Of a DNA stretch of 64,000 bases, positions 1 through 64,000 are shown piece by piece. Source of the stretch: Bifidobacterium psychraerophilum (GTDB lineage: Bacteria > Actinomycetota > Actinomycetes > Actinomycetales > Bifidobacteriaceae). The stretch's first letter is position 1. Each line of letters starts with the position of its first letter. The position numbers and the translations under genes are program-made. The notes beneath the pieces are model-generated. The model saw only the letters and a list, made by a program, of their open reading frames with translations. It was not told the origin of the DNA and searched no databases. Location: contig NZ_JGZI01000010.1 of NCBI RefSeq assembly GCF_000741705.1, positions 682,001 to 746,000 on the forward strand, written 5' to 3'.

Positions 1-316
1 TGATGAAACCGCCACCCGATACATCGTCGGAGCGCTGCGCCTCGGTGCCCCACCGTACGCGGGTCTTGTCCTGACGGGAGGTTTCGGGCGTCACATAGGC
101 TTCGATGCCGATGATGGGTTTCACACCCGCCTGCACCGCCGTGCTCCACATCTCATAGGCACCGTGCATATTGCCGTGATCGGTTATGGCGATGGCGGGC
201 TGGCCGAGTTCCTTGACCTGTTCGACCAGATCTGGGATGCGTGATGCACCGTCGAGCATCGAGTAATGGGTGTGTGTATGCAGATGAACGAAGCTGGAAT
301 CGACGGAGGAAGTCAT
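1..316 (-). CDS. dnaE: DNA polymerase III subunit alpha, N-terminal part (runs off window)
   Basis: Replicative DNA polymerase catalytic subunit; only the first 105 codons are in the window. The translation starts MTSSVDSSFVHLHTHTHYSM and continues with LDGASRIPDLV and AIAITDHGNMHGAYEMW, which is the N-terminal PHP domain (HxHxxYS and ITDHGN motifs) of DnaE-type polymerases. The ATG at 316 has GGAGG-like purines upstream. It is transcribed in the same direction as the rluA-lspA pair. DnaE1 versus DnaE2 cannot be separated firmly from this fragment, but the start is typical of actinobacterial DnaE1. Confidence 0.9.
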   Translation of the reverse strand, partial: MTSSVDSSFVHLHTHTHYSMLDGASRIPDLVEQVKELGQPAIAITDHGNMHGAYEMWSTAVQAGVKPIIGIEAYVTPETSRQDKTRVRWGTEAQRSDDVSGGGFI

Positions 317-436
317 GCCCTCTAATCTAACAGCCCCACCCAATCATCCTGTGGTGAACGCTCCGGACAGCCGGTGCAATCTCGGGATGCACGGGCAGAC
401 TGCGACCGTGCCCGAACGGTCTCTCCTGCGTGCCGT

Positions 437-1360
437 TCAGCGGCTATCCGGGCGCATGCGCACCATATCGAGCGCGTGCTGCAGATCCCTCGGATAGGTG
501 GAGTCGACACGCGTCCACAGATGTGTTCGTGGATGGCGAAATTCCAGTCTCATCGCATGGAGCCACTGCCTGTCCAGTTCCAGCTCCTCCGCAAGGCGGG
601 GATTCGCACCATACATGTGGTCGCCCACGAGCGGATGCCCGATGGATGAGAAATGGACGCGAATCTGATGCGTTCGTCCTGTTTCGAGATTGATGCTGGC
701 CAGGGTCGCCACACCGAAACGTTCCAGCACATCCCAATGGGTGATGGCGGCTTTGCCGGATGGGGTGACCGTGAAGCGGAAATCCGATACCTTCGCCCTG
801 CCTATCGGGGCCTCTATCGTGGCCTTGTCCTCATTGAGGTTCCCCTGGACCAGGGCATGGTAGGTCTTGACCACCTCATGCTCCGAGAACTGCCGGCGCA
901 TCTCCTTGTATGCCAGTTCAGACTTGCACACCAGCATCAGGCCGCTCGTGCCCACATCAAGACGGCTGACGATGCCTTGCCGTCCTGCGGCGCCGTAACT
1001 GGTGATGTGCACTCCCCTGTTGAGCAGGCTACCGAGGACGGTCGGCCCGGTCCAACCCACCGAGGCATGGGCTGCCACGCCCACCGGCTTGTCGACCACC
1101 ACGATATCCTCGTCTTCGTAGACCACAGCCATGTCATCGGCTATCGGTTCCGGGGGCTGGCTGGGGTGTTCGAGATCGAGCTCGATCAGATCCCCGGTAT
1201 GCAGGCTTTTGGACTTCACCATCGGACGGTCCAACAGTCTGACCTGTTGCGAGTCGATGAGCTCCCCCGCCTTTGCCCGCGATATCCCAAGCATCTTCGC
1301 GAGGGCCACATCCATGCGTTTCCCGATCAGTGCGTCCGGGGCAGGAATGATCTTGCTCAT
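437..1360 (-). CDS. RluA family 23S rRNA pseudouridine synthase
   Basis: Converts uridine to pseudouridine in rRNA (RluA/RluD family), 307 aa. An N-terminal S4-like RNA-binding segment (about residues 10-60, with DVALAKMLGISRAKAGELI) is followed by the catalytic domain. The signature is SRLDVGTSGLMLV, where the Asp is the catalytic residue; Ser stands where HRLD is usual. ETGRTHQIRVHFSSIGHPLVGD is the conserved second family motif. The ATG overlaps the lspA stop by 4 bases, so the two are translationally coupled, the common lspA-rluD arrangement. The exact target uridines cannot be read from sequence. Confidence 0.92.
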   Translation of the reverse strand: MSKIIPAPDALIGKRMDVALAKMLGISRAKAGELIDSQQVRLLDRPMVKSKSLHTGDLIELDLEHPSQPPEPIADDMAVVYEDEDIVVVDKPVGVAAHASVGWTGPTVLGSLLNRGVHITSYGAAGRQGIVSRLDVGTSGLMLVCKSELAYKEMRRQFSEHEVVKTYHALVQGNLNEDKATIEAPIGRAKVSDFRFTVTPSGKAAITHWDVLERFGVATLASINLETGRTHQIRVHFSSIGHPLVGDHMYGANPRLAEELELDRQWLHAMRLEFRHPRTHLWTRVDSTYPRDLQHALDMVRMRPDSR

Positions 1361-1926
1361 GAATCGCTTGGCCCGACGGCTTGCTCAGCCACGGCCGCTT
1401 CCTGACCGTCTTCGTGAGGCGCTGCCGCCTCGTCCCCGAAGGGAATGCCCTTGAACAGGGCCAGCACTATGCCCACGCCCGCAACCATCAGGATGATGTC
1501 GGCCACATTGCCCACCGACCAGCCATAATCGAGGAAGTCGACGACCTTGCCGTCGAGGAAACCCTGTGCATAGACGATGCGGTCGATGAGGTTGCCCATC
1601 GCACCGGAGAAGGCGAGAGCCAACAGCAGCGTCCACACCATCGAGCTCGTCCGGATCACCATGACGATCATGGCCAGGCAGGCCACGATGGCCACCAGCG
1701 AGATCACCCAGGTGTATCCCGATGCCAATCCCAGTGAAGCGCCGGGATTGCGCAGCAGGCGCAGGGAGAGGATGCCCGGGATGACGGGCACCGAATCGAG
1801 TGTTGAGAGTTTGGCAAGCGCCAATGCCTTGGTGACCTGGTCTATGCCAAGCGCGACGACGGTGACGCAAGCAAAGACGGCCACGCGCATGCGCAGCCGC
1901 CTAGCTGAATTTCCCTGAAGGGACAT
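1357..1926 (-). CDS. lspA: lipoprotein signal peptidase (signal peptidase II)
   Basis: Membrane aspartyl protease that removes signal peptides from diacylglyceryl-modified prolipoproteins, 189 aa. Four hydrophobic segments are visible. The two catalytic Asp lie in the family motifs NLIDRIVYAQGFLDG and NVADIILM, with VVDFLDYGW between them. A C-terminal acidic/Ala-rich cytoplasmic tail follows the last helix. The ATG at 1926 is preceded by a GAGGT ribosome site. It is coupled by overlap to the pseudouridine synthase downstream. Lipoprotein substrates are present in the window, for example the substrate-binding protein at 52938. Confidence 0.95.
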   Translation of the reverse strand: MSLQGNSARRLRMRVAVFACVTVVALGIDQVTKALALAKLSTLDSVPVIPGILSLRLLRNPGASLGLASGYTWVISLVAIVACLAMIVMVIRTSSMVWTLLLALAFSGAMGNLIDRIVYAQGFLDGKVVDFLDYGWSVGNVADIILMVAGVGIVLALFKGIPFGDEAAAPHEDGQEAAVAEQAVGPSDS

Positions 1927-1951
1927 AAATCATGACCTCACTGGTCTGCAA

Positions 1952-3217
1952 TCAGTGCTGGGAATCCTTGGATCCCTCGGATGGCTGATAGGAGTTGGTC
2001 TCGGACACCTGCGAAACAAGCTGTCCGAGGAACTCGGTGAGCCTGCTGCGGTATTCGGACTCGAACTGCTTGAGGCCCTGGATATTGCCCTCGATGACCT
2101 TCGACTGGGTGACCAGCTTGTCCTTGACATCGGCGGCATAGCGGTCCGCACCGGTACGGGTTTCCTTGTCGTACTCCTTGGCGCGCTTCTGCACCTCGGA
2201 CTCGTAGGTATCCGCCTCCGCACGCTTGTGCTTGGAGTAGGTGTCGGCATCGGCATGCGTCTTGGCCGAATAGGCATCGGCTTCAGAATGCACGCGGGTC
2301 GAGTAGTTGTCCGCATCGCTGTGCGTGCGCTTCGCATACTCATCAGCCGCGACGTGGGTCCTGTTGGAGTACTCATCCGCCTTGGCGACCATCTCGTCAT
2401 GCTTGGCCTGACCATCGGCGGTGAGCTCTGCGCCCTTCGCCTTGCCCTTATCGACGTACTGGTCATGCAGCTGCATCGCGAGGGTGAGCATCGCAGTGGC
2501 GCGCTCAGGCTCGGAATTAGCATCGGCACCGGCGCCCGCGATCTTCTTGAGGCTTCCGGTCTCCGTCGACGGCTCCATCTTCGAGACCTGCTGGCGAAGC
2601 TGCTCTTCACGCTGCTTGGACTCTTCGAGCTGCTTGGAAAGGTTCTGGCTTGCACCGGACTGCTGGTTGAGCTGCTGCTGGAGCTGCACGACCTGCTGCT
2701 GCGCTGCCGAAAGCTGCTGCTGCAGACCTTCGCCGCGGCTGCGGATGGAGTCGCGCTCCTGCTGGACGGCGGTGAGCTGGTTGGCCAGAGCCTCGGCATC
2801 ATTGCCCTTGGCGGCCTGTGCGGTGAGCTGATCGATCTGGTTGTTGAGCTGATCGACCTGCTGCTTCAACTGCTCATTCTGGGACGCCAGAGTCTGTACG
2901 CGCTGCTCCGCCTCGGCGAGCTTGGCTCCTGCGTCGGAGCCCTCCGTCTTGCCCGGATTCTCCTTGAGTGCCGCGTTTTCCTTCTGCAAGGACTCCACTT
3001 GTGCAGTCAGATCGGAGATCTTCGAGTTCAGCTTCGCCACGTCAGGGCCGAGCGACTGGGTCGAGGCATCGCTTTGCATAGCCTGCTTGCCCAGCACCTG
3101 AACGGTGTCGGCTATCTCGTCAAGAAAGTCGTCGACTACATCCTTGTCGTAGCCTTCCTTGAACCTGACTGACGGGATGTAGCGCTCCCTAATATCTTTC
3201 GGCGTCAATAGGACCAT
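1952..3217 (-). CDS. divIVA: DivIVA/Wag31-type polar growth and division protein
   Basis: Coiled-coil scaffold at curved membranes that guides polar or septal wall synthesis in actinobacteria, 421 aa from the chosen start. The N-terminal DivIVA domain (LLTPKDIRERYIPSVRFKEG, then DVVDDFLDEIADTV) is followed by a long Gln-rich coiled coil (about residues 60-220), an Ala-rich linker and a repetitive segment (about 265-350) of YS/YAKRTHxDADxY units. The start at 3217 is chosen over an in-frame ATG at 3244 because AGGGGTGG lies just upstream and the protein then begins at the conserved domain. It follows yggT-sepF-ftsZ in the usual actinobacterial order. Confidence 0.93.
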   Translation of the reverse strand: MVLLTPKDIRERYIPSVRFKEGYDKDVVDDFLDEIADTVQVLGKQAMQSDASTQSLGPDVAKLNSKISDLTAQVESLQKENAALKENPGKTEGSDAGAKLAEAEQRVQTLASQNEQLKQQVDQLNNQIDQLTAQAAKGNDAEALANQLTAVQQERDSIRSRGEGLQQQLSAAQQQVVQLQQQLNQQSGASQNLSKQLEESKQREEQLRQQVSKMEPSTETGSLKKIAGAGADANSEPERATAMLTLAMQLHDQYVDKGKAKGAELTADGQAKHDEMVAKADEYSNRTHVAADEYAKRTHSDADNYSTRVHSEADAYSAKTHADADTYSKHKRAEADTYESEVQKRAKEYDKETRTGADRYAADVKDKLVTQSKVIEGNIQGLKQFESEYRSRLTEFLGQLVSQVSETNSYQPSEGSKDSQH

Positions 3218-3315
3218 TGAAATTCCACCCCTTTCGGGCAACATGCATTTGCATTGTTGGTTTCCTTTTCAGCATGCTAGCACGTATACCAGTCCTCATT
3301 TGGAAGGCTGGGGTG

Positions 3316-3597
3316 TTATATGAGCACTTGAAGCACAATCAGGATGAAGTAGAGCACCATGAAACTCAGATCCAGCTGTATGGCGCCGAGCGACAATGGC
3401 TTGATGTACCGTCGCAGCCATCTCAGCGGAGGATCGGTCAGTCGGTAGACGATCGAAACCAGCGTCGCCACGAAAGCTTTGGGGTACCAGCGCGGGGAGA
3501 GTACGAAGACCCAGTCCAGTATCATGCGCGCGATGAGGATGAAGAGGTATGCGTTAATCGCCCAATCGAGGATATAACGTATGAGTGTAACAAGCAT
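3316..3597 (-). CDS. YggT family membrane protein
   Basis: Small integral membrane protein, 93 aa, of the YggT family that sits between sepF and divIVA in Gram-positive division clusters. Two long hydrophobic helices (about residues 1-30 and 70-93) flank a conserved amphipathic stretch with MILDWVFVLSPRW and LTDPPLRWLRRYI. The biochemical role is not established; position and conservation suggest a membrane task linked to the divisome. Same strand as sepF and ftsZ, about 115 bases after sepF. Confidence 0.88.
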   Translation of the reverse strand: MLVTLIRYILDWAINAYLFILIARMILDWVFVLSPRWYPKAFVATLVSIVYRLTDPPLRWLRRYIKPLSLGAIQLDLSFMVLYFILIVLQVLI

Positions 3598-3712
3598 GAG
3601 GACAGCGTACCAATGCTCGCTTGACGTTTGCTGTAACCCGGCTGAAGGCGTGTCAGCCGACCGGGAGCGTCGACGATCCCTGGAAACACGCCTGTGCGGG
3701 GCTCAGTGCCGT

Positions 3713-4177
3713 CTAGTCGGCGAAGAGGTCATGCGAGGAGGACTGCCGTTTCGGCTCCTCGACCTTGATGTTGACCTGGGCCGGGCTCAGCAGGAACACA
3801 CGTGGCGTCACGCGTTCGATCGATCCGCGAACGCCAAAGACCACGCCTGCGGAGAAGTCGACGATGCGATATGCCACAGCCTCCGAAACGCCGGTGAGGT
3901 TGAGCACGACCGGCACGCCGTCACGCAAGGCCCTGCCGACCAGCTGTGCATCCTCATAGGATTTCGGATGGATCGTGGTGATGCGGTTCACCCTCCCCTG
4001 GAAGGGGCTCGTCTCACGAGATGCGGAGGACGTTGTTGAAGGCGAGATCGGGGTCACCGAATGATCCGAGTCGAAGGAGGACTCCGTCGTTTCCTCCTGC
4101 TCGTTCTCGAACTCATCCTCATCAACCACATCAGCCATGCCGAGATACGACATTGCATTCTTCATGAATCCTGCCAT
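3713..4177 (-). CDS. sepF: cell division protein SepF
   Basis: Anchors FtsZ filaments to the membrane in organisms without FtsA; 154 aa. It opens with the amphipathic membrane-targeting helix (MAGFMKNAMSYLGMAD), followed by an acidic, Ser/Thr-rich linker and the C-terminal SepF core from about residue 60 (ITTIHPKSYEDAQLVGRALR, then VVLNLTGVSEAVAYRIVDFSAG). A clear AAGGAG ribosome site lies just before ATG 4177. It lies 18 bases downstream of ftsZ, so co-transcription is likely. Confidence 0.95.
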   Translation of the reverse strand: MAGFMKNAMSYLGMADVVDEDEFENEQEETTESSFDSDHSVTPISPSTTSSASRETSPFQGRVNRITTIHPKSYEDAQLVGRALRDGVPVVLNLTGVSEAVAYRIVDFSAGVVFGVRGSIERVTPRVFLLSPAQVNIKVEEPKRQSSSHDLFAD

Positions 4178-4195
4178 GTGTGCTCCTTAGTCGCC

Positions 4196-5374
4196 TCAGC
4201 GCAGAAAATCGGGAATATCGAGATCGCCGGGATCCTGCTGTCCCTGCGGCGTGGGGGCCTGCTCCACAACATCATGTTCCGATGTCTCGTCGGAAAGCGG
4301 CTCTTCCTGTGCCGGGGCGGGGCTGCTGGCGCGCTGTGCGGTCAGTGGCGGCACCTCCGGGGTTTTCCGCTGGGCCTGCTGGGCGTCGGCCTGCTGCGCT
4401 TCCTCGTCCTTCTTGTTGGGATCGAAGCCCGCTGCGATGACGGTGACGCGAACCTCATCGCCGTAGGCGTCATCAAGGGCGAGGCCCCAGATGATCTGAG
4501 CCTCGGGATGGATTGCATCCTGCACGAGTTGCGCCGCCGCCGAAGCCTCCTGCATCGACAGGTCGGTCGGACCTGCGACATTGATCAGCGCACCATGCGC
4601 GCCTTCGATGCTTTCTTCGAGCAGGGGCGAGCTGATGGCGATCTCCGCGGCCTGCGTGGCCCGGTCCTCGCCCCTGGCCGCGCCGATGCCGAAGAGTGCC
4701 GTACCGGCATCCTTGAGGATCGCGGTCACATCCGAGAAATCCACGTGGATGTAGGAATTCATCGTGATCAGGTCCGTGATGCCCTGCACGCCTGCAAGCA
4801 GTGCGGTATCGGCCGTTTTGAACGCATCTATGACGCTGACGGTCCGATCGGAGAGATCCAGCAGACGGTCATTCGGTATGACGATGAGCGCATCGACCTC
4901 TTTGCGCAGATTCTCGATACCCGACTCCGCGGAGGAGGCACGACGCGGACCTTCAAAGGTGAATGGTCGCGTAACCACCGCGATGGTCAGGGCCCCAAGC
5001 TGTCGGGCGGCTCGCGCCACCAATGGGCTGGCCCCCGTTCCGGTGCCGCCGCCTTCACCTGCGGTCACGAACACCATGTCGGAACCTTTGATGGCCTCTT
5101 CTATATCCGACTGATGGTCCTGGGCCGCCTTGGCGCCCTTCTCCGGATCGGCGCCGGCGCCGAGTCCGCGACTCGAATTGTCAGAAAGCGAGATTTTGAC
5201 ATCGGCTTCCGATCGCAGCAAGTCCTTGGCATCGGTATTCACGGCCACGAATTGGACGTTCTGCAGCCCCTCAGCGATCATGCGATTGACCGCATTACCA
5301 CCAGCTCCTCCGACACCGACGACCTTAATGCTGGTCTTGTCGTTGAAATTGTCAGTCTGGGCAATCTCGCTCAC
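4196..5374 (-). CDS. ftsZ: cell division GTPase FtsZ
   Basis: Tubulin-like GTPase that builds the Z ring; 392 aa. Visible landmarks are the N-terminal glycine-rich loop (VGGAGGNAVNRM), the tubulin signature GEGGGTGTGASPLVA (GGGTGTG), the T7-region NDRLLDLSDR, and a Pro/Gln-rich linker ending in the conserved C-terminal peptide DLDIPDFLR that binds partners such as SepF. The start is a GTG at 5374 with AGGAG upstream. Position 100 of the protein is Ala in GASP where Ala or Ser is normal. Coupled to sepF. Confidence 0.98.
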   Translation of the reverse strand: MSEIAQTDNFNDKTSIKVVGVGGAGGNAVNRMIAEGLQNVQFVAVNTDAKDLLRSEADVKISLSDNSSRGLGAGADPEKGAKAAQDHQSDIEEAIKGSDMVFVTAGEGGGTGTGASPLVARAARQLGALTIAVVTRPFTFEGPRRASSAESGIENLRKEVDALIVIPNDRLLDLSDRTVSVIDAFKTADTALLAGVQGITDLITMNSYIHVDFSDVTAILKDAGTALFGIGAARGEDRATQAAEIAISSPLLEESIEGAHGALINVAGPTDLSMQEASAAAQLVQDAIHPEAQIIWGLALDDAYGDEVRVTVIAAGFDPNKKDEEAQQADAQQAQRKTPEVPPLTAQRASSPAPAQEEPLSDETSEHDVVEQAPTPQGQQDPGDLDIPDFLR

Positions 5375-5506
5375 AGTATGCTCCTGTCACTCACGGTTAG
5401 ACTCACTCTATCGCAGTTCCGGCACGCATTGATGGCAATTTCCGCGTGTTTGCGTGGATTTTCTCTCATCTCACCGGCCTTCCCCTCATCTCGCGCTTTC
5501 CCCAAC

Positions 5507-6685
5507 TCAATACGATGCATCCATCGGATCGTCACCGAACAGCGATTCCCGTCCTTCGACGGATAATTCTCGCGAATCCAACCAACCATACGGAAGATGA
5601 ACCTTTTTCGCATATCGCACACGCCCGCGCGGTTTGTCCGCTATGGCCTCCGGGAAGGGAACATCAGCGTCCAGCTGCCCGACGTTGCGGTCGATGTCCT
5701 CAAGCGATTCGGACTCCATGAATGATCTGCGAACCGATCCCCCGACCGGGAAACCCTTGAGATACCAGGCCACATGCTTACGCAGATCATGCACCGCCAT
5801 CTGCTCGTCGCCGTCGTAGAACTCCGTGAGCAGGCGCGCGTGACGCGCGATCACGGCCCCGACCTCCCCCAGCGTCGGATTGACCCTCTCCGGTGAACCG
5901 GCGAAAGCGTTCCTGATGTCCGCGAAAAGCCATGGACGCCCTTGGCATCCCCTGCCGATGGCAACACCGGCACATCCGGTCTGCCGCATCATGTTCACAG
6001 CATCCTGGGCGCTCCAGATATCCCCGTTGCCGAATACCGGGATGTCAAGGGATTGCGTCAGCTCGGCGATTCGCTGCCAATCCGAATGTCCGCCGTAATA
6101 CTCGGCGGTGGTGCGCGCATGAAGCGTCACCGCGGCGCAACCCTCATCCTGCGCGATACGACCGGCGTCCAGGAAGGTCTCATGTTCATGGTCGATGCCC
6201 ACACGGATCTTGGCGGTCACCGGAATGCCCGCAGGCTCGCACACCGACACCACACGACGCACGAGTTCGGCGAAGACATCAAGCTTCCAAGGCAGGGCCG
6301 AACCACCTCCACGGCGGGTGACCTTGGGGACGGGGCAACCGAAGTTCAGGTCGACATGATCCGCCATCCGATTGTCGACCACCATCCGTGCGGCCTGCTC
6401 GACGATGCCGGGATTCACGCCGTAGAGCTGTAAGGATCTTGGGTCTTCGCTGGGAGCGAAACGACACAGACGGAGTGCCTTCGGGTTGTTCGCCACGAGG
6501 GCCCTGGCCGTGATCATCTCGGCCACGTACAGGCCCTGCGGTCCGTACTGCTCGCACAGCAGCCTGAAAGGCCAGTTCGTCACACCCGCCATCGGCGACA
6601 GCATGACTGGGACCGGAACATCGATGGGCCCCAGTTTCACCCCGGCGACGGCATCCGTCACACTCAAAGAATCAGTAATTGCCAC
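5507..6685 (-). CDS. dus: tRNA-dihydrouridine synthase
   Basis: FMN- and NADPH-dependent reduction of uridine to dihydrouridine in tRNA D-loops; 392 aa. The TIM barrel starts with [18 protein letters not shown]; the catalytic Cys lies in [19 protein letters not shown], and [11 protein letters not shown] and [15 protein letters not shown] are the FMN phosphate-binding motifs. The C-terminal helical tRNA-binding domain includes [17 protein letters not shown]. The GTG start at 6685 lies inside the end of glyS (14-base overlap), so the two are coupled. DusB-like by motif; exact D-loop position unknown. Confidence 0.93.
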
Positions 6686-8189
6686 CAGCTTCGGCCACCT
6701 TTACCGGGGCGGACTCGTCCTGCCCCGCTTCGTTCTCAACGTCGACCGCGCCATCAGCGGCACGGGCACCTGTTATCTGCGCAGGCCCTTCAGGATACTT
6801 CACACGCTTTTCCTTGATGCGGTCATTCACGAAATCGGCGACCTTGTCCAGGGAGATGCGCTGCTGCTCCATGCTGTCACGATCGCGTACGGTCACCGCC
6901 TGGTCATCGACCGTGTCGAAGTCGACGGTGATGCACACGGGTGTACCGATCTCATCCTCACGACGGTAGCGACGTCCGATGGCACCGGCCTCGTCGTAAT
7001 CGATCATCCAGTCATGCTGGCGCAGATCCGCGGCGAGATTGTGTGCGATGTCCTGCAGCGCGGGCTTCTTCGACAGCGGAAGCACGGCGGCCTTCACCGG
7101 GGCGAGCCTCGGATCGAGGTGCAACACGGTGCGCTTGTCAACGCCACCCTTGGTGTTCGGAGCCTCGTCGACGTCGTAGGCATCCACCAGGAAGGCCATC
7201 AGCGAACGCGTCAATCCGGCCGCGGGTTCAATGACGTACGGCACGTAGCGTTCGCCTGTCGCCTGATTGAAATAGCTCAGGTCCTCACCGGAATGCTCGG
7301 CATGGGAGCTCAGATCGAAGTCGGTACGATTCGCGACGCCCTCAAGCTCGCCCCACTCGGAACCCTGGAATCCGAAACGGTATTCGAGGTCGACGGTCCG
7401 CTTGGCGTAATGTGCCAGCTTCTCCTTGGGATGCTCATAATGACGGAGATTCTCCGGGTTGATGCCCAGGTCGGTGTACCAGCGGGTGCGCGTATCGAGC
7501 CAATACTGGTGCCACTGCTCATCGGTGCCCGGCTCCACGAAGAATTCCATCTCCATCTGCTCGAACTCACGGGTGCGGAAGATGAAGTTTCCGGGCGTGA
7601 TCTCGTTGCGGAAGCTCTTGCCCATATTCGCGATGCCGAAGGGCGGTTTGGAGCGGGAGGATCCCATGACGTTCTTGAAGTCCACAAAGATGCCCTGTGC
7701 CGTTTCGGGCCGCAGGTAATGCAGGCTATGGTCGTCCTGCACCGGACCGAGGTGGGTCTGGAGCATCATGTTGAAATCCCGAGGTTCGGTCCAGTTGCCC
7801 TTGGTGCCGCAATCCGGGCATGGAATGTCCTTCAGGCCATTCTCGGGGGCATGGCCATGCTTCTCCTCATAGGCCTCCTCCAAGGTGTCCGCACGATGGC
7901 GCTTATGGCAGGACAGGCACTCGATCAGAGGATCGTTGAAGACGGACACATGTCCGGAAGCCACCCACACCGGGGTGGGCAGGATCACCGAGGTGTCCAC
8001 GCCGACCACATCGCCGCGCGTGACCACCATCGAGCGCCACCACTCCCGCTTGATGTTGTCTTTCAGAGCCACTCCGAGTGGGCCGTAATCCCACGCCGAT
8101 CTCGTACCGCCATAGATCTCCCCCGCAGGGAACACGAAGCCACGACGCTTCGCCAGGGACACCACCGCATCGAGTTTGGATTCAGCCAC
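6672..8189 (-). CDS. glyS: glycyl-tRNA synthetase (dimeric type)
   Basis: Charges tRNA-Gly; 505 aa, the single-chain homodimeric class II form usual in actinobacteria. The N-terminus ([19 protein letters not shown]) and motif 2/3 elements ([22 protein letters not shown], and [12 protein letters not shown]) are clear. A zinc-ribbon-like insertion has paired cysteines (CLSCHK and CPDCG, about residues 94 and 132). The C-terminal anticodon-binding domain has [16 protein letters not shown]-type sequence, followed by a variable acidic tail. The start is GTG 8189 with AGAAGG upstream. dus follows with overlap. Confidence 0.96.
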
Positions 8190-8408
8190 GGAACACCTTC
8201 TGTTGAGATTTTTTCAAGGGTTTTGACTCGATAGAGTCTATAGCGAGACTCTGACACCCTTCCCGACGCACGATGCACCGGTGACCGCGCGCCATACGGA
8301 GCTTTCCCGGAGCTGTTTCCACAAGGTGCCCGACCGCGCCCGCGCTCATCCGATGGTGGGCGGTTTCGGTGCTGTCCAAGGGTTTTCATATGGTTCAGAT
8401 GCACATGC

Positions 8409-8498
8409 AGGGGCACTCGGAAGAGTTGAGATGGCACGATGTCACGACGGCATCAGGTCAGTCCCTTCGAACCTGTTGGTTAAGACCATCGTAGGGAG
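8409..8498 (+). promoter_or_regulatory. TPP riboswitch (THI element)
   Basis: Upstream of thiM the sequence carries the two conserved halves of the thiamin pyrophosphate aptamer: GGGGCACTCGG...GTTGAGATGGCAC (the CUGAGA-type core, here TTGAGA) and CCCTTCGAACCTG followed by TTGGTTAAGACCATCGTAGGGA. The 3' end lies about 8 bases from the thiM ATG and overlaps the ribosome site region, so TPP binding most likely blocks translation initiation. Its position ahead of thiM-thiE-thiamin-binding gene makes it the regulator of the whole set. Confidence 0.9.
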
Positions 8499-8505
8499 AC
8501 ATGAA

Positions 8506-9459
8506 ATGTCTGATTCCACATCATCCGCAGCATCTTCATCCACGGCATCCTCTCCGACGACCCAGCTGGCATCGGCGAAGCCGCTTGAGGCCGATCACCC
8601 GATCCGCAAGGCGATCGAGCAGGCCGCCCGTCAGGTACGCCGGCAAACACCGCTTGCACAGTCCTTCACCAATTTCGTCACCATCAACCTCGTGGCCAAC
8701 GCCCAACTGGCGGTCGGAGGCACGGCAGCCATGAGTTATCTGCCGGATGACATCGCCGATGTCAGTGCCATCGCCGGAGCCACCTACATCAACGTCGGCA
8801 CACTGCTGCCATTCTTCGCCGAAGCCCTGCCGCAGATCGCGAAAGACCTCAACGCTTCGGCCAAACCCTGGGTTCTGGACCCGGTCGCGGCAGGACTCGG
8901 CAATACGCGCACGTCGATTCTGCGCTCCTTCAAGGAGAATCCCCCGACGATCGTGCGTGGCAACGCCTCCGAGATCATCGCACTCACCCACATGTGGGAT
9001 TTGGATATGGGCGCGAAACAGGCCGATGATGCCGATGGGACAAGCCGTCCGGCAGGCGTCGAATCCGTCGACGATGTGGATCAGGCACGGAACGCGGCCG
9101 TGACATTGGCCCGTTTCCTGTCATCACGCAGCGCCACCGGCACGGCGGCGGTCGCGGTATCCGGGGCGGTTGATCTGGTAACCGATGGCGCGAAGGTGTA
9201 TCGCCTCCCGGGAGGCAGCGAATTGATGACGAAGATCACCGGAGCGGGATGCTCCCTGGGTGGGGTCACCGGCACCTATCTTGCGGTTTGCGATCCGATC
9301 ACCGCAGCCATCGCCGCATCCGTCCACTTCAATTGCGCCTCGCAGACCGCCGCCGAAACGGCGACCGGACCGGGCTCATTCCAGACGGCCTTCCTCGATG
9401 CACTCTGGAATACCAGTGCGACGGACATCGCCAAGGGCGCTATTCTCATCGCCGAGTGA
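8506..9459 (+). CDS. thiM: hydroxyethylthiazole kinase
   Basis: Phosphorylates 4-methyl-5-(2-hydroxyethyl)thiazole in thiamin salvage; 317 aa. ThiM motifs: FVTINLVANAQLAVGGTAAM near the N-terminus, the GNASEIIAL segment, and the anion-hole/catalytic motif KITGAGCSLGGVTGTYL with the Cys of ThiM-type kinases. The ATG at 8506 is preferred to the far upstream ATG at 8281 because the latter would run through the TPP riboswitch; GGGAGA lies upstream. An extended Ser-rich N-terminus and an insertion around residue 175 (ADDADGTSRPAG) are lineage-specific. Confidence 0.93.
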   Translation: MSDSTSSAASSSTASSPTTQLASAKPLEADHPIRKAIEQAARQVRRQTPLAQSFTNFVTINLVANAQLAVGGTAAMSYLPDDIADVSAIAGATYINVGTLLPFFAEALPQIAKDLNASAKPWVLDPVAAGLGNTRTSILRSFKENPPTIVRGNASEIIALTHMWDLDMGAKQADDADGTSRPAGVESVDDVDQARNAAVTLARFLSSRSATGTAAVAVSGAVDLVTDGAKVYRLPGGSELMTKITGAGCSLGGVTGTYLAVCDPITAAIAASVHFNCASQTAAETATGPGSFQTAFLDALWNTSATDIAKGAILIAE

Positions 9460-9505
9460 CACCTCGGCACGGCACATCCCATCCGTGACAATCTAAGGAA
9501 GATGT

Positions 9506-10288
9506 ATGGATACGCAGCATTCCCCATCACCACAAGCAGCAGACGTCCCTCGCCTCTCAGTGCCCTCGCCAGCCTTTGCTTCGATGCGCGGCAGCTTCGA
9601 CCTGTCGGCATATCTGGTGCTCGGCCCTGATGACACCCACGGCCGGGCAGTGGAGGATATCGTCGCGGCGGCACTGCGGGCGGGCATCACCTTCGTGCAG
9701 TTGCGCGCCAAACACTCGGATGCCTCAGAAATCATCGATATGGCGGGACGCATCGCCCGCACGATAGCCGATGCGGGCAAGAGTGCCACGGTCCCCCTGG
9801 TCATCGACGACCGTCTGGACGCCACCTGGCAGGCCCGGTGCGAAGGCATCAAAGTGGATGGCGTCCACGTCGGGCAAACGGATATCAGCGTCGAATACTG
9901 CCGCACCCTGCTGGGCCCGGATGCGATCGTCGGCCTTTCGGCGAATACGGAGCACCTCATCGATGTGGTCAACGCCCTCCCCGAGGGTGTCATCGATTAT
10001 GTTGGCGCGGGGCCTGTTCATCCGACGATCAGCAAAGCGGATGCCGGTATTGATGAAAACGGCGTCGCGCACAACCTGGAGATCGAAGGCATCAGACGGC
10101 TGTCCGAAATCAGCGGCTATCCCGTTGTCGCGGGCGGGGGCGTGACCGCGGCGGACATGCCCGAGTTGGCCCGCACCAAAGTGGCGGGGTGGTTCGTCAT
10201 CTCAGCCATCGCGGGCAAGGCGGATCCCGAACTGGCCACCAGGGAACTCATCGAGGCCTGGAAGCAAGCGAAGCGGCAGCATGCATAG
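9506..10288 (+). CDS. thiE: thiamin-phosphate synthase
   Basis: Joins HMP-PP and thiazole phosphate to give thiamin phosphate; 260 aa TIM barrel. Diagnostic segments are FVQLRAKHSD (QLR, pyrophosphate binding), VPLVIDDRLD, DGVHVGQTDI, YVGAGPVHPTISKADAG (GP..T..K) and PVVAGGGVTAADMP. A non-conserved 30-residue leader precedes the barrel. Start ATG 9506 has AAGGAAG upstream. It lies 46 bases after thiM, under the same riboswitch. Confidence 0.95.
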   Translation: MDTQHSPSPQAADVPRLSVPSPAFASMRGSFDLSAYLVLGPDDTHGRAVEDIVAAALRAGITFVQLRAKHSDASEIIDMAGRIARTIADAGKSATVPLVIDDRLDATWQARCEGIKVDGVHVGQTDISVEYCRTLLGPDAIVGLSANTEHLIDVVNALPEGVIDYVGAGPVHPTISKADAGIDENGVAHNLEIEGIRRLSEISGYPVVAGGGVTAADMPELARTKVAGWFVISAIAGKADPELATRELIEAWKQAKRQHA

Positions 10289-10373
10289 AATCTAGGCAGA
10301 GACTCATTCAGCGATCAGCCGCACGATCGGCACGAATGCGGAGCACACCAGCACACCCATCAAGGAGACGATT

Positions 10374-10727
10374 ATGGAATCACCACAGGAACAGCAGACA
10401 ACGGATGCCGGCAAACCATACATCAATACCGTAGCCGCACTGTGCATCGCACCGAGCGGAGTCGGCGATGAGTTGTCGGAATACGTGGCACAGGCCGTAG
10501 CCACCATACGGGACTCCGGTCTTCCCAACGAGACCAACGCCATGTTCACCAATATCGAAGGCGATCTCGATGAGGTGCTCGAAGTCGTGCGCGCCGCCAC
10601 GATGAAGCTGGCAGGGCAGGGTTATCGCACGGGAGTCACCTTGAAGCTCGATATCCGCCCGGGATTCAAAGGGCAGCTCACCCGCAAGCCGCAATTGGTG
10701 GATGAGATCCTCGATAAGCGTCAGTGA
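10374..10727 (+). CDS. MTH1187/YkoF-type thiamin-binding protein
   Basis: 117-aa protein of the MTH1187 (DUF77) family, proteins that bind thiamin or HMP and often lie in TPP-riboswitch operons. Family features are the short beta-alpha-beta fold with IAPSGVGDELSEYVAQAVATI, then GLPNETNAMFTNIEGDLDEVLEVV and VTLKLDIRPG. ATG 10374 has AAGGAG upstream. It is the third gene of the thiM-thiE block, suggesting a role in thiamin or precursor uptake or delivery; the specific ligand is inferred from family and context. Confidence 0.85.
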   Translation: MESPQEQQTTDAGKPYINTVAALCIAPSGVGDELSEYVAQAVATIRDSGLPNETNAMFTNIEGDLDEVLEVVRAATMKLAGQGYRTGVTLKLDIRPGFKGQLTRKPQLVDEILDKRQ

Positions 10728-10756
10728 ACCCCACTGAACGCGGCTGAAACGACAGC

Positions 10757-10816
10757 GCCGCCTCATCAGGGTGATTTCGGACGTATCACGGTCCGGCATC
10801 ATCCAGATGAGGCGGC
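10757..10816. terminator. hairpin between thiamin block and uppS
   Basis: GCCGCCTCATC (10757-10767) pairs perfectly with GATGAGGCGGC (10806-10816), with further pairing possible in the loop (CGGAC/GTCCG). It lies between convergent genes (thiamin-binding on plus, uppS on minus), so it may end transcription from both sides. No strong U-run follows, so efficiency is uncertain. Confidence 0.6.
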
Positions 10817-10868
10817 TCTCTGATTTCAGGGAGACTATGGCTTCACCGGAATTATGGCTTCAAGTGGA

Positions 10869-11660
10869 TTATGACTTCACCCCACCGAAACGGCGGTCGC
10901 GATGAATGTAATCGTCGATCGAGCGCCACAACACGTCGCGGCCGCAATCGGGGAAGAGTTCGTCAACGAAGTCGAGTTCCGAATAAGCAGCCTCCCAAGG
11001 CAGGAAATTGCTGGTGCGCTGCTCGCCCGAAGTGCGGATGACCAGATCGCAGTCCGGAATATCCGGGTTGTAGAGATGCTCGGCGATCATCTTCTCAGTG
11101 ACCCTGCCGCCCTTGATCTTTCCTGATGCGACCTCTTTGGCGATGGCGCTCGCCGCATCCGCGATCTCCGCACGTCCACCGTAATTGATGCAGAACACCA
11201 CATCGATAACCGAATTGTTCCTGGTGCGCTCCATCGCGACATCCAGCTCGTCGATCACTGACTTCCAGAGTTTCGGCCTTCTGCCCGACCAGCGCACACG
11301 CACACCCCACTCATCCATCTGCGCGACGCGGCGGTGGATGATATCGCGTGAGAATCCCATCAGAAAGCGGACTTCCGACGGACTCCTCTTCCAATTCTCC
11401 GTCGAGAAGGTATACAGGCTCAGATACCTGACCCCGGCTTCGATGGCACCTGCGATCGTGTCGAACACCACCGGTTCGGCCGCCTGATGGCCTTTGGTGC
11501 GTTCCAGTCCGCGCTGTTTGGCCCAACGCCCGTTACCGTCCATGATGACGCCCACATGCTGCGGTACCGCGCCCTTCGGAAACTCAGGGATCCGAGATCG
11601 GTCGGAGAAGGGTGCTGCCGGTATATCCAAGGAGGTGTAGTCGACCTGTTCAAAGCTCAT
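10869..11660 (-). CDS. uppS: isoprenyl transferase (undecaprenyl diphosphate synthase family)
   Basis: Makes the cis-polyprenyl diphosphate carrier for wall polymer export; 263 aa. Motifs: HVGVIMDGNGRWAKQRG (catalytic Asp), LSLYTFSTENWKR, and the C-terminal RTSGEQRTSNFLPWEAAYSE followed by LDFVDELFPD. The ATG at 11660, directly after the recO stop, is chosen over an upstream in-frame start at 11720 that would lie inside recO and add a non-conserved stretch. It is the second gene of a recO-uppS pair. Confidence 0.92.
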   Translation of the reverse strand: MSFEQVDYTSLDIPAAPFSDRSRIPEFPKGAVPQHVGVIMDGNGRWAKQRGLERTKGHQAAEPVVFDTIAGAIEAGVRYLSLYTFSTENWKRSPSEVRFLMGFSRDIIHRRVAQMDEWGVRVRWSGRRPKLWKSVIDELDVAMERTRNNSVIDVVFCINYGGRAEIADAASAIAKEVASGKIKGGRVTEKMIAEHLYNPDIPDCDLVIRTSGEQRTSNFLPWEAAYSELDFVDELFPDCGRDVLWRSIDDYIHRDRRFGGVKS

Positions 11661-11662
11661 GG

Positions 11663-12400
11663 TCACGAATCTAACAAGCGCAGTGAACGAATAGGACGCT
11701 CCAGATAATATTCGCCCCATTCCTCAACAATACGGTCGCATTGCCGGAGTCCGACCTCCTCCACATCACCGATAGCGTCCAGGACCGACCAATCGCCTGC
11801 GACCAGTGCCGCGATAAGACCCCGGCAGGGGGCGCTTACACGCCTGGCCTCGGGAGTACGGTCGTTGACGCACATCACGCCTCCGGCCGGAACCGAGAAG
11901 AAGTCGATATCCTCTCTGGCCCCGCAGACCACGCATGCGTCGAGTCTCGGCAACCAGCCCGCGAGCGCCAACGCCCTCATCACATACGAGGCGCTGATGA
12001 CATGCGCCTGATGCCGCCCTTGGGCGAGCGAGGCCAACGCGGCAATGAGCAGGCCGTACTGTTCGGTGGCGGATTCATGCTCCGTGCTGACGAGCTTGTC
12101 CATCGTTTCGAGGATGACCGCGCCATTGGCATAGGAGTCGTAATCGGCGCATATCGGATCCGCATAGGTCGCGATGCTTGCGGCCTGGGCGATCCTGTCG
12201 AGGCTTCTGCCCTGCGCCACCAGAACATCCGCCCTCATGAAGGGTTCAAGTCTTGCGCCGAATTTCGATTTGGTACGTCGCACGCCTTTGGCGACCGCAC
12301 GGATCTTACCGTGCCGTTTGGTCAGCAGGGTGATGATGCGGTCCGCCTCGCCCAGTTTTACCGTGCCCAGCACCACACCTTCGTCACGATATGTGGCCAC
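11663..12400 (-). CDS. recO: DNA repair protein RecO
   Basis: Helps load RecA at gapped DNA in the RecFOR pathway; 245 aa. The N-terminal OB fold is clear (YRDEGVVLGTVKLGEADRII, then TLLTKRHGKIRAVAKGVR). The helical middle has ALAGWLPRLDACVVCG, where CVVCG begins the zinc-binding site. Directly upstream of uppS, a conserved actinobacterial neighbour. Confidence 0.93.
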   Translation of the reverse strand: MATYRDEGVVLGTVKLGEADRIITLLTKRHGKIRAVAKGVRRTKSKFGARLEPFMRADVLVAQGRSLDRIAQAASIATYADPICADYDSYANGAVILETMDKLVSTEHESATEQYGLLIAALASLAQGRHQAHVISASYVMRALALAGWLPRLDACVVCGAREDIDFFSVPAGGVMCVNDRTPEARRVSAPCRGLIAALVAGDWSVLDAIGDVEEVGLRQCDRIVEEWGEYYLERPIRSLRLLDS

Positions 12401-12488
12401 GGCCCACCTCCCTGTCAGCTTTCGACACTACAACAGTCGGGCCTCGCCTCGTGGGATGGGCATGCCGCTTTCCTTTACCAGATGAACA

Positions 12489-14204
12489 TTAATAGACGAA
12501 CATGCCCCAGAAGGCGAAGACCAGCAGGATGCAGAACATCGCGATCGCCGTGACCACGAACAAGGCTCTGCCCAATCGCGTTGAGGCCAGGACGGGTTTC
12601 GCCTTCTGCTCCCGGATCATCGACTCCTCCTCGGCGGAGAGCTCCTTGCCTTTGCCACCCTGATGAACCTTGGTCAGCCCTCGCAGCGATGCCACCTCGA
12701 ACAGACGTCCGAAGATCCTCGACCAGGCCCAGACCACCAGCGTGGATACGATCTGGATAACCGGCCAGCTCCAATAGATCATTCCCGCAGGTTCCGGGGC
12801 CCCTCCCCAGGCGAGCTTCACCACCCCCACGGCCACCTGTCCGAGTCCCGATATGAACAGCACCAGGGTCGCCAAGGTGGTACCGGTTATCATCAGCAGG
12901 ATGCCGCCGAAACCGTGCGCGAAGCCAAGCGAGCGCCCTTTGCGTTTGATCATGCATTTGACTTTGGAGACCAGCGCGATGATGGAAAGCACGATGGAGG
13001 CCAGCATGAACAGCAGAGCCGCCGCATGCACGCCGATCATATAAATGGTCAGGGTCGGCCGTGCATGCAGATCGGTGGGTACCGCGATGGATTGCCTGAT
13101 CGTTTCGCCGGCCACCCGTTCGGTGGTCTGTGTGAGGTCATTGACCTGCCCGACGGCCCAGTTCGTCATATCCTCCGGATAATGATCGGCCAGCGGGGTT
13201 CCTGATTCGGCTTCGTCACCAAGACGCAGGACGTGGTTCGCCACCGGATAGTTGCGCACCGTCACGTTCCAGTTCCCGGCCTGATGGGCCAGCTTCAGTA
13301 TCTCCTGGGTTCCCTCGACCTGGGCCGTCATCACATCCTTGGAACCATACGCCACGAAGGTGGGGATCGCATACGCGCTCGCCTTCATCGTATCGATGTC
13401 GATGTTGTTCAGACCGAAGAGGGCGGCATCGGTGCTGAATAACCGACGCACGATCGATTGGTACCCCGGGTTCGCTCCCACCAGGGCGAAATCCTGTGCC
13501 GCCAGGAAACCCAAGGAGTGCCGAGGCGAATTCACCATCGGACTGAGCAGGATCTGGAATGCTATCTTCTTGTCCTGTTCAAGAAGATACGCGCTGATCC
13601 AGGTGCTCTCGCTGGTCGCGTATATGCCCACCTTGTCCGGGTTCACATTGTCCTGCTCGCGCAGATATTGCACCGCCTGCTCATACGCCTTGGCCGAGGC
13701 GGGATAGTCACGGGTCAGATCACTGGTATTCCATACGGGTTTGTCGATCACCACAGTGACGAAACCGGTGGAGGACAGATCATTGGCGACATCCCCGAAG
13801 GAATTGTCACTCGTCCCGTATCCGGCTCCATGCATGAACACCACGGCCGGCAGTTTTCCGCTTGCCCCGACGGGCTCCCTGATCAGCATGCTGATGCGCT
13901 GCTTGTCCCCGGTGGATTCCTGCGTGGCGGTAAACCACTCGTGATGTTCCTTGACCTTGTAATCGCCCTTCTTGCTCAGATGCACCTGATTGGGGTTGGA
14001 GAAGGACACGCTCGTATCCGAGGTCAGCGTGGCGACGCTCTGGTTCGTCGGCTCGTTGTTCCAAGGCACCGTGGTGATGTGGGACACCGAAGTGAGGATG
14101 CCGATCATCATGATGAAAATGGGAAGGCTGACCATCAACCGCCTTGACCGGCTCCACGGTCTGCTCGCCTTAGCTGTATATTCATCATTCGACACGGGAG
14201 ACAT
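12489..14204 (-). CDS. membrane-anchored alpha/beta hydrolase with C-terminal transmembrane domain
   Basis: 571 aa from ATG 14204 (an upstream in-frame start at 14306 adds an unlikely Cys/Pro-rich stretch). An N-terminal helix (about residues 23-42, SLPIFIMMIGIL) is followed by an extracellular alpha/beta hydrolase: oxyanion region VFMHGAGYGTSDN, nucleophile-elbow-like GIYATSESTW, likely acid in AYGSKDVMT and His in YPVANHVL. At least four C-terminal membrane helices follow (about residues 390-570). Closest by pattern to dienelactone-hydrolase/prolyl-oligopeptidase-like enzymes. The nucleophile motif is TSES rather than GxSxG. Substrate unknown. Confidence 0.75.
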   Translation of the reverse strand: MSPVSNDEYTAKASRPWSRSRRLMVSLPIFIMMIGILTSVSHITTVPWNNEPTNQSVATLTSDTSVSFSNPNQVHLSKKGDYKVKEHHEWFTATQESTGDKQRISMLIREPVGASGKLPAVVFMHGAGYGTSDNSFGDVANDLSSTGFVTVVIDKPVWNTSDLTRDYPASAKAYEQAVQYLREQDNVNPDKVGIYATSESTWISAYLLEQDKKIAFQILLSPMVNSPRHSLGFLAAQDFALVGANPGYQSIVRRLFSTDAALFGLNNIDIDTMKASAYAIPTFVAYGSKDVMTAQVEGTQEILKLAHQAGNWNVTVRNYPVANHVLRLGDEAESGTPLADHYPEDMTNWAVGQVNDLTQTTERVAGETIRQSIAVPTDLHARPTLTIYMIGVHAAALLFMLASIVLSIIALVSKVKCMIKRKGRSLGFAHGFGGILLMITGTTLATLVLFISGLGQVAVGVVKLAWGGAPEPAGMIYWSWPVIQIVSTLVVWAWSRIFGRLFEVASLRGLTKVHQGGKGKELSAEEESMIREQKAKPVLASTRLGRALFVVTAIAMFCILLVFAFWGMFVY

Positions 14205-14345
14205 TCTAACCGCACAGCCCGTACACCAGCCCGGGAAGCCGGAACCACCGGGCGATGCCGGACGTCCTGCCGAGGCATGGGATCCCGGCGTCAGACTGCA
14301 AAACACCGGGATTGCAGGCGATTCAGGAGCGTGCGCGCTCGCCTG

Positions 14346-15659
14346 TTATGACATGTGGGAGTGTTGCGGAATAATCGGCACCACGATCGGCCCACCGGCA
14401 ACGGAACCTCCAAGCGACCCTTCAATGGAGCCATCCGAGGCGGCGCTGGCGGGAACCGCGGCATCGGTGGCCTGCTGCATATGGTCGGCTATCGCATGCG
14501 CCCGTTCGAGTAATGTGGCGACGATGCGATCCTCGGGAACCGTTTCGACTACCTCGCCCTTGATGAAGATCTGTCCTTTCCCGTTGCCGGAGGCGACTCC
14601 CAGATCAGCCTCCCGCGCCTCGCCGGGCCCGTTGACGATGCATCCCATCACTGCCACGCGGATCGGCGCCTTGATGTCCTTCAATCCATCGGTCACCGCA
14701 TTCGCCAACTCAATGACGTCGACCTGCGCCCTGCCGCAACTGGGGCAGGAAATGATGTCAAAATGCCGTTCGCGCAGACCCAGATATTCGAGCACCTTGC
14801 ATCCGACCTTGACCTCCTCCACAGGTGGTGCGGAGAGTGAAACCCGTATGGTGTCCCCAATGCCCTCGGCCAGCAGCACACCGAATGCCAGACACGACTT
14901 GATGGTGCCCTGCCATTGCGGTCCGGCTTCGGTGACGCCCAGATGCAGCGGCCAGTCACCCTGCCGCGCCAGCAGACGATAGGTGCGGATCATCGTCACC
15001 GGATCGTGGTGCTTGACGGAAATCTTGAAATCGTGGAAGCCGACCTCTTCGAACATCCGGGCTTCCTTCACCGCTGACGCGACCAGTGCCTGGGGCGTCG
15101 GGCCACCGTACTTCGCGTAGATGTCCTTATCCAGGCTTCCGGCGTTCACACCGATACGCAGGGATATGCCCGCCTGTGTGGCCGCCTCGCAGATGGAGGA
15201 CCCCACCTCATCGAATTTGCGGATGTTACCGGGATTCACGCGCACGGCCGCGCATCCCGCATCGATCGCCTGGAAGACGTATTTGCTTTGGAAGTGCACA
15301 TCGGCGATCACCGGTATCGGGGAATGCCTCACGATTGCCGCGAGCGCATCCGAATCGTCCTGACTGGGTACCGCGACGCGCACGATGTCGCATCCCGCGG
15401 CGGCGAGTTCGGCGATCTGCTGCAGTGTGGCATTCACATCGGAGGTTTTCGTATTCGTCATGGATTGCACCGAAATCGGCGCGCCCCCACCGACAGGGAC
15501 CGGGCCGACCATGATGCGCCTGGAGTGACGCCGCTCGCTGAGCGCTTCGTCGGTCGGCATGGATGCCGCAGTGGTCTTGCGGAATGCGCCGGGCTCCCCA
15601 CTGATGCCCTTCACGGCACTACCGGTGCCATGACTGCCATTGTCACGCTGATCGTTCAT
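14346..15659 (-). CDS. ispG: 4-hydroxy-3-methylbut-2-en-1-yl diphosphate synthase
   Basis: Iron-sulphur enzyme of the MEP pathway that turns MEcPP into HMBPP; 437 aa. The TIM barrel begins with [16 protein letters not shown]; the cluster ligands lie in [13 protein letters not shown] (two Cys) and [16 protein letters not shown] (third Cys). A Ser/Pro-rich tail follows the conserved end. ATG 15659 has GGGGAGAG upstream and overlaps the dxr stop as ATGA, so dxr-ispG is a coupled pair. Confidence 0.96.
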
Positions 15660-16918
15660 CTGCTCTCCCCTATCACCGCATCCGCGGCCTCCCGAGCCTG
15701 ACCTTCGATGTCGAGCATCTCCTCGACATCCGCAAGGGCGGCACCCGAATCGAAATGCGCATCCATCCGATCAAGTACCTCAGTGACCGTCTCGATAATG
15801 CCCAGATACGGGAGGCGGTGTTCGAGGAAGGCTTTGACCGCCTGCTCATTGGCCGCATTCATGGCGGCCGTATGCTTCTCGGAGGCGGCAAGGGCCTGTC
15901 TCGCCAGGCGCACCGCGGGGAATGCGACATCATCCACTGCTTCGAACGTCCATTGGCTGGCCTGCGACCAATCGCAGGGGGATGCGACATCGGGCATCCG
16001 GGCCGGCGCAGACAGACCGAGCGCTATCGGCAGTCTCATATCCGGTGGCGAGGCCTGGGCGATAACCGCTCCATCGCGGAACTCGACCATCGAATGCACG
16101 ATGGACTGCGGGTGAACGGTCACGTCGATGTGTGCCTGATCGATGTCGAACAGACGGCTGGCTTCGATGACCTCAAGACCTTTGTTCATCATATTGGAGG
16201 AGTTGATGGTGACCACCGGCCCCATGCTCCAGGTTGGATGCCGTAAGGCCTGCTCCGGTGTGATGTTCCGCATCTCTTCCCGAGACCAGCCACGAAAGGG
16301 CCCACCCGAGGCCGTGATGATCAGCTTCGAAACCTCGTCGCGTCGGCCTGAACGCATGGACTGCCATACCGCGGAATGTTCAGAATCCACCGGGTTGATC
16401 TGATCCCTGCGAATCTGCGCGTCAAAAAGCAGATGACCGCCGGCGACAACCGACTCCTTATTCGCCAGGGCCAGTTGTGCACCCGATTGCAAGGCCGCGA
16501 TGGAGGGCCGCAGACCCACAGACCCCGTTATGCCGTTCAGCACTACATCCGCACCGCAGCCAGCGACATCGGCGACCGCGTCCTCCCCCACCAGAATGCG
16601 CGTTCCTACGACGCCGAGCTGCGCCAGCGCCTCATCGAGCGCTGGGGCTGCCGAAGGCGATGAGAGCGCCACGGTAGGCACGTTGAATCGTGCTACTTGC
16701 TGTGCAAGCAGCGGAATCCGTGCGCCGCCAGCGGCAAGGGCGAGAATGTCGAAGCGATCACGATGGCGGGCGATGACATCCAGGGCCTGGGTGCCGATCG
16801 AACCGGTGGATCCGAGAAGCACGAGGCTCCGGGGACTGTCGCTTACTGGTGGGAGTGGGTCCGAGGGATGCGGGGCATTCGATACAAGCGAATCCTGAAC
16901 GTGGTGGGTAGTAGTCAC
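15656..16918 (-). CDS. dxr: 1-deoxy-D-xylulose-5-phosphate reductoisomerase
   Basis: Second enzyme of the MEP isoprenoid pathway, NADPH-dependent; 420 aa. NADPH-binding [29 protein letters not shown], metal/substrate motifs [11 protein letters not shown] and [16 protein letters not shown] are all present. The start is taken as GTG 16918 because GGAGGT lies 5 bases upstream; an ATG at 16951 is also in frame but has no ribosome site. Coupled to ispG. Confidence 0.95.
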
Positions 16919-16955
16919 CGGCGACCTCCGACTGTGGCATGCGTATGGCATCGAT

Positions 16956-17034
16956 TACACATCACTGTGCACGCTATCGTGGGTGCTTCGTCGGGATAGC
17001 AATCATTATTGACACGATGTACACATCAATGTGC
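16956..17034. repeat. two copies of a short dyad upstream of dxr
   Basis: TACACATCACTGTGC (16956-16970) and TACACATCAATGTGC (17020-17034) are near-identical, each an imperfect palindrome (CACAT...ATGTG type), 64 bases apart in the region ahead of dxr-ispG. This spacing suggests paired operator sites, but no regulator is known from the window. Confidence 0.4.
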
Positions 17035-17215
17035 GGGCTCTGTGACGACCGCTCGCCCACGACACGACAGTCCGATTCACCGCCACTCGGGCGCAGGGCC
17101 CGTATACGCAAGAGTCCCACCCGGACAGCGCCGAATGGGACATGTGTTGCTTTGGATCTGTTGTGCCGCGTGCCGAAAGGATATGCCCTTTATGGCACTG
17201 CGTATCGCCGTGAAG

Positions 17216-19018
17216 CTACTCTGCGGGCTTATCCGTTGCGGATGACTCTCCGCTCTGCTTCGGCGCATCCGACTCATCGTTGTCGAAACTGGGGAAGGAC
17301 AGATCAGGGATGTCCAGATCGACTTTGGGGAAGGTGGAGCTGTCAAGCAGGGAGGTCAGCTGGGCCAAGTACTGATCCGGATCCTCGCGCTTGTCCGGAA
17401 CAGGAGTTGATTGGCCAGCGCCCTGTGTGGCAGCGTCACCCGTCTGCGGGCGTGATGCAGCGGATGCATCAGTTGCCTGTGACGGGAAGACCTGAGCGGG
17501 GGCTGATTGCTGCGTGTCCTGCCGACCTGTCTGTGCGGACCAGGAGTTTTGCGGGGCATCGCCACGAGACGGCGATTCCTGGGCCGGCTGTGCCTGTGAG
17601 GACCGGGCGAATGGGTTGACCGGTGTCGAAGCGCTCTGCTGCCCGTTATCCGAGGATGGGCTCGGTGCCGTCTGGCGGGTCCCCGTGGCGGGCTGCTCCG
17701 GCTTCCATGAACGAGGCTGCGCTTCGTTGAAGCTCAACGGATCGAATTGTTCGGTTGCGGCATCCTCCACCTCGAAACGCTGCTGTGCGGCCGCGGCGAT
17801 GGCATCACCCTTGGGTGCGGCAGCTGCGCTTTGATTCACCTGTGTCGCCTGGGCATCCTGGCCATAGCCGGATGGGAGGGCGGCGCTCTCGTTGGAGACC
17901 GCCTGGGTGGCGGCTTCCTGGGACGGCGTGGACTGTGATGGTGCCGGCTCCGAGTGGTCGTGATGAACCTGGGCAAGGGCCGCGAGTGATGCGTTCGACG
18001 ATGCCGGAGTTGCACCGGACGCCGCGACTCCCGCAACGCCAGACGCAGCACCCGCTGCACCCGAAGCTCCCGAAGCCTGGAAGATCGCTTTCTCGGCCGC
18101 ATTCAGACGGTTGAAATCGTCGACCGAATCCTTTTCGTCGGCAGCGGGGGTCTCCTGGACAGGCTGCCCGAAGGCCATGGCCGCCTCTTCGGCATGCTCG
18201 GGTGCGAAGCCCTGGGGATGCTCCTCCTGCGAATGTCCGTTGTTACGGCCTGCCATGTCGAACAGAGGTGCGACCACCTGCGTTGCGCCATTGTTCAGGG
18301 AAGACTGTGAGGGGATGAAGCTGGTGGCCTCCGCAGAGGTATCCGCGGCAAGGTGTTGACGGGCCTCATCATCCGCCGGTGTGTAATCGTTGACCCTGAT
18401 ATAAGACTCGACGCGGGAAAGCAACTGAATGGCGAAGTTCAGGAAGTAATCCACCTGACGCTCATCGTATCCACGCTTGCCCCTGCTTTGGGTAAAGATG
18501 ACGTTGGATACCCGCTTGGCGTTGAGATCGACCAGATCCTTGGCATCTTCGGAGTCGTGATCCTGATTCAGATCGACGGACAGTTTCCTGGAAATCTGAT
18601 CGATCAGACGATCTACCTGTTTGCGTTTGTATGATGGGCGTTTCGGCTCACCCTCTTTGAACCGTTCCCCCAACAGACGCGAGGCGTGCTCACTGTATCT
18701 GCGGAACATGGATTCCGTCTCCGCCCGCCAGGCGACGCGGCCATGTTCGTTGAGCTCCCACGTTGTCCGCTTATCGACCACGGCACGTTCCAAACGCGCC
18801 AGCGTGGCATCGACCTGCGAGATGACATAGCCGTTCTTCTTGAGCTCGAAGGAGACATTCTGGATGTCGTCCTGACCAAGGCGTGGTTCATCGCTTTCAT
18901 ACAGGGCGTGAGCACGTTCGAGGAAAGCATCGACCTGTCCCGTGTCATAACCCCACTTGCGCTTGCCAGCGCGTGCGATCACAGATCCACGTTTCTCGGC
19001 ATCCGGCTCTTGCGCCAT
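17216..19018 (-). CDS. long DivIVA-domain protein
   Basis: 600 aa. Repeated short DivIVA-type motifs are visible in the first half: KWGYDTGQVDAFLERAHALY (about 22-41), FELKKNGYVISQVDATLARL (about 56-75), then KRGYDERQVDYFLNFAIQLL (about 182-201). The second half is low-complexity, rich in Ala, Ser, Gln and Pro, ending with an acidic FPKVDLDIPDLSFPSFD tail that resembles the FtsZ C-terminal DLDIPDF peptide. Likely a cytoplasmic scaffold for the cell pole or septum. It is separate from the DivIVA gene at 1952. Confidence 0.8.
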   Translation of the reverse strand: MAQEPDAEKRGSVIARAGKRKWGYDTGQVDAFLERAHALYESDEPRLGQDDIQNVSFELKKNGYVISQVDATLARLERAVVDKRTTWELNEHGRVAWRAETESMFRRYSEHASRLLGERFKEGEPKRPSYKRKQVDRLIDQISRKLSVDLNQDHDSEDAKDLVDLNAKRVSNVIFTQSRGKRGYDERQVDYFLNFAIQLLSRVESYIRVNDYTPADDEARQHLAADTSAEATSFIPSQSSLNNGATQVVAPLFDMAGRNNGHSQEEHPQGFAPEHAEEAAMAFGQPVQETPAADEKDSVDDFNRLNAAEKAIFQASGASGAAGAASGVAGVAASGATPASSNASLAALAQVHHDHSEPAPSQSTPSQEAATQAVSNESAALPSGYGQDAQATQVNQSAAAAPKGDAIAAAAQQRFEVEDAATEQFDPLSFNEAQPRSWKPEQPATGTRQTAPSPSSDNGQQSASTPVNPFARSSQAQPAQESPSRGDAPQNSWSAQTGRQDTQQSAPAQVFPSQATDASAASRPQTGDAATQGAGQSTPVPDKREDPDQYLAQLTSLLDSSTFPKVDLDIPDLSFPSFDNDESDAPKQSGESSATDKPAE

Positions 19019-19255
19019 AGGACATCGACCTCCCGCCCATCAGGGCATCAGACTCAGACAATCCAACATTACGTGATTGTTGCGACTCATTCAGTAAAGC
19101 ACAATCAACACCAGGAAAACGAACATCGGCTGAAGCAAAGCTGTGAAGGCCCTGCATCGAGGCCACACTTCCCGTCCGCCATCAATATCCTACGCACCGT
19201 GTTTCCTGGGCGCGTTGTGCAAGCGCTCCAGTGATACGCTATTGTAGTTCGTTGC

Positions 19256-19329
19256 GGGCGATTAGCTCAGTTGGCTAGAGCGCCACCTTTACACGGTGGA
19301 TGTCGGGGGTTCGAGCCCCTCATCGCCCA
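19256..19329 (+). tRNA. tRNA-Val (anticodon TAC)
   Basis: Cloverleaf: acceptor GGGCGAT/ATCGCCC, D-arm GCTC...GAGC, anticodon stem CCACC/GGTGG with loop TTTACAC (anticodon TAC at 19290-19292), T-arm GGGGG-TTCGAGC-CCCTC with one G-U pair, discriminator A at 19329. CCA is not encoded exactly. A tyrosine recombinase remnant starts in its 3' end, marking it as an integration site. Confidence 0.95.
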
Positions 19330-19650
19330 CCCACAAATACCGGCTGAAAACGTTGAGATAACAACGGTTTCAGCTTTTCTTTTTGCCCACAATCTTCCAT
19401 TCTGCCCACATCTAGCCCACTTGCTTTGACAGCTCTGTCTATAGCAGCGGACACATGGTCCGGATCCGAGTCGAACAGATCCGCGTAAATGTCCAAGGTC
19501 ATCCACGCACTGTTATTCCCCAGCATGCGCGTCGCGACGCCTTAACGTTCGCTCAGGTATGCACGGCTCTGGAAGCCTGCCATATGCCTCAGATCATACG
19601 GAGACACCATAGGCAAACCCGCACGACGCAAGGCGGATACATACGAAGTT
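19320..19650 (-). pseudogene. tyrosine recombinase (phage/ICE integrase) C-terminal remnant
   Basis: Reading toward the tRNA: ALRRAGLPMVSPYDLRHMAG (the HxLRH-type catalytic segment, YDLRHM), an in-frame TAA just before 19535, then MLGNNSAWMTLDIYADLFDS, which matches the end of integrases (MLGHxSxxMTLDxYADLF, with the catalytic Tyr). The frame ends inside the tRNA 3' end. The N-terminal two thirds are missing. Almost certainly non-functional. Confidence 0.85.
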
Positions 19651-19699
19651 CTGTTATGCCCATGTCCTGTTATGCAGATCACTCACGGACTGCTCGTGA

Positions 19700-20074
19700 A
19701 TCGGGTTGCCCGACGGTTCCAGGAACAACAGTTCATTCCCACCGAGCCGCGGTTCTGCTCGCGAGAGCGACAGTTCAATCAATAACCAAGGATAAAGGTA
19801 TTCATACCAAAAACCTTTATGGCGACATCGAGAATGTGGCTGATGAAAACATCATCACTAGCCAACTCAAAGAGAAAGCGTATGCAATTCGATTCCTGGT
19901 TAGCGACACGGCTGACGGCGATCTAGAAACCCCCAGTGGATGAGCATGATGCATCGCACATCCTCGGATTCCTGGATATGTTGCTTGACTACATCTATCA
20001 GCAACCGATCGCCATACAGAAACGTCAAGACCTCAGAAAGAAGCGCAAGCAGGCCCACACTCGTAAGGTTTAAC
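19700..20074 (+). pseudogene. frameshifted DUF4145-like protein remnant
   Basis: One frame gives AAVLLARATVQSITKDKGI, then NIITSQLKEKAYAIRFLVSD, up to a stop at 19941-19943; another frame continues with PVDEHDASHILGFLDMLLDY, then IYQQPIAIQKR and a stop at 20072. Together they match the DUF4145 pattern (ARATxExxCKDKG...IRxxGNDAAHGD...ExILEFxDxxLxYVYxxPA). A frameshift near 19925 splits it, and the N-terminus is missing. DUF4145 proteins are common in defence and restriction loci; here it is broken. Confidence 0.6.
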
Positions 20075-20192
20075 TTGTTGAGTTTATATACACATATCAC
20101 CCCGTATCACTAAGTGCTGCGGGTTTATTCTTGCTATCAAATAGCATGTTCGACTCCCGCCAGAGGTCTGATGGTATTCATAGACTGACGAC

Positions 20193-21047
20193 ATGATTCA
20201 GAGCTCTTCACTTCGAGTAACAACGGCTGATGGCAGGACACTCTCCGGTCGATCTTTCGGGCCGACAGATGGAACCCCGATACTGTTCATTGCCGGAGCC
20301 GCGACGGGGAAGAGCATGAGCTTCGGCGACGAGCTTCTTGACAGGTTCAATGTACGTCTTCTGACCATGGACCGGCCAGGGATGGGAGATTCCAGCGGAT
20401 ATGAGACTCGAACGCTCGACTCCACCTCGAACGACTACCGTGTCTTCGTTGAGCAGACACTCGGCATACGGGGAGTATCCATATCGGTAATAGCCAATTC
20501 GCAGGGAGGCGTTTTCGGTCTTTCGACCGCATTACACGGATGGGTATCGCGACTGGTGCTCGCATCGCCTGCGGACGAGATCTCGAATCCGACCATTCAT
20601 GCAATGCTGCCACATGAGGCGACACAGCTTGCTGATATTGCCTGTTCCGACCCTGAACAAGCCGCCAATATACTCGCAACCTTCACCCCGCAAGGCATGG
20701 AGACCATGGTCATCAATGGTTCGCACCCCAGTGATCAGGCCTTCTACCAGCAGCCAGCATTCCTGGCCCGTTACCGCAAAGCTCTTGAGGAAGGGTTCGC
20801 GCAGGACGGCAAGGGGTACGTTACCGACACCCTGATCGCCATGAGGCCTTGGAATCTGAAGTTGACTGATATTCACGTACCGACAACAATTCTGTACGGG
20901 GCACATGACCGAAGCCATTCACCGGACAAGACGGCAACGCTCACCAGCAGAATACCCGGCGCCAAGCGTGTGGTCATAGACGACGCTGGCGGGGCTTTAC
21001 TCTGGACGCACTCCGAGCAGGTACTGCGAGCGGCGCTCGAAAACTGA
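20193..21047 (+). CDS. alpha/beta hydrolase
   Basis: 284 aa, full-length alpha/beta-hydrolase fold. Oxyanion region LFIAGAATGKS, then MDRPGMGDSSG, nucleophile elbow IANSQGGVFG (Ser), acid probably in LYGAHDRSHSP, and a weak candidate His near the C-terminus (LLWTHSEQVL). The LFIAGA sequence departs from the usual HG oxyanion motif. It lies alone inside the island. Substrate unknown; haloperoxidase/esterase-like by general pattern. Confidence 0.8.
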   Translation: MIQSSSLRVTTADGRTLSGRSFGPTDGTPILFIAGAATGKSMSFGDELLDRFNVRLLTMDRPGMGDSSGYETRTLDSTSNDYRVFVEQTLGIRGVSISVIANSQGGVFGLSTALHGWVSRLVLASPADEISNPTIHAMLPHEATQLADIACSDPEQAANILATFTPQGMETMVINGSHPSDQAFYQQPAFLARYRKALEEGFAQDGKGYVTDTLIAMRPWNLKLTDIHVPTTILYGAHDRSHSPDKTATLTSRIPGAKRVVIDDAGGALLWTHSEQVLRAALEN

Positions 21048-21113
21048 CAGATCATCTGATCGGCAGGATGCGTCACATGTCTGATCGCTTAGGCCACGGC
21101 TGCTAAAGGAGGT

Positions 21114-21551
21114 TCAAGAGAGCATCATGACAATTTCGTGCTCGCCTGTGACTTCATCTATATCCTCTTTCATTCTTGTGAAACCCTCACGGAGATAGAA
21201 CGCCAAGGCTTTCGAGTTTTTTACATACACGTTAAGCGTGAGCGAACCGTGATCGTCTTTGACCGAATCAAGCAAAGCCTTCCCGATTCCCCGTGAACGG
21301 TATGCTCTGCAAACGAACAAACCTGCTATGTAATCTCCGTCAAGGCCGATGAAACCCTTCACGCCTTCGTCGTCATAGACCCGAATATCGGCGTTGCCGA
21401 TCATGCCGCGGACTGCTTCAAAATTGCTGTTCCAATGTGTGATGGGAATAAAATCGTGTGCGTCCGTGTTGCCCTCGATCCACAGTTTCATCACTGTATC
21501 CAAATCGTCGGGTCTCATGACTCTAATCGATGCGTGTCCACAATTGCTCAT
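21114..21551 (-). CDS. GNAT family N-acetyltransferase
   Basis: 145 aa. N-terminal IRVMRPDDLDTVMKLWIEGN, acetyl-CoA-binding loop in YRSRGIGKALLDSVK (RxxGIG) and C-terminal KNSKALAFYLREGF followed by the HEIVMMLS end. Resembles the YjaB/YiaC subgroup of small acetyltransferases. The true start may be the Met just before RPDDL (position 21518). Acceptor unknown. Convergent with the hydrolase upstream, inside the island. Confidence 0.82.
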   Translation of the reverse strand: MSNCGHASIRVMRPDDLDTVMKLWIEGNTDAHDFIPITHWNSNFEAVRGMIGNADIRVYDDEGVKGFIGLDGDYIAGLFVCRAYRSRGIGKALLDSVKDDHGSLTLNVYVKNSKALAFYLREGFTRMKEDIDEVTGEHEIVMMLS

Positions 21552-21679
21552 GCGTATGGAGTATAGCCAACCCTGTTATAAATACACTTGCCCAACCTCG
21601 CCATCGATCAGAAAAACCACTTAGCCATCTCCGACACAGCCGCAACGGCTTTCGCGAAAGCACCAGCCCGGAGGCAACA

Positions 21680-21836
21680 ATGAAACAATTCACCAAACAG
21701 GAGGAGACCGAGCTCAAATAACTCCATGAGCAAAGCTTCATCCGCAACAAAATCGCCCGACAACTCCACCGCAGCCCAGCACCATCGGCAAATACGCCAA
21801 ACAACTCGGACTGAGCTTCGCCCGACTGCATTAATG
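21680..21836 (+). pseudogene. decayed helix-turn-helix gene
   Basis: MKQFTKQEETELK, an in-frame stop, LHEQSFIRNKIARQLHRSPA, and after a frameshift IGKYAKQLGLSFARLH. This is the Hin/transposase-like HTH pattern (QGLSRNEIARxLGRSPxTIxKYAKxLGLSFxR) found in phage and IS proteins. ATG 21680 has GGAGG-like sequence (cccGGAGGcaaca) upstream, supporting a once-real gene. Now broken by at least two lesions. Confidence 0.55.
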
Positions 21837-22949
21837 ACCCGTTGCATATCCATCCCGACAACATCGCACAATTCCTTGTCGATCAACCACAGCGGAGCTT
21901 GATTTTAACGACCGAAAAAATAGCCAACTCCGCCACTCGCCCCGAAGTACAACTGCCATCGATGAAGAATCGAAGCGATAGGAATGTTCGAACTGTGAAT
22001 ATCCGTTTCACTATTCCTCTCCAAATGTTGTCGCCGTAACCACTGGACACATCCTTACGCTTCGCGAATGTTGTGGAGACACTGTACATTCCATGCCCGA
22101 AAGAGTTGAGCCGGATACGAGGCAGAAACGTTCTTATTCACACGTTATCGTGCGTCCATTAGAACAGAGCGCTGTAAGAACGATCAACGGGGGGGTGCCG
22201 ACCCTGCTCAATAAACTTCGGACATATTCACCACATACCTTGCAGTTCGTTCACCCTAGTATGTGACATGAAGACCACCTTTATCTCTTATTTCCAACGG
22301 AGAGCACGAACGCAACTGAGAAACGCAATAATTCGAAAACGCCAGAGGTTGCAGTCAGTCGAAAACCTTCTGAAAGCTCCGCTTTTTGTTTAGGTGGACA
22401 AGACATAATACCAACTCACCTCCTTTCGTGTAATTCAAAGAGGTGTGCCCCGTTTCATCGGCGAATATCACCATCCGAAATATAGGGCAGACGAAATCAC
22501 ATATACCAGGGCCAGCCCTAAGATAATCCATATTCCACCCCAGCGTTCCTGTCATAATTCGACATGGACATAAGTGGCCTCCATCAAATCATCTTCCTGA
22601 TTTCCTGTAAGACGAATTTCACTGTATTTCAGCACTCAATGATTTCTGGCGCTGTCCGAAAGATTGTTGACTTGAGGGCCATTAAACGAGGACGAAAACC
22701 CAGGGATTAGCAAAACCTAATTGCTCTTTCACTTCAACAATGATTCAAAGCATTCAATCCCCCCCCGTTTTACTCTCAATAAGAGAATCCACCTTCCGTG
22801 CGGAAAATACGTAGCAAATAAAGTAATTCATCCTTGCACAGTCAGTCACAGTGTCCTGAAATGGCATCAAGAGAGCAACATCCCAACATTCACTGAGCAG
22901 AGTTTGCTCCGATCTAATCGACTACAAAACATGCTTCGTCTGGAGAGTA
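21837..22949. other. AT-rich stretch without a recognised gene
   Basis: Frames are short and none matches a family I know. An inverted repeat CGTTCTTA (22129-22136) / TAAGAACG (22175-22182) and a run of seven G at about 22190-22196 are visible. A GGAGAG ribosome site for the FRG gene is at its right end. Probably decayed island DNA plus the promoter region of the FRG gene. Confidence 0.5.
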
Positions 22950-23792
22950 TTGTTGACTCTCGACAACGAAGAAAGGTTCAGGTTGGAAAAGCAATCCAAA
23001 GCAGAGATTCCTGCACTACTAGAAGAAATCATTCTTCCTGTAACAGATGCCACGCATACCCATGTTTTTCGTGGGCAAACAAATATTAGATGGGAACCGA
23101 TTCCCGGTCTATATCGGCGGCTGCTTAGCAATGGATATTCAAAACCCGAGATAACCGAAGCTTTAATAGAAGAATATGAGGAGGATTGTCTGTGCGAGGC
23201 TAACGGACTCGGTTTTTATGAATCAAACAGATTAGACACGATGATAAATCTGCAGCATCAAGGAGGCGCAACTCGACTCCTCGACGTATCAAGAGACCCT
23301 TTCATCGCCCTTTGGTTCGCCTGTGATGAGAACGAAGATGAAACAGATGGAGTCATATTCGACTATGCGGCCGAAAACTCAATAACTCCTAAATCTGGCC
23401 AGATAAACAGTTGGGATCAGCTATCATCTAATATTTCGCCAGGAGCCGCCTTGCTCTATTTTCCAACTTGGAAGAATGAACGCGTAAAAGCTCAATCAGC
23501 AGGTTTCTTGACATGTTCAATTCAAAATACCCTCCGTGAAGATTCACCATATACAAAAGACTCCCAGCATCTCACTATTAAAAAAACTATTATTCCAAAT
23601 TTGCTGAAGAAATCAATACGAGATTACTTGATTAATTGCCGTGGAATGGATACTTACACAATCTATCCCGATTTTGAAGGGTTTGCATTATACAACTCAG
23701 CTACCCGCAGCTTCGCTCGATGCTATTCTCACCTTTACGGGCGTAGCGGCAATGGACTGTTCCCCGATCCCTACTCACCACCCTTAGATTAG
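22950..23792 (+). CDS. FRG domain-containing protein
   Basis: 280 aa. The FRG domain is recognised by HVFRGQTNIRWEPIPGLYRR (FRG at residues 40-42) and by LQHQGGATRLLDVSRDPFIALWFA (about 101-124), the QHxGxxTRLLDxTxxPxxALxFA motif, followed by GVIFDY. The start is TTG 22950 with GGAGAG 5 bases upstream. It is intact in a decayed island and faces the Mrr-nSTAND gene tail to tail, 156 bases apart. FRG proteins are frequent in defence neighbourhoods and prophages; biochemical activity is not settled. AT-rich relative to the core genes. Confidence 0.85.
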   Translation: MLTLDNEERFRLEKQSKAEIPALLEEIILPVTDATHTHVFRGQTNIRWEPIPGLYRRLLSNGYSKPEITEALIEEYEEDCLCEANGLGFYESNRLDTMINLQHQGGATRLLDVSRDPFIALWFACDENEDETDGVIFDYAAENSITPKSGQINSWDQLSSNISPGAALLYFPTWKNERVKAQSAGFLTCSIQNTLREDSPYTKDSQHLTIKKTIIPNLLKKSIRDYLINCRGMDTYTIYPDFEGFALYNSATRSFARCYSHLYGRSGNGLFPDPYSPPLD

Positions 23793-23948
23793 ACTTTTAT
23801 TAAGCAACTCACCGATCCGCCCATCAGCCGCTCTTCTCTTGCGACTCCTAAGTTATTGCACAATCATTGTTATATGGCTTATTACTATTTCTCTTGATTT
23901 GCTAGACAGCCGCAGATCAGAAGGAATCGACCAAAACGTTCGTTCAAC

Positions 23949-26342
23949 TCAGTTGAGTGGACAATCTAACACACCATCGATCTCATATCTATTTGTTGGA
24001 CCTGAGCTAAAAGAGCTTCCACTATCTCTCTCTTCTTCATCAAACTGATTTTCCATCGAGTCTCGAATTTTCGAGATAAGATCAGATATTTCTGTAATAT
24101 CAAAATTGTCTAATGGTTCATATATTTTTAAGAGATTTCCACATTCGATTGAAAGCGTATCGGCTAACACCGAATCTTCAATCTCTTCGTCTCGTAATCC
24201 TTCACAAATTTGTTTCTGAATATCATCCGAGTAATCTTCTGGGGAATCTAGTTGCTGCTGGATTAAATCTCTTTTTGCTTCATGTATCGCAGCTACCAGT
24301 TCATAACCAGGATTCTCACTTCTCAAATCGCCGAATGCCTCTGCACTTATGTCAAACTTGCAAAATTCCATTATCATCGGCTCCACTATTTCAATCATAG
24401 AGTCGAATTCATTTATATCTAATAGTTCTGGATTAAATATGCGGGTAAAACAATCTTCTTGAATATCTGGCTGCAAAAGAATACCAAAGAACTGATGAAG
24501 AAGATCGTCACTACGATCTGATAGAGCGCTAAATATAATTCTCCAACCATTCGAATAATCTAAGTTCCAAGTTCCATCATACGTATTCAGTGCGTTTGCC
24601 AACAGGTCAATACAAATCTCGGTATCGTCTTGAAATTTGATGAGCGTAACTATCCTCTCACCCTGAAACTTCATTGAATCTTGAAAGGCATCCCAGCGTT
24701 CCCACATTGTCGAATAGAATTCAACCATGGTGGTTGTATTTCGAATCTGATCAAGAAATTGCGACTTTTCTCTGATCTTATCCAGAAACCGAATAGATTT
24801 ATTTTTTCTATCAAGGAAGTCGACAATACCTGGGTTCGCAAAACCGACTTCGCGCTCTCCAACACCAATTTTTTTAAATCCAAACCATGATTGATTCAAC
24901 TTCTCAATAGCCAGGTATGGATCAAATTCGGAAGAAGAAAAATTTTTTGTTGACTGAGCTAATTTTGCTTCCTCAGTTTCTCGACCAGTAAAAGCAAATA
25001 GATTGAATAAAAGCCACTGTTCGTTTGACGATAGTCTCTCAAATATTGGGTTATAGATGTATTCTGGGTTATTCAACGTGTGCTGTATGAAGCCTAATAC
25101 ATCTGCATCATCTACGAAATGGTTAGAAATGTACTCTATAAGACGTGGATTAAAATTTTTATGCTCAATAATCTCGTAATATTGTTTTTCTATGGTTCTA
25201 GAGAACGAAAAGGACTTTTTTATAGGTTGTCTTAACTGTTCATAGTTGCTCTGGAACCTCTTCTTATCGATGTCTGATCGACGGTTATACACCTGCTCCA
25301 GATTTGATCTCAAAATCTTAGCTCTATCAAGATCGTTATACTCAACCATATCAAGAACGGCTATTGAATCCCTTAAGTCGCCAGATAACTTTGCATCAAG
25401 GTTATTGAATTGCTGTCTGGCCGATTTCAGTATCTGGGTTCTTGAGTTTAAAACTATATACAAATTTGCCGTGTATCTAAGCCTGTCTAACAGACGGTCA
25501 AGTTTCTGCAATTCCGAAGTATCTGTTTCGAGAGAATCACTGCCAAGGAAGTCATCAAATACAATAAATAAGATGCGATCGTCAGCTTTGAAGGATTCGC
25601 TATACTCTTTGATCACATCCTGCGCTTCATCAAGTGATCGCCAAATAACTTTCGCTTTTTGGTCTGGATCTAAGGAGAAACTATTAGCAAACAGATTTCC
25701 CAACATCTTACACAAGGATGTCTTACCTACACCCGGATTGCCATGAACAAGTAATATATGTCGATTCATTATGAGCTCGTGAGCCTTTTGCAAAAACTCT
25801 GTTTCCACATAGTAATGAGGATTAAAAGTAGGAAAGTCTTCCGACAAGATTCGGAATCGATGCTCTGTCAGAATTGTGGAAAGATTACCCCCAATAAGTT
25901 TATATTTCCTGAAAACACTTTCACAACATGATTCTGAACTAAGTTCATTGATTCTAGCTTTATCTATCAGATATTTATCTGAGGGGAACAGCTGTGGAAA
26001 TTCGCATCGTAAATCATGCTGAACTTGCGGGGTTAAACCAACCGAAGTCACGAATACGTAGTGAAAGTCATTTGTCCAACTAAAGTCGATTGCAGTTTGC
26101 TGGATTTTCTGAATCTCTTCTACAACCTGTTTCTTGGCATTAGTTTTATATGGGCTCCACCTTTTAGCCTGTATAACAAGGGTCGGATTTGTCGAATCAT
26201 CGAGCCCATCTATACCGTGATCTTTGCCTTCTGGAAAACCGTGAATTTGTTGATTATTGAAAAGAATTTTACTCAAATCAACTGCGAATCGCTCAAATTC
26301 CTCCGAGTCCAAGGAATCTGCTCTTACTCCAACATTACTCAT
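23949..26342 (-). CDS. Mrr-like nuclease / nSTAND3-type NTPase fusion (candidate anti-phage sensor)
   Basis: 797 aa. Residues 1-150 look like an Mrr-family PD-(D/E)xK domain: EEFERFAVDL helix, HGIDG with Asp45, and VIQAKRW with Gln58-x-Lys60. Residues 165-400 form a P-loop NTPase: Walker A GNPGVGKTSL (201-210), Walker B ILFIVFDDF (257-265), and sensor-like VLNSRTQILKSA, the pattern of the novel STAND NTPase 3 group. The C-terminal 350 residues are helical, acidic and unassigned, as expected for a target-sensing region. In STAND defence proteins (Avs-like) phage protein binding triggers an N-terminal effector; this role here is inferred from architecture. ATG 26342; strongly AT-rich. Confidence 0.8.
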   Translation of the reverse strand: MSNVGVRADSLDSEEFERFAVDLSKILFNNQQIHGFPEGKDHGIDGLDDSTNPTLVIQAKRWSPYKTNAKKQVVEEIQKIQQTAIDFSWTNDFHYVFVTSVGLTPQVQHDLRCEFPQLFPSDKYLIDKARINELSSESCCESVFRKYKLIGGNLSTILTEHRFRILSEDFPTFNPHYYVETEFLQKAHELIMNRHILLVHGNPGVGKTSLCKMLGNLFANSFSLDPDQKAKVIWRSLDEAQDVIKEYSESFKADDRILFIVFDDFLGSDSLETDTSELQKLDRLLDRLRYTANLYIVLNSRTQILKSARQQFNNLDAKLSGDLRDSIAVLDMVEYNDLDRAKILRSNLEQVYNRRSDIDKKRFQSNYEQLRQPIKKSFSFSRTIEKQYYEIIEHKNFNPRLIEYISNHFVDDADVLGFIQHTLNNPEYIYNPIFERLSSNEQWLLFNLFAFTGRETEEAKLAQSTKNFSSSEFDPYLAIEKLNQSWFGFKKIGVGEREVGFANPGIVDFLDRKNKSIRFLDKIREKSQFLDQIRNTTTMVEFYSTMWERWDAFQDSMKFQGERIVTLIKFQDDTEICIDLLANALNTYDGTWNLDYSNGWRIIFSALSDRSDDLLHQFFGILLQPDIQEDCFTRIFNPELLDINEFDSMIEIVEPMIMEFCKFDISAEAFGDLRSENPGYELVAAIHEAKRDLIQQQLDSPEDYSDDIQKQICEGLRDEEIEDSVLADTLSIECGNLLKIYEPLDNFDITEISDLISKIRDSMENQFDEEERDSGSSFSSGPTNRYEIDGVLDCPLN

Positions 26343-26639
26343 TGTTTTGAGCTTACACTAACTCTTTATCGGAAAATCTAACGATATAAAAATACACTGA
26401 CAGATTCTCCTTTTGAGGGCATACTCGAACAAATGCAAATCATCATGATCTCAAAAAACAACTTCTCACATACCACAGGCAGAGCCATCTAACTGAGACG
26501 AATAGATTGAAGATACTCATTCAACTCAGTCTCACCAGAGAAGGCCGTCTCAGTAAAAATGGCATCGCGGTATGAAGGCAATTTGTTACCTGTTGCTTGT
26601 AACAAAAGACAACACCCATTGCAAAAATTCGATGTGACG
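26343..26639. other. AT-rich non-coding stretch
   Basis: Upstream region of the nSTAND gene; likely holds its promoter. No intact frame or known element. A small dyad GTTACCTGTTGCTTGTAAC is visible near 26587-26605. Confidence 0.4.
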
Positions 26640-27275
26640 TCACTGTCGAATCAGCGCGATCACATCGCTCGACTTACCAAATTCGAAGCGGGAACCGATA
26701 GAATCACATGAACCTGGAGCACTACGCTGTTGCCAATCAACCACTTGCATGAACCTCAAATCATGCAACCGCTTACACAACACAGTCAGCTTCACATTCC
26801 AGAACGACCTCACTCGATAATTAAAATTGGCCTGCCCTCTGCATGAACATATTTGCTGCAATCCAAAACGCACCGCACAAATTAGCATCTCTACCAGCAT
26901 CATGCCGAACACCCCACCGACAACGTTTTCTCTCATTCCACTTCGACACAACTTGACAAGCATCAAAAGACGGAGCAGTCAACGTCAGCAAGAAAAAACG
27001 GAACGCCTCGAGCTGTACACATTCACATAAACGCTAAGAAGAATCTTCATCGCATCCTTCATATACAACTATGAGCAACCGGAATAACGCTTTCTAGAAT
27101 GATTCCCACATCGAACAGCAATCAACTCACCAGTGACAGCATCCATCAATCCAATCGGACGTTGACAAGGATGGACGTTGAACGCACCACCAAATGCAAC
27201 TATCGCCAACATCATCAAGACCGTACAAGTGTCTACCTGTGAGCAGCAAAACCATGAGATCTCCACCACCCGCAC
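26640..27275 (-). pseudogene. probable decayed replication initiator (RepSA-like)
   Basis: Fragments in order on the minus strand: RPIGLMDAVTGELIAVRCGN, then HSRKRYSGCS, in-frame stop, LYMKDAMKILLSVYV; further on NYRVRSFWNVKLTVLCKRLH, then DLRFMQVVDWQQR. The RCxNRR...CPSCS..Y..DA pattern followed by YxKVxEWQxRG is characteristic of actinobacterial RepSA-type initiators of integrative plasmids. Several stops and frameshifts; no conserved His-hydrophobic-His motif survives after DWQQR. Identification is from short matches only. Confidence 0.45.
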
Positions 27276-27524
27276 CCCTCATCAATAACCTCATGTGTCT
27301 CTATAACCTGAGCAGACACACCATATAATTGACCGCGCTATTCGGACCACCGCAATATCACCAGTCGTCTGCTGCATAGTCTTATTTGGCGGGCAAGATG
27401 ATACCTCCCGGTATTCCACCAGTGTCACAGCACAGCCTGAAAGTAACGCAGATGTCACCTTATTCACAACAACAAACCACAGAAAATAGATAGCTTCGAA
27501 CAAACAACACATTCACACAGCAAA

Positions 27525-27560
27525 TGTCGAGATTCGAACACCCTCATCGCCCCACCCAGA
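27525..27560 (+). repeat. imperfect copy of tRNA-Val 3' end (putative right att site)
   Basis: ATGTCGAGATTCGAACACCC, then TCATCGCCCCACCCAGA, aligns with tRNA-Val 19300-19335 (ATGTCGGGGGTTCGAGCCCC, then TCATCGCCCACCCACA), with the T-loop and acceptor end recognisable. The same orientation and the integrase at the left end make this the probable attR of the island. Mismatches suggest an old event. Confidence 0.65.
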
Positions 27561-27906
27561 TGCCCTTACCGGGACTCACGACATCATCAGAAACCTTGCG
27601 CGATCAGTCCATATGGGAGCGCAGCAACACCGGAATACGGGTATGACGATTTTCACTGTTATATTCTGCGGGCAGATTCTACATCGACGTGACCTGTCAC
27701 CGAAAGGCATGTAGCCAAGCGGTGTTCGATGACGAGACGACCATTGTGGGTGCCGTCAGCATCAAGCGAAGCGTTGAAAGCGCCACCAGCGCGGCATGCA
27801 GCACCTGACATATCAGTGATTGGTGGGAGAAATCGACGAGCAATGGACACCGGTCATGAAGCCATACCTCATGGTTTCTCTCCCCCGCGACGTGCCTTTG
27901 GGTGCT
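27561..27906. other. no recognised gene
   Basis: GC rises again after the putative att site. A minus-strand frame (27659-27850) gives AGGAFNASLDADGTHNGRLV, which I cannot assign; it has no good start and is probably a remnant or chance. Confidence 0.4.
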
Positions 27907-28395
27907 CTACGCCTCGTGCTTCGTTGCGGTCAGATCCTGCGCGTAGTTCTCGACGGCTCGTTGATAGAGCGGTAGTGTGCGTGCGAGCGCGACAAGTGCA
28001 ATCTGAAGTGCTTCGTCGCTGTATCCGGCGTCTCGAAGTGCGAGGGCGAGGAAGGCTTGCGCGGCGTCGCCGGTTATCTGATCCTGGGGGTGAGCGCGTA
28101 ACAGGTCGATCGCGGCCTGGGGGTCACCGATGTTGCGCAGTGAACTGGCGAGTTGAATGATGGCTTGGGGTCTGCGGTCGCCTGTCAAACCGTGGTCGAG
28201 AGCGGAGCGGTACAGCGGGATCGCTTCGGTTTCCATGCCAAGGTAGTCGTGCACGGATGCCCATTCGTACAGCGCTTCGGGATCGTCCGCTGGACGTTGC
28301 GCTACCAGTTCTCGCATGGCATCCAAGGTTTCGTCGGGTCGTGTGTCGTCGGCCGTTGACCAAAACAGCTCGATCTGCTCATCCCAGCTATGCAT
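27907..28395 (-). CDS. tetratricopeptide repeat protein
   Basis: 162 aa from ATG 28395. Begins MHSWDEQIELFWSTADD; three to four TPR-like helical pairs follow, for example ALYEWASVHDYLGMETEAIPLYRSAL and AFLALALRDAGYSDEALQIA. This matches the small TPR proteins (TPR_5 type) common in actinobacteria and firmicutes. No enzymatic domain; likely a protein-protein interaction module. It is the first intact gene after the island. Partners unknown. Confidence 0.8.
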   Translation of the reverse strand: MHSWDEQIELFWSTADDTRPDETLDAMRELVAQRPADDPEALYEWASVHDYLGMETEAIPLYRSALDHGLTGDRRPQAIIQLASSLRNIGDPQAAIDLLRAHPQDQITGDAAQAFLALALRDAGYSDEALQIALVALARTLPLYQRAVENYAQDLTATKHEA

Positions 28396-28632
28396 GGCCT
28401 CATTCTCACATACGAGATGGATGTTCAACCGCCATCGCTTCGACTGCATATCGCTGGTATTCCGGCACTCCGTACGGACATGGTTGCATCCGGCTTACTT
28501 TGGGCACCATATGGGCACGAATCATCTGATGAGCCTTCTCCGTAGCGTTTCCTTAATGCTCGCAACGGATGGCGGAGCCTTTCCATGTTCCGCTGGGGGC
28601 GTTGGCTCCTAGGGCTTCGTATCCTGTTGGAT

Positions 28633-29052
28633 ATGAGCAATGAACAGCAGCAGGATCCGACCGTCGTGGCGTTCGTGTGCACACACAATGCATGTCGTAG
28701 CCAGATAGCCGAAGCGTGGGCCAACAAGTATGCATCAGAGGGCATCCGTGCGGTCTCAGCGGGAACCCATCCCGATGAGATGGTCGATCCTGGTGCCATA
28801 AGAATCATGAGGTCGAGGCATGGCGTCGACCTGTCCGGCAAACATCCCAAACGTCTGGATGCGGTGGGCAGAATCGATGTGCTGGTCACCATGGGGTGTG
28901 GCGTGGCCTGTCCATACGTACCGGGTGCGCGGCTTGTCGAGTGGGATATACCTGATCCAATGGGCGGCAGCGATGAAGCATACGATGAGGTCATCGAAGT
29001 GATTCGGAGCAAGGTCAAGGATCTTACCGCCGAGCTGGAGCGCCGACAATAA
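28633..29052 (+). CDS. low-molecular-weight phosphatase / arsenate reductase-like protein
   Basis: 139 aa from ATG 28633. The P-loop FVCTHNACRSQIAEAWA (Cx5R) at the N-terminus and the C-terminal WDIPDPMGGSDEAYDEV (general-acid Asp-Pro) define the LMW-PTP/thioredoxin-type ArsC family. A second Cys (MGCGVACPYV) sits near the position of the redox Cys in ArsC enzymes, so arsenate reductase is plausible; tyrosine phosphatase is the alternative. An in-frame ATG at 28585 lacks conservation. Confidence 0.82.
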   Translation: MSNEQQQDPTVVAFVCTHNACRSQIAEAWANKYASEGIRAVSAGTHPDEMVDPGAIRIMRSRHGVDLSGKHPKRLDAVGRIDVLVTMGCGVACPYVPGARLVEWDIPDPMGGSDEAYDEVIEVIRSKVKDLTAELERRQ

Positions 29053-29076
29053 AGTATTCCGGAAATCATGCTGCGC

Positions 29077-29205
29077 AGCACACTCAGATCCTGCTCCCGG
29101 TCGGATCACTTCCCTTTCAGAGGAGCCTCGACCCTGAGCAGACTTATGAGCAGAATCACTTGCACCTGCGCTCCGCTTCCTTCGATTACGACGGCATGCT
29201 TGGGA
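29077..29205 (+). pseudogene. small remnant of a DUF262 gene
   Basis: Nucleotide and protein fragments match the C-terminal part of the intact DUF262 gene at 34465: LRSCSRSDHFPF (compare IRSCSRPNYFPL) then, after a deletion, SLDPEQTYEQNHLHLRSASF (compare SLDPEKAYEQDHLHPHSAFL). About 130 codons between the two blocks are missing. It shows that a second, diverged DUF262 copy once lay here. Confidence 0.65.
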
Positions 29206-29283
29206 AGAGCATTGCGCGTGTCGGTTTAGCTGTCGCTCGCAAAGCGATGACTTCCGATAAGTGGGCGTGCTCCGTTGATTCGC

Positions 29284-29760
29284 TTACAGTTTGCTTGCAT
29301 AGCAGTAGGAGAGTTTGGATTCTCTGTATGCTCCGAACAGGGGGATCCTGGTGAATCCGTGTTTTTCGTAGAAGCGGATCGCATCGGGTTGACTGGTGCC
29401 TGTCTCCAGGACCAGGCATTTCGCGCCCCGATCACGGGCGGCGTTGCGCAAAGCCGTGAGAATCGCCGTGGACGCGCCTTTGCCTCTGGCTTTGGGCGTC
29501 GCATACATGCGTTTGATCTCCATGACATCGGATCCGAGTGCGCTGTCGTGGATGGATCTAAGCCCTCCGCACGCCACGGCGGTTCCATGAATGTCCCGAG
29601 CGATGAGGAAAACCGTCACGTCGTCGGCGGACGGTGGCGTACCCGGCTCGTGGGTGTCGTTGCCGTATCGTGCGTCGAGCTCGTCACGTTGCTTCTGGCG
29701 CAGCATGCGGCCTTCTTGCTGGTCCCAGGAGATTTCCTCCACATGCCAGTCGCTCATCAT
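29284..29760 (-). CDS. GNAT family N-acetyltransferase
   Basis: 158 aa. Contains TAVACGGLRSI, the beta4-alpha3 acetyl-CoA loop MEIKRMYATPKARGKGASTA (the EIKRMYV.P..RGKG pattern) and DAIRFYEKHGFTRIPLFGAY. This pattern is typical of the YwnH/ElaA-like general acetyltransferases. Substrate unknown. Stands alone between convergent/divergent neighbours. Confidence 0.87.
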   Translation of the reverse strand: MMSDWHVEEISWDQQEGRMLRQKQRDELDARYGNDTHEPGTPPSADDVTVFLIARDIHGTAVACGGLRSIHDSALGSDVMEIKRMYATPKARGKGASTAILTALRNAARDRGAKCLVLETGTSQPDAIRFYEKHGFTRIPLFGAYRESKLSYCYASKL

Positions 29761-29900
29761 TGGCCTTTCTGTCGTGCTTGGCTGTCCTCGGGAAATTTAC
29801 CAATCCCTAACGGAGATGGTGAGAGTGACGTGGCTCCAGGTTGACGAACGGTTGCACTGGGATGCCATGACCTTGATGCGCTGTGGTGCGCCGGTATGGT

Positions 29901-30662
29901 TCACGGCTGTTGCTGCACATCCGTATCGGGCGTGCCGTCAGGGACGGGTGCAAGGGGCTGTGCCTGATATTGGACGCCCGGCCCTGATGCCTGCATGTCC
30001 TGCTGATATCCGGGCTGCGGAGTGTAGCCGGTCGGGTACGCCGTTGCAGGCACACGGTCGAAGCGTGCACCGGCAGGCTGCGAGGGCAGGCACATCATCA
30101 CGATGTTGGTAATCGCGCCTGCGAGCAGGACGAGCAGACCGAGAAGCAACACCATAACCGCCTGCATAAGATGCCCGCCTCCGGTACGGAACGGGAAATC
30201 ATAGGGATGGAACAACGCCCACATAACCATTTGGAAAATGGCTGTCAGCATGATGATGGTGCCGGCAATCGACAACCCGCCGATAAGCCAGAGCCAGTGT
30301 CCGGACTTGTTGGCATCGTGCAGTCTACGGGCGGAAACGGCGTATTGAGGCACGAGGAACGCCAAGGACGTCATCAGAGAGATTATTCCGAAGGGATTTG
30401 TCTGCGTCCGCCCCTCTCCTGACGCGACGGGGAACAAATTGATACTATTCGTCAGGATGAAAATGCCGATCGACACAAGCGTTGTGAACAGGTAGCTCCA
30501 CCAGTATTCGCTTCGGGATGCACGCCCGCTGAAAGTCGCGTACTTCCTCCAGAATCTGACGATGGCGTTGCCGAAACCGATCCCGTACCACGGCTGATCA
30601 AGCGGAGGCTCGCACTGGACGGGCTGCTGGAGTATCGGTGGTGTCGCCTGATATTGAGCCAT
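29901..30662 (-). CDS. DUF805 family membrane protein
   Basis: 253 aa. N-terminal motif WRKYATFSGRASRSEYWWSY, four hydrophobic helices and YAVSARRLHDANKSGHWLWL are DUF805 hallmarks (YxxFxGRASRxEYW and ARRLHDxNxSG). Extra Pro/Gln/Tyr-rich cytoplasmic segments occur at both ends. A clear AAGGA ribosome site precedes ATG 30662. Function of the family is unknown. Confidence 0.9.
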   Translation of the reverse strand: MAQYQATPPILQQPVQCEPPLDQPWYGIGFGNAIVRFWRKYATFSGRASRSEYWWSYLFTTLVSIGIFILTNSINLFPVASGEGRTQTNPFGIISLMTSLAFLVPQYAVSARRLHDANKSGHWLWLIGGLSIAGTIIMLTAIFQMVMWALFHPYDFPFRTGGGHLMQAVMVLLLGLLVLLAGAITNIVMMCLPSQPAGARFDRVPATAYPTGYTPQPGYQQDMQASGPGVQYQAQPLAPVPDGTPDTDVQQQP

Positions 30663-30986
30663 GATGAATCCTTAATACAATAGTTTTGCTATCACAAAGC
30701 ATACTTGCCCGGCGATCTTTACACCTTTCACCACCGAACACCACACGTTCACAACCGCTGTTGAGCAGTCGGGATTCTCAGCATGATGGCCGTGTTTTCC
30801 ACTGCATCCAAGCTGATAATCGTCCATATTGAGCCAGCAGACTTCTGGCAGCCTCATCACGGTCACCAAGCCCCGCCTTCGTCAGAGTCCTGGACACGGC
30901 AGCGGCACGGCGTACCGATCGGGGATGCAGGGAGCAGCCCGGAAAATAACCCAGGCTCCGTCGGGTCCACTGATATCGTTTGAGAT
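30663..30986. other. intergenic region, no gene seen
   Basis: Lies between two divergently transcribed genes (DUF805 on minus, GNAT on plus), so it probably contains both promoters. No structured element recognised. Confidence 0.4.
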
Positions 30987-31493
30987 ATGAGTGTGTGTCT
31001 GCGTGCTTCGAATAGCTCTGACCTTCAGCATCTCGCACCGATCGAGGAACAGGCGGACGTCCTGTTCCTCGAGTTGTTCCACCCGGAGCACTGGGATTCA
31101 GCGCCAACAGGCGCCGACAGGCTGGCCCAGGGTGGTTTCATCATAGTGGCCGAACATCAATCGGGACGTCTTGTCGGTTTCGTGCACGTCCTGGAACATT
31201 CCGGCATCGCCCATCTGGAACAGTTGTCGGTGCTTCCCGACTTCGGTAGAAGGGGAATAGGAGGCCGACTGGTCGGCGCGGCCGAGCAAGCGGCAAAGGA
31301 TCGTGGATACCATGAACTGACCTTGCGGACATATGCCGACGTTCCATGGAACGCTCAGTTCTACCGTGGACTCGGCTTCAATGAAGAGGAGCCAAGCACC
31401 GAATTCCACAGGAATCTGGCAGCCGTCGAAAAGAGGATGGGACTGGATGAATTCGGGAGACGAGTACAAATGCATGTGATCCTGAATCCATGA
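30987..31493 (+). CDS. GNAT family N-acetyltransferase
   Basis: 168 aa. ADVLFLELFHPEHW, VGFVHVLEHSGIAHLEQLSV, then the acetyl-CoA loop LPDFGRRGIGGRLVGAAEQA and the end motif VPWNAQFYRGLGFNEEE. All four GNAT motifs are in order. Acceptor unknown. Not clearly linked to a neighbour. Confidence 0.88.
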   Translation: MSVCLRASNSSDLQHLAPIEEQADVLFLELFHPEHWDSAPTGADRLAQGGFIIVAEHQSGRLVGFVHVLEHSGIAHLEQLSVLPDFGRRGIGGRLVGAAEQAAKDRGYHELTLRTYADVPWNAQFYRGLGFNEEEPSTEFHRNLAAVEKRMGLDEFGRRVQMHVILNP

Positions 31494-31860
31494 CCGTGTG
31501 GAGGCATCAGATCAGAATATCGACATCGCCCGGAGTGAGGTCGAAGCCGCGAACTTGACCATCGGCACTCCCGGATGCGCACTCCGAGCGCTCACTCGGA
31601 AAGCGCGGTCGAGGCCCATGCAGTATGTAAGGATTTCACTGGATGTCATTACGCGCATGACCAAGCGTGAGGTTTCAGCCTGTTACTCGGGCAGCACAAT
31701 CACAAGGTCTTCGTGCGGGATTCCTCAGTTCCTCTCGGTGTAGGCCAAGCAATCACCACACCTACCAAGCCAAAGCCAACCCCACCGATACGATCAGGCC
31801 TGCTGACCACCCGGCAACTACCCACGGCGAGCAGCCTCAACATCCTAGACATTCTCATCG
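31494..31860. other. no recognised gene
   Basis: Only short frames without ribosome sites or family matches between two convergent acetyltransferase genes. Confidence 0.4.
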
Positions 31861-31867
31861 CGGCCGC

Positions 31868-31903
31868 AAAACCCGCTCCCGGCATCACGACGGGTGCGGG
31901 CTT
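31868..31903 (-). terminator. intrinsic terminator of the acetyltransferase gene at 31923
   Basis: On the minus strand AGCCCGCACCCG pairs with CGGGAGCGGGTTTT around an 8-9 base loop, followed by T residues. It starts 20 bases past the stop codon of the minus-strand gene. Confidence 0.7.
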
Positions 31904-31922
31904 TCTGCGTTTGGGATTGCCC

Positions 31923-32459
31923 TCAGACCTGTCGCCATTCTTTGCGAAGTATGGCGTATTCTCGGGTGTTCTCGTAGTGTTTCGTGCCATCCGCATTGTT
32001 GACGAATGATATGAACTCACGGTACAGAGCCTCCTGTCTCATACCCAGACGTTCGCACAGGCGTTGTGACGGGAGATTATCGTCTTCAACATAGGCGTAG
32101 ATCCTGCGTGCCTGCCGATCATGGAATAGGTGGTTGAGAAATGCGATAGCCGCTTCGGTGGCATATCCCAGACCTCCGAATGTGGGATTGAAGTTCCAAC
32201 CGACACCGTAGGTATCGGGTTGATCGAATTCAGCGAAGACACTGCCGATCAAACGGTCATCATCCTTGGTGCAAACGGCCAGTTGCAGATCATCGCCAGA
32301 TTTCTCACGAATGTCCCGCTGCGCTGCGGCTAAGGAGCCCAGTCTTTCGCGAGCGAAGCAATGGACCGTCGGGTTTGCCCTGTATTCAAGGAGCGCAGCC
32401 GCATCCCGATCCTGATAGTTCCTGAGTACGAGCCTGTCTGTATTGATTGCTGTGATCAT
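31923..32459 (-). CDS. RimJ/RimL-type GNAT acetyltransferase
   Basis: 178 aa from ATG 32459 (conserved start MITAINTDRLVLRNYQDRDA). GWNFNPTFGGLGYATEAAIA is the acetyl-CoA-binding block (NPxxxGxGYATEA) and VEDDNLPSQRLCERLGMRQE the C-terminal motif; this is Acetyltransf_3, the family that modifies protein N-termini or small amines. The upstream in-frame start at 32573 adds a non-conserved leader. Confidence 0.88.
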   Translation of the reverse strand: MITAINTDRLVLRNYQDRDAAALLEYRANPTVHCFARERLGSLAAAQRDIREKSGDDLQLAVCTKDDDRLIGSVFAEFDQPDTYGVGWNFNPTFGGLGYATEAAIAFLNHLFHDRQARRIYAYVEDDNLPSQRLCERLGMRQEALYREFISFVNNADGTKHYENTREYAILRKEWRQV

Positions 32460-32817
32460 ATCCGCATCCCTGGTAGTGGTGTCCTGCCGCGTCTGCGGGT
32501 CATCGGACGATACCGGTCTGAGCCGGCCACTTACCACGGTATAGGAGTCTCCTCCATCATGCCAGGCATACATATTGCATTCATATGCAGGAATATAGGT
32601 GGGCCCCGGTGGTATTGCTCGACACGAGATGCTCTATTTGAGTCCGGTAGACTCTCTGCCGCACCATAGCCGTATTGCTGTTTCACGTTGTATTGCAAGC
32701 ACGGCATTGTTGTTCTCAGCAGACACGACCTCCGCTCCGCGATTCTCCTGGAGTCGCGCGTACTCTGGTGCCGGTCGGAACGTGGCTCATCCATAGGCGC
32801 AGCGTTGGGAGGTGGGA
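32460..32817. other. intergenic region between divergent genes
   Basis: Holds the start regions of the GNAT (minus) and the permease (plus); GGGAGG at about 32807 is the ribosome site of the latter. No other element seen. Confidence 0.4.
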
Positions 32818-34107
32818 ATGACGGGATTGATGAACGAGATCGCAGCCGTCGTGGTGCTCCTGTGCCTGCTTGTGGTCGTGATCGTAAAGCCGCGTCGCAT
32901 ACCTGAAGGTCTGGCGGGCTTCGCAGGAGCTTTGCTGCTTGTTGCCATTGGGGCCACCACCGCGACTGCCGCCGTTTCACAGATCGGCGAGCTAATGCCG
33001 ACCGCGTTGTTCCTTGGGACATGTCTGATTCTTGCGGGGTTGTGCGAGAGGGAAGGTCTGTTCTCTTATCTCGGGAGAGTAACGGTCAGGCTTTCACACG
33101 GCAATCCTTCGCGATTGTTTCTGCTGTCCTTTCTCATGTGCGCAATAGTGACGGCTGCCCTGAGTCTTGACACAACCGTGCTGCTGTTGACACCGGTCAT
33201 ACTGCATATGACGAATCGGGCGCGTGCCGATTTCCGTCCGTATGTATATGCGGCCTGTCATCTGGCCAATACGGCGTCGTTGTTGCTGCCGGTGTCGAAT
33301 CTGACGAATCTTCTCGCCATGAACAGCTCCGGTCTTGATTTTCTCGCTTTCGCCCGGACGATGTTCCTGCCGTGGTGCGCGGCTATTGCCGTCGAATACA
33401 TCGTGATGCGCATAGCGTTCCGATTCTCTTTTTCAGATGAGGTCCTGCTCGAAGGCAGGGCCAAACGCGATGAGGACAGTACCGGTGAAGATTCGAAGGA
33501 AAATGTCCCGATCTTTGCCCTGTGTGTGGTGATAGCTTCCCTGGGCGGATTCATGGTCTCGAGTTCGCTGGGAGCTCCCCCATTCTGGGTTGCCCTGCTG
33601 GCTTGCATGGTGTTGTTGGTGCATAGGGTAATTCGCGAAGGTGCCGTCCTGGGGAAAGAGTTTCGACGGATATCCAAGGATTCAAACCTCTCGTTCCTGG
33701 TGTTCGTACTGTCTCTCGCGGTCGTCGTGTCCGCGCTTTCCGGAAATGGTCTGGGAAGTCTTCTCTCGCCTCTGTTCTCCGGCGAAGCGACATTGGTGAA
33801 GCTGCTGGTTGTAGCCGGCTGCTCAGCTCTGGCCGCGAATCTCTTGAATAATCTGCCGGCGGCGATGCTGCTGATTCCTCTGGCCGCATCCAGCGGATCG
33901 ACCATGGTGATGGCGGTGCTCATCGGGGTCAATATCGGACCCAATCTCACCTACGCGGGTTCTCTGGCGACAATTCTGTGGAGACGAATCGTGCACAACC
34001 ACGGCAAACGCATCACTCTCGCCCGCTTTACAGGCATCGGGCTCGTCAGTGTGCCCCTGTGCATATTCTTCGCGACACTGTCCCTCTGGCTCGTAACCCT
34101 GCACTGA
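32818..34107 (+). CDS. ArsB/NhaD-type ion transporter (arsenical pump family permease)
   Basis: 429 aa, about 11 membrane helices. Ion-transporter superfamily marks: AALSLDTTVLLLTPVILHMT and ANTASLLLPVSNLTNLLAMN in the first half, repeated as AANLLNNLPAAMLLIPLAAS and GVNIGPNLTYAGSLATILWR in the second, the two-fold repeat of ArsB/SLC13-like carriers. ATG 32818 follows GGGAGGTGGG. Arsenite export is possible, but a metal-binding regulator or ArsC is not next to it, so the cargo is uncertain. Confidence 0.85.
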   Translation: MTGLMNEIAAVVVLLCLLVVVIVKPRRIPEGLAGFAGALLLVAIGATTATAAVSQIGELMPTALFLGTCLILAGLCEREGLFSYLGRVTVRLSHGNPSRLFLLSFLMCAIVTAALSLDTTVLLLTPVILHMTNRARADFRPYVYAACHLANTASLLLPVSNLTNLLAMNSSGLDFLAFARTMFLPWCAAIAVEYIVMRIAFRFSFSDEVLLEGRAKRDEDSTGEDSKENVPIFALCVVIASLGGFMVSSSLGAPPFWVALLACMVLLVHRVIREGAVLGKEFRRISKDSNLSFLVFVLSLAVVVSALSGNGLGSLLSPLFSGEATLVKLLVVAGCSALAANLLNNLPAAMLLIPLAASSGSTMVMAVLIGVNIGPNLTYAGSLATILWRRIVHNHGKRITLARFTGIGLVSVPLCIFFATLSLWLVTLH

Positions 34108-34464
34108 AGCCCGCTTGATGTGCTGCACCATCATCATGCGGGACCACCAGCGCACGCACCATAAGCGCTCGATTGGAGGCAAGAGTGACTTCGTCGGCTT
34201 GTTCTGGTTTTAGACATATTAATCCATCTGTTGCCGGGATCGTTTTACTGCTTGTCGTTTCTGAAATGCCTGCTTTTATTCCAACTGGATTCTATAGGAT
34301 TCATGCGCTTGCCTGAGGTGATTCTCACGCCTGTTGCAATCATTGCACTTCTCCCTTTTTATACTCCATCGGACCATGATGAGGATCGCGGTTGCAATGC
34401 TTGGGTGGTCGTATGGTTGCAGCATATGGAGGTTGGAGAACAAGACCGGAGGAAATGGACTGCA
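34108..34464. other. leader region of the DUF262 gene
   Basis: The DUF262 frame is open back to 34231, but this part encodes hydrophobic, non-conserved sequence. I take it as non-coding. No terminator or promoter is firm. Confidence 0.35.
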
Positions 34465-36225
34465 ATGGGCGATGGCAACGGGTATCAAGACGCGATTACC
34501 ATTCGAGAGGCAATGGACTTTATACGGAACAGGCAGTATCTTCTGCCTGGTATCCAGCGACGGTTCACGTGGGGCATGGATCGTATTGAAAAGCTGTTCG
34601 ATAGCGTGATGCGCGGCTATCCCATCAATACACTCATGTTGTGGCGCGTCACCGATGATCTCGTCAAACGTAATTACCGTTTCTACAACTTCATTGAAAG
34701 CTATAGCGAAGAGCGGGGAGGAGGTAAGGGAAATAAGTATTTTGCGACTGACGGGTACGGCGACTTCTGTGCGGTCATCGACGGACAGCAGCGTTTGACC
34801 AGCCTGTATCTTGGTCTTCTGGGAACGTACTCTTCACATCAGCGGTACAAATCCTGGGACAAGACCGGGAGCTTCACCGAGAGGGTGCTATGTCTGGATC
34901 TGATTGGGCAAGACGATCAGGATGATGCGGACAATGCGTATGATTTCAAGTTCCGCGAAAATACCGAGCATGAACCCGAAGTCACCGTGGACACCTCGGG
35001 CATCAGGCATTTCTGGTTCGAAGTCAGAGAAATCATGTCCATGAGCGATGAGCATGCTGTGCTGGGATACATCCGAAACCATGATCTTGAGTCAACAACT
35101 GCCGCTTCTGACCGCCTGAAGCGGCTGCACAAGCGTATCCACATCGAACACACCTTGGTGCCATATGTGTTGGAGGACCAGGATCAGGACAAGGTTTTGG
35201 AGATCTTCACCCGCACTAACAGCGGTGGGGTGCCCCTGAGCAAATCGGATCTCATTATGGCGATCGCCGCGGCGAATTGGCCGGAGGTCAGAGACAAGGT
35301 GGACACATTAGCCGAAAACATCAACAAGGATACGAACAACGCTTTCAGTATCGACAAGGACTTCGTTCTCAAATCCTTCCTCGTTCTATACAATGACGAT
35401 GTCACCTATAAAGTGAAGAACTTCGGGGCTTCGCAGGTCGCGATATTGCGACGACAGTGGGCAGAGCTGAGTGATGTCACTGAAGCTACCTTCGCCTTCC
35501 TGAAGAATCAGGGTTTTGACAATACCTCATTCAAGGCGAAAAACGCAGCGATCCCGATTATGCAGTACTTCCTAGAAACCGGCACATACCGAAAAGCAGA
35601 GAAATCAACATTCGACCAGGGTGTGTCCAGCGACATTATCCGTTGGCTCACGATGTGTTTCCTCAAGAACATCTTCAGCGGTCAGTCCGACAGTCTGCTT
35701 TCACAGCTGCGCAAAATAATCAGGTCCTGCTCCCGTCCGAATTACTTTCCTCTTGGTGAAATCATCGAGCGCTTCAAAGGCACTACCAAGAACTATTCCT
35801 TCGATGACGATTTCCTCGACGCGCTGCTTAATCTGCGCTTCGGCGACCGTAATGCAATCTATGTATTGAGGTTGCTTCAGGGAAGCCTCGACCCCGAGAA
35901 GGCATATGAGCAGGATCATCTGCACCCACACTCTGCATTCCTTGATGAGGAACAACTCAAGACTGTGTTCACCGACCCATCCGATTTCGCTTTTTCGCAG
36001 GATCCAGCCAACTGGGACACCCTGGCGAACATGCAACTCCTGGAAAAAATCAACAACATCAGCAAATCCGATATCCCCTTACACCAATGGGCAGCGGACA
36101 CGGGAAGAACCGCCGCATTTTTCCTCGTCCCTCCTGACACCAGCCTTGAATTCAAGGACTTCCGGACCTTCATAGAGGCCAGGCGTAAAAGCATCAAACA
36201 GCGCATCCGGGAAGTAATCCAATAA
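34465..36225 (+). CDS. DUF262 domain protein (GmrS-like) with C-terminal HNH-type domain
   Basis: 586 aa from ATG 34465 (GGAGG 12 bases upstream; ATG 34426 is the alternative). N-terminal DUF262: ITIREAMDFIRNRQYLLPGI, QRRFTW (31-36), GYPINTLMLW and the catalytic-type IDGQQRLTSLYLGLL (105-119); IFTRTNSGGVPLSKSDLIMA completes it. The C-terminal part carries YEQDHLHPHSAF (about 480), a DUF1524/HNH-like His motif. DUF262-DUF1524 proteins (GmrSD, BrxU-like) are NTP-dependent nucleases against modified phage DNA; SspE of the Ssp system is related. It is a solitary gene here. Role in defence is inferred from the family. Confidence 0.85.
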   Translation: MGDGNGYQDAITIREAMDFIRNRQYLLPGIQRRFTWGMDRIEKLFDSVMRGYPINTLMLWRVTDDLVKRNYRFYNFIESYSEERGGGKGNKYFATDGYGDFCAVIDGQQRLTSLYLGLLGTYSSHQRYKSWDKTGSFTERVLCLDLIGQDDQDDADNAYDFKFRENTEHEPEVTVDTSGIRHFWFEVREIMSMSDEHAVLGYIRNHDLESTTAASDRLKRLHKRIHIEHTLVPYVLEDQDQDKVLEIFTRTNSGGVPLSKSDLIMAIAAANWPEVRDKVDTLAENINKDTNNAFSIDKDFVLKSFLVLYNDDVTYKVKNFGASQVAILRRQWAELSDVTEATFAFLKNQGFDNTSFKAKNAAIPIMQYFLETGTYRKAEKSTFDQGVSSDIIRWLTMCFLKNIFSGQSDSLLSQLRKIIRSCSRPNYFPLGEIIERFKGTTKNYSFDDDFLDALLNLRFGDRNAIYVLRLLQGSLDPEKAYEQDHLHPHSAFLDEEQLKTVFTDPSDFAFSQDPANWDTLANMQLLEKINNISKSDIPLHQWAADTGRTAAFFLVPPDTSLEFKDFRTFIEARRKSIKQRIREVIQ

Positions 36226-36363
36226 AAGGTAGTCGCCCAAGAAAGTAATGACTGGTATAGATGCCACGTTCCCTGCGGCCCCAACCCACTTCTAGCTATC
36301 GTCTTCAGCTCACTTTGCACCCCTTGCTCCCACGGATGGTCTCTCAAGACTGTGTTCGCACTG

Positions 36364-36921
36364 TCAGGATGGGTGGGACGAAAGTGCTTTGTAGACGCTG
36401 GTTCTGCCGATGCCCATGGTTGCGGCTATCTCATTGATGCTTCTACCTTGCACGTGGCGAAGTGCGTGTACCCGTTGCACGGTGTCCTTATCCAGGACGC
36501 TGGGTCGGCCGCCTTTTCTCCCCCTGACTCTGGCGGCCTGCAATCCAGCCATCGTGCGTTCACGGATGAGGTCACGTTCAAACTGGGCAACCGCGGCAAA
36601 CACATTGAAGATGAGCGTACCTCCGGCACTGGTAGTGTCCATGTTCTCGGTCAGCGAGCGGAATCCGACACCTTTCGCGCCAAGTTTTTCGACAAGATCG
36701 ACCAGGTTCGCCACGGACCGGCCCAATCGGTCCAATTTCCATACCACGACTACATCTCCGTCAACGACGGTGTCCATCATCAGGTCAAGTTGCACCCTGT
36801 GACTGGTAGCTCCTGACGCGTAGTCCGAGTATATGCTGTCGCACCCCGCTTTGGTGAGAGCGTCTATCTGGAGTTCGGGTCGTTGTTCTTGGGTGCTGAC
36901 CCTGGCGTAACCGATGTTCAT
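36364..36921 (-). CDS. serine recombinase (resolvase/invertase family)
   Basis: 185 aa from ATG 36921. Catalytic domain: MNIGYARVSTQEQRPELQID (nucleophile Ser9), ASGATSHRVQLDLMMD, VVWKLDRLGRSVANLVDLVE, then FNVFAAVAQFERDLIRERTM. A C-terminal HTH has GRKGGRPSVLDKDTVQRVHA and INEIAATMGIGRTSVYKALS. Length and layout fit Hin/Gin/Tn3-type small serine recombinases. A 28-bp hix-like palindrome lies 62 bases upstream of the start. The reading frame extends upstream without conservation. Confidence 0.9.
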   Translation of the reverse strand: MNIGYARVSTQEQRPELQIDALTKAGCDSIYSDYASGATSHRVQLDLMMDTVVDGDVVVVWKLDRLGRSVANLVDLVEKLGAKGVGFRSLTENMDTTSAGGTLIFNVFAAVAQFERDLIRERTMAGLQAARVRGRKGGRPSVLDKDTVQRVHALRHVQGRSINEIAATMGIGRTSVYKALSSHPS

Positions 36922-36982
36922 CTTCCCATTGTTCGAGGACCGTCGGATATCGCTGATTGTGACGTGTAGAGCGACCACATCA

Positions 36983-37010
36983 CATTCGGGAAAGGGTCCT
37001 TTCCCGAATG
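36983..37010. repeat. 28-bp palindrome, candidate recombination site
   Basis: CATTCGGGAAAGG - GT - CCTTTCCCGAATG: two perfect 13-base arms around a 2-base centre, upstream of the serine recombinase gene. Serine invertases act at 26-bp sites of two 12-base arms around a 2-base crossover, so the geometry is close. It could instead be an operator for the recombinase. Confidence 0.6.
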
Positions 37011-37210
37011 AAATGTTCCATATCGGCATAGCGCTGACGGTCATTGTTTGTATCTCTGCCGACAAGCGTTGTGCGTGGTTCACAAAGGCGGTCTTGACTT
37101 CCATTGATTCCTATATGGGAATCACTTAGGAGATATCATCGGAAACTCCGTTTTACCGCACTGGCACTGAATGCGTCTTCATCCGACACACCATTGCCAC
37201 CTGATGCAGC

Positions 37211-37239
37211 AAGCGCCCCACTTTACAAGTGGGGCGCTT
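37211..37239 (-). terminator. strong hairpin after the surface-protein gene
   Basis: AAGCGCCCCACTT-TAC-AAGTGGGGCGCTT: 13 perfect pairs with a 3-base loop, 12 bases past the stop of the 37251-40322 gene. No long T-run follows on the minus strand. Confidence 0.65.
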
Positions 37240-37250
37240 CGAAAAACCGC

Positions 37251-40200
37251 TCAGCTGAGGATGTTGGCGGTGGTTTCGGCTCGGTGGGCCTGGTAGTACG
37301 GGCGTACCGCGAACACCAGAAACAGTGTGGCGAGCACCAACAGGACGAGGATGCCCACACCCCCGGTGTACGGCAGGTTCGCCAGGGAGTGCGCCGGGTC
37401 GGCCACCATCACCGCGCGACCATCCCGGGACACGAAGGCCAGGCCGGTGCCATGGGTGCGATACGAGGCCAAGGTCACCTCACTGGCGTCGGTGTTCCAC
37501 ACCGGGAGCACCTCCACCATGAAGGCCGGCACCTTGAAATACCCCGACGGAGCCACACTCTCCCCCAACGAGAGCGCACGAGCCTCCACACCCAGTATGT
37601 TGAGCGTGCCGTCCGTGTGGGAGAAGACCTCACTGAGCACGCCGGTGTCGCCGGGCACCGCCAATCGGTACACGCCGTCCGACAGTCTCGTGAACCGCAG
37701 AACCTGCCCGTCGCGCGTCACCTCGAAGCCCGCGCCACCAAGCTTCCTCGACACATCGTCCTTGTCGACCTTCACCAGGTCCAACCCGAACACATACGCA
37801 TGAGCCGTCGCGCTTTTGGACTCCACGCCCGGGCCCGCATCATCCCAACCCGGGGATACCCCTGCTACCCGTGAGCGGGTCAGGGTCGCCGTGTTCACAT
37901 TCGGATGCAAACCCCCACCACCCGGAGCGGACAGGGACGCGCCCGTATTCAACACCGCCGCATACCGGATACGGATCAGCGAACCCACCGGAACACCGGC
38001 CTTGTTCGTCGTACCCGAGGAACCGTTGTCCCCGGCGAACAAGGCCTTCAACCCATCCACCGACACCGTCTGACCAGACACGGACACCATCAAACCCGGC
38101 GTGCCCGTCACATCCGTATCCGGGGAAGGCACATCCATCAACACCCGCACCGATGACGCGGCAGGCAAGGTCAAGCCCGCATCTGCCACATCGGACAGGG
38201 CGAACACGTAAGAGGAGTACGGCAAAGAAGCAAAGGACGACAGGTCGGGCACCTGGAGCGCGATCTCATACTCCACCTGACTCCCCAGGTCGAAACCATC
38301 CATACCCGCATCATTGAGCACACGCTTCGAGACATCCAACACCGAAGTCTTCAACGAAGCACGACCCAACCTCGGCTTGCCCTTGACACCGGCATCGGCG
38401 AAATCCACCATACGGCCATCACCACCGTCCAACGCCGGGTTGAAGACCCTGGTGCCCACGATGATCGGCAGGGAACCACCAGACGCCTGACTATCATCCA
38501 CCACCAAATACAAGCCAGGACCAGACACCGGCAACACCACCGTCGACAGGGAAGAGAACGTGCCCGCCGGCAGGCTGCCCGCCACCGGCCCCAGGGACCC
38601 AGTGTCACCCGCCAACGCCTGGGCGAACAACTGCAGACTGCCCGCATACAGACTGAACGCACTGGTCACATCATCACTCAACGGGCTGGTCGGATACCCC
38701 AACCAATGCGACCCCACCCAACCGATGGGATTACCCGCATCCACACCCACACCACCCGCCACACCAGCAGCAGCCAGAAGCGCCGACACCAACCCAGCAG
38801 GAGTCGTCAACTTCACCGACCCGAGCGCACCCGTATGATCGAACACCGTATCCGCATAATCACCGATTTTGTACGCTTTCAACCCGCCCGACGTGACACC
38901 CGTCACCTCAATGCCATACGAGGGAGGAACCTGCACCTTCCAGCCCGTGATCGTGGCCTTCACCGGCTCCGTCGCCCTATTCGTCAACCCGACCGTGGCA
39001 CTGCCATCCTCTTGACCCCACACATACAGGTCATAATCTTTCGTGGCATCCGGCATCAGAGTCTCAGGCAAGGCCATATTGCCGCCAGCACTCGTACGAC
39101 CAGAACCCAACACCATGGAGGTAACCGGATCCACAATCTTCCAACCCATGTCCGAGCCCAGATCAGAACTACCCGACAGACTCAACATCCGCGAACCCGC
39201 AGCACCCGACACCGAAGCCGACCACGAATCCAGCTGCTTGCCCGACTCCACATAGGTCAACCGCAAATCACCAGACATACTCTGACCCTGATCGCCACTA
39301 TCCGCCGACAACACCAACCCATCAAGACCCAAACGAACAGCAGGACGCAAACCCATAGTAGAGAGAAATACGTTGTGATAGTCGACGGAACCGATATCAC
39401 GTACATAGAACGCCCAGAAGGGGTCGCTCCATCTAGGAGAACGCAACCAAGAGCCAGAAGCACCATTAGCGCAACTATATGAAGGACATGCAGAATTTCC
39501 AGCATTTACACTAGTCGTTGTGTAGTCAAAATACTTGTTCATATCACCGATGGATAGTGGAAACGCACGGTATTGATTCGATGAAGGGGAAAACGGCGTA
39601 GCTGTAGGCTCACTACCAGCGCTGCACCCGATCGAGTACGGTGCCGTGCACACGCCCTCCACCGGGGCCACACGAATTAGAGACTGTTCGAATGAGGAAT
39701 AATTCTGCGCCCCCACAGCATCCGACACCTGGGCCAGATTTGACTGATACGCACCCGTAGCACTATCAAAAGAATGACCGCCAATGTACGAGCCATACGT
39801 ATCAAACGGGAAACCAGCGGTCACTGTGTCATCGGCCCACAACAAGGCCTCATTCGCCGCAATCGCTGTCGTAGACGACGCCGAATAATTCGCCACCAGC
39901 CCTGGCACAGAATAAATTGACCTGCCGGACTCACTAGCTATTTCGCCTATCGCCAGAGTCTTGTACCCACCCGAAACCGACGCACCACCATAGGTGCCCG
40001 TATTGCCCTGCTTGCCGAACACGATCCGACGCGTATTCACCCAACCATCCGCATATATTCCCGGCGTCTCATTATCCTTATCCACCACCGGAAGCGCACC
40101 CGCATTCAATGTGCTGAAATACCCGTCAGGCCCCAGATCAACAGGAGCAGCAGACGCCCGATCCACCGGCAGCGCCACCAGCACAAGAGGCAGGACCAGG

Positions 40201-40322
40201 AACAACGACAGCAGGAAGGCAACTACTCGCCCCCCCCCCCCCGCGACGGGCACCAAGCGAACAGACGCATAACGACCAACACGATCAGACACACGAGGAC
40301 CAATAGCACGCAAGCCACCCAT
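37251..40322 (-). CDS. large LPxTG-type surface/pilus-like protein, phase-variable N-terminus
   Basis: 1023 aa. A leader of about 60 residues has a Gly tract (VPVAGGGGRVV) encoded by 13 consecutive G, then the signal core VAFLLSLFLVLPLVLVALPV and cleavage near RASA-AP. Residues about 70-340 hold a DUF6273-like domain (GSWLRSPRWSDPFWAFYVRD and GLRPAVRLGLDGL). The middle has Ig/isopeptide-like domains with many Gly/Ser/Val strands, and a SpaA-like prealbumin domain lies near the end (LGGAGFEVTRDGQVLRF). It ends with the sortase motif LPYTG, a hydrophobic helix and a basic tail. ATG 40322 has GGCGGGAG upstream. Likely wall-anchored adhesin; ligand unknown. Confidence 0.85.
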   Translation of the reverse strand: MGGLRAIGPRVSDRVGRYASVRLVPVAGGGGRVVAFLLSLFLVLPLVLVALPVDRASAAPVDLGPDGYFSTLNAGALPVVDKDNETPGIYADGWVNTRRIVFGKQGNTGTYGGASVSGGYKTLAIGEIASESGRSIYSVPGLVANYSASSTTAIAANEALLWADDTVTAGFPFDTYGSYIGGHSFDSATGAYQSNLAQVSDAVGAQNYSSFEQSLIRVAPVEGVCTAPYSIGCSAGSEPTATPFSPSSNQYRAFPLSIGDMNKYFDYTTTSVNAGNSACPSYSCANGASGSWLRSPRWSDPFWAFYVRDIGSVDYHNVFLSTMGLRPAVRLGLDGLVLSADSGDQGQSMSGDLRLTYVESGKQLDSWSASVSGAAGSRMLSLSGSSDLGSDMGWKIVDPVTSMVLGSGRTSAGGNMALPETLMPDATKDYDLYVWGQEDGSATVGLTNRATEPVKATITGWKVQVPPSYGIEVTGVTSGGLKAYKIGDYADTVFDHTGALGSVKLTTPAGLVSALLAAAGVAGGVGVDAGNPIGWVGSHWLGYPTSPLSDDVTSAFSLYAGSLQLFAQALAGDTGSLGPVAGSLPAGTFSSLSTVVLPVSGPGLYLVVDDSQASGGSLPIIVGTRVFNPALDGGDGRMVDFADAGVKGKPRLGRASLKTSVLDVSKRVLNDAGMDGFDLGSQVEYEIALQVPDLSSFASLPYSSYVFALSDVADAGLTLPAASSVRVLMDVPSPDTDVTGTPGLMVSVSGQTVSVDGLKALFAGDNGSSGTTNKAGVPVGSLIRIRYAAVLNTGASLSAPGGGGLHPNVNTATLTRSRVAGVSPGWDDAGPGVESKSATAHAYVFGLDLVKVDKDDVSRKLGGAGFEVTRDGQVLRFTRLSDGVYRLAVPGDTGVLSEVFSHTDGTLNILGVEARALSLGESVAPSGYFKVPAFMVEVLPVWNTDASEVTLASYRTHGTGLAFVSRDGRAVMVADPAHSLANLPYTGGVGILVLLVLATLFLVFAVRPYYQAHRAETTANILS
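40230..40242. repeat. poly-C/poly-G tract of 13 bases inside the surface-protein gene
   Basis: Thirteen C on the plus strand (G in the coding strand) at codons 27-31 of the surface protein, before the signal peptide core. In this sequence the frame is open (ON). Loss or gain of one base would shift the frame and stop translation early. Confidence 0.9.
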
Positions 40323-40434
40323 ACGAACACTCCCGCCTCAACACCGTTCCCCTGACGACGGCAATCCCATCAGCCGAGGTGTCGGGTTGCAGAGCATTCC
40401 CAACAGCCACACCGTCCACAGGAAAACACATGAC

Positions 40435-40464
40435 CATACAATATGAACAACATCATACAGTATG
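40435..40464. promoter_or_regulatory. paired palindromes upstream of the surface-protein gene
   Basis: CATACAATATG (40435-40445) and CATACAGTATG (40454-40464), 19 bases apart, about 115-140 bases ahead of the start codon. On the minus strand they overlap possible TGTACA and TATTGT promoter hexamers. Looks like a two-site operator/promoter region. Confidence 0.4.
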
Positions 40465-41019
40465 TACACATTAATGTTTCGCGACAGCAATTCACGCGCA
40501 TGGAGCACGCAGTACAGGCCGGAGGCCAATGCACGAGCCTCACAGGCCGGCAGCGATCTACAGGCCCTCGTCAAACCCGCAGGCCCGGCAAGGCGCACTT
40601 CCCCACCAGCACACCACAACAAGAACGATGCATACGCCATCACACCCGTCATCACGCTCAACGCACACACTCACTGCGCCCAATCATCGCGCCGTTCGGC
40701 GCGCCACATCCTCCAACCCAATACCGACCCTCGACGCTGCTTATGTGCACCAGAACACTGTAGCCACCTGCCGGCAACTTCAAGACCTATATTCCAAAGA
40801 TCCGATGCATGGAGTCATTGCTTTCATTCAATACATACAGGGTGCAAGCACGCGTCAAGGGACCTATAGCCACGAGCCCGTCAATAAAGCCGTAACGCCA
40901 TTCAAGAAGTGGAACGAACCACAGATGCGGCATCAAGCACAACCCGGCAATATTCCCGCATTTCCAACCGTTCAAGGCGATTGGCTGTGGGACTCAATTC
41001 TCTTCTGAGGCGGGGTATG
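40465..41019. other. no recognised gene
   Basis: Frames on both strands are open but composition is low-complexity and matches no family; upstream region of the surface-protein gene and downstream region of the GNAT at 41020. Confidence 0.4.
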
Positions 41020-41433
41020 TCAGTCTGCGAAGTTGTTGTTGACGGTTTGCATGGCGACGCCGTCCTGCATGATGCTGAATCCATGCTGCTGGTAGAACGA
41101 GGCGTTCCTGCTTTCTTCAGGCATGACTTCAACGTAGAGATAGTCCTCGTAATGGTCTTTGACCATTGTCATCAGATGCCCGGCTATACCGTGACCCTGG
41201 TATTCGGGATCGACCAGCACATAATGCACGTAGGCGGTCATGCACCCGTCATCAAGCACGCGTACCAGCCCGGCCAGGCGTCCACCCTCCCACGCGCTGA
41301 ACACCATCGAAGACCCCATAAGTGCGTCATACAGATGATTCGGATAATCGGCGGACACCCAGCCCACGGAAGCGAACAACCGCCGCACGTCATCCTTGGT
41401 GAAGTCCCGTTCCGTGGTGTACGTGATATCCAT
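41020..41433 (-). CDS. GNAT family N-acetyltransferase
   Basis: 137 aa from ATG 41433. VGWVSADYPNHLYDAL, AWEGGRLAGLVRVLDDG, the acetyl-CoA block VLVDPEYQGHGIAGHLMTMV (YQGxGIG type, here GIA) and FYQQHGFSIMQDGVAMQTV. Close in pattern to small YhbS/PanZ-like acetyltransferases. A hairpin CCTTCCA/TGGAAGG (41512-41530) lies upstream. Confidence 0.87.
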   Translation of the reverse strand: MDITYTTERDFTKDDVRRLFASVGWVSADYPNHLYDALMGSSMVFSAWEGGRLAGLVRVLDDGCMTAYVHYVLVDPEYQGHGIAGHLMTMVKDHYEDYLYVEVMPEESRNASFYQQHGFSIMQDGVAMQTVNNNFAD

Positions 41434-41637
41434 TGCAGCCTGTTTCCTGTTCGTAGGTGTCGTAGGTATGGAACCGCCAACACTAATAGCCGGGGCCAAG
41501 TACCGCCACACCCTTCCAGACTATGGAAGGCACACACTCCCGCCTCGCTTTCAGCCCTATCTAGCGCGCTTCGCAGCCCATTGGGTGGGGCGCACAGGGA
41601 TACCGGAGACCGGGACTTGCGTGAGATACTGCTTGCA

Positions 41638-42161
41638 ATGAATGATTGGCCCGCTGCTCAACCGCTTGATACCACCAGGCTTTTCCTGAAACCCCTGAGT
41701 GTGGCCGATGCACAGGAAATGTCCCATGTGCTTGGCGATACCAGCCTGTATCGACACATCGGCGGAACACCACCGACGCTGCAGCAGCTGACCGAGCGAT
41801 ACACCCGGCAGTCGCTCGGACACTCCCCCGATGGAGAACAGGGCTGGCTGAACTGGATTGTCCGCCGACAGGATACCGACAGGGCCGTCGGCTTCGTGCA
41901 GTCACCCTGCTTCATTCCGGCGAATCCCGTAGCGCCGAAATCGCCTGGATGATCGCCCCTCAGCATCAGGGTCTCGGTTATGCCAAGGAAGCCGCGCGCC
42001 GGATGGTGGACTGGCTCATCTCAGAGGGAACGAGCACCCTCATCGCCCACATCCACCCGATGAATCAAGCTTCAGTGGCGGTGGCACGCAAACTGGGCAT
42101 GCACGCGACCACAACCATCATCGACGATGAAGTACGTTGGGAAGCATCACTGCCGCGATGA
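41638..42161 (+). pseudogene. frameshifted GNAT acetyltransferase
   Basis: The first frame gives MNDWPAAQPLDTTRLFLKPL...DTDRAVGFVQ; the second continues TLLHSGESRSAEIAWMIAPQ followed by HQGLGYAKEAARRMVDWLIS, the RimL-type acetyl-CoA motif, to a stop at 42161. The break lies near 41900-41905 and needs a one- or two-base change to restore one protein of about 174 aa. Either a true pseudogene or a sequencing error. Confidence 0.75.
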
Positions 42162-42246
42162 CCCTGCAATCCAAGAGTCAGCCGTGATGGAACCACCCGA
42201 TTGGGCATCTCCGAGGGGATAACACTCCATCCCGAGGAACGGCTGT

Positions 42247-42459
42247 TCAGAAGTAGAAGAGCTCCTCGAACTTGACATTCAGCGCGGTGCACAGGATCAG
42301 CGCGAGCTTGGCCGTGGGGCTGAACTGACCTGTTTCTATGGAGCTGATGGTGTTGCGCGACGTCCCTACCAACCCGGCAAGTTCCGCCTGGGACAGACCC
42401 GCTTGCTTGCGCAAGACCTTGAGATTGTTATGCAGAACAAGATCGGCGCCACCGCTCAT
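42247..42459 (-). CDS. XRE-family HTH regulator
   Basis: 70 aa: NLKVLRKQAGLSQAELAGLV then GTSRNTISSIETGQFSPTAK, a complete Cro/CI helix-turn-helix with the family ending LNVKFEELFYF. ATG 42459 overlaps the stop of the membrane-protein gene upstream (ATGA). Such small XRE proteins usually repress their own two-gene operon; a matching palindrome lies ahead of the first gene. Confidence 0.9.
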   Translation of the reverse strand: MSGGADLVLHNNLKVLRKQAGLSQAELAGLVGTSRNTISSIETGQFSPTAKLALILCTALNVKFEELFYF

Positions 42460-42776
42460 GCCGTCACGCCGATCATGTAAGCGACTATGAAAGCAACCGC
42501 AAGAAGCAACGTAACGATGGACAGCACCAGGTAACGAGCATTCCGGGTGAACCGGTACAGAGGCACCCACTTGACGGAGAGGAACGCGAAGAACAGAGCC
42601 CACAATGGCAGTGAGTATGTCACATCGACCCCACGCAGCAGATTGAATGCGTTGATTATGACGAATGCTGCGGCGAATGCCAACTCTCCAGCATAGCGTC
42701 CCCGGTCCCCGGAATACAACAGCCCCTCGTCGCTTCCTTCCTTGCGGCTCCTGTTCAGTATCTCGTTCCTATCCAT
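42456..42776 (-). CDS. small membrane protein (DUF6442-like) paired with XRE regulator
   Basis: 106 aa from ATG 42776. MDRNEILNRSRKEGSDEGLL and YSGDRGRYAGELAFAAAF match the start of the DUF6442-type proteins, followed by two to three membrane helices (about 28-45, 53-72, 80-105). Family function unknown; it often precedes a small XRE regulator as here. Confidence 0.78.
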   Translation of the reverse strand: MDRNEILNRSRKEGSDEGLLYSGDRGRYAGELAFAAAFVIINAFNLLRGVDVTYSLPLWALFFAFLSVKWVPLYRFTRNARYLVLSIVTLLLAVAFIVAYMIGVTA

Positions 42777-42803
42777 GACGCACCTCCAATATTCTGACAA
42801 TAA

Positions 42804-42837
42804 AACTTGGCAAAATAAGCATATGACATGCCAAGTT
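42804..42837. promoter_or_regulatory. operator-like inverted repeat of the XRE operon
   Basis: AACTTGGCA (42804-42812) and TGCCAAGTT (42829-42837) are perfect inverted repeats; a third half-site-like AACTTGTCA follows at 42838-42846. Located just upstream of the membrane-protein start, fitting autorepression by the XRE protein. Confidence 0.6.
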
Positions 42838-43092
42838 AACTTGTCAAATCGAAAGGAAATGTGCCCACCGGGTATATCCGGCCCGATTCTGCTACAGTGC
42901 CAAGCAATCACATGCGCACCCTCCCAATCCGACGACCTTGAATGCGGCGTTCCAGTGATGAGGGTGGGTGCGGGGCGGATCCCCAGTATGGAAACATGGG
43001 ACGATTCGAGGGAGAGGGATTTCGGTATAGAGGAGATCGAACTTCGCCCGTGGACGGCGTGCTACCATATCCAGTCAGAACCCGCTTGGGTC

Positions 43093-43134
43093 CCCGGACG
43101 ATGGTCAAGTACCCGGACAGCGACAAGACTTGCC
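43093..43134 (+). promoter_or_regulatory. guanidine-III (ykkC-III) riboswitch
   Basis: CCCCGGACGATGGTCAAGT, then ACCCGGACAGCGACAAGACTTGCC, matches the class III guanidine aptamer: CCGGACGA, ACCCGG, then GACAAGAC with CAAG/CTTG pairing and CCGG/CCGG forming the pseudoknot. It ends at the GAAAGG ribosome site of the SMR gene, 12 bases before ATG 43147, so ligand binding should control translation. Confidence 0.88.
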
Positions 43135-43146
43135 GAAAGGTCAGTC

Positions 43147-43464
43147 ATGTTCGCATGGGTCGTTCTCATCATTTCCGGCATATTCGAATCCGTATGGGCC
43201 ACAGCCCTGGGCAAGTCCGAGGGACTGTCCAAAGCAGTGCCGGATATCATCTTCATCGTCGGCTTGATACTGAGCATGGCCGGTCTTGCCTATGCCATGC
43301 GCGACATCCCCGCCAGCACCGCATATGCCGTGTGGGTCGGTATCGGGGCGGCCCTCACCGTTATCTATGCCATGCTTTCCGGCGATGAGACATTCAGCCT
43401 GCTGCGGGTGCTGTTGATCTGCGGTCTGGTCGCCTGCGTGATCGGGCTCAAACTGGCCCACTGA
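43147..43464 (+). CDS. gdx: SMR-family guanidinium exporter (Gdx/SugE type)
   Basis: 105 aa, four membrane helices. MFAWVVLIISGIFESVWATA has the essential membrane Glu14; TAYAVWVGIGAALTVIYAML and the short ending IGLKLAH fit the Gdx/SugE subgroup of small multidrug resistance proteins, proton-coupled guanidinium antiporters. Loop GKSEGLSKAVP is the family loop. The guanidine-III riboswitch directly upstream gives strong support for guanidinium as substrate. Confidence 0.93.
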   Translation: MFAWVVLIISGIFESVWATALGKSEGLSKAVPDIIFIVGLILSMAGLAYAMRDIPASTAYAVWVGIGAALTVIYAMLSGDETFSLLRVLLICGLVACVIGLKLAH

Positions 43465-43514
43465 AGGGGCCATGGACCAGCAAGCCATTGCATAATCAGG
43501 AATCGAGGTTCCAC

Positions 43515-44042
43515 ATGAACGACATCACCTTCACCACATGCACCTTGGAGGATATGGACAGATTACGCTCGCTGTGCGTAGACACCTTCAGCGACACCTT
43601 CGCCAAGGACAACAGCACCCAGGATATGGATGCATATCTGGAACGTTCATTCTCCCAGGAACGAATGCGTTCGGAGCTGTCCAATCCCGAATCCACCTTC
43701 ATCATGGCCTGCGTGGATGGCGTGCCCGCAGGATACATGAAACTCAACACCGGGAGGGCGCAGACCGAAACCATGGGCGATGACACGATGGAGATCGAAC
43801 GGCTCTATATCCTCAACCGATTCAAACGGCATGGACTGGGCACCGCCCTCATCCAACAGGCTGAAAACGCGGCCATGGCACAAGGCGCACCAACCATCTG
43901 GCTTGGCGTATGGGAGCACAACGAGCCCGCAAAGCGGTTCTATACCAGGATGGGGTTCATCACAACGGGGCAACATGTCTTCATGCTCGGCGATGACCGA
44001 CAGATCGACCACATCATGCGCAAAGGGATTCAACGCGCCTGA
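43515..44042 (+). CDS. GNAT family N-acetyltransferase
   Basis: 175 aa from ATG 43515 with GAGG upstream. DTFSDTFAKDNSTQDMDAYL is the start typical of the PaiA/BltD-type spermidine/polyamine acetyltransferases; EIERLYILNRFKRHGLGTAL holds the acetyl-CoA loop, then WLGVWEHNEPAKRFYTRMGF. PaiA-like function (polyamine N-acetylation) is a family-based guess. Follows gdx on the same strand, 50 bases apart. Confidence 0.87.
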   Translation: MNDITFTTCTLEDMDRLRSLCVDTFSDTFAKDNSTQDMDAYLERSFSQERMRSELSNPESTFIMACVDGVPAGYMKLNTGRAQTETMGDDTMEIERLYILNRFKRHGLGTALIQQAENAAMAQGAPTIWLGVWEHNEPAKRFYTRMGFITTGQHVFMLGDDRQIDHIMRKGIQRA

Positions 44043-44193
44043 AGCGATCGACACCGTGCCACTGACACATTCACACTTCGGATTCGACGTGCGGATTCGG
44101 TACGGATTCGACATTCGGATTCACAGGACGCGGTTCGCGCCTGCACCCGAGGCGAAGCGGGAATACCTGAGCATGAAAGCAAGTTGACCAGAT

Positions 44194-45102
44194 ATGGTGA
44201 CGACGACCGAAGTACTGAGGTATACAGCGTTCGCAGAGACCCCGAATGGCGGAAATCCAGCAGGAGTGGTGCTCGATGCGTCCGCACTCACGGATGCGGA
44301 GATGCAGGAGATCGCCGCAGCAGTGGGCTATTCGGAAACGGCCTTCGTGATGTCCTCGGCATCCTCCAGGCGCAATGAAGATTCTGGGATCGAGGGGACG
44401 GCACAGGGAAAAGCGCTTCAACACGGTTACCGCATCCGCTACTGGTCACCTGCGGCCGAGGTCCCGTTCTGTGGTCACGCAAGCGTGGCGACAGCCGTCG
44501 TCCTCGCGGAACGCGACGGAACCGGCTCCTTCGTGTTTCATACGCCCGCAGGCGACATCCCGATTGTCACCAGCCGGTCCGGTACCGCGCAGATTCAGGT
44601 CGCCATGACGAGCGTGGAACCCGGCATTCGTGAGTTCGACCCGGGCATACTGGATGCACTGCTGAACATACTCGGACTCGAAGCATCCGATATCGATCCC
44701 AGATTCCCGCCGAAGGAAGCCTTCGCGGGGAATTGGCATCCGATACTCGTGCTGAACGACGCCAACATCTTCAACCAATTCCGATTCTCGCCTCCGGCGG
44801 TCGCGGATCTCATGCGTTCACAGGGTTGGACCGGAACCGTGACCATACTGCACGAAAGCGCTCCGGATGAGTTCCAGGCCCGCAACCTCTTTCCTGTCGG
44901 TCGTATCAGCGAGGATCCGGCGACCGGTTCAGCCGCGGCCTCAACCGGTGCCTATCTCAGATCCATTGGCTATAGCCCGGCAGGCAGCCGGGTGGTGATC
45001 CACCAAGGCATGCATGTGGGACGCCCCAGCATACTGACCGCTCTGATACCCGAACAGGGCGGTATCACCGTGCTGGGCAGCGCGACGCCCATTGCAGGAT
45101 AA
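44194..45102 (+). CDS. PhzF family protein (isomerase/epimerase-like)
   Basis: 302 aa. RYTAFAETPNGGNPAGVVLD (N-terminal PhzF motif), GYSETAFVM with the catalytic Glu, WSPAAEVPFCGHASVATAVV and ISEDPATGSAAASTGAYLRS. Diaminopimelate-epimerase-like fold; members isomerise small metabolites but most, including this one, have no known substrate. A run of GGATTCG-like repeats (44071-44128) lies upstream; the ribosome site is weak. Confidence 0.92.
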   Translation: MVTTTEVLRYTAFAETPNGGNPAGVVLDASALTDAEMQEIAAAVGYSETAFVMSSASSRRNEDSGIEGTAQGKALQHGYRIRYWSPAAEVPFCGHASVATAVVLAERDGTGSFVFHTPAGDIPIVTSRSGTAQIQVAMTSVEPGIREFDPGILDALLNILGLEASDIDPRFPPKEAFAGNWHPILVLNDANIFNQFRFSPPAVADLMRSQGWTGTVTILHESAPDEFQARNLFPVGRISEDPATGSAAASTGAYLRSIGYSPAGSRVVIHQGMHVGRPSILTALIPEQGGITVLGSATPIAG

Positions 45103-45144
45103 GCAGACCTTCACCCGCTCCAGCCCACCTGCCAGGGGCCGGGC

Positions 45145-45897
45145 TCATTCAAAATCCAGCAGATCCTCATATGAGGGCAATGGATCCTCATCCGTACCCT
45201 CATCATCGTCTTGTTCTCCGTCCTGCTCCCCATTCGTTTCCCCATTCGGGTCCTCGGATTCCGATGAGTGGCGGGCCTGGTTCCACATCAGATTTATGGC
45301 TTTGCCCGCGATATCCGCCATGTCGACATCCCTGTCGAGCAGCCACTGGATCTGAAGACCGTCGAGAAGCGCCTGCATGACCCTCGCCATTTCCTCAGGC
45401 GTGAGATCCGTCTGCATCTTCTCCTTCTCCATGACCTTTCGCGCGGCGTGCCCCACGAGCAGCCGCTCGATTTTGCCTCGCTGCTTGAAGTAGCGGTGTG
45501 CGGGACTCGTGGGATCCGAAGCTTTCACGGACATATGCGCATACAACTCCACAAGACCGGGCGTCCGGCTGTTGCGCTTGACGATTTCCATAACCTGCTT
45601 GATCGACTGCTCGGGATGGCTGATGAGCTGCTTAACCCGACTGGCAAAATCAGGAAAGGATGAAGCGGCGGAGACCATGTCATTGGCGTCACGCTGTTTC
45701 AGCGCCTGCACCATCAGATCGTCCATCGAGTCGAAATAGTGCAGCACACCCACATCGGTGATGCCCACAGCCTTGGAGATCTTGGAGAGGGTGGTCTGGT
45801 TGAAGCCGTCGATCGCGATGATGGTGAGCGCGGCCTCAAGTATCTGTTTTCGCCTCGCTTTGCCCTTGGAGTATGACCCCCGGTCTCCGATTGCCAT
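45145..45897 (-). CDS. TetR family regulator
   Basis: 250 aa. The N-terminal HTH (KGKARRKQILEAALTIIAID, then TTLSKISKAVGITDVGVLHY and FDSMDDLMVQAL) is clear; the ligand domain is helical and ends in an unusual acidic tail rich in Glu/Asp (about 215-250). Transcribed away from the MarR operon; 45145 is convergent with phzF. Target genes unknown. Confidence 0.92.
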   Translation of the reverse strand: MAIGDRGSYSKGKARRKQILEAALTIIAIDGFNQTTLSKISKAVGITDVGVLHYFDSMDDLMVQALKQRDANDMVSAASSFPDFASRVKQLISHPEQSIKQVMEIVKRNSRTPGLVELYAHMSVKASDPTSPAHRYFKQRGKIERLLVGHAARKVMEKEKMQTDLTPEEMARVMQALLDGLQIQWLLDRDVDMADIAGKAINLMWNQARHSSESEDPNGETNGEQDGEQDDDEGTDEDPLPSYEDLLDFE

Positions 45898-46240
45898 AAT
45901 GCGAACGACCTCCCATAGGTAAATGAATGTAGAAAAGGCAGTATATAGGTTCCACCATTACATATTCCATGAAATAATCAGCATTCTTAACTAAAAGTGA
46001 TGTTGGACACAGCGCCTATGGACCAGCCAACGCCGTCATATCAACGTTTCCACACATCCTCAGGCGATCCGGCCATCATCACAAATCTTCAATAGCGGAG
46101 CCATACGGTGATCCGCATTGTTTGCCCAGTACAGCCCGAACCTTGAATCCGGGCGGATTCGAGGCCGTTAGGCATCGGACGCTTTCGCCTGAGGTTGAAT
46201 TTCATCACGGGGTTGACAGATAAGGGAACAAAGGATTGAC
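45898..46240. other. intergenic region, no gene seen
   Basis: Promoter region of the TetR gene on the minus strand; AT-rich around 45930-46000. No further structure recognised. Confidence 0.4.
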
Positions 46241-46299
46241 TTATTAATCGTTGACATATTAATCATTGATTTGTTAATCATTAATGTCTTGATCATTAA
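46241..46299. promoter_or_regulatory. four tandem 15-base operator-like repeats ahead of the MarR operon
   Basis: Units TTATTAATCGTTGA, CATATTAATCATTGA, TTTGTTAATCATTAA, TGTCTTGATCATTAA follow with a 15-base period; the core is TTAATCATTRA. A TTGACA hexamer at 46251-46256 falls inside. Located 135-190 bases upstream of the marR start; likely the promoter and regulator-binding region. Confidence 0.6.
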
Positions 46300-46432
46300 C
46301 CTGCCGCATACCGACTGCCTGGATGTCGTTCGCCATGTACCGGATCGATGGATGCATGCCCAGCGCGCACCATCATATCGATGCATCAGCAACGAACACA
46401 GAGCGGTCATCACCGCCGGAAAGAGGGGAACC

Positions 46433-46927
46433 GTGGTAGACAATCGAATGGATGTGCTGCTGGCCACAAGCCGACTGAGCGCGCGAATCAGCACCGCCTT
46501 TGAATCATGCACTGGCAGCAGCATCACCCGTTTCACGATCCTGTATGCCCTGAGCACCTCTTCCCCGCTCCCCCAGACGGAACTTCGTTCCCTCCTAGGC
46601 ATCAACGCGAGCGCCGTCACCCGGCATCTGCAGTTGCTTGAAGACCGCGGACTCATCACCAGGGAGCGCGTCCCCGGAGACCAACGCAATGTCGCCGTGT
46701 CCATCACGCAGGACGGCTTGGGTCTGATCGCAGGATGTTCGGACAAACGAGAGCTGTTCCTGGACACACTGTTCAAGGGCCTCGAACACGATCAGATCAA
46801 GACCTTGCTTGCCGCCTTCTCAGGCATCGAATCGCAACTCGACCAGGCGACGACCCTCTGCGAGGAATCCGACCACGCCAGGACCGACACCCATAGCACC
46901 CATAGCACCCACCATAAGGAAATCTGA
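46433..46927 (+). CDS. MarR family regulator
   Basis: 164 aa from GTG 46433 (AGAGGGG 5 bases upstream). Winged helix: LSTSSPLPQTELRSLLGINA, SAVTRHLQLLEDRGLITRER and VPGDQRNVAVSITQDG (the D-x-R wing). Ends with a Thr/His-rich tail. The nitroreductase ATG is 1 base past its stop, so they form an operon; the tandem repeats upstream are the likely binding region. Confidence 0.92.
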   Translation: MVDNRMDVLLATSRLSARISTAFESCTGSSITRFTILYALSTSSPLPQTELRSLLGINASAVTRHLQLLEDRGLITRERVPGDQRNVAVSITQDGLGLIAGCSDKRELFLDTLFKGLEHDQIKTLLAAFSGIESQLDQATTLCEESDHARTDTHSTHSTHHKEI

Positions 46928-46928
46928 C

Positions 46929-47564
46929 ATGACGCAACTCAGCACCAATGACTTCACCGAGATACTCGACAACCGTCGTTCGATCCGTAAATACGACCCG
47001 AAGGTGAAAATTTCACGTGAGGAAATGCTCGAGATGCTTAACGAAGCCGCGAAAGCACCTTCTTCGGTGAATATGCAGCCTTGGAGGTTCCTCATCGTCC
47101 AATCCGATGAGGGCAAGGCAAAGCTGAATCCGCTGATCCGTTTCAACAAACGGCAGAACAAGACATCGTCGGCGATGATTGTGGTGTTCGGCGATATGCG
47201 CTGCTATGAATATGCGGATCGGATCTATGGAGAGGCATCCGAAAAGGGCATCATGCCGAAGCTCATGGCCAAAGCCCAGTTGTCCGTCATCGTCCCCACC
47301 TATAAGAAATACAGCCGCAGCAAAATGAACGATGTCGTGAAGATCGATTCGAGTCTGTTTGCCATGCAGTTCATGCTTGTCGCGCGGTCCCACGGATATG
47401 ACACCAATCCCATCGGCGGCTTTGAAGAGGACCAGATAGCCGAGGCCTTCGAGCTGGATGCCGAACGCTATGTGCCCGTGCTCATCATGTCGGTGGGTAA
47501 GGCAGATGCCGATGGCCACGAGTCCGTTCGTCTGCCCGCCGAAGATCTCAGCTGGTGGCGCTGA
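46929..47564 (+). CDS. nitroreductase family protein
   Basis: 211 aa FMN oxidoreductase. ILDNRRSIRKYDPKVKISRE, MLNEAAKAPSSVNMQPWRFL (FMN-binding) and SHGYDTNPIGGFEEDQIAEA are the family blocks. Acts on nitro compounds, quinones or similar with NAD(P)H. Operon with the MarR regulator upstream and the DUF1304 membrane protein downstream, suggesting a stress-response unit. Confidence 0.92.
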   Translation: MTQLSTNDFTEILDNRRSIRKYDPKVKISREEMLEMLNEAAKAPSSVNMQPWRFLIVQSDEGKAKLNPLIRFNKRQNKTSSAMIVVFGDMRCYEYADRIYGEASEKGIMPKLMAKAQLSVIVPTYKKYSRSKMNDVVKIDSSLFAMQFMLVARSHGYDTNPIGGFEEDQIAEAFELDAERYVPVLIMSVGKADADGHESVRLPAEDLSWWR

Positions 47565-47643
47565 GACAGCGCTCATGCCGATGCTGATGGAGTCAGCATC
47601 GGCATATGACTGAGACAACGCCACATTGAAAGGATTCTCCAAT

Positions 47644-48039
47644 ATGCTCGGATTGTTCGGATCGCTTCTGGTATTACTCGCAGGGCTGCTGCATGGATTC
47701 ATCTTCGTGCTGGAGTCATTCCTGTGGACCAAGGAATCGACGATGAGGACCTTCTCGATCCCAACCCGCGAAGAAGCAGAAAATACGCGCGAGATGGCAT
47801 TCAATCAAGGCTTCTACAACCTGTTTCTCGGCATCATGGCAGTACTGGGAGCGATTGTGTATCTCTTCGGCTCGCACACCATCGGCCTTACGCTGATGTT
47901 CGCCGGAGCCATAGCGATGAGCCTTGCCGCCGCCGTACTGCTCCTTTCGAGCCCGGGAAAGCGAGGAGCGGCGCTCAAACAGATGGCGCTTCCCCTCCCC
48001 GGGGTGATACTGCTGGGGCTTTCCCTGCTCCTCGCCTAA
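47644..48039 (+). CDS. DUF1304 family membrane protein
   Basis: 131 aa, four hydrophobic helices. LLAGLLHGFIFVLESFLWTK and MAFNQGFYNLFLGIMAVLGA carry the family's conserved HxxxFxxE and NQGxYNxFLA motifs. ATG 47644 with AAAGGA upstream. Third gene of the marR-nitroreductase group. Function of the family is unknown. Confidence 0.9.
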   Translation: MLGLFGSLLVLLAGLLHGFIFVLESFLWTKESTMRTFSIPTREEAENTREMAFNQGFYNLFLGIMAVLGAIVYLFGSHTIGLTLMFAGAIAMSLAAAVLLLSSPGKRGAALKQMALPLPGVILLGLSLLLA

Positions 48040-48114
48040 TCGGCGCATCGTCGCAACCCTGTCGATCGGACGGTGCGCACAATCATGCAGTGCGGCAATC
48101 GCGATCCATGCGCT

Positions 48115-48906
48115 TCACACGGATGCGGATGAAGCCTTCGCCCTTCCGTAGGTCGTGAGTCTGGCGATGATGATGAATGCCATGCATACCGCTCCGAATC
48201 CGACGATCACGAAGAGATTCGGCATGATGGTGAACAGATTGCCCCTGTCCAAGCCTATGCGCCGTATGGCGTCGACGACCCAATATGCCGGGGATATCCT
48301 CGCCAACGGTTGCGCCCATGCCGGGAAGGTATTCACAGGGGTGAGGGAACCTCCTATGCAGGCCATCAGCATGCCGAGCAGCATGGCGACGGCCAGCGCG
48401 GTGTGTTCGGATGCGCACCACAGCGATACCGCCACACCGAACAAGGCCAAGGCCACGCAAAAGACCAGGGCGGTTATGGCAAGCGCCGCGATGCTCCCAT
48501 TAGGCCGGTAACCGCATATCAACGTTCCCGCGACAAGCACGATTCCCATCTGTGCGATCTGCAGAACAATGGCCACACCTGCTTTGCCGACGATGACATC
48601 TCCGACGGAGAGCGAGGAGACCCTCAGACGATCCCAGGTTCCCCAATGCCTCTCGTTGAAGAACATCTGCACGATGAGCTGAACGGAGAAGAAGGAGAAC
48701 AGGATGGCGAATCCGGGCACCGCCTGTTCGGCTCCCGTGGCATGGATGTACCCTTCGGACACCAGTGTGGCCTTGTTCCCCGGCACCATGAAGGGCGTCA
48801 ATATGATCGGCACTATCGTGATGAGCAGCAGCACGGAAGGCTCCTTCATCTGCAGCATCAGATTCAATCTCGCGACGGCCGCGCTTTTCCTAATCGACAT
48901 GCTCAT
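48115..48906 (-). CDS. ABC-2 type exporter permease
   Basis: 263 aa with six membrane helices. The N-terminus (ARLNLMLQMKEPSVLLLITI), RHWGTWDRLRVSSLSVGDVI (ABC-2 coupling-region pattern) and RISPAYWVVDAIRRIGLDRG are typical. ATG overlaps the ATPase stop (ATGA). With the ATPase it forms a drug-type exporter under TetR control. Cargo unknown. Confidence 0.9.
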   Translation of the reverse strand: MSMSIRKSAAVARLNLMLQMKEPSVLLLITIVPIILTPFMVPGNKATLVSEGYIHATGAEQAVPGFAILFSFFSVQLIVQMFFNERHWGTWDRLRVSSLSVGDVIVGKAGVAIVLQIAQMGIVLVAGTLICGYRPNGSIAALAITALVFCVALALFGVAVSLWCASEHTALAVAMLLGMLMACIGGSLTPVNTFPAWAQPLARISPAYWVVDAIRRIGLDRGNLFTIMPNLFVIVGFGAVCMAFIIIARLTTYGRAKASSASV

Positions 48907-49880
48907 GCCTCCCTCTGCTCGGAAGCTGATCCGACAATGTTGAGGTATGCGCTTTCCAAGTCCGGTCGTACCATGTCAACATCCGCCAGCACCCTGCCGC
49001 GGCAGTGCGGATCACGCAGCAACACCGCCAACGCCTGACCGGGATCAATGCCTGCGCCACGCGAACCGCGTGAATCGACTCCGGACACATCGGCTTCCAG
49101 ATAGTCCCCTGAGCGATGCCAGCCCGTCACCTGGGGCTGCTGCGATCCTTCGAAGCGGACACGTATGGAAGGGCTGGCGTGCGAGGAGACGACACGGCGC
49201 AGACTCCCTGAATCAGAGATGCTTCCGTTGACCAGAAAAGCCACATGTGCATCGAGCGCCTCGACCTCCTCCAGGTAATGGGTGGTATAGATCACCGCCG
49301 TTCCCGATTCGGCAACGCTTCTCACGGTGTGCAGGATGCTGGCTCGAGCCTCGACGTCAGCACCAACGGTCGCCTCGTCGAGGAAGAGTATCTTTGGGCG
49401 ATGCACCAAGGCGATTCCGGTGTGCAGCCGTCGCTGCTGCCCGCCGGATAGCCGCTCGGCTTTGAGGTCCCGTTGCGCCGAAAGGCCGAGCATATCAATG
49501 GTCTCGTCAGCGTTCTGATGCGCGGCCCTTGTGGACAATCCATAGAGCAGGGCGAAACCGAGCAGGTTCTGCAGAACCGTGAGCTGTGGATACACCCCGA
49601 TCGACTGTGGTGCAAGACCCAGGCATCGGCCGAATGCCGAGCGTGATGCCGAGGAAGGAATCATGCCACCCGTGCGAATCTCCCCCGAATCCGGCTGCTC
49701 CAAACCGCAGGCGATTGAGACCAGTGTGGATTTCCCGGCGCCATTCCTCCCCAGGAGCGCCAGAATCTCCCCGTATTCCACTCGGAGATCGACATCCCCA
49801 AGAACGTTCACACCGCCATAGCTCTTCCTGATATGCGAGCACAGCAAGGCAGGATAATCTCCGCTATTCAATTGGAACAC
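48903..49880 (-). CDS. ABC exporter ATP-binding protein
   Basis: 325 aa. Walker A LLGRNGAGKSTL, Q-loop LGLAPQSIGVYP, signature ERLSGGQQRRLHTGIALVHR, Walker B KILFLDEATVGAD and H-loop IYTTHYLEEVE. The C-terminal 100 residues are the extra domain of drug-exporter ATPases (DrrA/CcmA type). Start GTG 49880; a TTG nine bases further in frame has a better-spaced GAGAGG. Divergent from a TetR gene with a shared operator. Confidence 0.92.
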   Translation of the reverse strand: MFQLNSGDYPALLCSHIRKSYGGVNVLGDVDLRVEYGEILALLGRNGAGKSTLVSIACGLEQPDSGEIRTGGMIPSSASRSAFGRCLGLAPQSIGVYPQLTVLQNLLGFALLYGLSTRAAHQNADETIDMLGLSAQRDLKAERLSGGQQRRLHTGIALVHRPKILFLDEATVGADVEARASILHTVRSVAESGTAVIYTTHYLEEVEALDAHVAFLVNGSISDSGSLRRVVSSHASPSIRVRFEGSQQPQVTGWHRSGDYLEADVSGVDSRGSRGAGIDPGQALAVLLRDPHCRGRVLADVDMVRPDLESAYLNIVGSASEQREA

Positions 49881-49896
49881 CTCTCGTTCATAGCCA

Positions 49897-49938
49897 AGTT
49901 AACATTGTTTACATCATGATGTTAACACTGTTAACATG
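49897..49938. promoter_or_regulatory. TetR operator between ABC exporter and regulator
   Basis: AGTTAACATTGTTTACATC | ATGATGTTAACACTGTTAAC is a long dyad with four GTTAACA/TGTTAAC-type elements, centred near 49918. It sits directly upstream of the ATPase start and ahead of the divergent TetR gene. Confidence 0.75.
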
Positions 49939-50206
49939 TATTTGAATCATCCTTCACCCGCCTCGGTGCGCCCCCCTACTCGAACAGGAATTGCCTGGCA
50001 TGGCAGCAAGGGAACACATCTGCCAGAAAGATGTGAAAGAATATGCTTCAGGTGGGGATGCACGCAATCCTCAGGGCTGTGGGGATTCCGAACACCCGAC
50101 GGCGCACCGGCTCCGATGGCGGTGTTCCGCATGGCAGGAAACAGGCGCTCCCGCTTCCCTCCCCTCCAAGGATCCGGGCTGATTCGATACGAGATGGAAG
50201 GCACCC

Positions 50207-50857
50207 ATGGAGAGCAGCATGACGGGAAAACGACCGTCGTTGTCACGCAAATTCATTCTGGAACAGGCCTTGTCCATTCTGGATCAGGAAGGCCTCGAAG
50301 CGCTCACGCTGAGGAGGCTCGGTGAGGGGATGGATTTTTCCTACACAGCGATATACCGCCATATTCCCGGCAAGGCCGCCCTGTTGGAGGGCATAACCGA
50401 AACCCTCTGGCTCAAGGCTTTGAACAGGCTCGGAAGCGGATCACATGACGATGCGACATGGCAGTCCATACTCGAACACGTTGCCGTCAACCTCCGGGAC
50501 ACCCTGCTGGAGCATCCGAATGCGATACCGCTTTTGGCCACTCACCCGATCAGCACTCGCAACGAGCTGATGGCCATCGCACGGACATTGGATGACATGG
50601 TCGAGGCCGGTTATGAGATCAATGATCTGAGCATCAATCTCATCATGAACCTCACTGTGTTCACCATCGGACACGTGCTTGCCGAAAGCGCCCCGCCCGC
50701 AGGCGGAACAGGCGGGAACCCGGATGGACGCGCTTTGGCCGAGGCCGCGCAGGACTCCGAGTCCTTGGGCAGATTGCTGCATCCACTCCTTGAGACGGAT
50801 CAATACAATCTGGAGACCCAGTTCCTCCAAGGCGTGCGTTCCATCATCAAGGGATAG
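50207..50857 (+). CDS. TetR family regulator (TetR_C type)
   Basis: 216 aa. SLSRKFILEQALSILDQEGL, ALTLRRLGEGMDFSYTAIYR and HIPGKAALLEGI form the HTH typical of TetR/TetR_C repressors of exporters. ATG 50207 has GGAAGG upstream; ATG 50219 with GGAGAG is an alternative. Divergent from the ABC exporter pair; probable local repressor acting at the 49897-49938 dyad. Confidence 0.9.
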   Translation: MESSMTGKRPSLSRKFILEQALSILDQEGLEALTLRRLGEGMDFSYTAIYRHIPGKAALLEGITETLWLKALNRLGSGSHDDATWQSILEHVAVNLRDTLLEHPNAIPLLATHPISTRNELMAIARTLDDMVEAGYEINDLSINLIMNLTVFTIGHVLAESAPPAGGTGGNPDGRALAEAAQDSESLGRLLHPLLETDQYNLETQFLQGVRSIIKG

Positions 50858-50939
50858 CAAGAGGGCCGATGCGCCCCAGCCCGGATATCGCAATGCGCAG
50901 AATATGGGAGTGTTTCACCCCCTCCACAACAGCGACACG

Positions 50940-52709
50940 ATGATGCGCCTTACCATTTTCGTGCGTGAAGTTCGAACCGTCACAGGGGGCAATGTGGGCA
51001 TCATTGGGCATGACGACCCCCACGGCGGTCACCGAAATCCCTACAACGGAGCCGATAAGAACGGCGCAGACGATACTCCGGCATGGCGCGGAATCGCCGT
51101 ATGCGTAGTCATGGTCATCTTGCTGCTTCCATTCCTGGCAATGCTGCGAACCGCCGGCATCGGCACTCGGGCCAAGACCCTGTACCGGAAGGGATCGCAC
51201 GCGATAGAGCGAATCATGACCCCGACCCTGCTCGAACACTCGGATGGGTACAGGCCCGCAGGAGAGATTCCCGTGCCGGGCAAACGCAGTGAAGACCATA
51301 TAGTCCGCATCATCAGATCAGGAAGAACCGACAGATACGTATGCTGGACGAACGGAACGCTGCGCAGGACGACGCTCACCATACCCGGTGCCAAAGCGCA
51401 AGGCGTTCAGGGACGCAGTCTGGATATGCATATCACGCTTCGCCATCGGCCTTCGGTCATATTCGGAACGCCGTACATCAATGCGAAGAATGTCATCAAC
51501 GCCACGGACGCCGGACTCGTCGGCAATGGGGTCACCGACAACACCGCGCGACTGAACGCGATACTGCGTCTACTGCCCGAGTCCGTCAAGAAGACCGTGG
51601 CATTCCCAGACGGTCATTTCGCCTTCACCGGCGTGATCAACATGGTCAGCAACCTGAGCATGGTCGGCAGGCATGCCCACACCTTCATCCAGATGCCCGC
51701 CCACCGTCACGGAGGCATGGTCATCTGGTATCCCGCCGGAAAGGCGCGAGGATACGATGGCATGCACGACGTGGAGTGGAAGAGCATCATATTCCGCGGC
51801 GACTACAGCGATCTGACACCCACGCAAACCATCTACCAGCCCCTGATCCACGCCCACAACATCGTCTACGATGACTGCACCTTCAACATGGTGCAGCGAC
51901 CCTACGGCCATGTGCTCGATGTCGACGGCAGCAGTGGCGTGACCGTCCGCAACAGCACCGTCATCGGATCCCCCAACCGCGGACAGACCTTCAAGGAGGC
52001 CTTCCAGATGGATGTCGCCGCCCGAGGGGCCAGTGGATATTACGACAAGCAGACGGTGTTCAACAGATTGCCCACCAAGGACATGACCATCGAGCACAAC
52101 CGCTTCCTGCCCTTGCGCAATGCCGAGGGAACTCTGCTGCTGCCATCGGCCGCACCCTTCGGCACCCATATGGCCTACGCGCTGACAACCGCCGACGACA
52201 GCTACATCCATCATGGGATATTCAAGGACAACTACGTCGAAGATCCCGTCTACTACGAAGGTGCGGGGACGGAGAACAGTGCGGTGATACATTTCGACGC
52301 CGCCAACGACATCACCATCAGCGGGAACACCTTCGTATGGACCGGCGAGACGCCTCAGTCGTCGTGGGCCGTGGCATTCTACGCCCGTTCCAGGTTGATG
52401 GTGAAACCAAGCCAATGGCATGGCATCAGAATCACCGACAATGTATTCAAAGGATTCGCGCCGAGCAAAGGCGCATTCACGCTCTACCGCGAAGCGGGGA
52501 GCGTCAGCGGCCCGGGCAGGTCGCTATCGGATGTGGTCATAAGCCATAACACCTTCAAAGGGACTCCCCTGCGCACCGCCCTGCATTGGCTGCATGATTA
52601 CTCAGGAAGCTTCGTGACCACATACGGCCAGCGCATCCAGGGCTCCGACAACACAGTCGATGACGCGATACGACTCGATGCCACCAGCAGCACGACACAC
52701 AGCGGGTGA
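50940..52709 (+). CDS. membrane-anchored right-handed parallel beta-helix protein
   Basis: About 589 aa from ATG 50940 (start uncertain between 50904 and 50943; no good ribosome site). A single membrane helix near residues 50-70 (GIAVCVVMVILLLPFLAMLR) leaves a large extracytoplasmic part. NATDAGLVGNGVTDNTARLN is the pectate-lyase-3-type opening, and repeating strands such as VTVRNSTVIGS, MTIEHNRFLPL, ITISGNTFVWT and VVISHNTFKGT build the parallel beta-helix. Glycan lyase/hydrolase or glycan binding is possible; no catalytic residues are certain. Confidence 0.78.
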   Translation: MMRLTIFVREVRTVTGGNVGIIGHDDPHGGHRNPYNGADKNGADDTPAWRGIAVCVVMVILLLPFLAMLRTAGIGTRAKTLYRKGSHAIERIMTPTLLEHSDGYRPAGEIPVPGKRSEDHIVRIIRSGRTDRYVCWTNGTLRRTTLTIPGAKAQGVQGRSLDMHITLRHRPSVIFGTPYINAKNVINATDAGLVGNGVTDNTARLNAILRLLPESVKKTVAFPDGHFAFTGVINMVSNLSMVGRHAHTFIQMPAHRHGGMVIWYPAGKARGYDGMHDVEWKSIIFRGDYSDLTPTQTIYQPLIHAHNIVYDDCTFNMVQRPYGHVLDVDGSSGVTVRNSTVIGSPNRGQTFKEAFQMDVAARGASGYYDKQTVFNRLPTKDMTIEHNRFLPLRNAEGTLLLPSAAPFGTHMAYALTTADDSYIHHGIFKDNYVEDPVYYEGAGTENSAVIHFDAANDITISGNTFVWTGETPQSSWAVAFYARSRLMVKPSQWHGIRITDNVFKGFAPSKGAFTLYREAGSVSGPGRSLSDVVISHNTFKGTPLRTALHWLHDYSGSFVTTYGQRIQGSDNTVDDAIRLDATSSTTHSG

Positions 52710-52849
52710 GCAGCAGGCAGGATCCCCGTGCAGACCGACAGGCAGGCCACGCGTGCATCTATAACTTCGATTGATTGCCACCCCACTCCACATGTGATAA
52801 CCAGATGGTGTTTTTCCAGTCGCAGAACTGATATCTTATTTACCATCCT

Positions 52850-52861
52850 CTGATGCATCAG
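52850..52861. promoter_or_regulatory. palindrome at the promoter of the importer operon
   Basis: CTGATGCATCAG, a perfect 12-base palindrome, directly abuts TTGACT (52862-52867), a good -35 hexamer, about 77 bases ahead of the first gene. Candidate site for the GntR regulator encoded in the operon. Confidence 0.5.
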
Positions 52862-52937
52862 TTGACTCCCTACTGTTTTCACGCGCGATGAGAGTACAGC
52901 CATCGCAACGAAGGTCTCACTCTTGAGAAGGAAAGAT

Positions 52938-53990
52938 ATGAAACACCACAAAGCCATATCCAATGCCGTCAAAGCCATATCGGCACTAGCCGCGGTCGCC
53001 CTGCTCTCCTCCTGCGGCGCCTCGAACTCACAGACCTCATCACAGGATGACACGGAATCATCAGAGATATCCTTCCTCTACTCTCCATATGCCGATTACG
53101 CACCCTTCTTCCTGGCCAAGGACAAAGGATATTTCGAGAAGGCGGGCGTCAACGTCAAGCTGATCGCCAAGGGCGGATCATCGGGCGAGACCTATCAGCA
53201 GGTCAGCACCGGCAATGTGACGTCAGGCGGCGCCTCATGGGGTGCCGGGCTCTTCAATGCCGCATCACAGGGTGCCTCACTCTCGGTCATCGCGAGCGTC
53301 TCGAAGATTCCGGAGAGCGGTAAGAATCCTTCGCCCTTCGTCCTGTCGACCAAGTCCGGAATCAAGGAGGTCTCACAGCTGAAAGGCAAGAAGATAGGCA
53401 TCCCCGGCCCCGGCGGCTTCGGCCTGTACTCCGTGTACCTTGCCCTGCAGCAGAGCGGCATCTCCCTGGACGACGTCGAGCTGGTGAATATCAGCCCGGC
53501 CGACACCCCCACGGCACTGGCGAACGGCAGCGTGGCGGCGGCCTGGACCATCGAGCCCATCGCCTCCAAAGTCATCGCCGAAGGTCTTGCCACGGAAGCG
53601 CTGGATGTGGATTACCAGGCTGGTACCGAGCTGGGCACACTGGTGTTCAACAGCAGTTATGCCGACGAACACGCGGACTCCGTCGAAAAATTCACGGCCG
53701 CCTATCTGCATGCCGTCAAGGAACTCAATGACGGAGGATGGGATGACTCATCCAATCAGAAGATCATCGCTAAATACACGGAGCTTCCCGTCGAGACGCT
53801 CAAATCAATCGGCTTGACGGTGCAGGATCCCACAGGCGCGATCGACTGGTCCGACGTCAAGAAGCAGGAGGACTTCTTCCGCGAACGCGGATCGCTGGAC
53901 TATGACGGAAGCGCCGATTTGGAGAAACTCCAGAAGCAGGAAATCCTCAGCAACGCACAGCAACAGGAAAGCACGATCTGGAAGGATTGA
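52938..53990 (+). CDS. ABC substrate-binding lipoprotein (SsuA/TauA/ThiY-like)
   Basis: 350 aa from ATG 52938 with AAGGAAAG upstream. Lipoprotein signal with lipobox VALLSSCGAS (Cys about 27). FLYSPYADYAPFFLAKDKGY and FFEKAGV-like sequence, then GPGGFGLYSVYLALQQSGIS and NGSVAAAWTIEPIASKVIAE are features of the NMT1/THI5-like group that binds sulfonates, nitrate or pyrimidine precursors. First gene of a seven-gene operon. Ligand not determinable; no TPP riboswitch is present, which argues against a thiamin precursor. Confidence 0.88.
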   Translation: MKHHKAISNAVKAISALAAVALLSSCGASNSQTSSQDDTESSEISFLYSPYADYAPFFLAKDKGYFEKAGVNVKLIAKGGSSGETYQQVSTGNVTSGGASWGAGLFNAASQGASLSVIASVSKIPESGKNPSPFVLSTKSGIKEVSQLKGKKIGIPGPGGFGLYSVYLALQQSGISLDDVELVNISPADTPTALANGSVAAAWTIEPIASKVIAEGLATEALDVDYQAGTELGTLVFNSSYADEHADSVEKFTAAYLHAVKELNDGGWDDSSNQKIIAKYTELPVETLKSIGLTVQDPTGAIDWSDVKKQEDFFRERGSLDYDGSADLEKLQKQEILSNAQQQESTIWKD

Positions 53991-53991
53991 T

Positions 53992-54762
53992 GTGTCACAC
54001 GTGTCTATCAGTCATTTGTGGAAGGTCTACCCCTCACACCACGACGGCGATGCTGTCATCGCCTTGAAGGATGTGTCCTTCGACATCGATGAGCATGAGT
54101 TCGTCTGTGTGCTCGGTCCGTCCGGATGCGGGAAGAGCACCCTGCTCAGAATCGTCGCAGGATTGGAATCCGCCGACTATGGACACGCGTCCACACACGG
54201 ACGTCCTTCGGTCGTCTTTCAGGAGCATGGCATCTTCCCCTGGAAGAACGTCGAAGACAATATCTCGTACCCGCTGGCTCTACGGCATGCTCCGCGTTCA
54301 GAACGCAAAGCTGTCGTAGACAGGCTGGTGAAGATGGTCGGGCTGAGTGGTTTCGAACGCTTCCACCCCGATCAACTGTCGGGCGGCATGAAGCAACGGG
54401 TCTCCGTCGCCAGGGCATTGGCCGATAACGGCGCGATCCTGCTGATGGACGAGCCCTTCGGCGCATTGGACGAACAGACCCGTGTGACGTTGCAGCAGGA
54501 ACTGCTGACGATCTGGGAAGAGACCCGAAAATCGGTGCTGTTCATCACGCACAGCGTCGATGAGTCCTTGATCCTGGCGGATCGCATCATCGTCATGTCC
54601 GGCAGACCCGGACACATACTCAAGGATATTCGCGTGCCCTTCCAACGGCCGCGCAGTCTCGCCGCGATCCGCCGTGACCCGGAATATGCACGCATCACGG
54701 ATGAACTATGGACGCTGCTGGACCAGAGCCAAGCCGAAAGCGAGGAGGAGGCGGCACGATGA
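53992..54762 (+). CDS. ABC importer ATP-binding protein (SsuB/TauB-like)
   Basis: 256 aa from GTG 53992, two bases after the binding-protein stop, with GGAAGG upstream. Walker A LGPSGCGKSTLLRIVAG, Q-loop VVFQEHGIFPWKNV (the FQE-W variant typical of nitrate/sulfonate/taurine importers), signature LSGGMKQRVSVARAL, Walker B ILLMDEPFGALDEQTR, H-loop FITHSVDESLILAD. Partner of the permease that overlaps it. Confidence 0.93.
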   Translation: MSHVSISHLWKVYPSHHDGDAVIALKDVSFDIDEHEFVCVLGPSGCGKSTLLRIVAGLESADYGHASTHGRPSVVFQEHGIFPWKNVEDNISYPLALRHAPRSERKAVVDRLVKMVGLSGFERFHPDQLSGGMKQRVSVARALADNGAILLMDEPFGALDEQTRVTLQQELLTIWEETRKSVLFITHSVDESLILADRIIVMSGRPGHILKDIRVPFQRPRSLAAIRRDPEYARITDELWTLLDQSQAESEEEAAR

Positions 54763-55583
54763 CTTCTTCAATCCAAGAACCGAGCCAGGAAGTACGGCAT
54801 GCCCTGAAAGCCTCTCTCAAACAGAGGAAAGGCTCACGGGCGATTCGTATCATCGGGCCGTTCACACCGCTCGCCCTGCTGGTCATATGGGAGTTCGCCT
54901 CGCGCTTCGGCTGGGTGGACGCCCGGTTCTTCCCCGCACCCAGCTCGATTTTCTCCACATTCGTGGAGCTGCTGCAATCGGGGGTGCTGATGGATCACAC
55001 TGTCATCAGTCTTGTGCGCATCCTCGTAGGGTTCACCTTGGGAGCGATACCAGGTGTACTCGTCGGCGTACTGCTGGGGTCCCTGGAATGGGCACGCATA
55101 TTGTTCGAACCCATATTCGCCAGCATGCTGCCGATTCCGAAAATTACCATCTATCCGCTGCTGATGCTTATTTTCGGCCTCGGCGAGACCAGCAAGTGGC
55201 TCATCATCGCGATCGGGGTGTTTTTCACAGTGATGTTCAATACTCTAGGAGGTGTGTTACAGACCAATCTTCTACTCTTCGACGTGGCGAAAGCGAACGG
55301 CGCCAACCCTTGGCAACAATGGGCGGGGGTGGCCTTGCCCTCAGCGCTGCCCAGCGTGTTCACAGGCTTGAAACTCGCATTGGGTGGCTCATTCGTCGTG
55401 CTCGCGGCTTCGGAGTATGTCGGTTCCCAATCCGGTTTGGGCTACATGATCTGGAGCGCCTGGTCGACCTTCTCGGTTTCCAAGATGTACGTGGGCATCG
55501 TCGTCATCTCGGTACTGGGATACTGCGCCACCTCCCTCGTCTCACTCGCGCAACGACTGCTGGTCCCTTGGGCACGCCGATGA
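54759..55583 (+). CDS. ABC importer permease (SsuC/TauC-like)
   Basis: 274 aa from ATG 54759 (ATGA overlap with the ATPase stop). Six membrane helices; SLVRILVGFTLGAIPGVLVG, MLPIPKITIYPLLMLIFGLG and the EAA loop DVAKANGANPWQQWAGVALP SALP match the BPD_transp_1 permeases of sulfonate/nitrate systems. Overlaps the GntR gene downstream in the same way. Confidence 0.92.
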   Translation: MTSSIQEPSQEVRHALKASLKQRKGSRAIRIIGPFTPLALLVIWEFASRFGWVDARFFPAPSSIFSTFVELLQSGVLMDHTVISLVRILVGFTLGAIPGVLVGVLLGSLEWARILFEPIFASMLPIPKITIYPLLMLIFGLGETSKWLIIAIGVFFTVMFNTLGGVLQTNLLLFDVAKANGANPWQQWAGVALPSALPSVFTGLKLALGGSFVVLAASEYVGSQSGLGYMIWSAWSTFSVSKMYVGIVVISVLGYCATSLVSLAQRLLVPWARR

Positions 55584-56224
55584 CCCATCAGGATGCGGAT
55601 ATGGCCTATCGCTGGCTGCACAAGCAAATATTGATGAACCACTTTGAACCCGGGCAGGCGTTGGTGACCCGTGCTCTGGCCGCAGAACTCCACATATCGA
55701 CGACGCCGGTCAGGGATGCACTCAAACGTCTTGAATCCGAAGGATTGGTGTGGGTCAAACCACGTTCCGGGTGCATCGTGGCCCCCATCACCTTCAAGTT
55801 GCTCAACGACATACTCTGGGTCAGGGAGGCGACAAGTCCCGCATGCGCCAGATTGGCCACGATCCGGGCTACGGATGAGGAGTTGGAGCAACTCGGCGCC
55901 TTCGCCGAAGGCCGGTACGCCGATGCCAGCAACGTCGAGCTGGTGATGAGCGCTTCGCATCGCTTTCATTCCGAGGTGGCGCGTCTGACCCAGAACGATT
56001 ACTTCATTCGCATCACCGACCAGACCCTGGAGGAGATCGATCGCATATTCTCCTACTGCGGGCATGACCCTCTCTCCCCGCAACCACCTCTTGACGATCA
56101 TCTGAAACTGGTCGAGGCGATGAAGGAACGCGACGCGGAGAAAGCCGCCTCGATCGCGACCCTCCACTTGAAGCACACCAGATCGGTCACCTTGGATCTG
56201 GTGATGCAATCGGGAAAACTCTAG
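55580..56224 (+). CDS. GntR (FadR-type) regulator
   Basis: 214 aa from ATG 55580, overlapping the permease stop. Winged HTH: YRWLHKQILMNHFEPGQALV, TRALAAELHISTTPVRDALK and RLESEGLVWVKPRSGCIV; the C-terminal FCD domain is helical with the metal-ligand pattern ASHRFHSEVARL and LDDHLKLVEAM. FCD regulators sense small carboxylic acids. Likely regulates this operon, perhaps at the palindrome at 52850. Confidence 0.92.
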   Translation: MTHQDADMAYRWLHKQILMNHFEPGQALVTRALAAELHISTTPVRDALKRLESEGLVWVKPRSGCIVAPITFKLLNDILWVREATSPACARLATIRATDEELEQLGAFAEGRYADASNVELVMSASHRFHSEVARLTQNDYFIRITDQTLEEIDRIFSYCGHDPLSPQPPLDDHLKLVEAMKERDAEKAASIATLHLKHTRSVTLDLVMQSGKL

Positions 56225-56232
56225 GAACGACC

Positions 56233-57222
56233 ATGGCGCTTGCATCAATATCCACCGTATCCGCGTCGATTGGCGATGTGATCCTCGCCAGGCATCCCCG
56301 TGCACGGATCGCGGATGTCGACCGAGCGGTCGAGGTCATCGCATCCGCCCACCTTCTGGGACTGCACGCCTTCGGCATCGACATGCTGCTGCGGGACATC
56401 GATGGCCTTGGCGGCACAGGCGCGATGGAGCGTGGGACATCCGGCATCCCGGAGAAGACGGATGCCGAAGCTGACGATCCGACGATTATCGAGGCGGCAG
56501 ACACCATCGGTTTCCTGGCCGGGGCAATGGCGATACGCCATGCCGAACACAATGCACAGGCATCGGGCATCGGCATGATCGGCATCCGCAATGTCGGCGC
56601 TTTGGGTGTGTTGGGATCATACGTTCGGCAACTCGCACAGGACGGTTACCTGGGCATCATGATTGCCAATTCACCGGCGATCGTGGCCCCGTACAACGGC
56701 CTGCGGGCGGCGATAGGCACCAACCCCGTGGCGTATGCGGCACCCAGGGAGGACGGAAGACCCCTCGTGGTCGATTTCGCCACATCCGCGATAAGCATGA
56801 ATGAACTCCGGGAACATCAGCGATCTCAAACGGCGTTGCCTCCGGATTCGGCCATTGATCGGGACGGACATCCCACATGCGTTGCCGATGATGCAGCTGC
56901 ACTGCGAGCGAAAGACATGACCGCATCGCTGATCGGCCTCCAGGTGGAGATCTTCTCATCCGCGCTGTTGGGGTGGCGGCATGGTGACTCTGGCCGCTCC
57001 GCAAGCCTCCTGGCCATCGATCCGCGGCGTTATGGAAGCAAGACCGAAGAGCTGAGTGAAAGCATCGAGGACATATGCGCAAGCTGGACCAAGGCGGGAG
57101 GCCATGTACCCTCCCGATATGATGCGCTGTCCTCGATCGACCCGACAAGCGTTATAGACATCCCCGACGCCTCGCTGACAGCCCTTGAAAGGCTCCGCAT
57201 CGAAAGGAAGCGCGATGAGTGA
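56233..57222 (+). CDS. Ldh2-family (malate/L-lactate/sulfolactate dehydrogenase-like) protein, catalytic motif altered
   Basis: 329 aa. RAAIGTNPVAYAAPREDGRP, LVVDFATSAISMNEL and a DRDGHPT block identify the Ldh_2 family of NAD(P)H 2-oxoacid reductases (YiaK, ComC sulfolactate dehydrogenase, ureidoglycolate dehydrogenase). However the usual DSHG motif with the catalytic His reads LHAFGIDMLL here, the NSNHFG motif reads IRNVGALG, and the Lys of the ATSxxAxGK segment is missing. The protein may have a changed or lost activity. ATG 56233 is 8 bases past the GntR stop. Confidence 0.75.
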   Translation: MALASISTVSASIGDVILARHPRARIADVDRAVEVIASAHLLGLHAFGIDMLLRDIDGLGGTGAMERGTSGIPEKTDAEADDPTIIEAADTIGFLAGAMAIRHAEHNAQASGIGMIGIRNVGALGVLGSYVRQLAQDGYLGIMIANSPAIVAPYNGLRAAIGTNPVAYAAPREDGRPLVVDFATSAISMNELREHQRSQTALPPDSAIDRDGHPTCVADDAAALRAKDMTASLIGLQVEIFSSALLGWRHGDSGRSASLLAIDPRRYGSKTEELSESIEDICASWTKAGGHVPSRYDALSSIDPTSVIDIPDASLTALERLRIERKRDE

Positions 57223-58567
57223 TGCACTCGTCATCCATATCGACCCTGTTGAAGGGCCGCTCTGGCTCAGGAGAAGGATCACGGTCGATGGGGCGACCCC
57301 CGGAAGCATGGTCACCCTCAAATCCACAACCCTGCGCAATGGCATCCCCTGGTCGGCTTCGGCATCATATCTTGCCGATGCGGAGGGGAGGATCGATCTC
57401 GACACACAGACACCCGGCTTCGGCGATCACCGCAGCCCCGATGCGATGGGGCTGATCTGGGCGCAACAACCGGAAGTGGACGGTGCGTCATTCGATATCA
57501 CCACGATGCCCGCCATCGGTGAGATATCCACCACAATCACGGCCAGGGAGGAAAGCGCTACCGGGTATTACGACCATCCGCAGACCTGCGCCAGCGGCAG
57601 GATGGCATCGGCGGTACTCGTACAAGGCCTGAGGGAAGCCGATGTCAGCCGTGAGAAGCTTGATGCGGAAGGCTTGCACGGCACGGTGTTCCGTCCAAGC
57701 GGCAGTGGACCGTATCCGACGGTTATCGTGATGAACGGTTCGGGTGGCGGCATCAATGAGATCAGGGCAGCCGCATATGCCGCCCACGGCATACAGGCCG
57801 TCGCCCTCGGATACTTCAGAAGCGAGGGCCTGAGCCCCTATATATCGAACACAGCTCTTGAGTACTTTGAACAGGCCCTCGATTACGTGCAGCGGAATCT
57901 CAACCCTCTCGGAAAACCCGCCGTCAACGGGCAATCACGGGGAGGTGAGCTGACCCTACTTCTGGGAAGCCTGTACCCCGAGAAGATCGGCGCACTTGTC
58001 GCATACACCCCATCCGCCTTCATCTGCGGAGCCCAGGGCGCCGCAGATCCGAAAGAAGGATGGTCGGGGGCAACATGGAAGCTCGATGGCCGGCCTCTGG
58101 AACATCTCTGGCACAACAACGCCGGCGTAACGTGGAATCCTTGGGACGGGATGCAGCCACCCTCACGCGATCGCAACATCTATATCGACGGTTTGCATGA
58201 TCGCGCCACGGCTTCCTCTTCACGCATAGCGATCGAACACTTCACCGGCCCGGTCCTCGCAGTGAGCGGCGCCGACGACAGACTCTGGCCAGCCGGGTAT
58301 TCGGCACGCCTCGCCTTCGCCACACTGGCCCGGCACGGCCATCAATCCCAACGCCTGCATTTGGACTACCCTTACGCCGGGCACGCGATCGGCATGCCCT
58401 TCGTCCCCAGCACACAGATTTATAAGCGTCACCCTGTTTCGGGCATCGACCTATCGACCGGCGGCACCCCGCAGGGAAACGCCGAGGCAAGCGCCGACTC
58501 CTTCGCCCAAACATGCGATTTTCTCATACGATCCCTTGCACAGACCGACACCAGGGAAAGCAGATGA
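57215..58567 (+). CDS. BAAT/acyl-CoA thioesterase family alpha/beta hydrolase
   Basis: 450 aa from ATG 57215 (AAAGGAAG just upstream; overlaps the previous stop). An N-terminal beta-sandwich (IHIDPVEGPLWLRRRITVDG, the thioesterase/BAAT N-domain) precedes an alpha/beta hydrolase: VIVMNGSGGGINEIRAAAYA, nucleophile elbow VNGQSRGGELTLLL (Ser), acid in VSGADDRLWPAG and His in DYPYAGHAIGMPF. Family members cleave acyl-CoA thioesters or transfer acyl groups to glycine/taurine; the bacterial substrate is unknown. The Ser nucleophile favours hydrolase over the Cys-type transferase. Confidence 0.85.
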   Translation: MSDALVIHIDPVEGPLWLRRRITVDGATPGSMVTLKSTTLRNGIPWSASASYLADAEGRIDLDTQTPGFGDHRSPDAMGLIWAQQPEVDGASFDITTMPAIGEISTTITAREESATGYYDHPQTCASGRMASAVLVQGLREADVSREKLDAEGLHGTVFRPSGSGPYPTVIVMNGSGGGINEIRAAAYAAHGIQAVALGYFRSEGLSPYISNTALEYFEQALDYVQRNLNPLGKPAVNGQSRGGELTLLLGSLYPEKIGALVAYTPSAFICGAQGAADPKEGWSGATWKLDGRPLEHLWHNNAGVTWNPWDGMQPPSRDRNIYIDGLHDRATASSSRIAIEHFTGPVLAVSGADDRLWPAGYSARLAFATLARHGHQSQRLHLDYPYAGHAIGMPFVPSTQIYKRHPVSGIDLSTGGTPQGNAEASADSFAQTCDFLIRSLAQTDTRESR

Positions 58568-59445
58568 AAGGAACCGAGGATATGCTCACCGAAAGCTACA
58601 CCGAGGAATGGAGACATTGGCACGACGCTCGCGTCGATGGACTGAACGCACCCTACGGGTGGCTGTCCCTGATCAGCCAGGACTGGCTTGAGGACAACGT
58701 CCCGCAACGCATAGACGGGATACCCGGCACCTGGCTGCTCAGGGATGGCGAAGTAAGCTATCTTCCGGATCCACAGGGCGAAGCCGTCTTCATAGACAAG
58801 CAGATCGCCACACAGCCGACGCATATTCCGCTCGGATATAACCCCAACTGCGGGTTCGGATCCAGCGTTGAGATTTCATATCGCGATCTTGAGATCGAGC
58901 TCATCGCCCGAAGCACCGATGGGGATCGACGCATCGTGGGTGTGCGCGTCCGCGATCCGCAGCAGGCGCTCCTGCGCCATATCGACGATATCCCCACGTA
59001 TCCGCTCTCGGAGCGCTGGATCGTGCCGATGCGCTTTCGTGAGGATGAGGCTCAGTTGTTCCCGGCCCAAACGGTCGAACAGCATGTGTATGAAACCATC
59101 TACCACTTCGGCCAGATCGAGACGAGCATGGAGGGTCAGGACTTCATATTCGATGTGAACGGCAAGAAACGTCCGGACGGTTATGAAACCATCGTGCATC
59201 TTCGGGATGCGAGCAATGGAAAAACAACCTACGGCGCGGGACGCTTCGTCATGATGATGCTTGATGAGATCAGGAACGCCACGACACTGGACCTGAACCG
59301 TCTGGTCACCTTCCCCTGCGCTGTCACCAACTTCGTGACATGTCCCCTGCCGCCGCTGCGCAACCGTGTTCCGTTCGAGATCACGGCTGGCGAGCAGTTG
59401 CCCGTCGAACACATCGAGCAACGAATCCAGACCTTCCACGGGTAG
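58564..59445 (+). CDS. DUF1684 domain protein
   Basis: 293 aa from ATG 58564 (ATGA overlap); ATG 58582 with AAAGGA upstream is an alternative. EEWRHWHDARVDGLNAPYGW LSLISQDWLE start motif, YNPNCGFGSSVEISY-like strands, then DFIFDVNGKKRP, and C-terminal RLVTFPCAVTNFVTCPLPPL RNRVP are DUF1684 hallmarks (the N/D-F...YNP...CPLPPxxNxL pattern). Function of the family unknown. Last gene of the operon, before a strong hairpin. Confidence 0.85.
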   Translation: MKGTEDMLTESYTEEWRHWHDARVDGLNAPYGWLSLISQDWLEDNVPQRIDGIPGTWLLRDGEVSYLPDPQGEAVFIDKQIATQPTHIPLGYNPNCGFGSSVEISYRDLEIELIARSTDGDRRIVGVRVRDPQQALLRHIDDIPTYPLSERWIVPMRFREDEAQLFPAQTVEQHVYETIYHFGQIETSMEGQDFIFDVNGKKRPDGYETIVHLRDASNGKTTYGAGRFVMMMLDEIRNATTLDLNRLVTFPCAVTNFVTCPLPPLRNRVPFEITAGEQLPVEHIEQRIQTFHG

Positions 59446-59513
59446 ACGATCCGCCCCTCACCGGAACGGCATACGGCCGGCGCCCCTCGCGGAGACGCGG
59501 AAGCACCCGACGG

Positions 59514-59554
59514 ATGATTGTGGCCCGAAGCGTTCAGCCTCGGGCCACAATCAT
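59514..59554. terminator. large hairpin between the importer operon and the LPxTG gene
   Basis: ATGATTGTGGCCCGA and TCGGGCCACAATCAT are 15 perfect pairs with an 11-base loop, between convergent genes. No long T-run on either side, but the stem is strong and is well placed to end both units. Confidence 0.65.
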
Positions 59555-59620
59555 CGGCTACATCATCCGCTACATCATCCGGCAGGATCCCGCATCATAT
59601 ATCCCCTGCCGGTAATGCCG

Positions 59621-62342
59621 TTATCCTTTACGGGCCGATGACCTTCTGTTCAAGGCCGTGATGCCAAGACCCGCTCCGAGCATCACCAGCACTGCAACCA
59701 CAACGGCTGCGATATCTGCCCCTGTGCGTGCGAGCTTCTTCTCGGCCACGGTGCTCCCTGTCGGGGACTTAGGCGTTGATGATGTCGATGTGGGAGGGGT
59801 GGAGGAGGTCGTGTGCGGGGTTGACGGTACCTTCACCTTCACGGTGGTGGTGCACTCCGGGGTGGTGGATTGCTTCTCGACGGTGCAGTTCGAGGTCGGT
59901 GGATCGAAGCCTTCGGGAGGGGTCCCCTCCCCCGAGACCATATTCGTTATTGCGGCACCGTTAGCCGCCTTGTCGGACACCGCCACCTTATACGTGATGG
60001 TTACGGATTGCCCTGTCTTCAGCGGGCCCGTCCAGGTCAGCTTGCTGCCTTCCTGTGTGATCTCGCCTGTCTGGGTACCGGCGATGGTCGCTTTGGCCGA
60101 ACCTTTCACATAAGCCGCATTGCCGAGTGCCTTGGAGAGATCATCCACGATCGTAGCCGGATCGAGGTCGAGATTTCCGGTGTTGCTGCCTGTCACGGTA
60201 TAGGTGATCGTATCCCCACGCCGCACCGATGAGGATGCCTTGACGTCGGAAGTCTTCTCGACATGCAGTCCGGCAGCACCCTTGGTATTGCCGATGTTGC
60301 CGAGCTCAACGGAAAGATCCTGCGCCGAAACCGTGAATGCAACGGGCTTCGAGTCGAGGAGATAACCCTGCGGGGACTTCGTCTCCACCAGTGAATACCT
60401 GCCCCAGGCCAGACCGCTCACCTTGATGCTGCCGGCCGTGGCATCCGAATCATTGGCCCCGTTATCGACAACGCTTGCCTTGCTGCCATCGGATGAGGTG
60501 ATCGTCCATTCGGAACCCGCCAGCAATCCAGCGCTCGATGAATCGATCTTGGACCATCCGACGCTTCCGGGAACCTGAGTGACGGTGTTGGTCAGGGTCA
60601 CCTTTGTGGTCGCGTTCTGGCATCCCACCGTCACCTCATTCGGCGAAAAGGACGGGTCGGCCCAATTGAGCGCCGCCGTGTCTGCGGGTTTGTCCTCTGT
60701 GAACGACACTCTGGCGCCCCGTGGGAATCTGCTGACTGCTGACCGCCGTTCCATCGGCTTTGACGGTCAATCTCCCGCTTCCGGCCGCGTACGTCGCATC
60801 GCTGTCGCTCGATCGAGCTTCACCGTTGGCGGCGCAGTACTGGTAGCTGCCTGCCGGATAACTGTAGTTGACCGTGTATTCCTGCGATGGATCCACCGCC
60901 GATGCGGCATTTCCCGTAATCCGCTTCTCCACGGAAACATCGCCTGTGGTGTAGGTCGGCACCGTGGCGCTCGACTCATTCGAAGTCACCGTATTATCCG
61001 AGGTATCCTGACCGGTCGCGGTCGCCGTATTATCGAAGCTTCCGGCCGCGGCTTCGTCCGCGGTTAACGGTCCATAGCTACCCTTGCATGTCATGGAATT
61101 CGCCGGCGTCAGTCCGCCTTGCGGTTCGACGCAGCTGATGGTGCCGTTACTGGACTGTCCGTTGATTTTAGGATCGCTTACTGCGATATTCCTCAAGGTT
61201 TCATCCCCGGTATTCGTCACCAGGAAGGAGTAGGGAACCATGTCTCCAGCCTTGAATACCGTCTGCGTCGTACCACCGTTCGTGGTGTCGTGGTTGACGG
61301 TCTTCACCAGGTTCAGTGCGTTCAGAGCCTTCACTGATTTCACGGTCACCGTTCTCAGCAGATGGGCCTCGTGGCCGCCGCCGGTTGACGAGGCGAAGCC
61401 GAATTTCACCGTGGATGGCAGAGGGGTGGTCAAGGTATACGTGGAATTGACCACACCATTGAGGTATACGGTTACGGTCGGATTCGGCTCCGCATCACTT
61501 GTGGGTGAAATAACAACGCGCACGAGGGTGCCATTGTTCGAACCACTCTGCCCCGCCACTGGCGGCTGCGTTTCAAGAAGCGAGCTGCTGCTTGAGTATG
61601 ACCCGTTGGAATTCTGTTGCAGGCAGTAGCCTGAGGTCCCGTTACCCGCGCCTCGAAGTGCAACACTGTTCGGCGTCCGTTGCGTTGACGGCGAGGTGCA
61701 GGAAGTGCCTACATACGGCTGCGCTGCATAATTGCCGTATACATCGAGCCCCAATCCCAGCACGCCGTTATTGACACCGGACTGGTTCTCTATGCTCGCA
61801 TATCCGAGCGCTCCACCGTAACCGCTTCCGCTCGGTCCGGTTTTATCGAGTGTGTAAGAGCCATCCGTCAGGAAGAAACCGATGCCATCCGCCCCTCCGA
61901 GTCCTGCACCGCTGGTGTGGAACTGGTACTGGTAGAAGCTGATATCCAGACCCTCGCGTGAAGGTACCGCACGGTTGAACAGCACATCGCTGGCAGTACC
62001 GCCGGAATTATCCGTCAGCTGCAGGAAACCGTTGCTCTGCCCGGTGAGGTAGCCCGTGTCCTGCGTCTTGCTGCATGCTCCCAGAGTCGATTGCCCCGCC
62101 TGCGGCGACGTCGTGGCGGCGGTGAGGCATGCCCCTCCGAAAGGCAGCCAATGCGAATCCTGGACACTTGAACCGGTGAAATCCTCATTGACCAGAACAG
62201 AACCCACGCCGTCATCTGCGGAGGCGGATTGTGGAGCGATCAACGCTCCAAGCGACAGCATGGCGAGCACTACGAAAAAGGACACAATTTGCATATTGTG
62301 CCCTAAGAAATGTATTGATTTTTTCCCCATGCCGGACAGCAT
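59621..62342 (-). pseudogene. lectin-like LPxTG surface protein split by a frameshift
   Basis: N-terminal frame (from 62342): signal peptide IVSFFVVLAMLSLGALIAPQ ending at SASA, a legume-lectin-like domain (GGADGIGFFLTDGSYTLDKT and NSVALRG), then DUF11-like repeats. The C-terminal frame continues with ARVSFTEDKPADTAALNWAD, a SpaA-like prealbumin domain (GRYSLVETKSPQGYLLDSKP), another DUF11 repeat, a Thr/Pro/Ser wall-spanning segment and LARTG, membrane helix and basic tail. The frames join as IPTG-ARVSF if one G of the GGGG run at 60717-60720 is removed. A single-base insertion, a switching site or a sequencing error would all fit. Confidence 0.8.
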
Positions 62343-62496
62343 AGCAAAACCTTGTGATTTTCAGTATTGACCAAAGCCATTCCAAGACAATGAACGCTAC
62401 GCATGGCAGACGACATCCCGGGCATACCCGGGCAAGCTTTCTGCAGGACCGTTGCCTTGCAAGGCTTCTCCTATATGGATAATTCAGGAAAAGAAA

Positions 62497-62527
62497 ATCG
62501 GGGCACGCCAATGACGCGTGCCCCGAT
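62497..62527 (-). terminator. intrinsic terminator after the PAP2 gene
   Basis: ATCGGGGCACGC / GCGTGCCCCGAT stem followed on the minus strand by TTTTCTTTTCC; 58 bases past the stop of the phosphatase gene. Confidence 0.85.
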
Positions 62528-62584
62528 ACCCGCCGGCGATCAACAGCCGGATGAAAACACTGAAATTTCTGTGCTACAAGGTAA

Positions 62585-64000
62585 TCAGCTATTCCGACGA
62601 CGGATCCTCATCACAACCAAGGATGCGCCCATCAGCAGGATCACGATCGAAACCGTTCCAAGCGCCAGAACGTCAGAACCCGTTTTGGCCAGAGGTGTGG
62701 AAGATTCCTTGCCTGTGGAGACATGCGCCGGGGTACCGCTGTTGCCGCCCTTGCCGCCGGAGGGATTGCCCTGCTTCGCGCTCTTACCCGGATTGGGCGT
62801 GGAGGGCGAATTCGATCCCCCATTCCCCGTATCGTTTGATGAGGCCTTGACCACACTCGGCACGCTTTGCCCGGCGGTCACCGACAGCACGTTGCCCTTG
62901 CTGTCCAAGGTCACCTTCGCGCTCATCGCCGAAGCGAGATCCAGGTTGTAGTACCCCTGTGAGGAGGATTGCAGAGGATTGCCGGAAACCGGCAGCGCCG
63001 TCTTCGCCAGAACTTCGCGACGCTGCGCACTCGTCAGTGTGGGATAGGCAACGGTCAGCAGGTTCTCGGCGCCCTGCGGCACCTGTTCGACCGAAGTAGA
63101 GACAGCTTTCTGCAAAGCAGTCGTCTGGTTGCCGCTGGCGGTGAATCCATAGGTCATACGGCTTTGATAGGCCTTGATGGCGGAGCTGCGGTCGGTCACC
63201 GCCTGCGTGGATACCGGATCGACGAATGCATTCGTGTATCCATTCGCACCGTTGGCACCGGTCGCCTCAATGCATTGCGCGAGTGTGGAACCGTAGCCGC
63301 TGGCGGCGCACTGCTTGGACAGATATGCCACCAATTCCTGCCGCGCCGGCTGCAACTGGTCCTTCACGAAGGTGGGATCGGACCAGCGCGCGACGTTGGC
63401 CACATCACCATCGATTCTTCCGCCGATGATATCCAAGGGATAATGAACGCCGAGAACAATCCTGTTATTGCCTGCTTCCGAACCGCGGGCCAGAATCTCG
63501 GGAGCCAACTCGGGCAGCAATGTCGCCAAGCCGACGGCTCCGGAAGTCGCGTAAGTGGTATGTCCCGATGGGAAGGAGCCCGAGGTCACCATCGAATCGT
63601 ATGAAGGATCATGCTTGGAACCATTCGAGTCCGTCCATACCGGAACCTTGACGATGTCTACCGTCGCATCAAGCCCGGCAGCAGGATAGCCCGCATTCGT
63701 GCGGTCCACATAAGGGCGTGGGTGGTTGAAGGTGTTCTTGGCCTTGGACGTGGACAGGTAATCCCCCAAGGTGGACACGCCATAACCGGTCTGGTTGGTC
63801 TGGGTGAAGAGCTTGGTGAAAATGGGCAGGCTGCCATCGGCGATGCCTTGTGACAGGTATTTGCCCAGCACAGGACCCAATGAATCGGGCAGGGTCTCCC
63901 CCAGCTTATAGTCGGAGTCGATCAGCGCGCGCTGCTGCTGAGCCGTGGGGTTGGTGCCATCGGAACCTTTCGCGGCGGCCTTGTTGATGGCGCTGGTGAG
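62585..64000 (-). CDS. wall-anchored PAP2-family acid phosphatase (runs off window)
   Basis: The frame is open from the window edge (LTSAINKAAAKGSDGTNPTA) to 62585, at least 471 aa. PAP2 motifs: AKNTFNHPRPY (KxxxxxxRP), SFPSGHTTYATSGA (PSGH) and NNRIVLGVHYPLDIIGG (RxxxxxHxxxD). A Ser/Asn/Gly linker precedes the sortase signal LAKTG, hydrophobic helix and basic tail. Probably an extracellular phosphatase with broad phosphomonoester range; the N-terminus and signal peptide lie outside the window. Confidence 0.9.
   Translation of the reverse strand, partial: LTSAINKAAAKGSDGTNPTAQQQRALIDSDYKLGETLPDSLGPVLGKYLSQGIADGSLPIFTKLFTQTNQTGYGVSTLGDYLSTSKAKNTFNHPRPYVDRTNAGYPAAGLDATVDIVKVPVWTDSNGSKHDPSYDSMVTSGSFPSGHTTYATSGAVGLATLLPELAPEILARGSEAGNNRIVLGVHYPLDIIGGRIDGDVANVARWSDPTFVKDQLQPARQELVAYLSKQCAASGYGSTLAQCIEATGANGANGYTNAFVDPVSTQAVTDRSSAIKAYQSRMTYGFTASGNQTTALQKAVSTSVEQVPQGAENLLTVAYPTLTSAQRREVLAKTALPVSGNPLQSSSQGYYNLDLASAMSAKVTLDSKGNVLSVTAGQSVPSVVKASSNDTGNGGSNSPSTPNPGKSAKQGNPSGGKGGNSGTPAHVSTGKESSTPLAKTGSDVLALGTVSIVILLMGASLVVMRIRRRNS

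Follow-up and report, generated by a model that had tools for sequence, protein, structure and literature searches.

Two AT-rich genes that face each other near a tRNA-Val gene of Bifidobacterium psychraerophilum, one encoding a protein with an FRG domain and the other a fusion of an Mrr-like nuclease with an nSTAND3 ATPase, raise the question of whether they constitute one anti-phage module, a candidate put forward in a sequence-only reading of this DNA, or two defense systems that act independently. We addressed this question in a stretch of 64,000 nucleotides (positions 682,001 to 746,000 of contig NZ_JGZI01000010.1), hereafter the window, to which all coordinates refer. Both genes are intact, with open frames precisely where that reading had placed them, and their G+C content (0.432 for the FRG gene and 0.378 for the Mrr-nSTAND3 gene vs 0.567 for the whole window) agrees with their description as AT-rich. 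Sites resembling promoters and terminators do not exceed chance expectation. The relevant features are as follows.

19256..19331, plus strand: tRNA-Val (TAC), integration site, start of the island
19332..19740, minus strand: decayed tyrosine-integrase remnant adjoining the tRNA, 76% DNA identity to the start of the site in genome G005 (stretch L206)
22950..23792, plus strand: FRG gene, 280 aa (open reading frame list); TTG start, either 22950 or, by sequence reading, 22953
23793..23948, no strand: gap of 156 bp between the convergent genes
23949..26342, minus strand: Mrr-nSTAND3 gene, 797 aa, ATG start (open reading frame list, Pfam, PADLOC PDC-S73)
26019..26318, minus strand: Mrr-like PD-(D/E)xK nuclease domain, residues 9-108, with E17, D45, Q58 and K60 (Mrr_cat, E 1.2e-5)
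25296..25811, minus strand: nSTAND3 P-loop ATPase domain, residues 178-349, with Walker A G201-K207, D263/D264 and R301 (E 2.5e-25)
23952..24812, minus strand: C-terminal region, presumed sensor, residues 511-797, poorly conserved
27524..27558, plus strand: second, degenerate tRNA-Val 3' end (attR-like), local alignment score 36

The domain assignments of the earlier reading held up in HMM searches, with the Pfam matches of FRG, Mrr and nSTAND3 all exceeding the curated cut-offs; NCBIfam yielded nothing above cut-off. In the 797-aa protein, the Mrr_cat domain scored 25.8 bits (cut-off 21) and the nSTAND3 domain 89.4 bits (cut-off 27.2). The match to the PADLOC candidate family PDC-S73 (PDLC05079; E 6.4e-50) extends over residues 10-769 of the protein and positions 8-725 of the 752 in the profile, and the chance of an open frame of 797 codons arising from base composition alone is approximately 2e-26. 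In a scan with each species represented by a single genome, we detected 398 stretches encoding relatives of this protein, of which the best 80 were kept. A length filter of 600-900 aa retained 76 of the 82 relatives whose frame was usable, 74 of them with lengths of 734-808 aa, a uniformity that fits a complete one-protein unit. For the alignment, the six relatives outside the filter and four more (L032, L091, L097 and L098) were dropped, leaving 72 relatives and the window protein (73 sequences). Not only are Asp45 and the Gln58-x-Lys60 motif, already pointed out in the earlier reading, invariant in all 73 sequences together with Glu17, but the 22 invariant residues also include G201, G204, G206, K207, D264 and R301 of the ATPase (D263 being nearly so) as well as H394, P399, R400, P426, P504 and D508. 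The latter is the last invariant column, beyond which F792 alone is nearly invariant. Among the 60 matches listed of 376 between the alignment profile and solved structures, we found P-loop ATPases and weak matches to designed repeats, including one of residues 493-667 to a designed helical repeat protein (E 2.6e-4). Given the PDC-S73 match, the conserved residues and the uniform lengths of the relatives, the protein possesses the full effector-ATPase-C-terminal chain of this known candidate family; its domain order shows no difference from that of PDC-S73, within which it is a divergent outlier.

This order, an effector followed by a STAND ATPase and a C-terminal region that is presumed to be the sensor, is that of Avs (AVAST) proteins. 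Avs4 (AVAST type 4) also joins an Mrr-like nuclease to a STAND ATPase in one protein and is about twice as long as the window protein. None of the seven PADLOC families listed for the latter (E values up to 10) is an AVAST model, and the PADLOC library presumably holds Avs models. Closer in its ATPase is Avs5 (AVAST type 5), in which, according to the accessible part of PMC12931631, an nSTAND3 domain is likewise located between an N-terminal effector and a variable C-terminal region, and which is activated by a jumbo-phage protein. The effector of Avs5 is Sir2-like and its C-terminus contains repeats (same partial source), whereas the window protein has an Mrr-like effector and only about 290 residues after position 510. 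We infer from these sequence comparisons that the Mrr-nSTAND3 protein probably senses infection in the manner of Avs proteins and responds through an effector that cuts DNA. Once a phage product has bound the variable C-terminal region, ATP binding and oligomerization of the nSTAND3 ATPase would follow; the N-terminal Mrr-like PD-(D/E)xK domains would then come together and cut DNA, and infection would stop through degradation of phage, and possibly host, DNA.

The 280-aa product of the other gene matches Pfam FRG over residues 38-131 (54.2 bits, cut-off 25, E 2.8e-14) and 14 models of the PADLOC candidate family PDC-S15 (best E 9e-32, residues 32-248), of which it is a divergent member with no particular difference found. 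This family is termed uncharacterized in the accessible part of PMC12482510. Across 27 aligned FRG sequences, the R41-G42 motif is invariant, as are R56, Q102, H103, G105, T108, D112, F123, R178, Q182 and L227. Sequence searches against solved structures gave no credible relatives of the FRG protein. The predicted structure (pLDDT 77.9, pTM 0.78) resembles ADP-ribosyltransferase-fold enzymes, which account for the 50 PDB matches listed, at modest Z scores (best 6.0). The most likely activity of the FRG protein is NAD+ consumption or the ADP-ribosylation of a target; upon infection, the enzyme would spend NAD+ as an NADase or in ADP-ribosylation.

Do the two proteins act together? That an FRG enzyme and an Mrr-nSTAND3 sensor form a joint module, with the FRG protein, for example, modifying or regulating the STAND protein, might be suggested by the adjacency of the two open frames on one AT-rich stretch and by the fact that both families are defense candidates. 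However, the two genes converge on each other, 3' end to 3' end, and hence are not one transcription unit. Furthermore, a profile search detected an FRG gene in only one of 104 neighborhoods of Mrr-nSTAND3 relatives (L034, from Tenacibaculum, 8.5 kb away, the one relative that speaks for a joint module). These neighborhoods correspond to loci L003-L108 (106 in total) minus two without a profile match, and have a mean flank of 15.1 kb over the whole set; at 72 loci, the flank is 5 kb or longer on each side. Conversely, none of 65 FRG neighborhoods (mean stretch 11.9 kb, eight being only about 3 kb) contained an nSTAND relative; in both counts some loci are near-copies of one another and hence not fully independent. 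At the genome level, any FRG gene is present in 6 of the 50 carrier genomes examined out of 80, the genome of L034 included. In Lactococcus reticulitermitis, the source of the closest relative among those kept (30% identity to the window protein), FRG is absent both from the vicinity of the Mrr-nSTAND3 gene and from the whole genome. On the linkage counts and the convergent orientation, we rejected the joint module, which we regard as highly improbable. The co-occurrence survey speaks against the modular interpretation of the sequence-only reading, which was correct in its observation and partly wrong in its interpretation: the locus contributes two new members of listed defense candidates, and an FRG-nSTAND module is not demonstrated.

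The gene neighborhoods of the Mrr-nSTAND3 relatives are informative in another respect. We collected 131 immediate neighbors, reduced to 130 by removal of L066:11274-12233, a piece of an nSTAND gene. At a threshold of 1e-10 or better, these neighbors matched 391 PADLOC models, as opposed to 81 in a control of equally many ORFs (130), which were sampled from 270 in the window, positions 19-41 kb excluded, and in 14 stretches of the same genus; the model counts are redundant, with OLD alone matching many GajA models and UvrD-like helicases among the controls matching many GajB models. Since the models are redundant and the control represents one genus, we consider defense neighborhoods around the Mrr-nSTAND3 relatives to be moderately supported. 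The defense role proposed in the earlier reading is supported for each gene taken singly, each fitting a PADLOC candidate family and lying on accessory DNA (see below).

The largest cluster among the 130 neighbors has eight members, and the four of these that were scanned with Pfam (L034, L073, L074 and L090) combine AAA_15 with an OLD-like TOPRIM domain. We searched with a profile built from six cluster members, which match by construction. Of the 91 relatives whose upstream sequence exceeds 2.5 kb, 7 have an OLD-type gene directly upstream in the same orientation, six of the seven being seeds of the profile; anywhere in the stretch, such a gene was detected at 16 of the 104 loci, several weakly. 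The titled carriers span several phyla. The same profile found nothing at the 65 FRG loci or on the stretches around the two genes of the window. The recurrence of this neighbor across phyla could mean that an OLD nuclease and the Mrr-nSTAND3 protein form one system between them, and that the OLD component was lost from, or never arrived at, the locus studied here, leaving a degraded or solo copy. Yet 84 of the 91 relatives, including the closest one, lack such a match upstream, and the seven cases may be a chance pile-up in defense islands, for which the FRG loci are the sole comparison; we consider this explanation improbable. The pairs found in some relatives are reminiscent of WonAB from Vibrio cholerae, in which an ABC/OLD-type ATPase gene accompanies a PD-(D/E)xK nuclease gene; however, WonB is a 16-kDa nuclease for which the accessible part of PMC12137116 mentions no STAND ATPase, and the genes of the window have no adjoining match to the OLD profile. 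Tentatively, PDC-S73 might represent a class of Avs-like proteins that are compact and have a short sensor, distributed over many bacterial phyla and one archaeal bin, and occurring both solo, as in the window, and together with a second nuclease encoded by an OLD-family gene directly upstream, a proposal that we put forward as possible and still rather doubtful.

The genomic location of the two genes is that of mobile cargo. The 600-aa gene next to tRNA-Val has a match in all 27 genus genomes, and in all 14 genus stretches compared its homolog is adjoined by tRNA-Val (TAC), on the strand seen here in six and on the opposite one in eight. The frames of the integrase remnant contain stops in the window and are open in L206, with a 52-aa piece being 63% identical. 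The L206 protein matches Pfam Phage_integrase (E 5.3e-27), and the 70-aa piece from the window alone has no Pfam match. The score of the attR-like repeat was reached in none of 300 Markov shuffles (best 31), and six sister stretches gave scores of 18-25. Two traits of tRNA-targeted elements are therefore present, namely, a repeated tRNA 3' end at the far end and an integrase, here a remnant only, beside the tRNA. The remnant fits the earlier description of the surroundings as a decayed island, but the island also holds intact-looking genes with Pfam matches, including an alpha/beta hydrolase, GNATs, a TPR protein and an LMW phosphatase. Sister genome G024 shares positions 20091-21042 (94%) and 30849-31678 (89%) with the window and has about 140 bp in place of 21727-30848, of which it shares nothing apart from one 32-nt match elsewhere. 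In G016, the homolog of 31930-32569 starts less than 190 bp from the tRNA, and a homolog of the TPR gene (27907-28449) is located elsewhere on the stretch. Because the FRG and Mrr-nSTAND3 genes are both missing at the site in these two sister genomes, the sequence comparison identifies them as accessory DNA at a tRNA hotspot. The gap in G024 does not match the segment from the tRNA to the repeat (19297-27558), and with the two boundaries in disagreement, several events must have happened.

Within the host's family, FRG is found in 9 of 189 genomes and the Mrr-nSTAND3 protein only in that of B. psychraerophilum itself, the other 188 genomes yielding no relative at E 0.001. Draws from wider groups gave 5 of 396 genomes for the phylum (own genome counted) and 7 of 295 for the order around the Lactococcus genome (the latter counted). 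In the phylogenetic tree, the window protein clusters with its Lactococcus relative at a support of 100, with other Bacillota nearby; once the Lactococcus row is removed the window protein is unplaced, so that an origin of the gene from Bacillota is only suggested by this tree. By reading of the translations, the Lactococcus gene is flanked by release-factor-3-like and DEAD-helicase-like genes, and a NACHT-like protein, just below the Pfam cut-off, is encoded one gene further on.

BLAST searches retrieved 21 plasmid records and 2 phage-labelled records with Mrr-nSTAND3 relatives, and 15 plasmid records with FRG relatives; region 19000-28600 itself had no megablast match among plasmids. In viral contigs, single-protein queries found no relatives of either protein, and alignment queries found 13 Mrr-nSTAND3 loci and, in a companion alignment search, 49 loci. 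Together with the integrase remnant on the same island, the plasmid-borne relatives are compatible with both genes acting against plasmids instead of phage, or stabilizing their element through addiction or by restricting competitors. Ordinary phage defense also travels on mobile elements, though, and we deem this role unlikely, if somewhat less so than the other alternatives.

Collectively, these observations make it probable that each of the two genes is a single-gene anti-phage system, independent of the other, and that both are cargo in the tRNA-Val hotspot, one an Avs-like Mrr-nSTAND3 sensor-nuclease and the other an NAD-using FRG enzyme. Independence is indicated by the long matches to two different PADLOC families, by the missing linkage between FRG and nSTAND genes and their convergent orientation, and by the Lactococcus relative with its FRG-free genome; we take the 'S' in PDC-S to denote a single-gene system. 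A functional test of PDC-S15/FRG or PDC-S73/Mrr-nSTAND3 was not found in the open-license literature, surveyed mostly at the level of listings, and the accessible part of PMC11514479 contains nothing on the FRG or Mrr-nSTAND3 families. Two other PDC candidates were inactive in Escherichia coli, according to the accessible part of PMC12409345. The locus places such defense-candidate genes at a tRNA hotspot of a bacterial family in which no Mrr-nSTAND3 match turned up among the 188 other genomes searched. Separating two candidates that are paired only by position lets each be tested alone, and for the Mrr-nSTAND3 family, the invariant residues, the counts of relatives and the recurrent OLD neighbor make its function directly testable.

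The window holds a third listed defence candidate besides the FRG and Mrr-nSTAND3 genes, namely a gene assigned by profile search to HEC-05, a candidate family in PADLOC, and this gene adjoins that for a serine resolvase:

34231-36225, plus strand, HEC-05 gene with a GmrSD_N domain (PADLOC E 6.5e-181)
36364-37104, minus strand, serine resolvase gene
37251-40322, minus strand, gene for a 1023-aa protein

The last of these genes lies in a stretch with strong GC and AT skew; searches of its product against Pfam and PADLOC at E 0.01 gave no match, and the sister genome G024 has a homologue for part of it, matching at 56% across 414 aa.

Among the relatives of the Mrr-nSTAND3 gene in other genomes, a gene for an OLD-type nuclease is located directly upstream, on the same strand, at loci L017, L034, L057, L073, L074, L090 and L100. 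Near-identical Mrr-nSTAND3 proteins are encoded by a Pseudomonas plasmid (L012) and by a contig whose database entry labels it a phage from human faeces (L014). The frame is split or interrupted in relatives L004, L011 and L053, and Pedobacter soli (L049) carries two Mrr-nSTAND3 genes inside 10 kb.

Two further features belong to the left part of the window:

20193-21047, alpha/beta hydrolase gene (counterpart at the equivalent site in G024, L204:3024-3872)
21584-21824, repeat-like piece

The repeat-like piece, which may be what is left of a small gene of mobile or HTH type, is matched in the sister genomes G005 (21626-21824, 81% identical) and G024 (21584-21726, 84%). The hydrolase gene is 94% identical to its equivalently located G024 counterpart, in contrast to only 52-57% for the gene beside the tRNA-Val (TAC), and was therefore probably exchanged recently at this integration hotspot.
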